Source: Bacillota bacterium (GTDB taxonomy: Bacteria > Bacillota > Bacilli > Alicyclobacillales > SLC66). Taken from it: a stretch of DNA of 52,212 bases. The stretch spans positions 1 through 52,212 of the forward strand of contig JAKACV010000016.1 of the NCBI GenBank assembly GCA_021821085.1. The letters run 5' to 3'. The notes under the pieces were generated by a model, which ran no database searches, was not told the DNA's origin, and saw only the letters and a program-made list of their open reading frames with translations. Positions 1-52,212 of this stretch are shown here, piece after piece. Numbering within the stretch: the stretch's first letter is position 1; each line of letters begins with the position of its first letter. A program made the translations under genes and the position numbers.

Positions 1-130
1 TCCGTGACTTGGAGCGCTGTCAGGTAACAGTTTATAATCCTTGGGAAACGTGAAGGAATTCAAGGAGATGATTCCAGTGAATTTTAAATCAGAGGTGGAC
101 TTCTGTCAAGATGCCACAATCACTCAGCTA

Positions 131-936
131 AAATCTTACCGAAAGGATTTTGGCTCACTCACATAGAAATCTTACCGAAGGGATTGTTGTGCAGATGTCA
201 ATGCAGAGTCGGCGAGAGTACCTGAGTGCAATGCGGATCTGGTACCTGCGTGCTGCTGCCAGACGGGATAAGTCTCGTATTTTAAATGAATTAGAGGCAA
301 CCTTAGGGTACGCGCGCAAGTATGCAATTGCAGCAATGAAGGGAAAGCCTGAGCACCATGGACCGCGTCCAAAACGATGTCGGTCTCTCCAGTATCAAAT
401 GGTGCTTCCGGTGATCCAAGTGGTGTGAGAGGCATTAGACTACCCTTGCGCGGAGCGGCTTCATCCCATGTTGGTGAGAACTGCAAATCAATTGGCTCGC
501 CACGGTGAACTACACCTTACGCCTACGATCGTAGAACAGTTGGAGCAAATCAGTCGGGCAACGCTCGCGCGTCGCATCGCCAAGTGGGTGCAACCAAGTG
601 CCAAGCATATCTCTGCGGACAAGAGACCGTCTGGCAGTTGAGGGAAAGCGGGGACACCAGGCGTTGGTCGAGTGTTCGTGATGTACTCAGTACACACCAA
701 CGTACGACTGTGATGGTGACGGACGAGAAGAATCGAGCACACCACATCCGGATTTCGGGAAGGCCTGAGGGAGTGCACCGGGAAATTTACCGAGAGCTGC
801 GCATGACGGATCCTCTGCGACGCGAGCATTGGATAGTGGATCGAAGGTTGTAGTGCCCGAAAAAAAGTAGCACTCCAGTCGGAACGCGGCACGGCGAGGC
901 CTTAGGCGAAAAGTTGGGTTAAGGGGAAAATCCTTT
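131..936 (+). mobile_element. Decayed insertion-sequence element
   Basis: A pseudogenised transposase lies between short inverted ends: GAAAGGATTTT near 141-151 and AAAATCCTTT at 927-936, which is its reverse complement. Just inside the left end, a 20-base unit beginning AAATCTTACCGAA occurs twice (about 131-150 and 167-186). The right part, 790-895, is shared with 46570-46690 on the opposite strand, so at least two relics of the family remain in the window. The exact ends and the IS family are not certain. Confidence 0.55.
150..853 (+). pseudogene. Broken transposase (integrase-core type)
   Basis: The first part (from about 180, reading MSMQSRREYLSAMR) looks like the N-terminus of an integrase-core transposase: a basic helical segment, then LGYARKYAIAAMKG. 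A TGA at 426-428 interrupts it where the frame clearly continues as EALDYPCAERLHPML and then ISRATLARRIAKW, the helix-turn-helix spacer seen in such transposases; a Trp codon probably became TGA. The frame stops again near 640. The last part, in another frame, ends RREHWIVDRRL at 853. No DDE catalytic core can be read, so most of the enzyme is lost. The family assignment rests on remembered sequence patterns and is moderate. Confidence 0.6.
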
Positions 937-994
937 AAGCTAGTCAATAGAAATTGAATGCCGAGAGGCTATCTTAGTTAAGGGAGGGGATTTT

Positions 995-2062
995 TTGCGT
1001 CAGCGTCGTGAAAAACTTTTAGAAAAACTTGCTCCTTATGAAGTAGATGGAATGCTCACATTCTCTCCGGAAAACCGAAGATACATGACTGGATTTTCGG
1101 GTTCTTCTGGGTATGTACTAATCACTCAAGATGAGACTCTCCTTTTGACAGATTCGCGTTATAAAGAACAAGCTGTAAAAGAAGCTACTGAGTCAGAGGT
1201 TCAGATGCATGATGTTAATTGGATGTCCTCGTTGCGCGAACAGGTTCAGAGAAAACAGGTGCGCCGACTTGGATTTGAACCAAATTCTGTTACTTTTCAT
1301 TTACACCAAGAACTTTCTAAAGAATTGCCAGGAGTTATGCTTGTCCCAGTTGATCAAATGATCGATCAAGTGAGAATGATTAAAGAGCCATCTGAAATTG
1401 AGATCATGCAGGTTGCGGCGCAAATCGCTGACGCAGCTTTTACCCACATCACAGAGTGGATTCGCATCGGAGTTACGGAGCGTGATATTGCGCTTGAGTT
1501 GTATGTTACCATGCAAAAACATGGTGCATCTGGCATTTCGTTTGATACGATCGTTGCGAGCGGTGAACGTTCGTCGATGCCACATGGCGTGGCGTCCGAT
1601 CGAATCATTCAAAAGGGAGATTTTATCACATTAGATTTTGGCGCGCTTTATAAAGGGTATGCATCTGATCTCACGCGTACGGTACTAATCGGGGAAGCAA
1701 GTGATCGTCAACGTGAGATTTATTCGATTGTATACGAGGCGCAAGGCAGAGCACTGAACGCGATTTGTGCCGGAATGACGGGGCGTGAGGCAGATACAGT
1801 TGCACGTGAAATCATTCGAATTGCGGGTTATGGAGAAAATTTCGGGCACTCCCTTGGGCATGGGCTGGGTTTAGCGGTACATGAAGCGCCAAGACTTGCA
1901 CAACAGTCACAAGATGTGTTACAAGAAGGAATGGTAGTTACTGTGGAACCAGGCGTATATCTTTCTGGATTCGGCGGAGTGCGGGTTGAAGATGACATTG
2001 TTGTAACAAAGAATGGGTCTTATCGTCTGACACAGTCAACTCAGGAGTTGTTGGTTTTGTAA
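995..2062 (+). CDS. Xaa-Pro aminopeptidase (M24 family)
   Basis: Cytosolic metallopeptidase that removes N-terminal residues preceding proline, or cleaves X-Pro dipeptides. The 355 residues comprise an N-terminal creatinase-like domain (to about residue 125) and a C-terminal pita-bread M24 domain. The metal ligands are visible: Asp in TLDFGA (about 214), Asp in SDLTRTV (about 225), His in GHSLGHGLG (about 288), Glu in TVEPGVYL (about 317) and Glu in GVRVEDD (about 331). The TTG start is chosen because AGGGAGGGG lies 5-13 bases upstream and no better codon precedes the conserved domain. It sits 25 bp before efp, the usual Bacillus arrangement (yqhT-efp), so the two are probably cotranscribed. 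Confidence 0.93.
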
Positions 2063-2087
2063 TCCGTACAGGGGGTTTTGGTGGACT

Positions 2088-2645
2088 ATGATTTCAAGCA
2101 ACGATTTTCGGCCAGGTGTTACGATTGAGTATGATGGAGCGATATGGCGTGTTATTGAATTTATGCACGTGAAACCAGGTAAAGGTGCAGCCTTTGTTCG
2201 CACAAAGCTAAAAAATATTCGCACGGGTGCAGTTAAGGAAATGACGTTTCGCGCGGGTGAAAAAGTTTCTCGCGCTCGTATTGAAAATCGACAAATGCAG
2301 TATTTGTACGCAGACGGTGACAATTATACATTTATGGATACTGAGTCATTCGAACAGCTGGCGATTGGGCATGATCAATTAGAATATGAACTTAATTTTT
2401 TGAAGGAAAATATGAATTGCGTTGTGATGTTATATGAGGATGCAGCAATTGGGGTTGATTTGCCTAATACGGTTGAACTCGAAGTGATTGAAACAGAACC
2501 AGGTATTCGTGGGGACACGGCTACCGGCGGTAGTAAGCCGGCGAAGCTGGAAACAGGGTATATGGTTCAGGTTCCCTTTTTTGTAAATATAGGTGATCGA
2601 TTGATCATCGATACACGTTCTGGACTTTATGTTTCGCGTGCGTAA
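2088..2645 (+). CDS. efp: Elongation factor P
   Basis: EF-P binds between the P and E sites of ribosomes stalled at polyproline and speeds peptide-bond formation. The 185-residue length and three beta-barrel layout are normal. The loop KPGKGAAFV places a lysine at position 32, the residue that is modified in Bacillus EF-P. The C-terminal OB domain ends with the standard [16 protein letters not shown]. The gene follows the Xaa-Pro peptidase in the same direction and is followed by a very stable hairpin at 2672-2724. Confidence 0.97.
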
Positions 2646-2671
2646 GAAGACTCGAACGTGCACACAGACGC

Positions 2672-2724
2672 ATAGCAAAGCGGCTCCCCAAACTGTAATG
2701 AGACGTGGGGAGCCGCTTTGCTAT
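2672..2724. terminator. Bidirectional hairpin after efp
   Basis: Perfect 18-bp inverted repeat (2672-2689 and 2707-2724), rich in GC in the middle (GCGGCTCCCC), with a 17-base loop. It lies between the convergent ends of efp and a 42-codon minus-strand reading frame. The T-tract is weak (GACTTT), so termination is likely but not certain. Confidence 0.7.
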
Positions 2725-2747
2725 GACTTTGCACTGAACGCATCGAA

Positions 2748-2876
2748 TTATGCGCTGGCGGAACTCCCTGCTTGCCGAGGCCGTTTTAACCAACTGAAAA
2801 CGAGCACCATGCAAAGTAGAAAAATCACAAGAAATACGACAATCCATCTGGTCACTAATGCGAATGTATCCGACAT
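2748..2876 (-). CDS. Small single-pass membrane protein (42 aa)
   Basis: A short frame opposite to efp begins MSDTFALVTRWIVV and ends PRQAGSSASA. It has one clear transmembrane segment (about residues 8-29, very rich in V, F, L and I), followed by a basic KRPR stop-transfer patch and a small-residue tail, predicting an N-out/C-in topology. GGAAGGGG lies 6 bases upstream of the ATG, a good ribosome site. Its stop codon is 24 bp from the shared hairpin. I do not recognise the family; the position between efp and spoIIIA is where Bacillus has yqhV, a small membrane protein, but length and strand differ. Real-gene status rests on the ribosome site and composition. Confidence 0.5.
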   Translation of the reverse strand: MSDTFALVTRWIVVFLVIFLLCMVLVFSWLKRPRQAGSSASA

Positions 2877-2997
2877 GGTCAACCCCTTCCATGAGGACAC
2901 GAAATCAACCTCTCTCTATGTTTATCCACGTCCTTATGATTCGGTGCAAAGCATTTGCTCCGATCACATTCCTCCTTATCTACCAATCACATTTGGT

Positions 2998-3026
2998 ATA
3001 AATGCAGATCTCGTCCCATATACATT
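2998..3026 (+). promoter_or_regulatory. Sigma-E-like promoter of spoIIIA
   Basis: GTATAAA (2998-3004), 14 bases, then TATACATT (3019-3026). The mother-cell sigma-E consensus is about GMATATT, 14-15 bases, CATACANT, so the -10 matches 7 of 8. The position, 48 bp before the spoIIIAA start, and the known sigma-E control of this operon support it. Confidence 0.5.
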
Positions 3027-3073
3027 GGACTAGTTAAACAAATAGCACGTAAGTATTGCGAGGTGAACGGGAT

Positions 3074-4045
3074 ATGCCCGATCCAACCGCTTCCCGTGAT
3101 GTAGCTGGCGTCGCAAAGCTGTTGCCGCAAGTGTTGCGAAGTATAATCGAAGAACTTGAACCGAATGCCGTAAGGCATATTGAGGAAATTCGATTGCGTG
3201 CTTTGCGTCCACTTGAGCTAGTCGGTATTCGGCACTATCAGAATCCGATTGTTACAGTTGAACATTTGCGCCATGTGATGTCAGCTGTCACTGGATCTTC
3301 TTACTACGCAGTGGAATCGCAACTCCGTTACGGATATCTTACGCTGCCAGGTGGTCATCGTGTGGGCATCGCAGGGAGAGCAGTGGTAGATGAACACGAT
3401 CACATGGTCACCATTCGGGACATTGCTTCCGTGAATATCCGGATTGCTCGCCAGATTGTGCAATCTGCAAGTGGTGTGGCGCCATTTCTCATGGATGAGT
3501 GGGAACAGTTGCACTCTACTCTGATCGTGGGGCCTCCAATGTGCGGTAAAACAACTATTCTTCGCGATGTGGCACGTCTCATTGGAAACGGTGAATTGCA
3601 TCCGAGGCTTGGTTCACGAGCTGTTTCGATCGTCGATGAGCGCTCTGAAATTGCCGCCTGTTACCAAGGAATCCCGCAGTTTGATGTAGGGAGATCAACT
3701 GATGTACTGGATGGTTGTCCCAAAGTACAGGGAATGTACTTGATGTTGCGAGCTATGGCTCCGCATGTTGTGATGACAGATGAAATCGGCAGTGTAGCAG
3801 ATGTCAAAGCAGTTTTAGACATTGCTCGAGCCGGAATCAGTTTTATTGGTACAGTCCACGCCAAATCTTTAGAAGATTTAAGACAGCGCCCGGCGCTTCG
3901 AACTCTTCTTACGCATGGTGCGATCGATCGTTTTGTGATTTTAAGTCGTCGCTGTGGTCCGGGCACTGTTGAACATGTCTACGATCGACATTTCCGTGAG
4001 GTGAAACGAAGTGGTCCCGAGTCTGTGGCAAATCGCAGGAGCTAG
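3074..4045 (+). CDS. spoIIIAA: Stage III sporulation protein AA
   Basis: Mother-cell ATPase of the SpoIIIA-SpoIIQ channel, the feeding tube that keeps the engulfed forespore active and supports sigma-G. It is related to secretion ATPases. Of 323 residues, the P-loop GPPMCGKTT is near residue 153, and the Walker-B-like VVMTDEIG follows about 80 residues later. ATG at 3074 is preferred over an upstream TTG because AGGTG sits 8 bases before it and the length then matches the family (about 307-330). The last 35 bp overlap spoIIIAB, which implies translational coupling. Confidence 0.93.
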   Translation: MPDPTASRDVAGVAKLLPQVLRSIIEELEPNAVRHIEEIRLRALRPLELVGIRHYQNPIVTVEHLRHVMSAVTGSSYYAVESQLRYGYLTLPGGHRVGIAGRAVVDEHDHMVTIRDIASVNIRIARQIVQSASGVAPFLMDEWEQLHSTLIVGPPMCGKTTILRDVARLIGNGELHPRLGSRAVSIVDERSEIAACYQGIPQFDVGRSTDVLDGCPKVQGMYLMLRAMAPHVVMTDEIGSVADVKAVLDIARAGISFIGTVHAKSLEDLRQRPALRTLLTHGAIDRFVILSRRCGPGTVEHVYDRHFREVKRSGPESVANRRS

Positions 4046-4544
4046 TATCGTCATGGTGGGGAGTTCGCTGTACGGACGGGAGTTTTCCTTGCGATTTCGG
4101 GCGCGTCCCCAAGAGTTGCGGCAACTTGCTTCCATGTTGCGTTCACTCCGAGCGGATATTAGCTATCAACGGTTACCACTGCAAGAGGCATTTTTGCATG
4201 CGAGTCGACAGGGACAATCTGGAGCAGCGTTAAGCGACCTATTTCTTACCGCGTCAAACGAGTTAGCTCATCCTGGCAGTACAGCGCTTGACGCTTGGCA
4301 TGTAGCGTTACAGATACATGCACCGCGCATGCATTTAGTGACAGAAGATCGTCAAATTTTGGAGAGTTTAGGACATTCCATTGGAGTGTCTGGTGTAGCG
4401 GAGCAAGCTGCACATCTGGATGCAGCGTTGGCTCAACTGGTGGATCGTGAAAAGGATGCAATGGAGGAAAGAGCGCGTTATGAACGTGTGTATCAAACAT
4501 TAGGAGTCTTAGCTGGTGTGCTAATCGTCGTATTGCTTATTTAG
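4011..4544 (+). CDS. spoIIIAB: Stage III sporulation protein AB
   Basis: Membrane component that works with SpoIIIAA and resembles type II secretion GspF. The 177 residues start with a hydrophobic stretch (about 4-16), then a soluble helical region (RARPQELRQLASMLRSL is typical), and end with a C-terminal membrane helix (LGVLAGVLIVVLLI). The GTG start lies inside spoIIIAA; later starts would remove the N-terminal anchor. It is followed after 18 bp by spoIIIAC with GAGGAGG before that gene. Confidence 0.92.
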   Translation: MVPSLWQIAGASIVMVGSSLYGREFSLRFRARPQELRQLASMLRSLRADISYQRLPLQEAFLHASRQGQSGAALSDLFLTASNELAHPGSTALDAWHVALQIHAPRMHLVTEDRQILESLGHSIGVSGVAEQAAHLDAALAQLVDREKDAMEERARYERVYQTLGVLAGVLIVVLLI

Positions 4545-4562
4545 TTTGAGGAGGACTCGACG

Positions 4563-4766
4563 ATGAGTCTTGAATTGCATGTTATTTTTCAAATCGCAGT
4601 CGTTGGGATTGCAGCGGCAATATTGTCTAGTTTGTTAAAACAGTCAGGTCGAGATGAGATCGCGACGCTTGTGACGATTAGCGCCCTCGTACTGGTTGCA
4701 GCGGTCGTGGTGACAAATATAAGTCACCTATTCTTGGAAATTCGCGATGTCTTTAGCATCCAATAA
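4563..4766 (+). CDS. spoIIIAC: Stage III sporulation protein AC
   Basis: Small integral membrane protein of the SpoIIIA channel complex. Its 67 residues, two transmembrane helices (about 7-25 and 37-55) and the motif LLKQSGRDEIATLV between them are characteristic. The ribosome site GAGGAGG is 7-8 bases upstream of the ATG. It lies between spoIIIAB and spoIIIAD with 18- and 9-bp gaps. Confidence 0.94.
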   Translation: MSLELHVIFQIAVVGIAAAILSSLLKQSGRDEIATLVTISALVLVAAVVVTNISHLFLEIRDVFSIQ

Positions 4767-4775
4767 AGGTGTGCC

Positions 4776-5162
4776 ATGAGTATATTGCAAATTGTGTTAT
4801 TTGGTCTTGTTGGAGCGTTGCTCATTACTTCAATTCGCGAGATGGCGCCGCAAATTGCCTTTTGGATCACACTGATCGTATCTGTATTTTTATTTCTCAT
4901 CGCTTTGCAAAAGTTAACTGGATTGCTTGTTCCCATTGAAAAGTTAGCGGAGTTGGCTAATGTAAATGTGTTGTTTTTTGCAACAATCGTAAAAATCATA
5001 GGCATTGCTTATATTGCAGAGTTTGGAGCTGAGATCGCTCGAGATGCAGGGGTTTCCTCGATTGCAGGCAAGATTGAACTTGTTGGAAAATTGACTATTT
5101 TAGTGCTCGCAGTGCCTATCGTCACAGCAGTTGTAGAAACCGTTACTCACTTACTTCCATGA
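4776..5162 (+). CDS. spoIIIAD: Stage III sporulation protein AD
   Basis: Polytopic membrane protein of the SpoIIIA complex, related in sequence to SpoIIIAC but twice its size. The 128 residues hold four hydrophobic segments, with KIIGIAYIAEFGAEIARDAG in the middle, the conserved part of the family. It overlaps the neighbourhood of the spoIIIAE start: its TGA stop is within the ATGA at 5159-5162, although the better spoIIIAE start is a few codons on. Confidence 0.94.
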   Translation: MSILQIVLFGLVGALLITSIREMAPQIAFWITLIVSVFLFLIALQKLTGLLVPIEKLAELANVNVLFFATIVKIIGIAYIAEFGAEIARDAGVSSIAGKIELVGKLTILVLAVPIVTAVVETVTHLLP

Positions 5163-5173
5163 GAGGAGGGGTC

Positions 5174-6448
5174 ATGATGATAGCAGTGAAACGACGTATT
5201 GCGCGGAGTGGATTGCATAAGTTAACGATCACCTTTTTGATGTTAATCTTCTTGCAAGCTGTCCCACACGCCTATGCAAGTGGATCTATTCCAGCTGTCT
5301 CGGGGCTTCCTCCTCCAGTTGTAACGACGACTTCTGGCAATACATCTCCTTTGACACCACTTCAAAGTGCGACTAAACAGTACCAATCCGTGTCGCAAAA
5401 TACGATAGAACAGGCTTGGAACCAACTTGATACACAGTACGGTGGATATATTCCGGCTACATCTGAAGGCCAATTTGTTCCTTCGTTTTTTCCGGGAAAT
5501 GTTCCCTTTCATTATCGTCACCTGCTGCAAGGATTGGTGCGGTATCTGTTGAATGCACTGTGGGGAAATGTGAGATTGCTCGGTATTATCATGATTTTAA
5601 CTGTGTTAGCAGCTATTCTTGAAACAGTTCAATCTGCATTTGCATCACAAATGGTTGCCAAAGTGGCATTTTGGGTGACTCAGCTTGTGTTGATTGTTTT
5701 GGCAGTTTCATCTTTTCACGATGCGACACAGTTTGCGAATGGGGCAATTGACACAATGACCGCATTTATGTATGGGTCTTTGCCTGTTGTCCTGGCTCTG
5801 ATTGCAGCTTCAGGTGGACTAACGTCGGCCGCTGTCTTCCACCCATTAATCGTTTTTATTGTAAATGCGATGGGGTTGATTGTACACAACTGGGTTTTGC
5901 CGTTAATTTTCTTTTCTGCAGTACTCACGATTGCCAGTACTTTATCGGATCGCTATAAGGTTACTGCGTTAGCTGGGTTTATTAAGACTGTAGCATTGGC
6001 TGTCCTTGGACTTGGGATGAGTGCGTTTCTTGGCATTATGTCCGTACAAGGGTCGCTTGCTAGCATCTCTGATGGGGTGGCATTACGCAGCGTAAAGTAC
6101 GTGGCGAGTAATCTTGTTCCAGTAATCGGGAAGGCGTTGTCGGACGCTTCAGAGTCTATTGCAGGTGCCTCCCTGATCGTTAAAAATGCTACTGGGATGG
6201 CAAGTGCAGTACTCTTATTGCTCATTTGCGCATTTCCCGCCTTGAAAATCCTTGCTCTATCAATCGTCTATAACGTTTCAGCTGCACTGTTGCAACCGTT
6301 AGGAGATTCTCCTGTGATCTCAACACTATCTACGATCGGAAAGAGTCTTGGGCTTGTCTTTGCAGCTGTCGCTGCGGTTGGAATGATGTTCTTTTTTGCA
6401 ATTGTCATTGCGGTAGCAGCCACGAACTTGACGGCCTTTGTGAGGTGA
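5174..6448 (+). CDS. spoIIIAE: Stage III sporulation protein AE
   Basis: Large polytopic membrane subunit of the feeding-tube channel. An N-terminal signal-like helix (about residues 13-30, ending HAYASG) is followed by a low-complexity, Pro/Thr-rich extracytoplasmic stretch and then about seven to eight hydrophobic segments from residue 120 on. The ATG at 5174 is chosen because AGGAGGGG is 4-11 bases upstream; an earlier ATG at 5159 overlaps the spoIIIAD stop but has no ribosome site of its own. 424 residues is normal for the family. Confidence 0.93.
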   Translation: MMIAVKRRIARSGLHKLTITFLMLIFLQAVPHAYASGSIPAVSGLPPPVVTTTSGNTSPLTPLQSATKQYQSVSQNTIEQAWNQLDTQYGGYIPATSEGQFVPSFFPGNVPFHYRHLLQGLVRYLLNALWGNVRLLGIIMILTVLAAILETVQSAFASQMVAKVAFWVTQLVLIVLAVSSFHDATQFANGAIDTMTAFMYGSLPVVLALIAASGGLTSAAVFHPLIVFIVNAMGLIVHNWVLPLIFFSAVLTIASTLSDRYKVTALAGFIKTVALAVLGLGMSAFLGIMSVQGSLASISDGVALRSVKYVASNLVPVIGKALSDASESIAGASLIVKNATGMASAVLLLLICAFPALKILALSIVYNVSAALLQPLGDSPVISTLSTIGKSLGLVFAAVAAVGMMFFFAIVIAVAATNLTAFVR

Positions 6449-6452
6449 CATC

Positions 6453-6971
6453 ATGATTGGTGCTTTATCTGACTGGTTGCGCCATCTCGTGATGATTATC
6501 TTGCTCGCCGCATTCTTAGATCTCATTTTACCGACGACGTCTATGCAAAAGTACGTGCGGACAGTACTTGGGTTAATCGTCATGCTGACTATGTTGAATC
6601 CTATCACGGCGCTGATTCAAACTCACTTTAACCTAAATGCGCTTGAGACAAGGATTACTGGACCTCTATTTGGATCAAGTATGCCTTGGCAAACATCTTC
6701 CAATGCGAATAAGAGTTCAGGAAATGTAACATTTCAAACAGATCTGTCAGCCACGTTGCGGGAAGAGGTGCAATCTGGTCTCGGAGTTTCATTGCAGTCT
6801 GTGCAAGTAGGGACCCGATCTAGTGCCGATGGCACTCCAGTCGTTACAGGAGTGACTGCAAGTCTAGGTATTCTCCCGTCTTCAGAAAAGCGTTCAGTGG
6901 TCATACAGGAGGTGCAAGCCCAAATTGCAGAATCACTTGGGTTGCCGTTGTCCACCGTACAGGTCAATTAG
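6453..6971 (+). CDS. spoIIIAF: Stage III sporulation protein AF
   Basis: Membrane-anchored SpoIIIA subunit. Two N-terminal helices (about 8-26 and 32-50, with KYVRTVLGLIVMLTMLNPI, the family hallmark) precede a soluble C-terminal domain with a ring-building-motif-like fold in homologues. 172 residues. It begins 4 bp after spoIIIAE and ends directly against spoIIIAG. Confidence 0.9.
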   Translation: MIGALSDWLRHLVMIILLAAFLDLILPTTSMQKYVRTVLGLIVMLTMLNPITALIQTHFNLNALETRITGPLFGSSMPWQTSSNANKSSGNVTFQTDLSATLREEVQSGLGVSLQSVQVGTRSSADGTPVVTGVTASLGILPSSEKRSVVIQEVQAQIAESLGLPLSTVQVN

Positions 6972-7616
6972 ATGAGGGGAACGACGAGAGGGGGGAAATG
7001 CGGTGGGGTAGGGGCGGCGATTAAAAAATTATTGGCTAACAAGTGGTTGTTAGCGGTGACTGCGATTGGCATCTTGTTACTGGTTTTTGGAGCCGCAGGA
7101 GGAAACGGGTCAAAGCAGACACCAAACGGTAAAGGTGCGATGCCAGTTACAACCTCGTCGTCCAATGGACTTACAGGCACAACTCAGGCGTCAAACTCAG
7201 ATCCTGCACTACAAACTGCAGTGACGTACGAGAAATATTACGATCATGAACTCGAGCAGATGATCAATCAGATCAATGGAATAAGCGATGCGCTGGTCAT
7301 GGTAACGGTTGATTCCACACCATCTGAAAAATATGGGAGCAATACCTCCACGTCAACGCAATCGTCAGTTCAAACGGGATCTGGGAGTCAGACGAAGACG
7401 ACGACGCAGCAGAGTCAAACGCAAATGGTTACAGTTCAAGGGTCAAATGGGAGTCAGGTACCGATTGTCGTTCAGCAACAATTACCCCATATTTCAGGGG
7501 TGCTTGTTGTTGCAAAATCAAATGACGTGGTGCAAATGCAGTCGGAAATTGTAAGTGCAGTTCAGGATGCACTTGGGATACCAAGTTATGAAATTACAGT
7601 TCTGCCTCGTAAGTAG
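6972..7616 (+). CDS. spoIIIAG: Stage III sporulation protein AG
   Basis: Single-pass mother-cell membrane protein; homologues form a large ring in the intermembrane space that is the body of the SpoIIIA channel. A basic N-terminus is followed by one transmembrane helix (about residues 26-43, WLLAVTAIGILLLVFGAAG), a Ser/Thr/Gln-rich stretch, and the C-terminal ring-building domain ending in LGIPSYEITVLPRK. The middle (about 115-150) is unusually rich in S, T and Q, as in other SpoIIIAG proteins. No strong ribosome site precedes the ATG; translation is probably coupled to spoIIIAF. Confidence 0.92.
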   Translation: MRGTTRGGKCGGVGAAIKKLLANKWLLAVTAIGILLLVFGAAGGNGSKQTPNGKGAMPVTTSSSNGLTGTTQASNSDPALQTAVTYEKYYDHELEQMINQINGISDALVMVTVDSTPSEKYGSNTSTSTQSSVQTGSGSQTKTTTQQSQTQMVTVQGSNGSQVPIVVQQQLPHISGVLVVAKSNDVVQMQSEIVSAVQDALGIPSYEITVLPRK

Positions 7617-7667
7617 ATAGTTAAGGTACATGTGATACTACACAGCGTGAGAAGGGAAGCGAAACAT

Positions 7668-8249
7668 ATGGTGAAAAGACAAACGGTGTGGCTCTCTACA
7701 ATGATGGTATTATCCCTCATGTTGATTGGCTACTACACGTTAGGTGCGCCAGCAACTCCTAGTACACAAGACGTTACGACGCATGGTGGAAGCACGTCCG
7801 TTATCCCAACGAATGCAAATTCGGCATCGTCAGGGAAAACGACGACAAAAGCAGCTTCCAGTAGCCAATCTGCAACAAAGACAGCGGCGACAACGGTAGC
7901 AAGTGACTGGTTCGCTCAAACGTCGCTCGATCAAATGCAGTCTGAATCAAAGTTGATACAAACTCTACAAAATGAGATTAGTGATCCACATGTGAGTCAG
8001 GCTGCTGCATCAAGTGCTTATCAGCAATTGACGACGATTCAAACGCAACAGGCAGAGGCTAATAAAATTCATGATCTTTTAACAAGTCAGTTTCCAGATT
8101 CGCTGGTCATCTTTAATCCTCAAGGACAAGTTCATGTATGGGTAGAAGCAAGTTCCTTGATTCCAACAGCAGCTGTCAAAGTCATTGATCTTGTTTCACA
8201 GACACTTGGCATCCAATCCAATCAAGTGATTGTTAGTGCTCACGCCTAA
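7668..8249 (+). CDS. spoIIIAH: Stage III sporulation protein AH
   Basis: Mother-cell membrane protein whose extracellular YscJ/FliF-like domain binds forespore SpoIIQ and links the two halves of the channel. The start at 7668 gives MVKRQTVWLSTMMVLSL, the normal family N-terminus, with GAAGGGAAG upstream; an earlier GTG would add 12 residues. One transmembrane helix (about 7-24) is followed by a long Ser/Thr/Ala-rich linker and the ring domain (about 95-193). Last gene of the operon; 193 residues. Confidence 0.92.
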   Translation: MVKRQTVWLSTMMVLSLMLIGYYTLGAPATPSTQDVTTHGGSTSVIPTNANSASSGKTTTKAASSSQSATKTAATTVASDWFAQTSLDQMQSESKLIQTLQNEISDPHVSQAAASSAYQQLTTIQTQQAEANKIHDLLTSQFPDSLVIFNPQGQVHVWVEASSLIPTAAVKVIDLVSQTLGIQSNQVIVSAHA

Positions 8250-8402
8250 ATCGCCTCAGCGCTTCACTCTCTATTTCTCCCCCTTTGACTGACCAATTTG
8301 ACGTGATTCACGGGGTGTCTTTGGGGGAGTGAGTGAAGGACAGCTTGACTCTGTTTGTGCTATACTAATGCCAAAGTGTAGTACATAAGGAGTTGGGTGT
8401 TG

Positions 8403-8900
8403 GTGCTTAAGACAAGTGAGATTCGCGAGTTAGTACGCTTACTAGACGAAACAAGCGTTCACGAAATTCATATTGAAATGGAAGATATGAAGTTACATAT
8501 GAAAAAAGCGGATGTTACTACATATGTTGAGCCATTGCCGCGGAGTGAAGTGCAAGTTGTCCCGCGTCAAACGGCTTTACCTGTTGCAGTTGAACCGTCT
8601 GTTCAAGCTATGCCTACTCCGATAGAGCACCCTTCGTCTGCTCCTGTAGCAGATGAAGGGATCACCTTGATTAAATCGCCGATGGTTGGAACATTTTATT
8701 CTTCTCCATCTCCTAGTTCACCTGCCTATGTGGAGATTGGATCTAAGGTGACTGAAAAGACAGTTGTTTGCATTGTGGAAGCAATGAAACTGATGAACGA
8801 AATCGAATCCGATGTGCGCGGTGAGGTCGTCGAGATATTAGCTGAAAACGGCCACTTAGTGGAGTATGGGCAGCCTTTGTTTCGAGTCAAACTGGCATAA
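8403..8900 (+). CDS. accB: Biotin carboxyl carrier protein of acetyl-CoA carboxylase
   Basis: Carries the carboxyl group between biotin carboxylase and carboxyltransferase for malonyl-CoA formation, the first step of fatty-acid synthesis. The biotinylation motif [10 protein letters not shown] is near residue 128, in a lipoyl-like domain preceded by a Pro/Ala-rich linker (about 45-80). The start is ambiguous among GTG 8397, TTG 8400 and GTG 8403; AAGGAG at 8387-8392 gives the best spacing (10 bases) to 8403. It is 12 bp from accC, forming the standard accBC pair. Confidence 0.94.
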
Positions 8901-8912
8901 CGGAGGTTTTGT

Positions 8913-10253
8913 ATGTTTAAAAAAATTCTTATCGCAAATCGCGGAGAGATTGCTGTTCGCATTATTCGTGCATGTCAAGAATTAGGGATTCAAACTATCG
9001 CGATATACTCAGAGGCTGATCGTGAAGCGCTGCATGTACAATTAGCGGATGAAGCGTACTGTGTAGGGCCGACTGCAAGCAAACAAAGTTACCTTAATAT
9101 ACCAAACATCATGTCTGTTGCTACTTCTATAGGTGTCGATGCCATTCATCCAGGCTATGGATTTCTCTCGGAAAACGCCGATTTTGCAGAGGTGTGTGCA
9201 GCTGTTGGAGTAAAGTTTATCGGACCGAATCCTAATGCCATTGAAAAAATGGGAGATAAAGCGACTGCTAAGGCGACAATGAAGCAAGCAAATGTTCCTA
9301 CCGTACCAGGAACGGATGGGTTGATTCAGAATGAAGATGAAGCTGTGGCGGTTGCGCATGAGATAGGTTATCCGGTGATTATCAAGGCGACAGCTGGCGG
9401 GGGCGGTAAAGGCATTCGCATCGTGCAGTCGGAAGAGGAGTTGAAGCAGGCTATTTCGATTGCAAAAACAGAAGCTGGTTCTGCTTTTGGCAATACTGGA
9501 GTCTATCTTGAAAAGTATTTGGTGCGCCCGCGTCATGTTGAGATTCAGGTGTTAGGTGATCAATTCGGCAATGCTATTCATCTTGGTGAGAGGGATTGCT
9601 CTGTACAACGTCGTTTGCAAAAATTAGTCGAGGAGTCCCCGTCACCAGCGTTATCGTCAGAGATTCGTGCAGCGATGGGAACTGCAGCAGTTGCTGCGGC
9701 GAAAGCAGTGCAGTATGAGGGAGCAGGGACGATTGAGTTTTTACTCGATGAGGATGGCTCGTTTTATTTCATGGAGATGAATACTCGAATTCAGGTAGAG
9801 CACCCTGTTACAGAATTTGTTACTAGCATTGATCTTGTGCGAGAGCAAATATTGATTGCAGCAGGTAATCCGATTTCCTATCGGCAAGAGGATGTGATAC
9901 AGCGCGGACATGCGATTGAATGTCGTATTAATGCGGAAGATCCGGAGAAAAATTTCATGCCGTGTCCAGGCCCTATTGTAACTTATTTGCCTCCTGGAGG
10001 GTTTGGTGTGCGTGTCGATAGTGCAGCATATCAAGGCTATATTGTGACACCGTTTTACGACTCAATGATAGCCAAGTTAATTGTGTGGGCGCCTAATCGA
10101 CAAGAAGCGATTGAGCGAATGAAACGTGCATTGGGCGAATTTCAGATTGAAGGGATCCAAACGACGATACCCTTTCATTTGCGACTCCTGGAGCATCCTG
10201 CGTTTGTTGAAGGGGACATTAATACGCGTTTTCTTGAGATCCATACGGTGTAA
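8913..10253 (+). CDS. accC: Biotin carboxylase subunit of acetyl-CoA carboxylase
   Basis: ATP-grasp enzyme that carboxylates the biotin on AccB using bicarbonate. The 446 residues start [17 protein letters not shown], the invariant beginning; the glycine-rich ATP loop [12 protein letters not shown] is near residue 163, and [15 protein letters not shown] near 288 contains the conserved metal-binding Glu, Asn and catalytic Arg. CGGAGG is placed 8 bases before the ATG. No carboxyltransferase genes follow; in this lineage accDA lies elsewhere. Confidence 0.97.
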
Positions 10254-10300
10254 TCCTTTTTGCAAAGCGGATTTTGACAGTCGTGCTTTTACGTCCAATT

Positions 10301-10309
10301 TGTTATAGT
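10301..10309 (+). promoter_or_regulatory. Extended -10 promoter before asp23
   Basis: TG-T-TATAGT forms an extended -10 element about 43 bp before the asp23 start. A TTGACA at 10274-10279 is 24 bases away, too far for a normal -35. Confidence 0.4.
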
Positions 10310-10351
10310 GAGAGCAGTGCTATCGCGAACAAGCACAGAGGAGGCCTCGGG

Positions 10352-10765
10352 ATGGCTATAAATGGAATGTTGCCGGCTGAAGTTGGTTCAAGTGATATGG
10401 GGACTACGCAAATTGCCAATGAGGTGATTGCAGTGATTGCGGGGCTTGCTGCGACCGATGTAAGAGGCGTCTCAGATATGAGTGGTGGAGTCGTAGGTGG
10501 GATTGCGGAGCGGTTGGGGCGCAAGAATTTAAGCAAAGGTGTAAAGGTAGATGTTTCTCCAGATGAGCGGCAGTGTTCGATCGATCTTTCAATTATTGCT
10601 GAGTTTGGTTTTAGAATTCCGGAAGTGGCCTCTGAAATTCAAGAAAATGTAAAGCGAGCTATCGAAGGGATGACTGGTCTAGAAGTGACATCCGTCAATG
10701 TCAGCGTACTCGGGATTGCCTTTCGTCATGACGAAGTGGATGATCGAGATAAGTTGCGTGGATAG
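10352..10765 (+). CDS. Asp23/Gls24 family envelope stress protein
   Basis: Cytoplasmic Asp23 protein. In staphylococci Asp23 is tethered to the membrane by AmaP and lack of it triggers cell-wall stress responses; in Bacillus the paralogue YqhY lies between accBC and nusB and is linked to acetyl-CoA carboxylase activity. The 137 residues contain the family core IANEVIAVIAGLAATDVRGV and the C-terminal VTSVNVSVLGIAF. ATG at 10352 is preceded by GAGGAGG (7 bases); earlier in-frame codons have no ribosome site. It forms an operon with an AmaP-like gene and a DUF2273 gene, the usual trio. Confidence 0.92.
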   Translation: MAINGMLPAEVGSSDMGTTQIANEVIAVIAGLAATDVRGVSDMSGGVVGGIAERLGRKNLSKGVKVDVSPDERQCSIDLSIIAEFGFRIPEVASEIQENVKRAIEGMTGLEVTSVNVSVLGIAFRHDEVDDRDKLRG

Positions 10766-10771
10766 ACGCTT

Positions 10772-10816
10772 CTTGGCCTCCGCTAGTGAACATCGTATGA
10801 TGTATGCGGGGGCCTT
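10772..10816 (+). terminator. Possible attenuator hairpin between asp23 and amaP
   Basis: GGCCTCCGC and GCGGGGGCC pair (one G-U) around a loop of about 22 bases, followed by TTCTCC. The T-run is poor, so it may trim the message rather than stop it. Confidence 0.35.
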
Positions 10817-10839
10817 CTCCACGAAGGAGGAGGGATCCG

Positions 10840-11358
10840 GTGGCACTGTTTGATCGATTATTATTACGATTATTTAGTTTACTTGTGTTCGTCAATGTGG
10901 TGTGGACGATTATGGGTTTACTTGGGGTTCCCTTTGTTCTATACACAACGGTTAATTCCAGATCAGCGTATATCGCATTGTGGATCAACTTAATTCTCAT
11001 GATCGTACTGGCACTGCGCTTTCTGTTTTATCGAGTTTTGCATCGTCGCAAGCCTTCGTTCATTAAAACAGTCGAAACTGGTGAAATCCGTATCGGATAT
11101 GAGACGGTGAAGGAGTTAGCGCATCGTGCTGCAAAGCAAGTACGGGGTGTTGAACGTTTGCATACCAGAATTAGCGCGGATGCACAAGGACTGGTTGTTT
11201 CACTTGATGTACGATCGCATCCGGACACTGATGTGACAGCGATGAGCGAACAAATACAACAGATGGTTGCTGAAGCGATCCGCAACTACACTTCACTTTC
11301 GGTGTCAAAAGTGCACGTGCATATTGCCGCCATCGCTCCAGAGGTCACGGCAAAATGA
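10840..11358 (+). CDS. amaP: AmaP-like membrane anchor of Asp23
   Basis: Membrane protein expected to hold the Asp23 protein at the envelope. Two transmembrane helices (about residues 8-30 and 41-60) are followed by a cytoplasmic Asp23-like domain (about 78-165, with AAKQVRGVERLHTRIS). The GTG at 10840 follows AAGGAGGAGGG by 6 bases; an upstream ATG at 10804 would add a basic tail and has no ribosome site. It is between asp23 and the DUF2273 gene, all within about 1.3 kb. Confidence 0.85.
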   Translation: MALFDRLLLRLFSLLVFVNVVWTIMGLLGVPFVLYTTVNSRSAYIALWINLILMIVLALRFLFYRVLHRRKPSFIKTVETGEIRIGYETVKELAHRAAKQVRGVERLHTRISADAQGLVVSLDVRSHPDTDVTAMSEQIQQMVAEAIRNYTSLSVSKVHVHIAAIAPEVTAK

Positions 11359-11376
11359 GAATGAGGAGGGCGAACA

Positions 11377-11607
11377 GTGGAGAAACTCATTGTGTTTTTT
11401 CACAAAGTAGCTACGTTACCTAGACGGTATCTTGGAGTTCTTGTAGGGATATTGTTTTGGTTGCTGATTCTTTTTTTTGGTTTTTTTCCTACGCTTTTAC
11501 TCGCTGTTTTTGTTGCAATTGGATATTCTGTTGGGAAGTTCGTGGACGATCGTGCAAATGTTCAAGAATTCGTGCATCGTCTGTTACAAACGGATCGGTT
11601 TGAATAG
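11377..11607 (+). CDS. DUF2273 small membrane protein
   Basis: A 76-residue protein with a long hydrophobic region (about 15-50, YLGVLVGILFWLLILFFGF, typical of DUF2273), followed by DDRANVQEFVHRLL. Such proteins accompany asp23 and amaP in many Firmicutes and may take part in the same membrane complex, but the biochemical role is unknown. GTG start with GAGGAGGG 5 bases upstream. It precedes nusB by 17 bp. Confidence 0.85.
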   Translation: MEKLIVFFHKVATLPRRYLGVLVGILFWLLILFFGFFPTLLLAVFVAIGYSVGKFVDDRANVQEFVHRLLQTDRFE

Positions 11608-11624
11608 TTGTTGGAGGGTATTGT

Positions 11625-12068
11625 GTGAGTCGTCACAGGGCAAGAGAGAGTGCGTTGCAAACGTTATTCCAGTTAGAGATGAATGATCTAGAGCAAGAGC
11701 AAGCGGTGCAATATACACAGACTGTCCTTACAGAGACAGTGGGTGAACGTTCTGTTAATATGACATACTTTCGCAAGCTTGTTTCTGGCGTATTAAGCTA
11801 TAAAGTATATATTGATGGGATATTGAATCGGTATAGTCAAGAATGGGAAGTATCCCGTATGCCTGGTGTGGATCGTTGTGTTTTGCGTATTGCGTTATAT
11901 GAGTTGTTATTTGAGGAGGACCTACCTGTAGCGGTGGTAATCGATGAGGCAGTTTCTCTTTGTAAGGCATACGGAACAGAACGATCTTCAAAATTTGTAA
12001 ATGGTGTCTTGTCTGGTTTGTTGGATGAATTGCCGCAATTACGTGCGCATCGTTTACAGACGCCATGA
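11625..12068 (+). CDS. nusB: Transcription antitermination factor NusB
   Basis: RNA-binding all-helical protein that joins NusE (S10) at boxA during rRNA antitermination. 147 residues; begins SRHRARESALQTLFQLE and contains WEVSRMPGVDRCVLRIALYE and EAVSLCKAYGTERSSKFVNG, both family signatures. GTG start with TTGGAGGG 6 bases upstream. Its end overlaps the start of the next gene by 4 bp (ATGA). Confidence 0.95.
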   Translation: MSRHRARESALQTLFQLEMNDLEQEQAVQYTQTVLTETVGERSVNMTYFRKLVSGVLSYKVYIDGILNRYSQEWEVSRMPGVDRCVLRIALYELLFEEDLPVAVVIDEAVSLCKAYGTERSSKFVNGVLSGLLDELPQLRAHRLQTP

Positions 12069-13081
12069 CGAACGGTGTGAAGAGGATGGGACTGCAAGAG
12101 GAAACGGGTTGTGTTCTTGGAGTTGATACAAGTAATTATACCACGTCCATTTGCCTTTTGGATCGAGACGGCCGTATTGTGTATGAACAGCGCAGAGCAT
12201 TGTCCGTGCCGAAAGGGGAGCATGGATTGATGCAATCGGCTGCGTTATTTCAGCATGTCGTTCACTTGTCACAGATGATTTCGCAGATGCGGCCTGCTCT
12301 TTGTTCTTGTTCTCTGAAGGCAATTGGTGTGAGTACAAAACCACGCTCACAGCAGGGTTCTTATATGCCTGTGTTTCGCGCAGGCGATTTGGCAGCGCAA
12401 AGTATCGGAGTTGGGGCTTCCGTTCCTGTGATCGAAACAAACCATCAGTCTGGTCATATCATGGCGGGCTTGATTACGGCAAAGATGGACGTGGACTTTG
12501 GAGAATCCTTTTTGGTCATTCACCTATCCGGTGGGACGACAGATATGTTACTTGTGACGCGTGATCACCATGATTTTCAGGTGCAGTTGCTTGCATCTAG
12601 TTTAGATTTGCATGTAGGGCAATATGTAGATCGTATTGGAGTTCAACTTGGTCTCCCCTTTCCTGCGGGTAAACATCTCGAACGGCTGGCGAGGGACTGG
12701 GAAGAGAAGGAGTTACCCTATCTGCCCTCGGCCGTTCGTGAAGGTTCGCCAAGTTTTTCGGGGCCGTTATCTGCAGCGCAAAGGTTGCATGAGTCGGGGA
12801 TACCGCATGCGGCAATTGCGGCCGCTGTACAGCGATCGGTTGCGACGACGATTGAGAAGATGCTTCGGCATGCATTTTTTAATACAGGGATCAAGCGTGC
12901 TCTTTTGGTTGGCGGGGTTGCATCTAATCAGACCATTCAACAAAGATTGCGCAAGCGTTTTGGAATGGACGCGACGAGTTCAGGGGCTTTGAATTTTTGC
13001 GCGCCGCAATATGCATCAGACAATGCGTTTGGGGTAGCGCATATCGCACGCACAGCGTTGGATCCATGGTTTTCTAAATGA
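12065..13081 (+). CDS. TsaD/Gcp paralogue (M22-type ASKHA protein)
   Basis: A member of the Kae1/TsaD superfamily but not the canonical tRNA t6A enzyme. The 338 residues open with the nucleotide-binding GVDTSNYTTSICLLD, have the HxxxH metal pair in TNHQSGHIMAGL (about 132-136), the phosphate loop HLSGGTTDMLL (about 163), and end with LLVGGVASNQTIQQRL and YASDNAFGVA. The usual TsaD sequence NHLEGH is altered to NHQSGH. Genes of this type lie between nusB and the folD/xse cluster in several Alicyclobacillus and Paenibacillus genomes and are usually annotated O-sialoglycoprotein endopeptidase, a name inherited from an old and doubtful activity. Substrate unknown. Confidence 0.75.
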   Translation: MTNGVKRMGLQEETGCVLGVDTSNYTTSICLLDRDGRIVYEQRRALSVPKGEHGLMQSAALFQHVVHLSQMISQMRPALCSCSLKAIGVSTKPRSQQGSYMPVFRAGDLAAQSIGVGASVPVIETNHQSGHIMAGLITAKMDVDFGESFLVIHLSGGTTDMLLVTRDHHDFQVQLLASSLDLHVGQYVDRIGVQLGLPFPAGKHLERLARDWEEKELPYLPSAVREGSPSFSGPLSAAQRLHESGIPHAAIAAAVQRSVATTIEKMLRHAFFNTGIKRALLVGGVASNQTIQQRLRKRFGMDATSSGALNFCAPQYASDNAFGVAHIARTALDPWFSK

Positions 13082-13089
13082 TTGGTTTG

Positions 13090-13114
13090 ACTGTTGTGCT
13101 GTAGTATACTAGAT
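13090..13114 (+). promoter_or_regulatory. Sigma-A-like promoter of the ferredoxin-NADP reductase gene
   Basis: TTGGTT, 17 bases, TATACT, ending about 57 bp before the TTG start. The -35 has two mismatches to TTGACA, the -10 has one to TATAAT; coordinates are good to within a few bases. Confidence 0.4.
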
Positions 13115-13170
13115 AAGGTGTTTTTGATAAAGTTGTCTAAAGAAATTGCGTAAGCAAGGGAGGATTTTTT

Positions 13171-14181
13171 TTGATCACAGAATCGAAACTTCCAATTGAT
13201 GAAAAGATTTATGATATCACCGTAATTGGTGGTGGACCCACAGGACTGTTCACTGCATTTTATGCGGGAATTCGGAATGCAACCACTAAAATTATTGACA
13301 GTTTACCACAACTTGGTGGGCAATTAGCCGAATTATATCCTGAAAAATTTATCTACGATGTCGCTGGCTTCCCGAAGATTCGAGCGATGGATCTTGTGGA
13401 TCAGTTGATCCAGCAGACAAGCCAATACCACCCCGCGGTTTGTTTGGGGGAAAAAGTTCTTCATCTTACAAAACGTGAAGATGGCATTTTCGAGTTAGAA
13501 ACAGATCATAAAATTCATCTCTCTAGGTCAGTTATCGTGACGGCAGGCATTGGAGCATTCTCTCCTAAATCATTGCCTGCAGAAAATGTAAAAAAATTCG
13601 AAGGTAATGGGATTTACTATTACATTGATGATGTGAAACGTTTCAAGGACAAGCGGGTAGCTGTTGTGGGTGGGGGCGACTCTGCGGTTGATTTTGCGTT
13701 AATGCTTGAAGGTGTCGCATCGAAAGTAGTATTACTTCATCGTCGCGATCAATTCCGCGCACATGAGGAAAATGTTAAAACACTATATGCATCTGGTGTC
13801 GATGTGAAGACGTTTTATGAATTGAAGGCAGTTCATGGCGATGAACAAATTACCAGTGTGACGATTATGGAAAATCGCACGAAGGAAACAATGGATTTGG
13901 AAATGGATTTGATTATTGGTAGCTTAGGATTTACTGCGTCATTAGGTCCGATACTTGAGTGGGGTCTTGAAGTAGACGACAATGAGATTGTCGTAAACAC
14001 ACGTATGAGTACAAATATCCCCGGAGTATATGCAGCGGGGGATATTGTTACGTATCCTGGGAAAATAAAGCTAATTGCAACAGGTTTTGGAGAGGCGCCA
14101 ACGGCGGTAAATAATGCCAAAATGTATCTGGATCCATTATCGAAGCTTCATCCAGGGCACAGCAGCAGTCGTAAAGAATAG
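13171..14181 (+). CDS. Ferredoxin-NADP reductase (TrxB-like type)
   Basis: FAD enzyme that moves electrons between NADPH and ferredoxin or flavodoxin; Bacillus YumC is the characterised relative. Of 336 residues the FAD site is IGGGPTGLFTAFYAG (about 19-33), the NADP site VAVVGGGDSAVDFALML (about 161-177), and the second FAD motif is VYAAGDIVTYPGK (about 288). The CxxC redox pair of thioredoxin reductase is missing, which separates it from TrxB. TTG start with AAGGGAGG 7 bases before. It stands alone with its own promoter, 32 bp upstream of the folD leader. Confidence 0.9.
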   Translation: MITESKLPIDEKIYDITVIGGGPTGLFTAFYAGIRNATTKIIDSLPQLGGQLAELYPEKFIYDVAGFPKIRAMDLVDQLIQQTSQYHPAVCLGEKVLHLTKREDGIFELETDHKIHLSRSVIVTAGIGAFSPKSLPAENVKKFEGNGIYYYIDDVKRFKDKRVAVVGGGDSAVDFALMLEGVASKVVLLHRRDQFRAHEENVKTLYASGVDVKTFYELKAVHGDEQITSVTIMENRTKETMDLEMDLIIGSLGFTASLGPILEWGLEVDDNEIVVNTRMSTNIPGVYAAGDIVTYPGKIKLIATGFGEAPTAVNNAKMYLDPLSKLHPGHSSSRKE

Positions 14182-14234
14182 CGTACCTTTGTATGAAGAG
14201 CGACTCATAAGCTGTGGCGATTGGAGTGTATGAG

Positions 14235-15080
14235 ATGGCACAGATAATTGATGGTAAAAAATGGTCAGGAATTAGCCGTGAAGAAACGAAAGGTGTCGTG
14301 GACTCCCTGCATAAGCAGGGAGTCCGACCCGGTCTCGTCGTAATTTTAATTGGTGAGCATCCTGCATCGATGAGTTACGTGCGGGGGAAAGACAAAGCAG
14401 CAACGGCTGCTGGATTATATTCTGAGATGATTCACTTGCCATCAAGTACAACGGAGTCAGCGCTTTTACAACTGATCGACCGATTAAATGGCGATGATCG
14501 GTTTCATGGCATTTTAGTTCAGTTGCCGTTGCCTTCTCATATGAATGAGAAGGCGATTATTCATGCAATTGCTCCGCATAAAGATGTCGACGGGTTTCAT
14601 CCTGTCAATGTCGGAGCGTTGGACCTTGGTTTATCAGGATTTGTTCCATGTACACCACTTGGAGTCATGAAATTACTTACTTATGAAAGTATTGAAGTGG
14701 CCGGTAAGCATGCAGTTGTCATCGGACGTTCCAATATCGTAGGGAAACCAATGGTGCAACTTTTATTGCGCCATAATGCAACGGTAACAATATGCCATTC
14801 GAAAACGCAAGATCTCCCGAATATCACTCGGCAGGCTGATCTGTTGATTGCGGCTATTGGTAAACCTAACGTTATTACGGGAAATATGATTAAACCCGGG
14901 GCAACCGTCATTGACGTTGGAATCAATCGAGTTAATGGGAAGCTTTGTGGGGATGTGGATTTTGCATCGGCAAGTCAGGTGGCGCAATATATTACTCCTG
15001 TACCTGGAGGAGTAGGACCAATGACCATTGCGATGTTGTTGCAAAACACAGTCGATGCTGCGATGAAACTGGCACACTAA
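14235..15080 (+). CDS. folD: Methylenetetrahydrofolate dehydrogenase/cyclohydrolase
   Basis: Bifunctional NADP-dependent 5,10-methylene-THF dehydrogenase and methenyl-THF cyclohydrolase, supplying one-carbon units. The 281 residues contain the active-site YVRGKDKAA (Tyr-x3-Lys, about 48-56), the loop DGFHPVNVG and the Rossmann motif VVIGRSNIVGKPM. ATG at 14235 is chosen since GGAGTG lies 7 bases upstream and the protein then begins MAQIIDGK. It is the first gene of folD-xseA-xseB-ispA. Confidence 0.95.
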   Translation: MAQIIDGKKWSGISREETKGVVDSLHKQGVRPGLVVILIGEHPASMSYVRGKDKAATAAGLYSEMIHLPSSTTESALLQLIDRLNGDDRFHGILVQLPLPSHMNEKAIIHAIAPHKDVDGFHPVNVGALDLGLSGFVPCTPLGVMKLLTYESIEVAGKHAVVIGRSNIVGKPMVQLLLRHNATVTICHSKTQDLPNITRQADLLIAAIGKPNVITGNMIKPGATVIDVGINRVNGKLCGDVDFASASQVAQYITPVPGGVGPMTIAMLLQNTVDAAMKLAH

Positions 15081-15122
15081 CGATAACTCCCATCATTATA
15101 TCCACCATGGTTCGTCTATGGG

Positions 15123-16493
15123 ATGGAGGTAAGATCGATCGCAACTGTCTATACGGTTTATGAGGCAACATCAATGCTAAAGCGCGTGATTCAAACATCA
15201 CCTGAATTAGCGCAACTGTCTGTACGTGGAGAAGTATCAAATCTTAGTCGACCTGCGAGTGGGCACGTGTACTTTACATTAAAGGATGATAAGGCACGCT
15301 TGCGGGTCGTTATCTTTGCGAGTCGGGTCCGTCTATTAAAGTTTCAATTGCGTGATGGGATGAATGTTATTGTACAAGGTAATATTGACGTATTCGAGCG
15401 TCTTGGCGACTATCAATTTTATGCTGAAACTGCTCAACCGGATGGACTCGGGGAACTCTATCTTGCTTTTGAACAATTGAAGGAGCATTTGCAACAGGAA
15501 GGTTTATTTGCGCAAGAGAGAAAACAATCTCTGCCATTGTATCCTGGGCGAATTGCTCTCGTTACATCGGCGACTGGTGCGGCTGTCCGCGATATGGTAA
15601 TTACTCTGTCAAGACGATATCCTAACGCGCATGTGTATGTAGTTCCTGTCGCTGTGCAGGGTGAGGATGCACAACGACAAATTGCTCAGGGAATTGAAAT
15701 CGTATGGAAAAATCAGATCGCCGATGTCATGATTGTGGGGAGGGGAGGCGGGTCGCTAGAAGAGTTATTTGCATTTAATTCTGAAATTGTCGCAAGAGCG
15801 ATTGCTGCCTCGCCCATTCCTGTGATCTCAGCTGTGGGGCATGAAACCGACACGACCATTGCCGATTTTGTTGCTGATGTACGGGCTGCAACACCGACTG
15901 CTGCAGCTGAACTTGTTGCCCCGGACAGACGAGAACTACTAGAACGGATCACAGGGTTAGCGCAGCGTATACGGCGATTTATCACCATGTATGTCGAACG
16001 TCAGTCCATCCGTTTACAACACGTGACAGAAAGCCGCGCGTTGATGGATCCCATGCATCGCATATCGATTTTGCATGAGCGTGTAGATCGTCTTGAGCCG
16101 CGTTTGCGATTACTTCTAAAACAGGCTGTAGAGGGTGGAACAAACACCACAAATCAACTAGAACTTCGACTTGCTCGGCATTCTCCACGTGAGCGGATCT
16201 TTTTATTACATGTTCAGCTTGACCGTTTAGAAGAGAGACAACGGCGTGAGATGAAGGATCGACTGGAATATGCAGAATTAACCGTGCAACGGTTGATCTC
16301 TTCGCTCGAACTTTTAAGCCCACTTGCAGTGATGAAACGCGGTTATGCAGTTATGTATCGCGCGCATGGTGATACGATGGTTACGAGCGCCACTCAGGTT
16401 CAACCTGGGGATTCACTTCATGTGGAAATGACGGATGGGTGGCTTGATTGTCAAGTATGGGGAGTGTATGAAAATGATGAACATCCCAAGTGA
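15123..16493 (+). CDS. xseA: Exodeoxyribonuclease VII large subunit
   Basis: Catalytic subunit of ExoVII, which degrades single-stranded DNA from both ends. 456 residues: N-terminal OB fold (VRGEVSNLSRPASGHVYFTLKD, about 38-60), a nuclease domain with GRGGGSLEELFAFN (about 203) and VGHETDTTIADFVADVRA, then a long helical coiled-coil and a C-terminal tail. The start is not well marked by a ribosome site. The 3' end overlaps xseB by about 20 bp. Confidence 0.94.
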   Translation: MEVRSIATVYTVYEATSMLKRVIQTSPELAQLSVRGEVSNLSRPASGHVYFTLKDDKARLRVVIFASRVRLLKFQLRDGMNVIVQGNIDVFERLGDYQFYAETAQPDGLGELYLAFEQLKEHLQQEGLFAQERKQSLPLYPGRIALVTSATGAAVRDMVITLSRRYPNAHVYVVPVAVQGEDAQRQIAQGIEIVWKNQIADVMIVGRGGGSLEELFAFNSEIVARAIAASPIPVISAVGHETDTTIADFVADVRAATPTAAAELVAPDRRELLERITGLAQRIRRFITMYVERQSIRLQHVTESRALMDPMHRISILHERVDRLEPRLRLLLKQAVEGGTNTTNQLELRLARHSPRERIFLLHVQLDRLEERQRREMKDRLEYAELTVQRLISSLELLSPLAVMKRGYAVMYRAHGDTMVTSATQVQPGDSLHVEMTDGWLDCQVWGVYENDEHPK

Positions 16494-16749
16494 TTCTAAT
16501 ACATCTGATGAATTGAATTTCGAAGCAGCACTTGGCAAACTTGAAGAAACGGTGCGAGCGTTAGAGGCTGGAGAACTTCCACTGGATGATGCTATCGCGA
16601 AGTTTCAACTCGGTATGCAACTTGTTCGCGCATGTCGTGAGAAGTTAGAAGTGGCCGAACACAAGGTTGAACTTGTCCTTGCAGCGGAACAAGGGATTGA
16701 AACGACTCCATTTATTATGGATACGAAAGGATTGAATACAAATGACTAA
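16474..16749 (+). CDS. xseB: Exodeoxyribonuclease VII small subunit
   Basis: Helical small subunit that binds the XseA coiled coil. About 91 residues with the family core FEAALGKLEETVRALEAGEL and LDDAIAKFQLGMQLVRACR. Several ATGs are in frame (16468, 16474, 16477); GGGGAG gives the best spacing for 16474. It overlaps both xseA upstream and ispA downstream, so all three are translationally coupled. Confidence 0.92.
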   Translation: MMNIPSDSNTSDELNFEAALGKLEETVRALEAGELPLDDAIAKFQLGMQLVRACREKLEVAEHKVELVLAAEQGIETTPFIMDTKGLNTND

Positions 16750-17635
16750 TTTTGATTATAACGAATATTATAAAATTTTAGGCAGTCGGGTAGATCGAGT
16801 GATGGATGACTATTTGCCGAGAGAAGATGTTTTTCCAGAAGTTCTTGCAGAAATTCTTCGCTATAGTGTCTTTGCGGGTGGAAAGCGCCTTCGTCCCAGT
16901 CTTTTACTCGCAACGGTTGAGGCGTTTGGACAAAATAGTGAACCCCTATTACCCGCTGCGGCTGCACTTGAATTCATGCATACCTATTCGTTAATCCATG
17001 ATGACTTACCTGCAATGGACAATGATGATTATCGTCGTGGTAAGTTGACTAGTCACAAAAAATTCGGTGAAGCCGCTGCTATTCTTGCAGGTGATGGCCT
17101 GATGTCGTTAGCGTTTCATGCCTTGGCGGATAGTGAAATAAGGCCTGATTTACTTGTCAAGATGATCAAGGAACTTGCGGATGCAAGTGGGATTCGAGGT
17201 ATGGTTGCAGGTCAGATGGCAGATATGTATTACGAGAATAAAGAAGTTAATTCGGAAACACTCGATTTTATTCACCAGTATAAGACGGCCGCAATGATTG
17301 TGGCGCCTTTGCGAATGGGGGCAATTTCTTGTTTGGCGAGTGAGGATACGCTCGCTGCACTTACTGAATTTGGTGTTGCATTAGGGCTGGCGTTCCAGGT
17401 TATGGATGATTTGTTGGATGTAATTGGCGATCAAGAGCAGCTTGGGAAGCGTCCGGGAGTAGATGTTCGCAAAGGAAAAGCTACATATCCAGCGCTCTAC
17501 GGGGTCGAAGCCTCACACAAAATGGTAGATCAACAAACAGCACGGGCAATTTCTGCGCTCGAACAAGCTAAGGAACTACGAAGTCCCGAATACCTGAGTG
17601 GAATTGCACAACTGCTGGCGGAACGAAATCGGTAA
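16742..17635 (+). CDS. ispA: Polyprenyl (farnesyl) diphosphate synthase
   Basis: Condenses isopentenyl diphosphate onto allylic diphosphates, giving farnesyl diphosphate for undecaprenol, quinone and heme side chains. The 297 residues carry both aspartate-rich motifs, DDLPAMDNDD (about 84-93) and DDLLDVIGD (about 222), and GGKRLRPSL near residue 45. The start overlaps the xseB stop. With dxs at 18047 it places isoprenoid synthesis genes side by side, as in Bacillus. Confidence 0.94.
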   Translation: MTNFDYNEYYKILGSRVDRVMDDYLPREDVFPEVLAEILRYSVFAGGKRLRPSLLLATVEAFGQNSEPLLPAAAALEFMHTYSLIHDDLPAMDNDDYRRGKLTSHKKFGEAAAILAGDGLMSLAFHALADSEIRPDLLVKMIKELADASGIRGMVAGQMADMYYENKEVNSETLDFIHQYKTAAMIVAPLRMGAISCLASEDTLAALTEFGVALGLAFQVMDDLLDVIGDQEQLGKRPGVDVRKGKATYPALYGVEASHKMVDQQTARAISALEQAKELRSPEYLSGIAQLLAERNR

Positions 17636-17703
17636 TTTTACAGTTTATTTCCTGCGTAGAGTCGCGATGTTCCGGTGACAATACAGCGCGGGAGGTGATT
17701 TCG

Positions 17704-17910
17704 TTGACAGTTGGCGTGAAAATGCAACAAACGATCGCATCAGCGGAAGGGGTTGCGGCAAACTTAAAGCAGTTTGCCCTTGAAACACAAGATCAGCAAG
17801 CTAAACAGATGTTTAATCAGCTTGCTCAAACAGTGGATAGCTGTGTGACAACCATGCAGTCTCGGTTGAATTATATCCAACAACAGGAGCCTCAATATCG
17901 TCAACAGTAG
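17704..17910 (+). CDS. DUF1657 small protein
   Basis: A 68-residue predominantly helical protein, begins TVGVKMQQTIASAEGVAANL and is rich in glutamine. It matches the DUF1657 pattern; such genes occur near spoVA genes and in sporulating species, but no function is established. TTG at 17704 follows GGGAGGTG by 6 bases. It is inserted between ispA and dxs and followed by its own hairpin, so it is a separate unit. Confidence 0.75.
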   Translation: MTVGVKMQQTIASAEGVAANLKQFALETQDQQAKQMFNQLAQTVDSCVTTMQSRLNYIQQQEPQYRQQ

Positions 17911-17936
17911 TCAATGTTCTTAATATGCGTCATTTT

Positions 17937-17971
17937 GGCATGGTATGGCAGATTGAATGGCCTACCATGCC
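17937..17971 (+). terminator. Hairpin after the DUF1657 gene
   Basis: Perfect 9-bp stem GGCATGGTA/TACCATGCC with a 17-base loop, followed by TATGATATACTTTTC, only a loose T-run. Confidence 0.55.
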
Positions 17972-18046
17972 TATGATATACTTTTCTCAACTTGATACTA
18001 CAATATGTTATGGACTTGCGGCGATATGAGGAGAGGATGACGTACC

Positions 18047-19936
18047 GTGTTTTTGGAGCGTGTGAACGATCCAGCAGATATAAAAACGTTAACCCTCCCG
18101 GAATTAGAGGTTCTCTCTAAGGAAATTCGGGATTTTTTGGTGCAGAGTATTACGTCTACAGGTGGTCATTTTGGGGCTAACTTAGGGGTTGTTGAGCTCA
18201 CCGTAGCTCTTCATTATGTGTTTGATTCACCGATTGATCGAATTATATGGGATGTGGGGCATCAAGCTTACGTCCATAAAATTCTGACAGGGCGAAAGCA
18301 GCAGTTTTCCACCCTTAGAAAATTTCATGGACTGGCAGGATTTCCTAAGCGTTCAGAGAGTCCGCACGATTTTTTCGGTGTTGGACATGCGAGCACATCT
18401 ATTTCAGCCGCATTGGGTATGGCTATTGCGCGGGATTTGCACAAACAGTCACACCATATAGTGGCTGTAATTGGGGACGGTGCGATGACAGGCGGGATTG
18501 CGTTTGAAGCCTTGAATCACGCTGGACATCTAAAGAAGCGACTGCTTGTTATTTTGAATGACAATGCAATGTCGATTTCTCCGAATGTAGGGGCTGTTTC
18601 TCATTACTTGACCCGTTTGCGAACGGATCCATATTACGGGAAATTTAAGGGTGAGCTAGAGACATTATTAAAACGAATACCTGCGTTTGGTTCAAAGCTA
18701 GCGACTACGGCAGAGCGCCTTAGAGATACACTGAAATATGCCATGGTTCCTGGAGTGCTTTTTGAGGAAATGGGATTCTCCTATTTTGGTCCTGTTCCTG
18801 GACATGATATGGGGCAAGTGATTCAATTATTGCGCCAAGCCAAAGATATGGATGGCCCTGTCTTATTACATGTAGTTACGCAAAAAGGGAAAGGCTATGC
18901 ATCAGCGGAATCTGCGCCAGACAAATTGCATAGTATTGGTGGGACTGTTGTAAAGCCGAAGTCTCCTGCTCCTACTTATACGGGGGTTTTCGGCAAAACT
19001 CTTGTGGATTTGGCCAAAAAGGATGAGCGGATTGTCGCTGTTACGGCGGCCATGCTGAATTCCGGATTAAATGAGTTCGTGTCTCAGTTTCCCGATCGTT
19101 GTTTTGATGTAGGAATTGCAGAACAACATGCTGCCACGCTTTGTGCGGGACTTTCTACAGCTGGGATGCGCCCTGTGTTTTCTGTTTACAGCACCTTTTT
19201 ACAAAGGGCATATGATCAAGTGATTCATGATATCTGCATTCAAAATCTACCTGTCGTATTTGCTGTGGATCGCGCTGGACTGGTGGGACCGGATGGAGAA
19301 ACACACCAAGGTGCTTTTGATGCGGCTTTCTTACGAGCTATTCCCAATATGACCATTATGATGCCTAAGGATGAGGGGGAGCTACGCCATATGTTGTATA
19401 CGGCGTTCACCTTATCAGGCCCAGTAGCGGTAAGGTTTCCGAGGGAAGATGGAATTGGTGCAGCATTAGATGTCCCGTACCAGATAATTCCGATTGGTAA
19501 GTCGCAGATATTGCGGGAAGGTCGGGATATCGCATTATTAGCGCTTGGACCGATGGTTGCACTTGCTGAAAATGCGGCGCTAATGTTGGCGGAGCGAGGG
19601 ATTTCGTCACATGTAGTCAATATGCGCTTTGTCAAACCGATTGATGAGGAAGCACTGATTGAATTAGCATTAAAAAATATTCCAATGATTACAATTGAAG
19701 AGGGTACAACTAAGGGCGGACTTGGATCGGCTGTTTTGGAGTATCTTGCTTCACAAAAAATACCCTGTACCGTGTATCCAGTGGGCTTACCTGATCGTTT
19801 TATTGAACATGGAAATCGGCCCGAGTTGCTGCATCAAGTAGGACTCACTTCACAGCACGTTTTAGAAGTTGCTGTGAGTTTAGTTGGAGAGAAACAGGGA
19901 CAAAACTGGTCGAACAGAAAGACAGCAGGTCGTTGA
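18047..19936 (+). CDS. dxs: 1-deoxy-D-xylulose-5-phosphate synthase
   Basis: First enzyme of the MEP isoprenoid pathway, joining pyruvate and glyceraldehyde-3-phosphate with thiamine diphosphate. The 629 residues show GDGAMTGGIAFEALNHAG (about 146-163) with NDNAMSISPNVG after it, forming the ThDP-Mg site, and DVGIAEQHAATLCAGL (about 353) with the catalytic Glu. GTG start; GAGGAGAGGATG lies upstream. tlyA begins right at its stop codon. Confidence 0.96.
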   Translation: MFLERVNDPADIKTLTLPELEVLSKEIRDFLVQSITSTGGHFGANLGVVELTVALHYVFDSPIDRIIWDVGHQAYVHKILTGRKQQFSTLRKFHGLAGFPKRSESPHDFFGVGHASTSISAALGMAIARDLHKQSHHIVAVIGDGAMTGGIAFEALNHAGHLKKRLLVILNDNAMSISPNVGAVSHYLTRLRTDPYYGKFKGELETLLKRIPAFGSKLATTAERLRDTLKYAMVPGVLFEEMGFSYFGPVPGHDMGQVIQLLRQAKDMDGPVLLHVVTQKGKGYASAESAPDKLHSIGGTVVKPKSPAPTYTGVFGKTLVDLAKKDERIVAVTAAMLNSGLNEFVSQFPDRCFDVGIAEQHAATLCAGLSTAGMRPVFSVYSTFLQRAYDQVIHDICIQNLPVVFAVDRAGLVGPDGETHQGAFDAAFLRAIPNMTIMMPKDEGELRHMLYTAFTLSGPVAVRFPREDGIGAALDVPYQIIPIGKSQILREGRDIALLALGPMVALAENAALMLAERGISSHVVNMRFVKPIDEEALIELALKNIPMITIEEGTTKGGLGSAVLEYLASQKIPCTVYPVGLPDRFIEHGNRPELLHQVGLTSQHVLEVAVSLVGEKQGQNWSNRKTAGR

Positions 19937-20748
19937 TGTCCAAGGAACGTGTGGATGTGTCACTCGTGCAACGTGGTTTAGCTACTTCACGCGAGCAAGC
20001 AAAACGATTGGTTATGGCAGGGCTCGTATATAGCGGTACAGATCGCGTCGATAAACCAGGTACTCAGATTGCTGAAGATGTTCCACTGATGGTAAAGGGA
20101 GCTCTTCATCCTTATGTAAGTCGCGGTGGTCTAAAGTTAGAAAAAGCATTAAAGTGTTTTTCGGTTTCAATTAGTGGGAAAGTGGTGGTTGATGTCGGTG
20201 CCTCCACAGGTGGATTTACAGATTGTTCGTTACAGCACGGTGCCTTGTTTGTTTACGCAATCGATGTTGGGTATGGACAATTAGCTTGGTCATTGCGAGA
20301 AGATGCACGGGTTCGTGTAATGGAACGCGTCAATTTTCGTCACGTAGAAATAACCCGATTTGATCCTATGCCATCTGTTGGGGTGATGGATGTATCATTT
20401 ATTTCTGTGAAAAAATTATTTCCTAAGTTAGCAGAAATTCTAACTCCGGATGCGGATTTGCTCACACTAATTAAACCACAGTTTGAAGCAGGTCCTACAT
20501 GGGTCGGCAAGGGCGGAATTGTGCGCGATCCGGATGTTCATATCTCTGTTATTAATAGCGTTATTGAGCAAGCACAGAAGTTAGGTTTTATTGTTCGTGG
20601 CCTTGATTTTTCTCCCATACGTGGTGGCGATGGCAATATTGAGTTTTTGTTGTGGGCAAAAAAGATACAGTCGTCTTCAGAAGATATGCATAAAGATATG
20701 CATATCGAGGATGTTGTTCAAGCAGCTCATCAATCGAATTTCTCATAG
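19936..20748 (+). CDS. TlyA-family rRNA 2'-O-methyltransferase/hemolysin-like protein
   Basis: S4-domain plus FtsJ-like methyltransferase; the Bacillus member is YqxC. The S4 domain (VDVSLVQRGLATSREQAKRL, about 5-24) is followed by the SAM-binding VVDVGASTGGFTDCSL (about 87-102). In mycobacteria TlyA methylates 16S and 23S rRNA; whether this one does is inferred. ATG at 19936 shares bases with the dxs stop (TGATG). C-terminal 15-20 residues are acidic/His-rich and variable. Confidence 0.88.
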   Translation: MSKERVDVSLVQRGLATSREQAKRLVMAGLVYSGTDRVDKPGTQIAEDVPLMVKGALHPYVSRGGLKLEKALKCFSVSISGKVVVDVGASTGGFTDCSLQHGALFVYAIDVGYGQLAWSLREDARVRVMERVNFRHVEITRFDPMPSVGVMDVSFISVKKLFPKLAEILTPDADLLTLIKPQFEAGPTWVGKGGIVRDPDVHISVINSVIEQAQKLGFIVRGLDFSPIRGGDGNIEFLLWAKKIQSSSEDMHKDMHIEDVVQAAHQSNFS

Positions 20749-20816
20749 GGGATTGGCTATCTTGTGAGAAGGAATTTAGGCACATGTCGGCGAACAGTTA
20801 CTCTGGAGGTGCCGTC

Positions 20817-21326
20817 ATGGAAGTGTTTGCGATTTTGACCTTTTTAACGGTTGTTTTTTTGTTCGTGCGAAGTCGCTACCTTGCTAGCCCTCTATCCGAA
20901 TTTGAAACGACATCGAGGCGCGAGTACTTGATTCGGGCCGGAGAGATTTTACAAGAACAGGGTTATCAAATTGTAGGTGAGCGTATTCCTCATGAACTGG
21001 CTTCGTTTTTTGGTAATCGTAAGTTTGTGACGTATATTGTCGTAGACTATTTGGTGGAAAAGGAAGGAGTGCACTATCCGATTAAGGTGCGCTCTCATCG
21101 AGATCCTGCACGCGTGAGTGGAGCTTGGTTGCGCAAACAGTTTCTCGCTTTGTATTCTTTATATGAATCACCGATTGGCTATCTGTCACCAGAATCCGGA
21201 ACGATGGAGTTCGTAGACTTTGATATTGATTTTCCAGGTCGCTATTATACTAAGCGCTGGCGTATGCGTCTACTGTGGTTTGCGATCGGGCTTTCGATTG
21301 GTTGGCTATTGTCTTTTGCGCATTGA
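20817..21326 (+). CDS. Unknown membrane-bound protein with a degenerate nuclease-like core
   Basis: A 169-residue protein with an N-terminal membrane helix (about 2-18), a cytoplasmic-looking domain and a C-terminal helix (about 147-166). The middle reads FVTYIVVDYLVEKEGVHY then PIKVRSHRDPARVSGAW. The order Asp, strand, x-K-V-R resembles the D...(E/D)xK pattern of PD-(D/E)XK folds but with the Glu and Lys replaced, so catalysis is doubtful; this is inference only. TGGAGGTG lies 6 bases before the ATG. It is inserted between tlyA and nadK, so it is probably transcribed with them. I do not recognise a named family. Confidence 0.7.
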   Translation: MEVFAILTFLTVVFLFVRSRYLASPLSEFETTSRREYLIRAGEILQEQGYQIVGERIPHELASFFGNRKFVTYIVVDYLVEKEGVHYPIKVRSHRDPARVSGAWLRKQFLALYSLYESPIGYLSPESGTMEFVDFDIDFPGRYYTKRWRMRLLWFAIGLSIGWLLSFAH

Positions 21327-21339
21327 AAGGAAGAGTTGT

Positions 21340-22194
21340 ATGCCTAAAACGATTGGTCTTGTGGTAAACCGGACGAAACCGAAGGCAGTTGAAGTTGCAA
21401 AACAATTGGTCGATACAATTGGCAGATGTGGGGGACAAGTTTTTATTGAAGAAGAAGCTGCAATCGCTATGGGAATGGAGTCATATGCACTAGCTCGAGC
21501 GAACTTTCTCGGTAGTGTTGATCTGATCTTCGTGTTGGGTGGAGATGGCACTTTGTTGGGTGCAGCACGTCATTTTTCATGTTCCGAAATTCCCATGCTA
21601 GGGATTAATATTGGGCACCTTGGTTTCTTGTCAGAAGCAGAACCAAAGGATTTAGAGGATTCCGTACGGCGTGTGCTACTGGGTGACTTTTATCTCGAAC
21701 GTCGGATGATGATTGAATGTGAAGTAATGCGAGATGGCGTGTCTATTCATCGTAATGTTGGATTAAACGATGTAGGGATCGGCAAAGGATCGTTTGCACG
21801 CATGATACAGGTGGGGATCTACATTGACGAGCAATTTTATGACGAATATTTTGGTGATGGATTAATTATTTCTACTCCGACAGGGTCGACCGCGTATTCT
21901 CTTTCATGTGGTGGTCCCATAGTAGTACCTGATCTTCAGGTGATGTTGTTAACACCCATTTGCGCACATAAACTGGTTGTTCGTCCCTGTGTAATTGGAG
22001 CTACTCAACAGATTCGCGTCAAAGTAAACGCGCGGCATAATGATTTTGGACTCACTGTAGATGGACAGGTAGGGTTTCCATTAGAAAACGGTGATGAAGT
22101 TATCATTTCTAAAGCGGCATGTGACACAGTATTGATTCGTTGGCAGGAAAGAGCGTTTTTCTCTATTTTGCAAGAAAAACTTAGAGGAGATTGA
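21340..22194 (+). CDS. nadK: NAD kinase
   Basis: Phosphorylates NAD to NADP in the cytosol. 284 residues: GGDGTLLGAAR (about 67-77) is the diphosphate-binding motif, and STPTGSTAYSLSCGGPIV (about 175-192) the second signature. The usual NE motif appears as LND. ATG at 21340 has GGAAGAG upstream; the frame is open a further 120 bp but that part overlaps the preceding gene and lacks homology. Bacillus keeps nadK elsewhere, but several spore formers have it in this dxs-recN block. The stop overlaps the frame of argR. Confidence 0.93.
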   Translation: MPKTIGLVVNRTKPKAVEVAKQLVDTIGRCGGQVFIEEEAAIAMGMESYALARANFLGSVDLIFVLGGDGTLLGAARHFSCSEIPMLGINIGHLGFLSEAEPKDLEDSVRRVLLGDFYLERRMMIECEVMRDGVSIHRNVGLNDVGIGKGSFARMIQVGIYIDEQFYDEYFGDGLIISTPTGSTAYSLSCGGPIVVPDLQVMLLTPICAHKLVVRPCVIGATQQIRVKVNARHNDFGLTVDGQVGFPLENGDEVIISKAACDTVLIRWQERAFFSILQEKLRGD

Positions 22195-22208
22195 AAGGGC
22201 GGTTATGT

Positions 22209-22658
22209 TTGAAAGGACAGCGTCTCTTGAAAATTCGCGAAATTATTTCGGGTAATGTAATTGAAACACAAGAAGAGTTAGTGGATGCTTTACGAGAGGC
22301 GGGGTTTGCTGTGACTCAAGCTACGATCTCACGAGATATTAAAGAAATGCATCTTCTTAAAACACCTACTTCCGAAGGCAAGTATAAATATTCTCTCCCC
22401 ACTGCTCCATCCTCATACCAACCAGATGTGAAACTGCACAGATTATTAAATGACGTATTTATTGCTATTGATTTTGCGGAAAACTTGGTTGTGATGCGGA
22501 CATTGCCTGGTAATGCTCATGCGGTAGCGGTGCTTTTTGATACGTTAGACTGGCCAGAAATTCTAGGAACTGTTGCTGGCGACGATACGATTTTGTTGAT
22601 CGCTCGTTCAAAAGATAATGCAAACACGATTGTTGAACGAATTAAATCTTTACTATAG
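22209..22658 (+). CDS. argR: Arginine repressor
   Basis: Winged-helix regulator that binds ARG boxes with arginine as corepressor (AhrC in Bacillus). TTG at 22209 is chosen because the product then begins MKGQRLLKIREIISGNVIET, aligned with AhrC, and AAAGGGCGG lies 6 bases upstream. DNA-binding part about 1-70 (VTQATISRDIKEMHL), oligomerisation/arginine part about 80-149 with GTVAGDDTILLIAR. Conserved position just before recN. Confidence 0.93.
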   Translation: MKGQRLLKIREIISGNVIETQEELVDALREAGFAVTQATISRDIKEMHLLKTPTSEGKYKYSLPTAPSSYQPDVKLHRLLNDVFIAIDFAENLVVMRTLPGNAHAVAVLFDTLDWPEILGTVAGDDTILLIARSKDNANTIVERIKSLL

Positions 22659-22669
22659 GGGTTGATTGA

Positions 22670-24376
22670 GTGCTGCGCACATTGCAAGTGCAAAATATCG
22701 CTTTGATTGAGCGCTTGGAATTGGAAATCCGACCTGGATTTACTGCATTAACGGGAGAAACGGGCGCTGGAAAATCGATTCTGCTTGATGCGGTAGGATT
22801 ACTTTTAGGCTCTCGTGCCAGTTCAGAACTTGTTCGTTCTGGAGCGGATAAGGCAATTGTACAGGGGGTATTTGACATTGATCCGCAGCACTCTGATGCA
22901 ATAAGTCATCTTTGTGTGAGTGAGGGTATCGATTTTGAAGAGGAGCAACTCGTTGTTAGTCGAGAGGTATTCAGTTCAGGAAAAACGACTGCACGTGTAA
23001 ATGGGAGAATTGTAACCGTTCAATTTTTACGCGAGTTAGGCAGAATGTTTATTCATCAGCACGGACAACATGATAGTGTTGCATTACTGCGTAAAGAAGA
23101 ACATGTAACACTGCTTGATGCGTATGGTGGGGCGGCTGTGAGTCGTGCCAAGTTAGACTATAGCATAGCTTATACTGCTTACATAGAATATACAAAAAAG
23201 TTAAATAACATGGAGAAAAGTCAACGCGAGCGTGCGCAGCGGTTAGACCTGCTTCAGTATCAAAAACAAGAAATCGATGCCGCAGGATTGCAACCGGGTG
23301 AGGAAGAAGGTTTGCAAATTGAACAACGGCGTTTGCAACATAGTGAGAAGTTGCGCACGGTGGTAGATGATGTGTATGAGAAGTTATATGAAGGGGATAC
23401 AAGAACTTCAGCGATTGTAGGTGAAGTGTATCGCTTACAACGCTTAGTCGATAATTCCCTTGAATTTGACAGGGATTTAGGTGAGTTGAGCGAATATCTT
23501 CAGACTGCTCAGGTTAATTTGAGTGAGGCGGCTGAATTCGTTCGACATTATAAATCGCGAGTTGAATTTGATCCTAACCGCTTACAACAGGTAGAAGACC
23601 GATTGGCCAGTCTTGTGCGTCTATTTCGCAAATATGGGGAATCGACTGTGGAAATTCTGGGGTTTTATCGGGAATTAGAACGTGAATGTGGTCAACTATT
23701 GAATCATGAAGAGACATTGGCAGAATTGCAAAGACAGGTGGATCAAGCGCAACGACTTTTGCTTGAATGCGGCGAAAAATTATCTGAATTACGACAACGT
23801 GTGGCAGATACATTGGAGCAGGATCTCGCGCGTGAATTAGAGTTTTTACTTATGCCAAAGGTTCAATTACACCTACAATTTACTGCTACAAAACCGATGC
23901 CGACAGGGATCGACAATGTGGAAATCTTGTTTAGTGCAAATCAAGGTGAAGCATTAAAACCGCTTGCTAAAATTGCTTCCGGTGGTGAATTGTCACGTGT
24001 AATGCTTGCTATTACCCATGTATTAAGTGAGAGTTCCCCCGTTGCTACTCTTATATTTGATGAGATTGATACAGGTATTTCGGGACGTGCGGCACAGGCG
24101 GTCGCTGAGCGAATTGCGCAGATTGCAAAGCACCATCAAGTTCTTATTGTCACTCATATGGCTCAAATGGCGTGTTTAGCTACTCACCATCTTACAATTG
24201 TAAAACAAATCGAAGATGGGCGCACGTTTACAAATGTTCAAGTGCTGACTCCAGAGCAGCGCGTTGATGAGATTGCCAAAATGATTGGTGGGGAGAACGT
24301 ATCAGAAACCACACGCCGACAAGCCGGAGAGATGTTAAATTGGCGTTCTTTTGTTACTTCTCAGGAAGTTAATTGA
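22670..24376 (+). CDS. recN: DNA repair protein RecN
   Basis: SMC-like ATPase acting early at double-strand breaks. 568 residues: Walker A GETGAGKS (about 29-36), two long coiled-coil regions (about 155-380), signature KIASGGELSRVMLAI (about 433) and Walker B LIFDEIDTGISGRAAQ (about 461). GTG start, GGGG 8-11 bases upstream. It is 11 bp after argR. Confidence 0.96.
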   Translation: MLRTLQVQNIALIERLELEIRPGFTALTGETGAGKSILLDAVGLLLGSRASSELVRSGADKAIVQGVFDIDPQHSDAISHLCVSEGIDFEEEQLVVSREVFSSGKTTARVNGRIVTVQFLRELGRMFIHQHGQHDSVALLRKEEHVTLLDAYGGAAVSRAKLDYSIAYTAYIEYTKKLNNMEKSQRERAQRLDLLQYQKQEIDAAGLQPGEEEGLQIEQRRLQHSEKLRTVVDDVYEKLYEGDTRTSAIVGEVYRLQRLVDNSLEFDRDLGELSEYLQTAQVNLSEAAEFVRHYKSRVEFDPNRLQQVEDRLASLVRLFRKYGESTVEILGFYRELERECGQLLNHEETLAELQRQVDQAQRLLLECGEKLSELRQRVADTLEQDLARELEFLLMPKVQLHLQFTATKPMPTGIDNVEILFSANQGEALKPLAKIASGGELSRVMLAITHVLSESSPVATLIFDEIDTGISGRAAQAVAERIAQIAKHHQVLIVTHMAQMACLATHHLTIVKQIEDGRTFTNVQVLTPEQRVDEIAKMIGGENVSETTRRQAGEMLNWRSFVTSQEVN

Positions 24377-24509
24377 TGGATGATTGACCTTGGTTTACAT
24401 GTCTCTCCGTAAGTTGCGGGGAGGTGGCATGTTTTGTACAACATTTGATCATCCCTCTGCGGGCACTATAGAGACAACGAGATGCAGTTCAATGAGGGGG
24501 GCAAATCGG

Positions 24510-25724
24510 GTGAATCGATGGGTGACGCAGATAATAAGCATTGTTTTTGGCACTGTCAGTTTTTTTTCTGGCATCTTAAGTACGAATACAGCTCATGCAG
24601 CAGAACAGTCAGCGCTTTTACGGCAGGAGTTTTCGCAGAATGGTTCGAGTGAATTGGTACAGGAAAGATCTGCTGGCACGGGTCTCTCGTGGGATTGGTT
24701 ATTTTCATCGGCAAAATCAGAAAATGATCAAAACGTTTTTGTGGTGCCAGGTGGTCAGTCGATTGGAATAAAGCTTCACGCATCAGGAATTTTGGTAGTG
24801 GGGTATCATCTTTTGCATGAGGGGAAGGAATCAATTAGCCCAGGAGAACGTGCAGACCTACATGTAGGGGATGTCATAGACTCAGTCAATGGTCTTCCAG
24901 TAGAAAGCATACAACAAGTATCTAAGTTGGTGCAAACGGCTGGAGAGCACAAGCAAATATTGATGTTTGGATATCATCGTAAAGGGCACTCCTTTACTGC
25001 AAAGGTACGGCCGATCCTGGATGATGAGACAGATAGTTATCGGATTGGGCTATACATTAGAGATTCCGCATCAGGAGTAGGCACTCTTACCTTTTATGTG
25101 CCCTCATCTCACGGATTTGGGGCTTTAGGTCATGTGATCACGGATGTAGATACGGGAGAACCGATTGAAGGCAAAGGCCAAATTGTTCATGCAGCTGTGA
25201 CATCAATTGATCGTGGTGAAAGTGGACAACCTGGTGAAAAACGGGGTCTTTTTGTAAATGAAAAGTTAATCCTTGGGACAATTTCGAAAAACACACAGTT
25301 TGGCGTATTTGGTTATATGCAAATGGCACCGGATCATGGATTTTCACAAACCGCAATTCCTATAGCTCGTCCTGATGAAGTTCATCCTGGACCTGCAACT
25401 ATTTTAACTGTTGTTCATGATCAGAAAGTGGAATTATTTAACGTTCTCATTGTGAAGGCACATAAACAGGAGAATGATGACATTAAAGGATTAATTATTC
25501 GCGTGACGGATCAAAGGTTGTTAGAGAAAACGGGTGGGATCGTTCAAGGAATGAGTGGAAGCCCTATCCTTCAAAATGGTAAATTAGTCGGGGCAGTCAC
25601 CCATGTATTTGTCAGTGATCCGACGCAAGGATATGGCGTCTATGCCGAGTGGATGTTACACAATCTCGGATTACATCCTAAAGTGCATGAGCAAGTAACT
25701 CATAGTGAAACGCCTGCAGCATAA
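24510..25724 (+). CDS. spoIVB: SpoIVB serine peptidase (S55 family)
   Basis: Forespore-secreted protease that cleaves SpoIVFA in the intermembrane space and so releases pro-sigma-K processing. A hydrophobic N-terminal segment (about 6-28, ending STNTAHAA) is the signal/anchor, followed by a PDZ domain (about 100-175, with DVIDSVNGLPVESI) and the S55 domain with GALGHVITD (His) and QGMSGSPILQNGKLVG (Ser). The GTG at 24510 follows GAGGGGG by 8-9 bases and gives a normal signal; an ATG at 24429 would add 27 residues. 404 residues, close to the family's 420. Confidence 0.93.
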   Translation: MNRWVTQIISIVFGTVSFFSGILSTNTAHAAEQSALLRQEFSQNGSSELVQERSAGTGLSWDWLFSSAKSENDQNVFVVPGGQSIGIKLHASGILVVGYHLLHEGKESISPGERADLHVGDVIDSVNGLPVESIQQVSKLVQTAGEHKQILMFGYHRKGHSFTAKVRPILDDETDSYRIGLYIRDSASGVGTLTFYVPSSHGFGALGHVITDVDTGEPIEGKGQIVHAAVTSIDRGESGQPGEKRGLFVNEKLILGTISKNTQFGVFGYMQMAPDHGFSQTAIPIARPDEVHPGPATILTVVHDQKVELFNVLIVKAHKQENDDIKGLIIRVTDQRLLEKTGGIVQGMSGSPILQNGKLVGAVTHVFVSDPTQGYGVYAEWMLHNLGLHPKVHEQVTHSETPAA

Positions 25725-25741
25725 CACGAAGTGATAAAATT

Positions 25742-25772
25742 ACCGATGTGGCTCTGTCATCTACACATCGGT
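25742..25772 (+). terminator. Hairpin between spoIVB and spo0A
   Basis: Perfect 9-bp stem ACCGATGTG/CACATCGGT with a 13-base loop, followed by TATCTTAC. It separates the spoIVB message from the regulated spo0A promoter. Confidence 0.6.
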
Positions 25773-25826
25773 TATCTTACATAAATTATTTGTCAAAACA
25801 GGTCGGAAAGTATTTGTTAAAAATCG

Positions 25827-25853
25827 AGAGGACGTGGACAAGATATGTCGAAT
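25827..25853 (+). promoter_or_regulatory. Sigma-H-like spo0A promoter with 0A boxes
   Basis: AGAGGACGT (25827-25835), 11 bases, then GTCGAAT (25847-25853) fits the sigma-H pattern RnAGGAwWW-N11/12-RnnGAAT. TGTCGAA at 25846-25852, an exact 0A box, overlaps the -10. A second one, TTTGTCAAA, covers 25789-25797. This mirrors the sporulation promoter Ps of Bacillus spo0A. Confidence 0.65.
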
Positions 25854-25884
25854 TAAATATTCATGTAAGTAAGGAGGATGTCGT

Positions 25885-26739
25885 GTGGAAAAGACCCGCA
25901 TTTTGATCGCGGATGATAACCGTGAGTTCGCAGAACTATTGACAGAGTACCTCGAAGAAGAATCCGATATGGAGGTTGTAGGCACAGCATATAACGGGCA
26001 GGAAGCACTTATCATGATAGAGGATGAACAACCCGATGTTTTAGTTCTAGACATTATCATGCCCGTTCTGGATGGAATTGGGGTGCTTGAGCGACTAAGG
26101 CAGAGTAATTTACCTGCTGTTCCGCGTGTCATAATGTTAACAGCATTCGGTCAAGATGCGGTGACCAAGCGTGCACTTGATCTTGGGGCACTTTATTATG
26201 TGCTAAAACCTTTTGATATGGATCTATTAGTTGAACGAATTCGTGGTGTGATCGCTGTGGATTCCTACGCTGAACGGCCACGTTTAGCTGCTGGAGTTAG
26301 TGTCGGGAGTACAGGTTATTCTTATACAAATACCTCTACGGTTTCTTCCAATTCTCCTCGTTTAGTTCCCATTTTGACAAAACCAAAGTCGATTGATCAA
26401 TTAATTACGAGCGTGATTCACGAAATTGGTGTACCAGCTCATATTAAAGGGTATCAATATCTACGCGAAGCGATTCTTATGGTATATAACGATGTGGAGA
26501 TTTTGGGGTCGGTAACGAAGGTTTTATATCCTAAAATAGGCGAAAAATTCGGTACAACTGCGTCGCGAGTCGAGAGAGCAATTCGTCATGCGATTGAAGT
26601 GGCGTGGAGTCGAGGGAACACCGATGCGATTGCGCAAGTTTTTCGCTATACAGTCAATGTAAGTAAAGCAAAGCCAACTAATTCGGAATTTATCGCGATG
26701 ATTGCGGATAAACTCCGAATGGAAACTAAAGTAAATTAG
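25885..26739 (+). CDS. spo0A: Sporulation master regulator Spo0A
   Basis: Response regulator that, once phosphorylated by the phosphorelay, starts sporulation. 284 residues: receiver domain (about 4-122) with DDNREF, phospho-acceptor Asp in [13 protein letters not shown] (about 57) and LKPFDMD; a linker of about 45 residues; C-terminal DNA-binding domain with [19 protein letters not shown] and [22 protein letters not shown] start after AAGGAGGATG. The linker ([15 protein letters not shown]) is longer and more Ser/Thr-rich than in Bacillus. Confidence 0.97.
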
Positions 26740-27009
26740 ATATTTAAAACAACGATGAACAGCACAGATTACTCATGACCTAATACAAAGTCAGCCGTTG
26801 TTGTCAGGCTTTTTGCTCGATTCGACTTTGTCAGACATAGAGAATGGATTATATCACTAAGTATTGCCCTTGTAAGCGTATGATTTAAGTCACTCCATTT
26901 TAACATGAGGCGGCACTGCGACAATTCAGTCGATTTTAGATTGTTTATTACCGATTACGCGAAATTTCCAGATCGCATTCATGCGCGTATTGTTTTTATC
27001 ACATCAGGC

Positions 27010-27460
27010 CTATTGCAATCGATATTTCTTTTGTATGCTGTGCTCATTCAACATACTGTGTCAGGGAGCTAGAGTTGCTATTCATTCACTGTGGGCGGGA
27101 GAATGGATGGCTTCCTTCCATTGTTAAGTGTTGCGTTCGCCTATCCATTTGGAAATCATAAAATGATGGGGATATGTGGCGGTAGGATTGCCATCATTCA
27201 CCCAAGTAGAACAGACCTTTCTTGTCGCTATCTTTTCTGGGGTGATTGCGACCATTTTATTTATTGCCGCAACGGATCGGGCAAAAGGGAATGTTCATCG
27301 CTTGGCAACGGTTGAGGAAACACAATCAGGAGAAGTGATTTTCACCGCATTAGGTGGTTGGCTTGTACTTGGTGAGTAAGTACCCTCCCTGTTGGCGATT
27401 GTCGGGATGGCATTTGTAGTGATTGCGATGGTTGTGCACAGTTTGTTGCATCAGACCTAA
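27010..27460 (+). pseudogene. Broken multidrug-efflux (EmrE-like/DMT) transporter
   Basis: Pieces of one transporter lie in different frames: LPLLSVAFAYPFGNHKMMG at about 27115-27172, then VGLPSFTQVEQTFLVAIFSG and ATVEETQSGEVIFTALGGW from 27180, then past a TAA at 27377-27379 the same frame continues VPSLLAIVGMAFVVIAMVVH to 27460. The pattern matches the multidrug resistance efflux transporter family of the DMT superfamily. About 20 codons seem lost between the first two pieces, and the N-terminal half is unreadable. The surrounding 26740-27010 holds no gene; its only notable repeat is ACAAAGTC/GACTTTGT near 26790-26830. Confidence 0.75.
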
Positions 27461-27541
27461 TCGGAGCGGCGCACAACTGGATCTTTCAGTCTATATGCAT
27501 TATAGTATGAACAAACTATATGATTGGACAGGTGTCGATTT

Positions 27542-27907
27542 ATGATTCAAACTTGCCCCAGATGTCAAAAGGTGCATGTCAGTCAAGGGTCTTTATGCCT
27601 TGCCTGTCGACAAAAAGAAGACGATCAATTTGCACTCGTAGCAGAGTATGTGCAAAACAACCCACACGTACAGGCAAAGGAGGTAGCCGAGGAAACGGGG
27701 GTTGATGTAAGTAGTGTAATGAAATGGATCAAAGAAGGGCGATTAATTGCTCATTTCCGATATACATGTGAACGTTGTGGGAAAACGATTTCAAGTGGAC
27801 GATACTGTCCAGAATGTGTCGTCGAATTACAGCATGATTTGAATCGCTTAAAGGATAGTTTAACCAAACGAGAAGGATATTATGCAAAGCCTGATATCAA
27901 ACGGTGA
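27542..27907 (+). CDS. TIGR03826/YvyF-like zinc-ribbon protein
   Basis: A 121-residue protein with two Cys pairs at each end (CPRCQ...CLAC near residues 4-21 and CERCGKTISSGRYCPEC near 78-94) around a helix-turn-helix (VQAKEVAEETGVDVSSVMKW). This matches the flagellar-region protein YvyF/TIGR03826. In Bacillus yvyF lies with comF and flgM; here it stands next to a transporter with no flagellar gene in sight. ATG at 27542 is preferred to an upstream in-frame ATG because AGGTG precedes it by 8 bases and the product begins MIQTCPRC. A 4-bp overlap links it to the next gene. Confidence 0.78.
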   Translation: MIQTCPRCQKVHVSQGSLCLACRQKEDDQFALVAEYVQNNPHVQAKEVAEETGVDVSSVMKWIKEGRLIAHFRYTCERCGKTISSGRYCPECVVELQHDLNRLKDSLTKREGYYAKPDIKR

Positions 27908-28812
27908 ATCAGTTCATACGCCCACGTCACAAAGGTATTCTCATGGTGCTGACAGCTGCAATCTTATGGGGTTTGTCCGGTACAGCCGCACAGGTTTTAT
28001 TTAGTGTAGATGCTGTTCATCCCGGATGGCTCGTCACGATTCGCATGGGTATCGCAGGAGTTTTATTACTGATTGCGAGCGGTGTCCGACAGGGTTTTTA
28101 CGGTCTTTTTGCTGTATGGCGTCATCCTGCACAAAGTGGAAGATTACTTGTATATGCGTTACTCGGTTTACTGGGTGTACAATATTCGTATCTTGCTGCC
28201 ATTGCCTATAGTAACGCAGCGACAGCGACGTTACTACAGTACATTGGTCCTACGTTGATTATGCTTTATCTCGCTGTGCGTTCGGGGCGGTTGCCGTCTC
28301 TGCGTGAAGGCTTGGCGGTGATATTTACCTTAATAGGGACCGCGCTTCTAGTGACAAATGGCGATATGCAGCGAGTTAACGTGTCGCGACTTGGATTGAT
28401 CTGGGGCCTTCTATCTGCTGTCACTCTGGCGTTTTATACGGTGTTTCCGGAACGTCTATTGCATCGCTTTGGATCACTTGCAATCGTAGGCTGGTCTATG
28501 GTTTTGGGTGCCTTAGTTATGTCGTTTCGAGACCCACCATGGCGAGTTGCTCCGTTTTCTGTTGTGCACGGGTGGTTACTCATTATGTTTATCGCGTTAT
28601 TTGGCACTCTGCTTGCATTTTTTTTCTACTCCGCAAGTTTACGCTATTTGACGCCCGCGCAAGTAGGCTTACTTGCAACAGTTGAACCTTTGGCAGCTAC
28701 TGTCGCGGCAATGCTTATTTTAAACGTCCGTCTTGGCATGTTCGCCATTTTCGGAGGTCTCTTGATTTTACTTTCCGTCATGTTGTTGACTCGATCTTCC
28801 CGTGCCATTTGA
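27904..28812 (+). CDS. EamA/DMT-family transporter
   Basis: Ten-helix inner-membrane transporter of the drug/metabolite superfamily, with two EamA repeats (about 12-140 and 155-298). Signatures: AAILWGLSGTAAQVLF near residue 18 and YLTPAQVGLLATVEPLAATVAA near 248. Relatives such as YicL/RhaT-like exporters carry amino acids or other metabolites; the substrate here is unknown. 302 residues, GTG start overlapping the preceding stop. Confidence 0.88.
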   Translation: MNQFIRPRHKGILMVLTAAILWGLSGTAAQVLFSVDAVHPGWLVTIRMGIAGVLLLIASGVRQGFYGLFAVWRHPAQSGRLLVYALLGLLGVQYSYLAAIAYSNAATATLLQYIGPTLIMLYLAVRSGRLPSLREGLAVIFTLIGTALLVTNGDMQRVNVSRLGLIWGLLSAVTLAFYTVFPERLLHRFGSLAIVGWSMVLGALVMSFRDPPWRVAPFSVVHGWLLIMFIALFGTLLAFFFYSASLRYLTPAQVGLLATVEPLAATVAAMLILNVRLGMFAIFGGLLILLSVMLLTRSSRAI

Positions 28813-28887
28813 AAATGGGAACGGATAGGCGTTGATGTTTCTAATTGTATTATAATGAATCAATTGAAAGGTAGGGAGGCACCTCGA

Positions 28888-29709
28888 ATGGATTCCGATT
28901 TTATCATAAGCGCGCTGCAACAAGTTAGAATGAAACGTCCACTTGTGCATAATATCACTAACCTTGTCGTAACAAACATTGTGGCAAATGCTTTGTTGGC
29001 AATCGGAGGTTCGCCTGTGATGGCCTATGCGAAGGAGGAGGTGGCGGACGTGGCGTCAGCATCCAGTGCGCTGGCCTTAAATATGGGTACTCTTGATGAT
29101 CGCATCGTCTATGCGATGGAACTTGCCGCAAAGGCTGCCAACGATTCTTCTGTGCCGATTGTGTTTGACCCAGTGGGAGTAGGGTTCACACCCTACCGCA
29201 ATGAAGTGGCGCAAAAAATAGTTAATCAATTTCACATCTCAGTCCTGCGGGGTAATGCAGCGGAAATTGGGTTTTTGGTTGGAGCGGGGGGGACTGTAAA
29301 AGGGGTTGACTCTGTTGCGACCGGTAATGATTTACCGGAACGAATGAGACAATATGCAAGAGTTCAGAACTGCGTGGTGATTGCCACTGGTGAAATCGAC
29401 TACGTGACGGATGGCATGCATGTGTGGACGTTACATAACGGAGATGAGTTGCTAGTAGCGATTACAGGTTCTGGGTGCATGTTGACGGGGTTGATTGGGG
29501 CATTTATTGGTGTTTTGCAACAACCTGCTACACTTGAACAAGTTGCATATGCATCAATCGCAGCCATTACTTGCTATAATGTGGCAGGTGAGATGGCTGC
29601 AAAATCAGCACAAGGTCCAGGAACTTTGCAACAGCAACTGTTTGATTCACTGTATCACCTTACAGGGGAAAAAGTGGCAGCACTCGCACGGATCGAACAG
29701 TTGACCTAA
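28888..29709 (+). CDS. thiM: Hydroxyethylthiazole kinase
   Basis: Phosphorylates 4-methyl-5-(2-hydroxyethyl)thiazole in thiamine salvage. 273 residues: RPLVHNITNLVVTNIVANAL (about 14-33), VLRGNAAEI and the catalytic GSGCM within ITGSGCMLTGL. The ATG at 28888 is preferred to one at 28855 because GGGAGG is 11 bases upstream. A TATAAT at 28851-28856 gives a promoter close before it. No TPP riboswitch is seen and thiD/thiE are absent, so it is a single salvage gene. Confidence 0.93.
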   Translation: MDSDFIISALQQVRMKRPLVHNITNLVVTNIVANALLAIGGSPVMAYAKEEVADVASASSALALNMGTLDDRIVYAMELAAKAANDSSVPIVFDPVGVGFTPYRNEVAQKIVNQFHISVLRGNAAEIGFLVGAGGTVKGVDSVATGNDLPERMRQYARVQNCVVIATGEIDYVTDGMHVWTLHNGDELLVAITGSGCMLTGLIGAFIGVLQQPATLEQVAYASIAAITCYNVAGEMAAKSAQGPGTLQQQLFDSLYHLTGEKVAALARIEQLT

Positions 29710-29741
29710 AGTTCAGAACAGCGTTTTGGAAGAAAGTTTAG

Positions 29742-29747
29742 TATAAT
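29742..29747 (+). promoter_or_regulatory. -10 element of tpx
   Basis: TATAAT in TTTAGTATAATAACAAA, 48 bp before the tpx start. No clear -35 is visible at 17 bases. Confidence 0.4.
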
Positions 29748-29794
29748 AACAAAGTCGTCGAAATGATCAATTCACGTTAGGGAGGTTTTTACAC

Positions 29795-30304
29795 ATGAAT
29801 GAACGTCAGGGCGTAGTTACCTTTAAAGGAAACCCAGTTACTTTAGTAGGGAATGAAGTGAAAGTTGGGGATCAAGCGCCAAATTTTCACGTGTTAGCAA
29901 ATGATCTCTCACCCGTGACGTTAGATACATATCAGGGTGTACGTATCATCAGTGCGGTACCGTCCCTTGATACTGGTGTGTGTGATGCGCAAACGCGTCG
30001 CTTTAACGAAGAGGCGACTAAATCGCACGGATTTACTGTGATAACGGTGAGTGTCGATCTTCCCTTTGCCCAAAAACGTTGGTGTGGCGCGTCAGGACTT
30101 GATCAAGTGATTACAGTTTCTGATCATCGCGATTTGTCATTTGGACATGCTTATGGCGTTGCCATGAAAGAACTTCGGCTACTTGCACGCTCCGTATTTG
30201 TGGTAGACACAGATGGAAAAGTTGCTTATGTGGAGTATGTGCCGGAAGGAACGACTCACCCTAATTATGACGCTGCGATTGCAACTGCGAAGACGCTGTT
30301 ATAA
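29795..30304 (+). CDS. tpx: Thiol peroxidase
   Basis: Atypical 2-Cys peroxiredoxin reducing H2O2 and alkyl hydroperoxides with thioredoxin. 169 residues: peroxidatic Cys63 in [15 protein letters not shown] and resolving Cys97 in RWCGASGL, the normal Tpx spacing. GGGAGG 10 bases before the ATG. Single gene followed by a stable terminator. Confidence 0.96.
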
Positions 30305-30336
30305 AATTTCTTGCGACGATGAACCGAGGAGCAAAC

Positions 30337-30377
30337 GCATATAGGGGGTCTGATCGAATGATCGATCCTCTGTATGC
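30337..30377 (+). terminator. Terminator after tpx
   Basis: A 14-bp stem from GCATATAGGGGGTC with its partner ending in TCTGTATGC (three G-U pairs), followed by TTCTTTGTTGC. Confidence 0.65.
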
Positions 30378-30603
30378 TTCTTTGTTGCTATTGTTATGGT
30401 AGCAATTATGAGATATTTCAATATGATGCTCTAACGTAATTTTCAAGATTGTTTATTATTTTTTTTTTTTTTAAAATAGGCAATGAGTGATGATTTAGAG
30501 TAATATGCCATGTTTCTTGCTCGACATCAGGCAGTGACCTCCTACAGGTTTCTCCAAAAATTTAGATGTATGAAGTACAAGGATGATCTTACATTGTGCT
30601 AAA

Positions 30604-30665
30604 TGAAACAGTTTCAATCACTGAATTACGGGGGAACGAAAACAACGATTTGCATGATGTTTTCG
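30604..30665 (+). promoter_or_regulatory. Two operator-like palindromes before the IclR gene
   Basis: TGAAACAGTTTCA (30604-30616) is a perfect 13-bp palindrome of the shape bound by IclR/KdgR regulators. CGAAAACA and TGTTTTCG (30637-30644 and 30658-30665) form a perfect 8-bp inverted repeat about 48 bp before the start codon. Autoregulation is the simplest reading. The rest of 30378-30600 is AT-rich, with 14 T residues in a row near 30460, and has no gene. Confidence 0.45.
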
Positions 30666-30712
30666 TTTAGTGGTAGATTTACGGCAATAGACGAATTTGG
30701 GAGAATGGTTCG

Positions 30713-31495
30713 ATGGAAGATTATACAGTAAAATCAGTGGAAAAAGCCTGTTTATTGCTTGATGTTGTTAGCTTATATCCAGAAGGGATTGGGATTACAG
30801 AATTGGCGGAGCAAGTCGAGATGTACAAGAGTACAGTTCATCGCTTGCTGGGCACGTTGATGAAGCGCGGGTATATTCAGCAAAATATTCATACAGGGAA
30901 GTACAAGTTAGGTTATCAAATACTTGACCTGGGCATGCGTCTGCTATCTTCTCTCGATTTGCAGAAGGAGGCGACTCCGTTTTTGCAAATACTAGCAGAT
31001 CAGACCAATGAGGTCGTTCATCTTGGCATTCTTGATCAAGGCGATATTGTATACATTGACAAGGTAGAAAGTAAACAGACTGTGAGGATGCACTCGCGGG
31101 TTGGGAAGCGAGTCCCTGTACATGCAGTTGGACTCGGTAAAGCAATTTTAGCAGCGCTTACGGAGGAAGAGATCAGTCGTCTGTTTGATCAGTATGGACT
31201 GGTTGCAGTAACTCCCAAAACGATCACGGATCGTCAGCACCTTTTAAAGGCGCTAGACGATGTGCGTCACCAAGGTTACGCTTTTGATATAGAGGAAAAT
31301 GAGTTGGGGATTTGTTGTGTTGCAAGTGCGATTTTCGACAACAACCGTAACGTGGTAGCTGCATGCAGTGTATCTGGGCCGAATCATCGCATGGGAGTCA
31401 AGCGTCTTACAGAGCTCGCACCGATTGTACGACAGACGGCAGAAGAGATTTCTCAACGGCTTGGATATTCTTCGTTTCCTGAGGCGCATAGATAA
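30713..31495 (+). CDS. IclR-family transcriptional regulator
   Basis: Winged-helix regulator. DNA-binding part about 5-68 (ITELAEQVEMYKSTVHRLLG), effector-binding part about 80-250 (VHLGILDQGDIVYIDKVES and VGLGKAILAALTEEE are typical). Members control catabolic genes in response to small acids; no such genes flank it, so the regulon cannot be deduced. 260 residues. No AGGAGG-like site is close; GGGAGAATGG precedes the ATG with short spacing. Followed by a bidirectional terminator shared with the convergent hydrolase gene. Confidence 0.9.
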   Translation: MEDYTVKSVEKACLLLDVVSLYPEGIGITELAEQVEMYKSTVHRLLGTLMKRGYIQQNIHTGKYKLGYQILDLGMRLLSSLDLQKEATPFLQILADQTNEVVHLGILDQGDIVYIDKVESKQTVRMHSRVGKRVPVHAVGLGKAILAALTEEEISRLFDQYGLVAVTPKTITDRQHLLKALDDVRHQGYAFDIEENELGICCVASAIFDNNRNVVAACSVSGPNHRMGVKRLTELAPIVRQTAEEISQRLGYSSFPEAHR

Positions 31496-31509
31496 TGGGA
31501 TTGTGTATG

Positions 31510-31564
31510 AAAAAAGACTGCAGGTAACTCCCCGGAAGAAGGGTGTCGCCTGCAGTCTTTTTTA
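31510..31564. terminator. Bidirectional rho-independent terminator
   Basis: AAAAAAGACTGCAGG pairs with CCTGCAGTCTTTTTT around a 24-base loop. T-runs occur on both strands, serving the IclR gene (plus) and the NlpC/P60 gene (minus). Confidence 0.85.
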
Positions 31565-32740
31565 ATTACCAAGTATCTGTCGAGCACCGATGTATTTTGG
31601 TCCCCAATACGAATTTGTGATGTTGTCAATGCTAACTCCGTAGTCTTGTGCATCCACCATTAGATTATTTCCAATGTAAATCCCAACGTGTGTAGCCCCT
31701 GGTGCATATGTGCTGAAAAACACAAGATCACCCGGAGTGAGTTGGCTTTCAGGAACGGATAACCCCTCAGCAAATTGTTGTTCAGATGTACGTAAAATAT
31801 TGACACCGAAGTGGGCAAATACGTATTGAGTAAATCCTGAACAGTCAAAACCAGAAGGACTTGTTCCACCCCAGACGTAAGGGGTACCCATGAACGATTC
31901 ACCGAATTTTAAAAGATTCTGCACATTGACGGAAGGTAAACTCTTCTCCGTTTGGTGAATGTAAGAGACATTTTGAACGAGTGATTGAGCTTGTTGGGTT
32001 TCTTGCTCGATTTTTTGAATTTGTGATTGTGTAAGTTGAATTTGACTTTCTAATAGTCCATGTTTTGTCGTTGCAGATTGAATATTTTGGTTCAGTTGTG
32101 CAAGCATATTCTTCCTCTGAGTCTCAACGAGGAGGTCTGCTTGTTTCATCGCATCATACTCTGTGTGCTTGCGAACAAGAAGAGCATAGTCTGACTGTTG
32201 AAGTTGTCGTTTAACGACGAGTTGATGTTGTAATGTAGCCACTTGCTGTAGTAAATGCTGATCTGTTTTTGCAATTGTGACTAACATATACAAGCGACTT
32301 AAAAAGTCTTCCCAATTGGATGATTCAAGTAAAACGGAGAGATAAGACACTCGTCCATTTTCGTACATGACGCGAACTTGGCTGCGCAAACTGTTCTTAT
32401 ATGCATTTAGTTGCTTTTGATCTACTATAATGCTGTGGTTCGTTTGCGTAATCTGCTGTTCCGTAGTTTGCATTTGGGTCAAATTGCTCGAGAGAGCAAT
32501 TTTCAAAGTTGTGAGTGATTGTTGATAATGTGCAATCTCAGACTTGACTGTCACCGTTTGCGATTTAGCAAACGTCATGGCTTGATTGGTTTGATTGACT
32601 TCATTCTGGAGTTGCGCCATGGTTTGCTGTTCTTGTGAAAGTGATTCTGCATATGTACGTCCAAGTGGTGTGCTAACTAATAGCAAAGATGTCACCACTC
32701 CAACCAACAATCTGACATTTCGCTTTCTTATTTTTTTCAA
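31562..32740 (-). CDS. Secreted NlpC/P60 peptidoglycan hydrolase with coiled coil
   Basis: Cell-wall DL-endopeptidase. A signal peptide (KKIRKRNVRLLVGVVTSLLL...TYAES, about 1-30) is followed by a long coiled coil rich in Q, S and L (about 30-275, as in CwlO/PcsB proteins) and a C-terminal NlpC/P60 domain with catalytic Cys in SGFDCSGFTQYVF and His in GATHVGIYIG. The TTG at 32740 is chosen since GAGGGG is 10 bases upstream and gives the signal peptide directly. The coiled coil suggests control by an FtsEX-type partner, as in CwlO; that is inference. 392 residues. Confidence 0.88.
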   Translation of the reverse strand: MKKIRKRNVRLLVGVVTSLLLVSTPLGRTYAESLSQEQQTMAQLQNEVNQTNQAMTFAKSQTVTVKSEIAHYQQSLTTLKIALSSNLTQMQTTEQQITQTNHSIIVDQKQLNAYKNSLRSQVRVMYENGRVSYLSVLLESSNWEDFLSRLYMLVTIAKTDQHLLQQVATLQHQLVVKRQLQQSDYALLVRKHTEYDAMKQADLLVETQRKNMLAQLNQNIQSATTKHGLLESQIQLTQSQIQKIEQETQQAQSLVQNVSYIHQTEKSLPSVNVQNLLKFGESFMGTPYVWGGTSPSGFDCSGFTQYVFAHFGVNILRTSEQQFAEGLSVPESQLTPGDLVFFSTYAPGATHVGIYIGNNLMVDAQDYGVSIDNITNSYWGPKYIGARQILGN

Positions 32741-32846
32741 ATGACATAACCCCTCGATATCAACTTCAAAAACTACTGAATACTCTATTTCGACACAACT
32801 TCCAGAATTCCTGCAAGAAGTGACATCGAGGTTTAGAATTAAGACA

Positions 32847-33773
32847 TTATCCGAGTAATTCCGCCCTTGCAACAAAGTGAACAGATCCGCCGACTCGAAT
32901 GTCGTAGAGGTCGTTTACTCGCTTTCCATTCAGGTATAGTAAGGATGGACGATCAATCGCATACCCTTGTTCTACGCGTAATGTGAGAGAATGCGTTGCA
33001 CGGGCAGTGTTTTCTTCAGGGACCGGATAGCGCAAGAGAAAAGCACACAGGCAACCGTTTGCACTTCCTGTGGCAGGATCTTCTGAAACGCCAAGTTCAG
33101 GGACAAAGACACGAACGTGGACATCATTGTCCTCATCAATGGGATCCATAGCAAAGACAAGGATGTTTGCATCTGGTTCGACTTGCGGGGCAAGACTCTG
33201 GAGAACTTGTAGCTGTACCCAGGCCTTTTGAACGTCTTCTCTCTGCTTTAAGGCGACAATGATAAATGGTAGTCCAGTTGAGACGATTTGTACTGGATAT
33301 TGTTCATTAAACGCATCAATCGATAGATTGAGACATTTCGCCATGTCATGTTTATCAATGATCGCCCCAAATACAGGTTGGTTTTGCGTCATGGTGAGGA
33401 GATATGGTTGCGCGTTGTGATATGTGAACTGAACCGGAATGAGGCCACCTGACATTTGTAATGAGAGTGTCTCAATTGGGTGTTGGATCAATTGTTGTTG
33501 TACAACAAATGCCGTTCCAAGAGTTGGGTGTCCAGCAAATGGGATTTCAGATGCCGGGGTAAAAATGCGGACAGGAATAATCAGTACAGTCGTGTCTTGC
33601 TGTGCAATTTCTTCTGCGGATTGCATAATGAAGGTTGTTTCTGAAAAATGCATTTCGCGAGCGAGTGTCTGCATTTGTTCAGTGTTGTAAGTGTGTCCAT
33701 TTAAGAAAACAGCGAGTTGATTCCCTGTATAGCGATCAACGGAAAATACATCGACAATGAAAAAATCAGTCAT
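32847..33773 (-). CDS. PhzF-family isomerase/epimerase
   Basis: Two-domain diaminopimelate-epimerase-like fold. The catalytic Glu is in MHFSETTFIM (about residue 46), IPFAGHPTLGTAFV and EDPATGSANGCLCAFLL are the family signatures. PhzF acts in phenazine synthesis, but most members in Bacillales are of unknown substrate. 308 residues with GGGGGC upstream on the minus strand. The gene ends about 106 bp before the start of the hydrolase gene. Confidence 0.88.
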   Translation of the reverse strand: MTDFFIVDVFSVDRYTGNQLAVFLNGHTYNTEQMQTLAREMHFSETTFIMQSAEEIAQQDTTVLIIPVRIFTPASEIPFAGHPTLGTAFVVQQQLIQHPIETLSLQMSGGLIPVQFTYHNAQPYLLTMTQNQPVFGAIIDKHDMAKCLNLSIDAFNEQYPVQIVSTGLPFIIVALKQREDVQKAWVQLQVLQSLAPQVEPDANILVFAMDPIDEDNDVHVRVFVPELGVSEDPATGSANGCLCAFLLRYPVPEENTARATHSLTLRVEQGYAIDRPSLLYLNGKRVNDLYDIRVGGSVHFVARAELLG

Positions 33774-33882
33774 GAAGTTTGCCCCCTACATTTTATGCCT
33801 ATATTCCATATTAACTTGTAAAATAGTGATTGTCAGGAGCTCTATTGTCAGATACGATAATTGTAACTAAGGAGGAAGAGTT

Positions 33883-34509
33883 TTGAAAACGACAATCTGT
33901 CTGATGCGACATGGTGAAACGAATTGGAACGTTTCACGCCGGTTTCAAGGAATGACAGATATTCCATTAAATGAATGCGGCCGGGAACAAGCTCGCTTGA
34001 CTGCTCATTATTTGTCTAGCGTTTCTTGGGACTGCGCCATCTCAAGCCCGCTTTTACGTGCAAAGGAAACTGCCGGAATTATCGCGCAAAATCTCCAACT
34101 CGGGGAAGTTTACATAATGGATGAATTGGCTGAACGCGATGTTGGATCAGGAACTGGATATACACCAGAGGAATATCAGATTGCTGCTGGACAAGGCCGT
34201 TTAGTTGGGGTGGAATCTTTTGAGATGGTGAGAGACCGAGCGATGAGTGCTCTCACGAAACTTGGCGAGGAGCATGCCGGAAGGAGGATGATTGTAGTAT
34301 CACATGGTGCGGTGATTAACGCCGTTTTATCCGCATTGTCAAACGGGGAGATAGGCACAGGAAAAACTGCTTTGCAAAACGTTTGCCTAAATATGCTGCT
34401 TTTTCAGAATCGACACTGGGAAATTGAATCGTACAATATGATTGAGCATTTGCGTCAAGATCATGGGGGGATGTTCGTTTCTTTAACGGATGATATTGAT
34501 TTTCGCTAA
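33883..34509 (+). CDS. Histidine phosphatase family protein
   Basis: Phosphoglycerate-mutase-like phosphatase. The phospho-acceptor RHGETNWN is near residues 9-16, the second His in VVSHGAVINAV (about 145); 208 residues. These enzymes dephosphorylate sugar phosphates or cofactors such as alpha-ribazole phosphate; the substrate cannot be read from context. TTG start with AAGGAGG upstream, divergent from the PhzF gene. Confidence 0.88.
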   Translation: MKTTICLMRHGETNWNVSRRFQGMTDIPLNECGREQARLTAHYLSSVSWDCAISSPLLRAKETAGIIAQNLQLGEVYIMDELAERDVGSGTGYTPEEYQIAAGQGRLVGVESFEMVRDRAMSALTKLGEEHAGRRMIVVSHGAVINAVLSALSNGEIGTGKTALQNVCLNMLLFQNRHWEIESYNMIEHLRQDHGGMFVSLTDDIDFR

Positions 34510-35080
34510 CAACGTGTGGCGAGAATCAGAGCAACAAGAAAGTTGCACATTTCATGCCCTGATTCCGGTGAATATACCCTGGAAATAGAAAGAATAATTT
34601 TCCTGATATTCGTGTTGCTTTCCATATAACGATGTGCTTTAGCAACTTGCTCAAAAGAAAACACTCGATCGACTAGAGAATGCAATCTTCTATCTGCAAA
34701 TCGTTCAAATGCAAATTCTCAAAACTCCACTGTGAGTTGTTCTTTTTGTTCTTTTGAACGAGATGAAGCGCGGTGTCAATGATTTGCAAACGTCGGCGTA
34801 AAAGTAGACTTACATCTAATTTGTCCGCTCAGCTACCGCCGAGTATCCCGATTACAATTGATCGGCCATCGATTGCAGTGATTGCAGGTTCTGTTGAAAA
34901 CAAGAAGCGCCAACGAAATCGAATATGAGTTGAACACCTCTATGTTGAGTCCACTGTAGGACTGGTTCTGCAAACGGACCTGAACCTGCCTTGATGCCCT
35001 GGTTTCATATCTGGAATAGCATGTTCTATCACCTGTAGAACATCGGGAGCACCTGGTTTAATAATCAAGACTGCTTTCAT
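34506..35080 (-). pseudogene. Broken quinone oxidoreductase (zinc-type ADH superfamily)
   Basis: Fragments of one gene are spread over this span in several frames. The N-terminus is intact from 35080 (MKAVLIIKPGAPDVLQVIE, with GAGGTG upstream) but ends after about 29 residues. Further on, RSKEQKEQLTVEF and LHSLVDRVFSFEQVAKAHRY and MESNTNIRKIILSI are the usual C-terminus of NADPH:quinone reductases. The Rossmann part is mostly gone, with only a trace of the glycine-rich NADP loop. A palindrome TACTGTATGTACAGTA at 35116-35131, upstream of the relic, may be the remains of its operator. Confidence 0.8.
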
Positions 35081-35189
35081 CAACTGAACACCTCGCACAT
35101 TGAAATAAGTTGTTGTACTGTATGTACAGTAGCGCGCATCACCTCGCAAAGCAAAGGATGATCTCAATAAAAACGAAGGAGTGGTTTTG

Positions 35190-35594
35190 ATGGAATATCA
35201 CGTAATGGGTAAATTTAAAACACATGAGGGTGCAGAGAAATCTGTGACAGAATTAGAAAAACTATTTCACGGAAAGGTGTCTCTTAGCACATCCACGCCG
35301 CATGAAAACTGGCATGGGACCTGGTTAGAAGATTCATTGGGGATGATTGGGGGGTTGGCTGCAGCCGTATCTGCGGTTGTTCCGGGTTTTGGAGTGTTGT
35401 TCTTGGGTGGTCCGCTAGATGGCGCAATGCAAGGACGTGTGCTCGCAGACTGGCTTGAGGCTCATCCAGACACAGTTAGAGGAGATGGACTTTATCATTT
35501 TGTCATTATCGACTGTTCTGAAAGAGAAGTGGATTTGGTGAAAACAGCTTTAAAAAATTTGGGTGCTGAGCATGTTCATGTAGTGCAGGAATAA
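35190..35594 (+). CDS. Small glycine-rich, possibly stress-related protein
   Basis: 134 residues; about 48-80 is a Gly/Ala-rich hydrophobic stretch (GMIGGLAAAVSAVVPGFGVL), flanked by soluble alpha/beta segments (VMGKFKTHEGAEKSVTELEK; FVIIDCSEREVDLVKTAL). This shape is like the general-stress 17M / DUF1269-type proteins, where a glycine-zipper hairpin interrupts a ferredoxin-like fold, but I cannot name the family. AAGGAGTGG is 6-8 bases before the ATG at 35190. Confidence 0.72.
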   Translation: MEYHVMGKFKTHEGAEKSVTELEKLFHGKVSLSTSTPHENWHGTWLEDSLGMIGGLAAAVSAVVPGFGVLFLGGPLDGAMQGRVLADWLEAHPDTVRGDGLYHFVIIDCSEREVDLVKTALKNLGAEHVHVVQE

Positions 35595-35702
35595 ATTTTA
35601 ATTGTGTTTACTTACTCCTCACAGGAAACGAGGTTCGTGTATAATGGTTCACGAAGAGTTGGGTCCAACATAAAGATTGGACGATATACAGGAGGGTTAT
35701 GC

Positions 35703-36974
35703 GTGGGAACAGTAAAACGCTCCTTGCTTATCGGAGCGGCCGTCATTGTGTTGTTATCAGGTGCTGTTGTAGCACTTGCTGACACAGGAACTGAAAAATC
35801 GGTGCCAGCGGAAACTGTGCAGCCGATTACTGCGAATGTAAATACGAATGTTGTATCAATTTCAGCTCCAGCGGTTGAATTGATTGATGCTAACACGGGA
35901 CAGGTTCTTTACGCCAAAAATGTGCTGCAAAAGCATTATCCGGCATCGTTAACGAAGTTGATGACATCGCTTATTGCGCTGGATCTCGTGAAACGAGGAC
36001 AACTCACATTGAATTCTATTATTCCTGTGAGTCAGTCAGCATATAACGTAGCTCGAACTCCAGGCTTATCTGTAGCATATTTGAATCCAGCAGAGCATAT
36101 CACTCTTAGCAAAATGATGGAGTATATGTATGTGGTGTCTGCTGATGATGCAGCAGTTGCGGTCGCTGATTCTATCGCTGGATCACAGGCTGAATTTGCA
36201 AAATTGATGAATGAAAAAGCTGCATCACTAGGACTTGTGGGTACTCATTATACGAATGCATCTGGACTGCAAAACGCGAAAATGTATACAAATGCGCGGG
36301 ATGTAGCTGTTTTATCAAGGTACTTAATACAACAATATCCGATTGTCTTAAAATATGCATCTGAACCAGGAATGTATATTCATCCGGGGCAGTACGGAAC
36401 GAATTATGATCAATTATTAGGGCAATTTAATGGCTTAGACGGGTTGAAAACAGGTTCGACAAGTGAAGCAGGATATTGTTTCGTGGGGACTGCAAAACGC
36501 GGCAACACACGATTGATTAGCGTTGTGCTCGATGCGAATTCATTTTCAACTGTATTTCAGGATACGGCAAGCCTTCTTGGATACGGATTTACTCAATTTA
36601 GTTCGAAATTGTTTCAAACGGCGAATCAGCCACTTGCAACTCTGCTTCATGTTAAAGATGCCGCAAATCCTGCTTTGAGTATTGCGCCAAAGCAGGATGT
36701 CTATGTGGATATACAAAGAGGTGTCAAGCAATCGATTACGTATACAACTACTCCAAGCGTACTCAGTGCGCCTATTGCCGCGAGTCAGAAGGTAGCTACT
36801 GAAAATGTCATCGTGAATGGTCACGTTGTGCAACAGGTTCCTTTATACGCTGTTAAAAGTGATCCTAAAGCGGATTTAGTGGAGAAGGTGTGGCGTTCGG
36901 TTCTTTCCTCTGCACATAGTGGGGCGCGACAGGTGGTTTCATGGATCGGAACAAAAGTGCATAGATACCTGTAA
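35703..36974 (+). CDS. Serine-type D-Ala-D-Ala carboxypeptidase
   Basis: Penicillin-binding protein 5/DacF-type carboxypeptidase trimming stem peptides. A signal helix (about 5-22, LLIGAAVIVLLSGAVVALA) precedes the peptidase with SxxK in SLTKLMTS (Ser82), SADDAAVAVAD in place of the usual SxN, and KTG in LKTGSTSEAGY. A C-terminal domain follows (about 300-423). The GTG at 35703 has AGGAGGG 6 bases upstream; longer forms would mask the signal peptide. TATAAT at 35640-35645 gives the -10. 423 residues. Sits directly before the GH1 gene. Confidence 0.9.
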   Translation: MGTVKRSLLIGAAVIVLLSGAVVALADTGTEKSVPAETVQPITANVNTNVVSISAPAVELIDANTGQVLYAKNVLQKHYPASLTKLMTSLIALDLVKRGQLTLNSIIPVSQSAYNVARTPGLSVAYLNPAEHITLSKMMEYMYVVSADDAAVAVADSIAGSQAEFAKLMNEKAASLGLVGTHYTNASGLQNAKMYTNARDVAVLSRYLIQQYPIVLKYASEPGMYIHPGQYGTNYDQLLGQFNGLDGLKTGSTSEAGYCFVGTAKRGNTRLISVVLDANSFSTVFQDTASLLGYGFTQFSSKLFQTANQPLATLLHVKDAANPALSIAPKQDVYVDIQRGVKQSITYTTTPSVLSAPIAASQKVATENVIVNGHVVQQVPLYAVKSDPKADLVEKVWRSVLSSAHSGARQVVSWIGTKVHRYL

Positions 36975-37019
36975 TAGACAATGAGAAGGTATGAGGTCGC
37001 TGTATGCGGAGGTGGTACT

Positions 37020-38354
37020 GTGGAGAAGCAGTTTCCGCACAATTTTTTATTTGGCGCAGCCACGGCTGCTTATCAGGTGGAGGGTGCAACTCGTGAAGAT
37101 GGCCGACTACCGTCAATTTGGGATGTCTTTGCACATTCACCTGGTAAGACGTTTGGTGGTCAAACTGGAGATCAGGCCTGTGATCAGTATCACCGATTTC
37201 ACGACGATGTTCGTCTATTGAAGGAATTTGGCTTTCGCAGCTATCGCTTCTCTGTTTCATGGTCTCGCATTTTTCCAGAAGGAAAAGGGAGAATTAATGA
37301 AAAGGGGATGGACTATTATCGTCGGCTCGTCGATGAATTGTTGCGAAATGACATCATTCCATTGGTCACGTTGTATCATTGGGACCTACCTCAAGCGTTG
37401 GAGGGCATTGGAGGTTGGCTAAACCGAGATACGATGTCTTATTTCGCAAATTATGCACAAAAAGTGGTGCGGGAATTTCGAGGAGAGGCCACTCGCTTTA
37501 TCACAGTGAACGAACCATCCGTAGCTGCTTATGAAGGATATCTTACAGGGCATCATGCGCCAGGTCATACCGATTTCAGGGAAACAATTACAGTGGCTCA
37601 TCATCTGATGGCTGGGCACGCTTATGCGTCGAATGCAATTCGCAGTGTTTCTCAAGCAACAGAGATCGGAATCGCCTTGAACTTGTCACCTATTTATCCA
37701 AGTACAAAGGATCAACATGAGGCTGCACGGACCTATGATCTTGTAAGTAATCAATTTTTTCTTGACGCAGCTTGCAGCGGAAAGTATCCGCAAGAAGTAT
37801 TGGATCTGTATGGGACATTTTTCGATTTAACTTTTATGCAGCAGGCAGATTTTCAGATGATGAGATCGCAAACACTTGATTTTCTTGGTGTGAATTATTA
37901 CTTTCCAACAGTGGTACAGAAGGGTGAGCATCCGTTATTGTCAGATGTTCTACCGCCACAAGGATTGCTCACGGATATGGGATGGGCCATTGCTCCAAAT
38001 GGTCTGCAGGATCTCTTGGTACGTATTCATCGTGACTATCCGCAGGTTCCGATTTATATTACGGAAAATGGAGCGGCATTCCCTGACAAGGTTATCGGGG
38101 ATCACGTTGATGATCCGCGTCGCATTGACTATCTGAAGGGCCATTTGGAGACTTGTTTAGATGTGCTTTCGCAAGGCATCGATGTAAAAGGATACTATGT
38201 GTGGTCGCTGCTTGACAATTTCGAATGGGCCCATGGCTATAGTAAAAGGTTTGGAATTGTGTATGTGGATTTTGAATCGATGAGGAGAATACCGAAGGCG
38301 AGTGCCTATTGGTTGCGTGACTGGATTGTTGCTCACACCGCAAGGGAGGCGTAA
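37020..38354 (+). CDS. Beta-glucosidase, glycoside hydrolase family 1
   Basis: Intracellular retaining beta-glycosidase (no signal peptide). 444 residues; begins PHNFLFGAATAAYQVEGA, the family N-terminus. Acid/base Glu165 in ITVNEPSVAAYEG, nucleophile Glu349 in IYITENGAAF. The GTG at 37020 follows GGAGGTGG by 5-6 bases. Disaccharide or phospho-disaccharide preference cannot be told; no PTS genes lie near. fumC starts 5 bp after it, so they form an unusual pair. Confidence 0.93.
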   Translation: MEKQFPHNFLFGAATAAYQVEGATREDGRLPSIWDVFAHSPGKTFGGQTGDQACDQYHRFHDDVRLLKEFGFRSYRFSVSWSRIFPEGKGRINEKGMDYYRRLVDELLRNDIIPLVTLYHWDLPQALEGIGGWLNRDTMSYFANYAQKVVREFRGEATRFITVNEPSVAAYEGYLTGHHAPGHTDFRETITVAHHLMAGHAYASNAIRSVSQATEIGIALNLSPIYPSTKDQHEAARTYDLVSNQFFLDAACSGKYPQEVLDLYGTFFDLTFMQQADFQMMRSQTLDFLGVNYYFPTVVQKGEHPLLSDVLPPQGLLTDMGWAIAPNGLQDLLVRIHRDYPQVPIYITENGAAFPDKVIGDHVDDPRRIDYLKGHLETCLDVLSQGIDVKGYYVWSLLDNFEWAHGYSKRFGIVYVDFESMRRIPKASAYWLRDWIVAHTAREA

Positions 38355-38359
38355 CAAGA

Positions 38360-39730
38360 TTGGAATATCGCATAGAATCAGATTCAATGGGTGAGATGCA
38401 AGTACCAGTTGATGCACTGTATGGTGCATCAACTGCTCGAGCAGTTGCCAATTTCCCAATTAGTGGGCGCACGTTACCGCGCCCATTCATTCGTGCGTTA
38501 GGAGTTATCAAGCGTGCGGCAGCAGAAACCAATCTGGATTTGGGAAGACTGTCAGATGAAATTGCGAGCGCAATTAGTAGAGCCGCAGATCGCGTGATCG
38601 CGGGAGAATTCGATGCTCACTTTGTGGTTGATGTATTTCAAACAGGATCCGGAACCAGTACAAATATGAACGCGAACGAAGTCATTGCGCATATTGCGCA
38701 GGCTTCTGATCACGTAAAAGTCCATCCGAACGATCATGTCAATATGGGGCAGTCAAGTAATGACGTAATTCCTACGGCAACTCATATCTCGGTGAAAGAT
38801 GATATAGAGCATCGCGTAGTACCCGCATTGATCGTATTGCGTGATGCTCTATCGCAAAAGGCGCTTTCCTTTCAAGAAATCTTAAAATCCGGACGAACAC
38901 ATTTGCAGGATGCTGTACCAATAACTTTAGGACAAGAGTTTTCAAGTTACGCATGGCAGGTTGAGGAAGCGATTCGACGGCTCATGCGTGCGGCAAATGA
39001 GGCGGGATCACTTGCCCTTGGCGGCACCGCTGTGGGTACAGGAGTAAATACGCATCCAGACTTTGCCCGTATAGCGATTGCGCGTATTGCACAGCAAAGT
39101 GGATTGGAGCTACGGGAGTCGCAAAATCATGTGGCTGCGCAGGCGAGTCCTGATGCATTAGTTGATGTTTCTGGATCATTTCGGTCTGTAGCAATTGCTC
39201 TTATGAAGATCGCCAATGATTTGCGCTGGATGTCATCAGGTCCTACGGCTGGACTTGGGGAACTGCAACTACCAGCTGTGCAACCAGGCAGTTCGATCAT
39301 GCCGGGTAAAATCAACCCTGTCATTGCAGAATCGTTGTTAATGGTGTGCGTGCAGATTGTTGGTAATGATGCCACAGTTGCCGCCGCAGCTCAATACAGC
39401 AATTTCGAATTACACACGATGTGGCCGCTTCTGGCTGACCGACTGCTGGATTCAGCACATCTCCTTGCATCTGCCGTAATTAATTTTACGCAGCAATTGG
39501 TCGATGGAATTACAGTGAATGAAGAGCGTTGTGAGCAACTATTGTTGCATAATGCGTCCATTGCAACGATTCTTGCCCCTAGTCTTGGGTACGATCGGGT
39601 GGCGAATCTTGTTCATGAAGCAAATGCAACTGGTCAACAAATGATGTACAAAATTCCGGATCGTCCTGATGCGTATCGAGTGGGTGATCAAATTATTCCA
39701 AAGAGTTGGTTGATTGGGTCGCATCTTTAA
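38360..39730 (+). CDS. fumC: Class II fumarate hydratase
   Basis: TCA-cycle enzyme interconverting fumarate and malate. 456 residues; TGSGTSTNMNANEVI (about 96), GQSSNDVIPTATH (about 129), SGRTHLQDAVPITLGQE and the flexible catalytic loop GSSIMPGKINPV (about 312). TTG start 5 bp after the GH1 stop; GGGAGG lies upstream inside the GH1 end. Ends before a clear terminator. Confidence 0.95.
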   Translation: MEYRIESDSMGEMQVPVDALYGASTARAVANFPISGRTLPRPFIRALGVIKRAAAETNLDLGRLSDEIASAISRAADRVIAGEFDAHFVVDVFQTGSGTSTNMNANEVIAHIAQASDHVKVHPNDHVNMGQSSNDVIPTATHISVKDDIEHRVVPALIVLRDALSQKALSFQEILKSGRTHLQDAVPITLGQEFSSYAWQVEEAIRRLMRAANEAGSLALGGTAVGTGVNTHPDFARIAIARIAQQSGLELRESQNHVAAQASPDALVDVSGSFRSVAIALMKIANDLRWMSSGPTAGLGELQLPAVQPGSSIMPGKINPVIAESLLMVCVQIVGNDATVAAAAQYSNFELHTMWPLLADRLLDSAHLLASAVINFTQQLVDGITVNEERCEQLLLHNASIATILAPSLGYDRVANLVHEANATGQQMMYKIPDRPDAYRVGDQIIPKSWLIGSHL

Positions 39731-39740
39731 GCAAGTGAAT

Positions 39741-39797
39741 GCCAGGATATAATGCCTTCTACATTCAAGAAGGTGGCATTGTATCCTGGTATTTTTT
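39741..39797 (+). terminator. Rho-independent terminator after fumC
   Basis: CCAGGATATAATGCC pairs with GGCATTGTATCCTGG, with extra TTC/GAA pairing at the top, followed by TATTTTTT. Confidence 0.9.
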
Positions 39798-40255
39798 ATG
39801 GATGTAATCGTAAACCCAACACTTCCCTTATATATTGACGATTCTGCTGAATTAATTCGCCTTGGTGGATTACCGAGAACAGGTAAGATTTTAAGCCCAG
39901 CAGATACGAAATTGCGTAAATTATTTCGGATGTGTGGAAGTGAGCCACAGTCTATCGATAAAATAGTTGAATTTTTTTCGGGTAAATATCATGTGGAACC
40001 ATCTGAGATGCGTGAGGTCATCAGTCAATTAATTGATGAAAAGATTTTGCTTCCATACTCTGATGTTCAACAGTTAACAATAGATAATAAACTAAAAGAC
40101 AAGCATTGTTCTTTACTATGTTCAATAGTGTTGAAAACGGAATTCAGGGAAACGAACGGCTAGTTTCTAGTACAGTGGTCGCATTGGGGCTAGTGGCTAT
40201 AGGTTCTTCTGTGGCGTCACTGCTTGCCCGAGCTGGAGTTTGATCTTTACGAAAG
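39798..40255 (+). pseudogene. Broken RRE-ThiF (RiPP/TOMM-type) gene
   Basis: The first 100 codons (MDVIVNPTLPLYIDDSAELI, ending in ISQLIDEKILLPYSD) look like the N-terminal RiPP recognition element, a winged helix, of TOMM/ThiF-type biosynthesis proteins. Near 40110 the frame breaks; in the +1 frame the text goes on LFFTMFNSVENGIQGNERL, then STVVALGLVAIGSSVASLLA and RAGV, the start of an E1/ThiF Rossmann fold, ending in TGA where GGA (Gly) is expected. Nothing of the adenylating core remains. The ATG abuts the fumC T-run and has no ribosome site, so it is not expected to be made. Family call is inference from remembered patterns. Confidence 0.6.
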
Positions 40256-40373
40256 CAAATGAGTAAAAATTGAATCATAAATCCCAATGTATCGGAATAT
40301 CGAAAACAGGAAAACAGATACTAGCTATTATGATTCCATACATGCAAAAAAAAGCTTTATTTTTGGGGTTTCC

Positions 40374-40499
40374 TCATCCCAATGAACCGCTGAGTGAAAT
40401 TATTTTGGTGATGCCTCTAAATTGTTCTAACAATTTAGAGGCATCGGTAGAATAGTGAACACTAAGTTGCACACCTAGAATTTTGACAGCGAAGGACAT
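40374..40499 (-). CDS. Possible 41-residue peptide
   Basis: A short minus-strand frame, MSFAVKILGVQLSVHY and so on, with GAAGGT 6-7 bases before the ATG. Its second half is written by the perfect palindrome at 40410-40445, so its reading may be accidental. It lies beside the broken RRE-ThiF gene, which is the only reason to record it. Confidence 0.25.
   Translation of the reverse strand: MSFAVKILGVQLSVHYSTDASKLLEQFRGITKIISLSGSLG
40410..40445. repeat. Perfect 17-bp inverted repeat
   Basis: GATGCCTCTAAATTGTT and AACAATTTAGAGGCATC separated by CT. No T-run on either side (ATTTTG before, GGTAG after), so it is not a standard terminator. Confidence 0.6.
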
Positions 40500-40635
40500 G
40501 TCTGTACCTTCTTTTCGAGAATTCTTTTGCCTACTGATTGCAGTGCGTTTAATATTCCCGTTAGGATCGTGCATATGCTTTACTCATGTGGACAGCTTAG
40601 TTTTATGTGTAGATGTGATGAAAGGGGAGTTTTGG

Positions 40636-40974
40636 ATGGCGACAGTCACAGCAAGAGAAATTTTTGCAGGGATGAAGGATAACTTTGTTAAGGAGGCGGC
40701 CAAGGGGGTTGATTCTAAAGTTGTATATATATTGAATGGTGACGGTGGTGGCAGTTGGACACTTACTGTTCACAATAGCGAACTTTCGGTAGATGAGGGC
40801 ATGGTAGACGGTGCCAATGCAACAGTGACGATGGATACTGGGGAATTTGTAAAAGTTGCTCTTGGACAGGGAAATCCAATGACTGCATTTATGACAGGTA
40901 AGATAAAGATTCAAGGCGATCCGTTTCTCGTACAAAAATTCCTTGGCATGTTTAATAAACCAAAGAATGTATAA
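40636..40974 (+). CDS. SCP2 sterol-binding-domain protein
   Basis: 112 residues with the SCP2 fold pattern: EIFAGMKDNFVKEAAKGV, a beta-sheet (VVYILNGDGGGSWTLTVH), VDGANATVTMDTGEFVKVAL and a C-terminal MTAFMTGKIKIQGDPFLVQKF. Members bind lipids or fatty acids in a hydrophobic cavity; a role is unproven in bacteria. ATG at 40636 has AAAGGGGAG upstream; the open frame before it has no homology. A very stable hairpin follows. Confidence 0.85.
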   Translation: MATVTAREIFAGMKDNFVKEAAKGVDSKVVYILNGDGGGSWTLTVHNSELSVDEGMVDGANATVTMDTGEFVKVALGQGNPMTAFMTGKIKIQGDPFLVQKFLGMFNKPKNV

Positions 40975-40999
40975 TTCAATCACGTCACAACTCTGAGAG

Positions 41000-41052
41000 G
41001 ATGACATCAATAAAGAGAGAGGGATGTCCCATCTCTCTTTATTGATGTCATC
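41000..41052. terminator. Perfect 21-bp hairpin between convergent genes
   Basis: Arms at 41000-41020 and 41032-41052 are perfectly complementary (outer part GATGACATCAATAAAG), loop of 11 bases. It separates the SCP2 gene from a minus-strand frame. No T-run either side. Confidence 0.6.
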
Positions 41053-41057
41053 GCACG

Positions 41058-41243
41058 TCAGCTTGGCGAATTTTTGCGAACGAGGTCGTTACGTAATATG
41101 GGGGCACCAATCGGGAAATTTTGATCAACCACACCCCCGCCCTCGTCGGTCATTCGATCGACACCTTCTGTGGTATCCTCAGTCATTGGTAGCATGTAGC
41201 CATTTTCTACGATTTGTGATGAATCATCGCGATCTATTTGCAT
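41058..41243 (-). CDS. Unknown 61-residue acidic protein
   Basis: Reads MQIDRDDSSQIVENGYMLPM, then TEDTTEGVDRMTDEGGGV, ending RNDLVRKNSPS. Soluble, rich in D, E and G, no membrane helix. GAAGGGGGG lies about 11 bases before its ATG, a little far but strong. It ends 6 bp from the 21-bp hairpin, as a terminator would be placed. I do not recognise it; a possible small regulatory or structural protein. Confidence 0.4.
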   Translation of the reverse strand: MQIDRDDSSQIVENGYMLPMTEDTTEGVDRMTDEGGGVVDQNFPIGAPILRNDLVRKNSPS

Positions 41244-41270
41244 CGCGTTTACCGCCCCCCTTCATAGATG

Positions 41271-41400
41271 TGGTATAATTTTGAGGTTGAAAAGCTTTGG
41301 TTACCTCTACACCATAGCATGCGGATTAATCGCCAAGTTTATGTAGAGGAGCGGGTGATCACTTGGTTGTATGTATAGTGGCTAACCTGTCTTATATGTA
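41271..41400 (+). promoter_or_regulatory. acnA promoter and structured leader
   Basis: Extended -10 TGGTATAAT at 41271-41279 lies about 140 bp before acnA. The leader between holds CCTCTACA and TGTAGAGG about 30 bases apart, an 8-bp inverted repeat that could be a binding site or a leader stem. Confidence 0.4.
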
Positions 41401-41417
41401 GAGTGAGGTTGGAGAAA

Positions 41418-44135
41418 GTGTCGAAAAACAAGGACCCGTTTGGTGCAAAAGCTGTACTTTCAGCCAATGGAAAAGAGTATCAGTATTATCGATTGAATCG
41501 TTTGGAAGAACTACATGTAGGGGAAATTTCTCGACTTCCGTTTTCGATGAAAATCTTGCTGGAAAACGTATTGCGGAAATTAGATGACTATATTATTACG
41601 CAAGAACATGTGAAACAAATTGCAAACTGGAACGCCGAAGCTCCTGACCAATCCCATGAAATTCCGTTTATGCCTGCGCGCATTCTGTTGCAGGATTTTA
41701 CGGGTGTCCCTGTTGTGGTTGATTTGGCGGCACTGCGTCAGTCTGTGCATCGTTTGGGTGGCGATCCAAAGAAAATTAATCCGCTTGTTCCAGTTGATCT
41801 TGTCATTGATCATTCCGTGCAAGTTGACAGTTTTGGTCAAAATAACTCATTAGATGTGAACACAGATTATGAGTTTGAACGCAATGAGGAGCGTTACAAG
41901 TTTTTGCACTGGGCTACCAAGGCATTTGAAAACTTCCGCGCTGTACCACCGTCTACAGGCATCGTTCATCAAGTGAATCTAGAATATTTAGCGTCTGTTG
42001 TGCAGTCTCAAAAAGGTGACGAGGGATGGGTAGCATTTCCTGATTCACTTGTAGGAACTGACTCACATACGACGATGATCAATGGACTTGGCGTTCTTGG
42101 TTGGGGAGTCGGCGGCATCGAAGCAGAGGCTGGAATGCTTGGTCAACCGCTGTATTTTGTAACGCCAAAAGTTATTGGATTTAAGTTAGTTGGCCGTTTG
42201 CCAGAAGGATCTACAGCGACCGATCTAGCTCTCACGGTGACGAATATATTGCGTAAAAAGGGTGTTGTTGGTCAGTTTGTCGAATTTTTCGGTCCTGGGT
42301 TAAGTGCGATGACTCTTGCAGATCGTGCAACGATTGCCAACATGTCTCCTGAATACGGGGCAACAATGGGCTTTTTCCCTGTCGATGCTGAAACCTTGAA
42401 GTATCTCCGTACAACTGGCCGTGATGAAGAGCAGATTGCCCTTGTCGAAGCATACACAAAGGCACAAGGTATGTTTCGAACAGATGACATGCCTGATCCA
42501 ATTTTCTCAGATGTGGTTACCCTCGATTTGTCCACTGTCGTTCCATCATTAGCAGGTCCACGCCGCCCACAAGATAAAGTTGAACTTACAAAAATGAAGC
42601 AACAGTTCAATGAAATTGCACGTTTGCCAGTGAAACAGGGCGGGTTTGCTTTAACTGAGGAACAGATTCAAAAATTAGTGAAGGTCCGTCAAGCCAATGG
42701 GCAGGAATCAGAACTAACAACAGGTTCACTTGTCATTGCTGCGATAACAAGTTGTACGAATACTTCTAATCCATCCGTCATGTTGGCGGCAGGATTGCTT
42801 GCAAAGAAGGCCGTTGAAAAGGGGCTTACTCGTAGCCCTCATGTAAAGACAAGCCTTGGTCCAGGTTCGCGTGTGGTGACGAGTTATCTAGAGAAATCTG
42901 GAACCTTACCGTATCTTGAAAAACTTGGTTATCAGGTTGTCGGATATGGCTGTACTACATGTATAGGAAATAGCGGTCCGCTCATTCCGGAAGTGGAGGC
43001 AGCTGTACGTGAGAATGAATTGACCGTTGCTGCTGTTTTAAGCGGTAATCGAAACTTTGAAGGTCGAATTCATCCTGCAGTCAAAGCCAATTACTTAGCG
43101 TCGCCTCCGCTTGTTGTGGCCTATGCGATTGCTGGAACGGTTGATATTGATTTGACAAATGATCCGCTTGGTCATGACGCTTCTGGAAATCCAGTCTATC
43201 TGCGCGATATCTGGCCGTCTTCACAAGAGGTGGATCAAGCGATTGCACAGTTTGTCACGCCGGACATGTTTAAAGAGAAATACCATGATGTACTGCATTC
43301 GAATGAACGGTGGAATGCACTCCCAACTCCGGAAGGCGAGTTATTTGATTGGGATGTTGAATCTACTTATATTCAGGAACCTCCGTTCTTCGTTGGACTT
43401 GACACGAATGTAGCACCGATTGCTCCGATTCATGATGCACGTGTTCTGGCTCTTCTTGGAGATTCGGTCACAACAGATCACATTTCTCCAGCTGGGGCTA
43501 TTAATCCAAAGAGTCCAGCAGGTCTTTTTTTGCAATCAAATCATGTGGACGTGCGCGATTTCAATTCGTATGGGTCACGTCGTGGCAATCATGAAGTGAT
43601 GATGCGTGGAACATTTGCTAATGTTCGTATTCGCAATGAAGTAGCGCCTGGAACGGAAGGCGGCTATTCCACGTACCTGCCGACCAGTGAATTGATGTCA
43701 ATTTATGATACAGCCATGCGGTACATGCAAGATGGAGATGCCATGGTTGTCATTGCTGGGAAAGAATACGGAACAGGTAGTTCCCGCGACTGGGCAGCGA
43801 AAGGAACTTATTTACTAGGGGTAAAAGCGGTCATTGCAGAAAGTTTTGAGCGCATTCACCGTAGTAACTTGGTTGGTATGGGCGTTTTACCGCTTCAATT
43901 CGATCAAGGCGTTAGTTGGCGCTCACTTGATTTAACTGGGTATGAGAGGTTTCATTTTGAAGGAATCGACGATTTGTTGACACCACATCAACGAATCAAC
44001 GTTAAAGCAACGAAACCGGATGGTTCAACGCGATCGTTTGATGTCACGGCGCGAATCGACAGCCCTATTGAGGTCGATTACTATCGCAATGGCGGAATTC
44101 TACAAATGGTTCTTCGCAATTTGATGAAGGCGTAA
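41418..44135 (+). CDS. acnA: Aconitate hydratase
   Basis: 4Fe-4S enzyme interconverting citrate and isocitrate; in Bacillus the same protein also binds RNA when iron is low. 905 residues. Cluster cysteines: Cys446 in [14 protein letters not shown], Cys512 and Cys515 in [34 protein letters not shown] is the C-terminal swivel-domain signature. GTG at 41418 gives [14 protein letters not shown], the usual beginning; a GTG five codons earlier is possible. Followed by a GC-rich hairpin. Confidence 0.96.
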
Positions 44136-44256
44136 TCCAACATAAAATCGAAAGGGAAGGGGAGACCCTTCCCTTTGGTGTACAAGAAGTCATGAAGCAT
44201 AATCTACCATAGAGGCTTTGCAATCCTATCTCCGGATCGAAGAAATCAATTTTCAT
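44065..44256 (-). other. Short frame after the AhpD-like gene, possibly decayed
   Basis: GGAGGGGG is 7 bases before an ATG at 44256; the product begins MKIDFFDPEIGLQSLYGRL and has two Cys (LCFMTSCTPKGR). The N-terminus resembles the MKxxxFDP opening of ArsD-like proteins but lacks the following CC pair. The frame then runs through the acnA hairpin and 71 bp of antisense to acnA, so its tail is not credible. It may be the truncated second gene of the operon. Confidence 0.3.
44151..44176. terminator. Hairpin after acnA
   Basis: Perfect 11-bp stem AAAGGGAAGGG/CCCTTCCCTTT with a GAGA tetraloop; weak T-run. Confidence 0.7.
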
Positions 44257-44282
44257 GAGTTCATCCCCCTCCGTTTTGTTGA

Positions 44283-44555
44283 TTAGCAGCAGTCCCCAGA
44301 ACCACAACCACACGAGGAACTTTGGCTGATCACATTCAGTTTCGCAGCCTGCTGTTCAAAGAAGATCTCCGCATACTCATCCGACTTCATCGTCGCTGTG
44401 AGTTTGACGACACGGACGAGTTGCAGTACTTCTTGGAGATCGTCGTTACTCGCACCCAATTCTCTAGCCTTAGGCACATGGTGTTCTATGCAAGACCGGC
44501 ATCCAGCCGCCAAAGCCGCAGCAACTTGAATTAATTCCTTCGTGAGTTCATTCAT
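44283..44555 (-). CDS. Carboxymuconolactone decarboxylase/AhpD-like protein with Cys-rich tail
   Basis: 90 residues of the CMD/AhpD fold with the redox motif CxxCxxxH (Cys19, Cys22, His26 in AAGCRSCIEHHV). It ends in CGCGSGDCC, five cysteines in nine residues, which suggests a metal- or metalloid-binding tail. Small proteins like this lie in arsenic-related or other metal operons in several bacteria; the reaction is unknown. The start ATG is 44555. It is divergent from nothing upstream but lies behind a strong palindrome (44575-44611). Confidence 0.82.
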   Translation of the reverse strand: MNELTKELIQVAAALAAGCRSCIEHHVPKARELGASNDDLQEVLQLVRVVKLTATMKSDEYAEIFFEQQAAKLNVISQSSSCGCGSGDCC

Positions 44556-44574
44556 ACTGCATCACCATCTATTT

Positions 44575-44611
44575 ATCTTTATATAATTATTTACTTATAT
44601 TATATAAAGAT
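44575..44611 (-). promoter_or_regulatory. 13-bp inverted repeat, candidate operator
   Basis: ATCTTTATATAAT and ATTATATAAAGAT, perfect, with an 11-base spacer, 20 bp before the AhpD-like start. AT-rich palindromes of this type are bound by ArsR/SmtB regulators; they also contain -10-like TATAAT. No regulator gene is next to it. Confidence 0.55.
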
Positions 44612-44719
44612 CGACTGGGTTTTGTAACTATATAGGTAAAATATTTTATTTACACTGCATCGATTATAGCTAACTGACGTAAACGATTGGGATGTGTGGT
44701 ATTTAGATCATTGTAACGC

Positions 44720-44850
44720 CCATGATCGAACAGTCTCTAGGCAAACGCCTTAAACACGAGTAAGAAAAGCGCAGTTGGACTTTAGAAAAAAACAGATAGT
44801 TAATCCATGATGGTGACGTTCTTGAAAATGAGCGAAATCATTATTTTGTT
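44720..44850 (+). pseudogene. Possible XRE-type regulator relic
   Basis: Reads MIEQSLGKRLKHE, stop, EKRSWTLEK, stop, then LIHDGDVLENERNH: the order resembles an XRE helix-turn-helix, with two in-frame stops. Short and weak. Confidence 0.3.
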
Positions 44851-45022
44851 CACTGACTGCAAAAAAATGTGTGCTATCCATTAGAATCGCATTCGAAAAT
44901 GCAAACAGTGATTTCGTATATCGTGTATTCTTTTAGATAGCGTGGTCAATAACCACGTTGGCGTATATATACAAATAACGAATTCACAAGATGCCATTTC
45001 ATGCATCCGGTCACTCGCAAAC

Positions 45023-45192
45023 CTTTTAGAGGTTGTTCAAAAAGGGTCGAGAACTCTGCGGCGCAGGGCTTCGGCTTGTGCTGGACATGCGTGCTCATGT
45101 ACCACCTATCGTACACTCCGCGCGCATGTCCAGACTTCACCAACCCCCTGCTTGCATCTTACCTCAACCCTTTTTGAACAGGTTCTTTTAGA
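45023..45192. repeat. MITE-like element, copy 1, with target duplications
   Basis: The 154-bp element (45031-45184) is flanked by the 8-bp repeat CTTTTAGA (45023-45030 and 45185-45192). Its ends carry TGTTCAAAAAGGGT in inverted orientation. Inside, CTGGACATGCG and CGCATGTCCAG form a perfect 11-bp inverted repeat. It is too short to code for anything. The second copy is at 51706-51859, about 96 percent the same by eye. Confidence 0.85.
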
Positions 45193-45312
45193 TATATGGG
45201 ATTTAAACGATCAGGTACGGCTATCTTAAGAATCTAAAATATACGCTGGATTTAATTAGCTAATTTTCAGATGAAAAAATAGGGTGATTCACTTGAAACG
45301 TTGAATTGGAAG

Positions 45313-45695
45313 AAAGGCAGATCTACACACTGCACAACAGATCGCACTAACTTATAATGGGATAAGCAGCAGCATCATCATCACCGTTGACAACGGCATA
45401 GCGGCACTGGAGGCGGTAGAACAAGCTCACGCTCTTGGAATTGACCTCAATGACATTGACCATCACCATAGGGTGTGTGTGCTGCCAAACGCCTATGCAC
45501 TGGTCCATCCTGTACTTAGAGACTAGCCATTCCCTGAATTGTGCAGAGGACCCACTCGAAGCGCGACGTATTGAGATCGAAGTGAACGGACTGAAAAAAG
45601 AGACAGACCATTCAGGAACGCATTCATCAGTCAGCGGTAGAAGAGAACCAATCGATTTTGGAATATGGTTCAGATACAGATGCGGTTGGTTGAGG
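45313..45695 (+). pseudogene. recJ: recJ fragment
   Basis: In one frame: ADLHTAQQIALTYNG, SSIIITVDNGIAALEAVEQA, HALGIDLNDIDHHH and VLPNAYALVHPVLRD, then stop. DIDHHH is the DHH motif (normally TDHH) of RecJ. A later frame reads PFPELCRG and further on RQTIQERIHQSAVEEN, matching the sequence after GAGV in RecJ. So 130-140 codons of a RecJ exonuclease remain, with an internal deletion and frameshifts; both ends of the gene are absent. The intact recJ must be elsewhere. Confidence 0.75.
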
Positions 45696-45732
45696 TAAAG
45701 TAAAAATAGGCGAAGAATAGAGGTGTTTTTAT

Positions 45733-46251
45733 TTGGTTATATGGAACGGGAAACCATTGTCATACTACGATCTTAGTTTTCACGACAAAATAGCGATGAG
45801 TCTATTGAGATCTGGATTTAGGAAAGCAGATTTCGATAACAATAATATGCTCGGTGCATGGACAGGATCACAAATGCATGTGTTTTTTCGCACAAAGTCG
45901 ATTGCAATAGCTCCACATCATCGGATCATAGAGCATACTGGCTTTCCTACTGTTTTTGACGATGAGTATGAGGCTGTGCTTGAAAAGTGGTATGCGTTTA
46001 TTGCTCGGGAAAACGAAGCTAGTGAGGATCGAACACAACATTGGACGTATATATCCGATATATATTTGAGTGTCGCGCCATGTGATGAACGACTTTTCGA
46101 AGGGGCGCATCGCGAGTTTGGTAAGCTTCCTGCATTAACAGAGCCAACTGATGCCTATGAATATACGGAAAATTTGATCCATGATGCGCAAAGGTACATC
46201 GCGTTTATGAGGAGAAAGTTTATGAAATTGGTTTTGGGGAATTCGACATAA
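45733..46251 (+). CDS. Unknown 172-residue protein
   Basis: Begins MVIWNGKPLSYYDLSFHDKI and is soluble, with many aromatic and charged residues (SFHDKIAMSLLRSGFRKADF, TGSQMHVFFRTKSIAIA, WTYISDIYLSVAPC). TTG start with AGAGGTG 7-8 bases before it. Base use is like the core rather than the GC-rich dab genes. I do not recognise a family. Its neighbours are all relics or the dab island, so context gives no hint. Confidence 0.55.
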   Translation: MVIWNGKPLSYYDLSFHDKIAMSLLRSGFRKADFDNNNMLGAWTGSQMHVFFRTKSIAIAPHHRIIEHTGFPTVFDDEYEAVLEKWYAFIARENEASEDRTQHWTYISDIYLSVAPCDERLFEGAHREFGKLPALTEPTDAYEYTENLIHDAQRYIAFMRRKFMKLVLGNST

Positions 46252-46260
46252 GGATGATTC

Positions 46261-46452
46261 ATGCGTGGAATTGAATACACTCATTTTCCCAGATGTCTAA
46301 AGAAAGCAGATGTAACGGTGAGCAAGCAAACACGTAGAGAGAAAAGATGCGAAGAATGTTTGCTTCGGGGGCTCCTAAAAAACCATCGCGATACTAATAT
46401 GCTTCTTCCTGCTCCTGCGGCCATGTTGCAATTGAAACTGAACAACTCATAG
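46261..46452 (+). CDS. Unknown 63-residue protein
   Basis: MRGIEYTHFPRCLKKADVTV, then a basic middle and CEECLLRGLL. AAGGATG lies 7 bases before the ATG and the gene starts 9 bp after the previous one, suggesting an operon. Function unknown; could be noise. Confidence 0.3.
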   Translation: MRGIEYTHFPRCLKKADVTVSKQTRREKRCEECLLRGLLKNHRDTNMLLPAPAAMLQLKLNNS

Positions 46453-46569
46453 CTCAAGCATAATGAAATACTTCCATTATAGGTGTTTCATTAGATATTT
46501 TACTAATAATTACAGAAAATCTTTTTTATATCTCCCTACATTCTACTAACCCAAATTTTGAATTTTGGT

Positions 46570-46690
46570 CTCATTAAGTCGCGTCCCGACAGGGGCGTGA
46601 TTTTTATTCGGGCACTACAACCTTCGTTCCACCATGCGATGCTCACGGCGTAGAGGATTCGTCATGCGCAGTTTCTTGTACATTTCCTGT
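46570..46690 (-). mobile_element. 3' fragment of the window-start transposase element
   Basis: Read on the minus strand, this matches 790-895: the coding text MTNPLRREHRMVERRL corresponds to MTDPLRREHWIVDRRL, and the bases after the stop (TAGTGCCCGAA) also match. An in-frame stop a little upstream shows decay. Nothing resembling the N-terminal part is nearby. Confidence 0.75.
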
Positions 46691-47128
46691 ACTCAATCGA
46701 AGCCCTTCAGTGATAGCACGAACCGCAAAATATCCTTGACAAATACAGTCGACATCCTCCCCCATCAAGTTTCAAAGTAATGGTAATCCGTCGAGAACCA
46801 TCGTAGGGGCGCTCTATGTAAATCTCGTCATCCGCCTCAGTACTACTTCGTTTGCTGAATGCGGCATGTGCTTGTAATATAGGCTTGTCCCTTGCCGCCA
46901 TTGCCAAGCATTCATTCCTGCTCCAGGTTGAGGCCATATTTTTTGATTCACTCAAGTTGAGTGGTTTGCTTGCTGACTTGTGCGTATAGATAACCTACTT
47001 TCCGCTCCTGCTCTTTGTGTTGTTTCACAGCTTTGCGCTCGAATAAAAACGTTGGATATATTTTCTTAATAAGTATTCTTTTGTTGTCTCGATTGCACAT
47101 GGGGACACCATACTCTGACTGTGGGGGG

Positions 47129-47157
47129 TTGCTTATTCGCAAGCTGTTTCGTATAAT
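47129..47157 (+). promoter_or_regulatory. Sigma-A promoter of the dab operon
   Basis: TTGCTT (47129-47134), exactly 17 bases, TATAAT (47152-47157), about 220 bp before dabB. A second TATAAT is at 47181-47186 without a good -35. The region 46700-47376 otherwise shows no convincing gene. Confidence 0.55.
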
Positions 47158-47376
47158 AAATAACGAATATAAATTCACGATATAATTGTCATGTATTAAG
47201 CGGGAATAACAGTAGGTGATGTTACTACAGGCTATTTGCCAACGGCCTGATCCGAACCTGCTTTATGCTTTGATACCACTGCCACCGGGCACAGTATTGG
47301 CGACTATAAGTCATGAAAGGCGATTTTGGTCACGTGTGTTTGGTCTTCTACATTCTACGATAAGGTGGTTATTGAT

Positions 47377-49038
47377 ATGCAATTCGTTCCAAGTATGATA
47401 ACATCCGAACTCATTCTGATTTTACCTTGGCCACTGTTTGTAGTTGGTCTTGTGGTCGGAATCGGTGCTGACCGCCATGCCCGACTGATGAGGGGATTGA
47501 CAACGGGTGCTACCTGGTTCGCTTTGGTGTGTGCGGTTTTGGCAGCAGTGACATATACATTGGGGATGACACAATCCGCAACCTATCTTTCCGTAAAATT
47601 ACCAGATGGGCTGGGCCTGCTCTCGATCAGCGTCGAAGTCAACGATCTCACCGTGCTCATGCTGTTGCTGGTAGCCTTCGTTGGCATGATCGTCGCTCGT
47701 TATTCGTACACCTATCTGGATGGCGACACTCATGAAGGACGCTTCCATCGGTGGCTGAGCCTCACGTTAGGGTCATTCTTAACGCTGATTTTCTCTGGTA
47801 ATATATGGATTTTTTTGATCTTTTGGATTGCCACAAGCCTATGTCTGCATGAGTTGTTGGCGTTCTATCACAAGCGCCCCGTCGCGGTGCTTGCTGCCCG
47901 TAAGAAATACCTGCTTCACAGGATTGCGGATGTAAGCCTGTTTGCGGCCTTTGTGCTCATCGCCTGCACACTGCATACGTCGCAATTCGCCAGTATCGCA
48001 TCCGTGTTCGCTACGACTCACGGACCTCTGCCAGAAACCTTGCAGATCGCGAGCGGTCTCATCGTCTTGAGTGCGGTCCTAAAGAGTGCGCAATTCCCAT
48101 TCCACGGCTGGCTTATTCAAGTCATGGAAGCACCGACACCGGTGTCGGCGTTGTTACATGCCGGCATCATATACACTGGCGCGTTTTTAATTCTGCGTAC
48201 GATTCCAATCATGTCACGGGTGGGGTGGACCCAAGATGCGCTGATCCTGGTGGGACTGGTTTCCATAGCTGCAGCTTCTCTTATGATGATGACAGCGACC
48301 AATATTAAGGGGTCACTTGCCTATTCAACCTGCGCGCAGATGGGTTTCATGCTCATGGAATGTGGTCTTGGTCTGTACAGCCTAGTGGTGTTGCATATTG
48401 TCTCGCACTCAGTCTATAAGGCTCATGCTTTCCTATCATCGGGCAGCGTTGTTGATCATTTCCGGGTGCCTGTGTTACCGGCTGTATCTCGCGCCGCGAC
48501 AGTGTGGAAGGTGATGCAGAGTCTTACAGTTGCGGTGCCGATAGTCATCGGTATAGGAGCCGTTTTTGGGGTGCCCTTATCCCAACAGCCCGCGCTGATC
48601 GTCATGGGGGTGATTTTGACGATTGCCATCTCTCAGTTGCTGCTGCAAGCTTTGAATATGGGTGAAATCGGAATAAACAGATTGTTGCCGGCGATGATCG
48701 GCCTAAGTGCACTGGTTTCCATGGCCTATTTCGGCTTCGATACGCTGTTTACAGAGCTGCTTGGTGCGAGTCTGGACACCGCCCGAATAGCAGCTGGTGG
48801 TGTTCAGGACGGGCTCTTGGGGCTGATCATCGCAGTGTTCGTGGGCCTCCTGCTTGTACAGCAGATGTTGCCACGGGTTCCGCATAACCCATTTTGGCAG
48901 GCGACCTATGTGCATCTCTACAATGGACTCTACATTGATACGTTCTTTACCCGGATGGTCCGGAGTTTTGGGCCAGTCGGCATCGCCGAACCATTATGGA
49001 GAGCAAGCGAAGGCCAATCACGGGAGGTGGAATCATGA
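47377..49038 (+). CDS. dabB: DabB, membrane subunit of the inorganic carbon pump
   Basis: NuoL/MrpA-like proton-conducting membrane protein. In Halothiobacillus DabB forms a complex with DabA that accumulates inorganic carbon as bicarbonate, probably driven by cation flux. About 553 residues with roughly 13-14 hydrophobic helices; LKSAQFPFHGWLIQVMEAPT then VSALLHAGIIYTGAFLI is the complex-I signature, and HIVSHSVYKAHAFLSSGSVV the conserved Lys/His helix. ATG at 47377 follows AAGGTGG by 7-9 bases. Overlaps dabA by 4 bp (ATGA). Base content is visibly higher than in the core genes. Confidence 0.88.
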   Translation: MQFVPSMITSELILILPWPLFVVGLVVGIGADRHARLMRGLTTGATWFALVCAVLAAVTYTLGMTQSATYLSVKLPDGLGLLSISVEVNDLTVLMLLLVAFVGMIVARYSYTYLDGDTHEGRFHRWLSLTLGSFLTLIFSGNIWIFLIFWIATSLCLHELLAFYHKRPVAVLAARKKYLLHRIADVSLFAAFVLIACTLHTSQFASIASVFATTHGPLPETLQIASGLIVLSAVLKSAQFPFHGWLIQVMEAPTPVSALLHAGIIYTGAFLILRTIPIMSRVGWTQDALILVGLVSIAAASLMMMTATNIKGSLAYSTCAQMGFMLMECGLGLYSLVVLHIVSHSVYKAHAFLSSGSVVDHFRVPVLPAVSRAATVWKVMQSLTVAVPIVIGIGAVFGVPLSQQPALIVMGVILTIAISQLLLQALNMGEIGINRLLPAMIGLSALVSMAYFGFDTLFTELLGASLDTARIAAGGVQDGLLGLIIAVFVGLLLVQQMLPRVPHNPFWQATYVHLYNGLYIDTFFTRMVRSFGPVGIAEPLWRASEGQSREVES

Positions 49039-51509
49039 ACGTAATGGATGCATATGGATCGCTCATGGACAAGGTGGATGTGGCCTGCCAGCGTATTGCG
49101 CCTTTGTGGCCGATCAAAAATTTCGTGGCGGTCAACCCGTATTTCGGTCTGAGTGATCAGTCGTTTTGGCAGGTACATAAGACACTTGAGCGTATCACCG
49201 GTGTGGGACTGAGTATGCCCCGTGCCTACTATCACGAGCAAATTGCGAGCGGCCGAATTACGCGCACCGATTTGGCGGCGGCGCTGCAGGAGTTAGGGAG
49301 CTTATGGGACGTTCCAACTTTTGAGCAGGTGCTTGCCCGTGAGACCTCGTCGTCGATGGCGCCACTCACTCTCGTCACGGACGTGCTCGGAGGACTCGAC
49401 GATCAGGACTGGTCGAATTTCGTCGTTGAGCGAATCAGCCAATACTGTGCCGCTTATTTTGACGAGGGTCAAGCGCTGTGGTCGATGCCTTGGCGCGATA
49501 AGTCGCTCTATAGTGGCTGGCTCGAATTTAATCACATCGATAAAAGTCCATGGATGATGGGCGTGAGAGGCATGGGTGAGGCGACAACTGAATTGCCGGA
49601 TACCGCACAGGGCACCATTGTTTGGGCGTTGCGAGTACTTTCTGTACCACCGGAGGCGGTCGATGATTATCTGCATGCGACGTTATTGAGCGTCGGCGGT
49701 TGGGCGGGATGGACACGCTACTGGCGCTGGCAGGCGGAACTCGAGAAAGGTCACGACGACTCGATACGCGATCTACTCGCCATACGTCTTGCATGGGACG
49801 CCTTGCTCTATAAGTTGCGCTATAGCGAAGCGCTTGAGACGTATTGGCGTCAAGCCGTGGCGGCAATCACTAAGCCTGTGGGTCATGCCAATGTCGCGCT
49901 CCAGGTCGATGCGGTGTTACAAACGGCCTTCGAGAGAGGCTATCAAAGACAACTGGCGACATCCTTGATTGTTGCCGACGGTGTGGCGCAACGGAACGGT
50001 CGACCTGACTTGCAGGCGGTTTTTTGTATCGACGTGCGTTCGGAGGTTTACCGACGTGCACTAGAAACGGTTGCGCCAAGGGTTCAGACTCTCGGTTTCG
50101 CTGGGTTTTTCGGTATTATGATGGAATATCTCCCCTTTGGCGCCGTCGAAGCCAAGAGACATCTTCCCATATTGTTCAATCCTTCCTATCGCATATGTGA
50201 GCGTTTAGACAGTGCGGATGCGCAGGAGGCGGACAAACTGATCGTTCGGCGCCACACACGAATGCGCGTGGCCAACGCCTGGAAAACCTTTAAAATTTCA
50301 GCGTCATCGTGTTTCTCGTTCGTCGAGGCGGTCGGTTTATTGTCGGCCTCGAAACTCGTAAGCGACAGCATGGGATGGACGCGCCCGGTTTCGCAACCCG
50401 ATCGCAAGGGTCTACATGCTGGGGTACACGGCCGCTTGGGTCCAGGGCTGACCTCCTGGGCAGCCGGGTCAGGAGCATGCGCGGATGGCGATTCGACGGG
50501 TATTCCTGAGGCTGACCGCTTTGCGGCGGCTGAATTCGTCTTGCGAAATATGGGGTTGATCCGAGACTTTGCGCGGTTGGTGTTGTTTGTCGGGCATGGT
50601 AGTACCACAGTCAATAACCCGCAGGCAACAGGCCTTGATTGTGGCGCCTGCGCCGGTCAGTCTGGCGAGGCCAGTGCCCGTATCGCAGTCGCGTTGCTAA
50701 ATGATCCGTTGACTCGTAGCGGTCTCGCGCAAAAGGGTATTGAAATCCCTGCAGACACCTATTTTATAGCTTGTCTGCATGATACCACCACCGATGAGGT
50801 GCAGTTGTTCAACATGGATGATGTGCCATCTTCGCATACTGCAGACGTGGCCCAATTGCGTCAGTGGTTAGCAGCAGCAGGACAGATGACCCGCATGGAG
50901 CGTGCGACTTTTTTAGGGATTGGAGATTTACCCATGCCAACGATCCACGCGGATATGCGGAGACGCACTCGCGACTGGGCGCAGTTGCGCCCAGAATGGG
51001 CGTTGGCTGGTAACGCCGCCTTTATAGCAGCTCCGCGTACCCGCACGGCGCACTGCGATCTGGCTGGCCGCGCGTTCTTGCATGAGTACAATTGGCACAA
51101 CGACGCCAATTTTGGCACGCTACAACTGATTATGACCGCACCCATGATCGTGGCCAACTGGATCAATATGCAGTACTACGGATCAGTGGTCGATAATCGT
51201 CGGTTTGGCAGCGGCAACAAGGTCCTGCATAACGTGGTGGGCGGTTCGATCGGCGTGCTTGAAGGTAACGGCGGCGACTTGAGAGTGGGTTTGGCGTTAC
51301 AGTCTCTGCACGACGGCGCAAAGTGGATGCACGAGCCGATGCGTCTCAATGTCATCATCGAGGCGCCGCAGCGTGCCATCGATGACGTAATCGCCCGCCA
51401 TGACATGGTGCGGGAACTGATCGAAAATGCATGGATCCACCTTTTCCAGATCGACGAGGATGGGAACATGAATCGTCGCGGAACCGACAAGCAGTGGCGT
51501 CGCTACTAA
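49035..51509 (+). CDS. dabA: DabA (DUF2309), catalytic-type subunit of the inorganic carbon pump
   Basis: Peripheral zinc protein with beta-carbonic-anhydrase-like metal site; thought to hydrate CO2 directionally when bound to DabB. 824 residues. Metal ligands as in Halothiobacillus DabA (C351, D353, H524, C539): here Cys331 and Asp333 in FCIDVRSEVYRR, His521 in VGHGSTTVNNP, Cys536 in GLDCGACAGQSG, with the same internal spacing (2 and 15). ATG at 49035 has GGGAGGTGG 5 bases upstream. Rich in GC (41 of 60 at 50641-50700), unlike the core (25 of 60 at 9061-9120). Confidence 0.93.
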   Translation: MNVMDAYGSLMDKVDVACQRIAPLWPIKNFVAVNPYFGLSDQSFWQVHKTLERITGVGLSMPRAYYHEQIASGRITRTDLAAALQELGSLWDVPTFEQVLARETSSSMAPLTLVTDVLGGLDDQDWSNFVVERISQYCAAYFDEGQALWSMPWRDKSLYSGWLEFNHIDKSPWMMGVRGMGEATTELPDTAQGTIVWALRVLSVPPEAVDDYLHATLLSVGGWAGWTRYWRWQAELEKGHDDSIRDLLAIRLAWDALLYKLRYSEALETYWRQAVAAITKPVGHANVALQVDAVLQTAFERGYQRQLATSLIVADGVAQRNGRPDLQAVFCIDVRSEVYRRALETVAPRVQTLGFAGFFGIMMEYLPFGAVEAKRHLPILFNPSYRICERLDSADAQEADKLIVRRHTRMRVANAWKTFKISASSCFSFVEAVGLLSASKLVSDSMGWTRPVSQPDRKGLHAGVHGRLGPGLTSWAAGSGACADGDSTGIPEADRFAAAEFVLRNMGLIRDFARLVLFVGHGSTTVNNPQATGLDCGACAGQSGEASARIAVALLNDPLTRSGLAQKGIEIPADTYFIACLHDTTTDEVQLFNMDDVPSSHTADVAQLRQWLAAAGQMTRMERATFLGIGDLPMPTIHADMRRRTRDWAQLRPEWALAGNAAFIAAPRTRTAHCDLAGRAFLHEYNWHNDANFGTLQLIMTAPMIVANWINMQYYGSVVDNRRFGSGNKVLHNVVGGSIGVLEGNGGDLRVGLALQSLHDGAKWMHEPMRLNVIIEAPQRAIDDVIARHDMVRELIENAWIHLFQIDEDGNMNRRGTDKQWRRY

Positions 51510-51527
51510 ACGACCGGATTGATCATG

Positions 51528-51568
51528 TGAAAGCTCTAAGCGCTGTCCATGTGGCATTGGAGCTTTCA
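51528..51568 (+). terminator. Hairpin after dabA
   Basis: TGAAAGCTC and GAGCTTTCA, 9-bp perfect stem, loop about 23 bases, followed by TCTTATACC. Confidence 0.55.
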
Positions 51569-51705
51569 TCTTATACCGCGCAGATTGTAGTTTTACTCAC
51601 GTAACATGTTAAGGGACGGATGAGTTGGGGGTCGAAGCCTTCGTTTCTGTTTTTACGACAGTAGCGAACTCTCGTTAATTTTCGGACGATTTTGTTTTTA
51701 TAAGA

Positions 51706-51859
51706 GGTTGTTCAAAAAGGGTCGAGAACTCTGCGTCGCAGGGCTTCGGCTTGTGCTGGACATGCGTGCTCATGTACCACCTATCGTACACTCCGCGCGC
51801 ATGTCCAGACTTCACGAAACCTCTGCTTGCATCTTACCTCACCCCTTTTTGAACAGGCT
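51706..51859. repeat. MITE-like element, copy 2
   Basis: Same 154-bp element as 45031-45184 in the same orientation, about six differences by eye, mostly in the right third. Flanking bases TTATAAGA and CTATAACA agree in 6 of 8, so its target duplication is worn or absent. Confidence 0.85.
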
Positions 51860-51985
51860 CTATAACATTTTCTCCGAGTGAAGCTGTATCGATATGGCGC
51901 CACTAGAGTGAGTTAACAAGGCAATAAAGAGATTATATGAGTTTTACATAGAGATATAAATGTACAATCATCTTGATTAGGTCAG

Positions 51986-52138
51986 GGAACCTGGGTATTC
52001 CGGAGCCATACTCGGATGCCCTCCTAGTTCCGGTGTTTTTCAAGAATGATGTGGCTCTTCTGTATTTTGGGTGATCGATTATGTGATAGAACTTGCCTAC
52101 TAGGAGTCCGTCCGATGGATTATCGGGGCGGGACTCCT
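51986..52138 (+). other. Possible structured leader RNA with terminator-like hairpin
   Basis: GGAAC (51986-51990) and GTTCC (52027-52031) close a stem around GGGTATTCCG/CGGATGCCC. At 52102-52138 AGGAGTCC and GGACTCCT enclose CCGAT/ATCGG, followed by TTCCATCC. It could be a leader or short RNA; it resembles no riboswitch I know. The rest of 51860-52212 has no gene. Confidence 0.25.
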
Positions 52139-52212
52139 TTCCATCCTGTTTGTTCCAATTTCTAGTCTTTGTTCTGTTTATTCTAGGCTTTCAATATTTT
52201 TTTGCATAATTA

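Follow-up and report, generated by a model that had tools for sequence, protein, structure and literature searches.

The dabB-dabA gene pair of the window (the whole stretch of 52,212 nucleotides that was analysed) is very probably a horizontally acquired pair from an acidophile DAB lineage that crosses phyla; its products would convert CO2 to bicarbonate, and the repeats on either side of it would be incidental. The protein family is known, its horizontal gain is well supported and the repeats are incidental; the wider association of the lineage with acidophiles, and its match to a published operon named och, are the most interesting part. DAB was reportedly described in a 2019 paper. The relevant features are:

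47127 to 47242, plus strand: dab upstream region, conserved by blastn matches upstream of dabB in other loci
47377 to 49038, plus strand: dabB, a NuoL/Mrp-like membrane subunit of 553 aa (PF00361, E 1.3e-38)
49035 to 51509, plus strand: dabA, a beta-carbonic-anhydrase-like zinc subunit of 824 aa (PF10070, E 2.4e-274)

The two genes are intact and adjacent, overlapping by 4 bases (49035-49038), and carry the PF00361 and PF10070 domains by which a DabAB pair is recognized. The sole solved relative of DabA that was found is DabA2 of Halothiobacillus neapolitanus (9rd0_A, E 2.8e-223), and the nearest solved chain to DabB is DabB2 (9rd0_B, E 7.6e-101). Alignment to these chains indicated that the window DabA retains the equivalents of Cys351, Asp353, Arg355, His524, Cys539, Glu444 and Leu658, and that DabB retains those of Lys235, Asp185 and Ile151; for Glu444, Lys235/Asp185 and Ile151 the positions were found by manual counting along the alignments. 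The zinc ligands (Cys351, His524 and Cys539) and the Asp353-Arg355 dyad were conserved in 75 of 75 DabA rows, over which only Glu444 varied among the seven DabA residues (conserved in 73/75), and all seven were conserved in the 33 rows of the acidophile clade described below. Such conservation marks membership of the family, and no special trait of the acidophile lineage. The roles and numbering of the DabA2 and DabB2 residues are those given in PMC13144422, which describes DAB as a one-way CO2 hydrase driven by the proton-motive force.

The upstream region was matched by blastn over its whole length at three other loci (L031, L033 and L034), over 47128-47217 in congener G002 and over 47147-47190 in congener G001. 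It contains a putative promoter, counted by hand, with TATAAT at 47152-47157 lying 17 bases past a weak -35 element (TTGCTT, 47129-47134). The promoter scan does not list this promoter, its -35 element being too weak for the scan.

That the dab genes are richer in GC than their surroundings, as a sequence-only reading of this DNA had noticed, was borne out. The GC content of dabA is 55.8% (GC3 61.1%) and that of dabB 52.0% (GC3 58.1%), against a mean GC of 45.7% (sd 2.1) over 22 plus-strand ORFs of the window and a mean GC3 of 38.5% (sd 3.3, maximum 46.3) over all 24 ORFs of at least 250 aa that lie outside dab in the window; codon use was examined as GC3. The GC3 of dabA is similar in five Bacillota MAGs (59.3-61.0), and is 51.7 in G002 and 40.9 in G001. 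Among the 80 of 157 DabA relatives that were kept, the best named matches were from these Bacillota MAGs (78-82% identity), followed by Proteobacteria MAGs, Nitrospirota, Actinomycetota and Acidithiobacillus. The MAGs presumably came from acid-mine waters, to judge from the sample series and from the company of Acidithiobacillus, Leptospirillum, Ferrovum and Ferrithrix.

The identities of DabA and aconitase were then set side by side. Aconitase was found in four of the five Bacillota MAGs (none in G061), and three MAGs were used in the comparison. Between the window genome (G000) and MAGs G062, G063 and G065, DabA is 82, 82 and 78% identical and aconitase 62, 63 and 63%; between G000 and its congener G001 the order is inverted, at 70% for DabA and 92% for aconitase. 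The pair G000 and G002 (DabA 83%, aconitase 89%) has no inversion, and the argument is therefore carried by G001 and the MAGs only. The MAG aconitases share 62-64% identity with the G000 protein, less than those of the family members examined (74-81%).

In a careful DabA tree of 33 rows, the window, G002 and the five Bacillota MAGs formed a clade (support 100/99) with G001 outside it. In a quick tree of 75 rows, this seven-row clade and G001 fell inside a 33-row clade (SH-aLRT 100) that holds Acidithiobacillus, Leptospirillum, Ferrithrix and MAGs of four phyla, and that is well separated from the DabA that family members G006, G009 and G013 carry. The quick tree used 75 of 110 loci; 18 had been thinned by hand and 17 of 27 DabA loci from the family, order and class were left out. 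The ten rows used from other genomes of the family, order and class formed a separate clade, and the DabA of such genomes is 27-37% identical to that of the window over long stretches and 31-43% over the best stretches. The sequence-only reading had proposed horizontal gain and a DabA tree as a check on it; the window DabA proved to be remote from the DabA of its family and order and to sit within a cross-phylum, acidophile-rich clade.

The alternative is that dab was inherited vertically in the genus and evolved fast, with some other cause behind the GC difference. The acidophile-type DabA is present in each of the three genus members examined, G000 and G002 taken alone lack the inversion, and an AU test that forced the three congeners into one DabA clade did not quite reject that arrangement (p 0.056). 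However, DabA is present in 6 of 18 family genomes and the other three that bear it carry a different type; the G000 DabA is closer to that of MAGs with 62-63% identical aconitase than to that of congener G001; the GC3 of dabA agrees between G000 and those MAGs; and dab occupies three different gene contexts in the three congeners. Vertical descent is therefore quite improbable. Because the DabA trees, the inverted DabA and aconitase identities and GC3 all point the same way, horizontal gain of dabAB, as the sequence-only reading had it, appears well supported, and may have been fairly recent, judging by the foreign GC3. The branch order within the seven-row clade is unsettled, so that donor and direction are not fixed by it, and the donor, direction and route of transfer are ones that we infer: the source was most likely other acid-dwelling bacteria, in a gene pool that would include Bacillota outside this family.

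A plasmid vehicle was considered and rejected. DabA relatives were present on 123 of 72,556 plasmid records, all at less than 60% identity and 110 of them on non-mobilizable plasmids, and none was close. At one of the Bacillota MAG loci (L034), a piece of a Tn3-type transposase and a truncated second piece of dabB (1-903 and 1840-2313) lie upstream of dabBA.

The genomic site was examined through the following features:

41403 to 44135, plus strand: acnA, aconitase (PF00330, E 7.3e-168), 92% and 89% identical in G001 and G002, the last gene collinear with relatives before the break
44283 to 44555, minus strand: carboxymuconolactone decarboxylase-family gene (PF02627, E 2.7e-11), between acnA and the left repeat
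45292 to 45640, plus strand: decayed recJ-like (DHH) remnant, with DHH at E 7.2e-6 on 45380-45523, just under the Pfam cut-off
45733 to 46251, plus strand: 172-aa ORF to which no family could be assigned (no Pfam match to E 1 and no NCBIfam match to E 0.01)
46580 to 46687, minus strand: IS remnant, an 80% match to window 781-888 (minus strand), by eye the 3' end of something transposase-like

The homology of the window to G001 and G002 at acnA stops at 44135-44136. In eight relatives a similar run of genes (by eye) lies downstream of acnA, in some of them past other genes, and comprises a minus-strand MYVYL-type gene, an ABC ATPase and an addB-like gene. The run opens with an MFS-like ORF in G001 and G002, at 159 and 179 bases past acnA. 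In G000 the run, with its MFS (PF00083) and ABC (PF00005) genes, sits on another contig (C29), where homology to G001 resumes at position 8117. The junction between acnA and the MFS gene thus appears to be broken in this genome, via insertion or rearrangement. Stretches of 19 kb holding acnA in G001 and G002 yielded no match to dab or to the repeat (E 1e-3); the dab genes of these two genomes lie elsewhere, in two further gene contexts. The window contig ends 352 bases past the right repeat.

The recJ and IS fragments that the sequence-only reading had placed between the repeats are both there. The DNA of the recJ remnant matches G000 contig C79 and G002 contigs C14 and C26 at 67-77%. The first two of these contigs (loci L239 and L236) carry an intact-looking frame, recJ-like by eye and some 554-562 codons long, which has two places on G002 C14. 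Broken ORFs at window 132-850 resemble a transposase by eye, and it is their end that the IS remnant matches. An 82-aa minus-strand ORF had no Pfam match. The 1.9 kb between the left repeat and dab had no matches in 9 of the 11 genomes compared, and small ones only in G000 and G002.

At 263-3208 the C29 locus (L221) encodes a 981-aa beta-CASP metallo-beta-lactamase nuclease, which resembles both aCPSF1 and a type VII CRISPR nuclease below the cut-off and is adjoined by an RNase_T exonuclease (3389-4096). Of the 981-aa gene, G002 has two copies that are nearly full and several fragments, some of them at contig ends, so that the gene could be mobile and present in multiple copies. The same locus holds a molybdopterin oxidoreductase (formate dehydrogenase-like, 5761-7836) in two frames, 5761-6183 and 6205-7836, which is possibly broken; Pfam was run on the second frame only.

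The pair does lie between two repeats of the same orientation, as had been noticed from the sequence. The direct copies span 45028-45193 and 51703-51868 (166 nt, 95% identical), within which an element was delimited, with its target-site duplication (TSD), as follows:

45029 to 45185, plus strand: left MITE-like copy, 157 bp, TSD TTTTA at 45024-45028 and 45186-45190
51704 to 51860, plus strand: right MITE-like copy, 157 bp, TSD TATAA at 51699-51703 and 51861-51865

Matches to the left end of the repeat, with up to two mismatches, put the number of copies in the 2.85-Mb genome at no fewer than 86 (44 forward and 42 reverse; 0 in a backwards control). TSDs were analysed in 39 distinct copies with both flanks, 36 of which are 157 bp long. 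A 5-bp TSD was exact in 32 of the 39 and a match of 4-6 bp was present in 35, whereas 2000 trials with randomly re-paired flanks gave 4.4 exact matches on average and never more than 11. The other four copies (L010, L014, L019 and L020) have no matching duplication and could mark rearrangements between copies. Related copies, up to 96% identical, are present in family members G014 and G016.

On this anatomy (short, multi-copy, with terminal inverted repeats and a TSD of fixed length) the repeat is called MITE-like here. The likeness to MITEs, which are small non-autonomous elements with inverted repeats, extends to its length of 157 bp, its terminal inverted repeats (19/22 in the consensus), a near full-length hairpin (-81 kcal/mol with RNA parameters), its AT-rich 5-bp TSDs and the lack of a transposase-sized frame in the consensus. 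A point of difference is that two forward frames of 52 codons are open from end to end, although nothing marks them as genes. A known RNA family was tried as an identity for the repeat and rejected, there being no Rfam match on 44100-52212 up to E 0.5.

It might be supposed that the two repeats are the ends or the recombination sites of an island that brought dabAB, either as a composite element or through repeat-mediated gain and loss, which was the suggestion of the sequence-only reading. The shared orientation of the copies, their 95% identity and their enclosure of dab are what this idea has to recommend it. However, the copy number is high, and adjacent pairs on one contig are often close together (13 of 36 within 7 kb, 5 of the 13 in the same orientation); a beta-carbonic anhydrase gene on contig C95 is likewise flanked by two copies. 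Because the repeat is a high-copy family, the bracket around dab is not special. The TSDs of the two window copies differ, so that the outer flanks are unpaired where a composite transposon would share one duplication, and because each copy has its own matching TSD the two inserted independently; neither has a sign of recombination with other copies. The empty site with a single repeat copy that had been envisaged did not materialize, the acnA stretches of G001 and G002 being free of dab and repeat alike. Nor does dab homology run out at the repeats, the DNA common to the G002 dab locus being 47128-51596 with a gap at 47218-47358. An island bounded by these repeats is accordingly most improbable. 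The two copies appear to have played no part in the gain of dab, and the case is a caution that paired repeats around a gene are uninformative until copy number and target duplications have been checked.

In the preferred explanation, of acquired dabAB supplying bicarbonate, DabB would let protons inward and DabA, at a buried beta-carbonic-anhydrase-like zinc site, would hydrate CO2 to bicarbonate in one direction, powered by the strong proton gradient that acid surroundings provide. The host bacterium is probably an acid-dweller, and the steep proton gradient of such a habitat would suit a DAB pump. Bicarbonate concentration by the window dabAB is plausible from its residues and family; its transport activity, acid habitat and bicarbonate use are what we infer.

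RuBisCO was sought as the sign, in the same genome, of an autotrophic CO2-concentrating system. There was no PF00016 match in G000, which is 97.5% complete so that a chance absence is possible, or in G002, and a strong match in G001. PF00016 matches were found in 7 of 18 family genomes and in 5 of 14 controls, including B. subtilis; the weaker ones probably include RuBisCO-like proteins. As no RuBisCO was found in G000, bicarbonate would probably feed other carboxylases, most likely those of heterotrophic metabolism such as acetyl-CoA carboxylase. Because a beta-carbonic anhydrase is also present in G000, DAB is not the sole candidate source of bicarbonate there. PMC8552792 states that MpsAB/DAB and carbonic anhydrase rarely coexist, yet do so in some endospore-formers.

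The neighbours of dab were counted over the 33 loci of the acidophile clade, many of them on short contigs, using single-linkage BLAST clusters of which one or two members each were named by Pfam. An ilvD-type dehydratase is near dab in 8 of the 33 loci (three Bacillota, two Pseudomonadota, two Nitrospirota and one Actinomycetota), and DUF6671 in 7. This company resembles the och operon of Leptospirillum sp. CF-1, which is described in PMC9080137 as encoding a NuoL-like protein, a DUF2309 protein, a hypothetical protein and a dihydroxy-acid dehydratase. DUF2309 is the earlier name of PF10070, DabA, according to PMC13144422, and och would therefore appear to be a DAB operon. A word search of PMC9080137 found no mention of bicarbonate, and the link between och and DAB is absent from the titles and abstract openings that were found on DabA/DabB and DUF2309, a coverage that most subscription journals fall outside.

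PMC9080137 also lists och homologues in other acidophiles, including Acidibacillus sulfuroxidans, with an operon-like arrangement in Leptospirillum only. The unbroken run dabB-dabA-DUF6671-ilvD was found only in two Nitrospirota loci (L045 and L050), which does not conflict with that account. Three Bacillota loci (L031, L032 and L033) have dabB-dabA-ilvD in this order on one strand, and two Pseudomonadota loci (L037 and L107) carry the four genes on a single strand in a span of about 11 kb, interspersed with others; because of these arrangements, the association is wider than that account states. The och operon and the loci L045 and L050 are alike in their types of gene, the och proteins being compared by their descriptions in PMC9080137. 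Unlike och, the window holds dabB-dabA alone, without an adjoining DUF6671 or ilvD.

A small winged-helix gene lies downstream of dabA in G001 and G002 (L166 14795-15091 and L165 17531-17839), and relatives that are 49-53% identical lie upstream of dabB in four Actinomycetota loci (L051, L054, L056 and L084); G000 has no match to it. Its product is a candidate dab regulator. An exclusive tie between this gene and dab was considered and rejected, since G014 and G016 also have the gene but yielded no DabA.

The och match raises the question of whether the acidophile DAB lineage serves mainly in oxidative and chromate stress, as was proposed for och, and not in carbon supply. The DUF2309 gene alone raised the tolerance of E. 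coli to H2O2 and chromate (PMC9080137), PF10070 was formerly DUF2309 (PMC13144422), and the Nitrospirota loci share the och gene order. However, the CXXC "thiol motif" of the och account appears to correspond to DCGAC, the first Cys of which is the zinc ligand Cys539 of DabA2, the residues of the zinc site and Glu444 are conserved in every one of the 33 clade rows, and induction by stress would be compatible with bicarbonate supply. A main role in stress is therefore unlikely, and the supply of bicarbonate is still the preferred function.

A broader proposal can be put forward tentatively. The acidophile DAB lineage may move among Bacillota, Pseudomonadota, Nitrospirota and Actinomycetota as dabB-dabA, often near DUF6671 and ilvD and in some hosts with the winged-helix regulator; it may be one and the same as the och stress operon; and in hosts that lack RuBisCO it may have been re-purposed from carbon fixation to sustaining carboxylation, and with it branched-chain amino-acid synthesis, where bicarbonate is lacking at low pH. 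These observations point to a CO2 pump driven by the proton-motive force that is passing from phylum to phylum in acid environments, in which CO2 is the form of inorganic carbon and the gradient of protons is steep, and that has reached a host in which RuBisCO was not detected. They also tie the DAB family to a published oxidative-stress and chromate operon, and both readings are testable with one set of zinc-site mutants.

The nearest known system is DAB2 of H. neapolitanus (9rd0; PMC13144422). DAB2 and the window DabA are alike in the Cys2His zinc site, the Asp-Arg dyad, the Glu444 finger and Leu658, and DAB2 and the window DabB in Lys235/Asp185 and Ile151. DAB2 serves a chemolithoautotroph, whereas the window host is without a PF00016 match. 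MpsAB of Staphylococcus belongs to the same families as dabAB and supplies inorganic carbon to heterotrophs, as PMC8552792 and PMC6689103 have it; unlike DAB, it is proposed in PMC13144422 to be a sodium/bicarbonate symporter.
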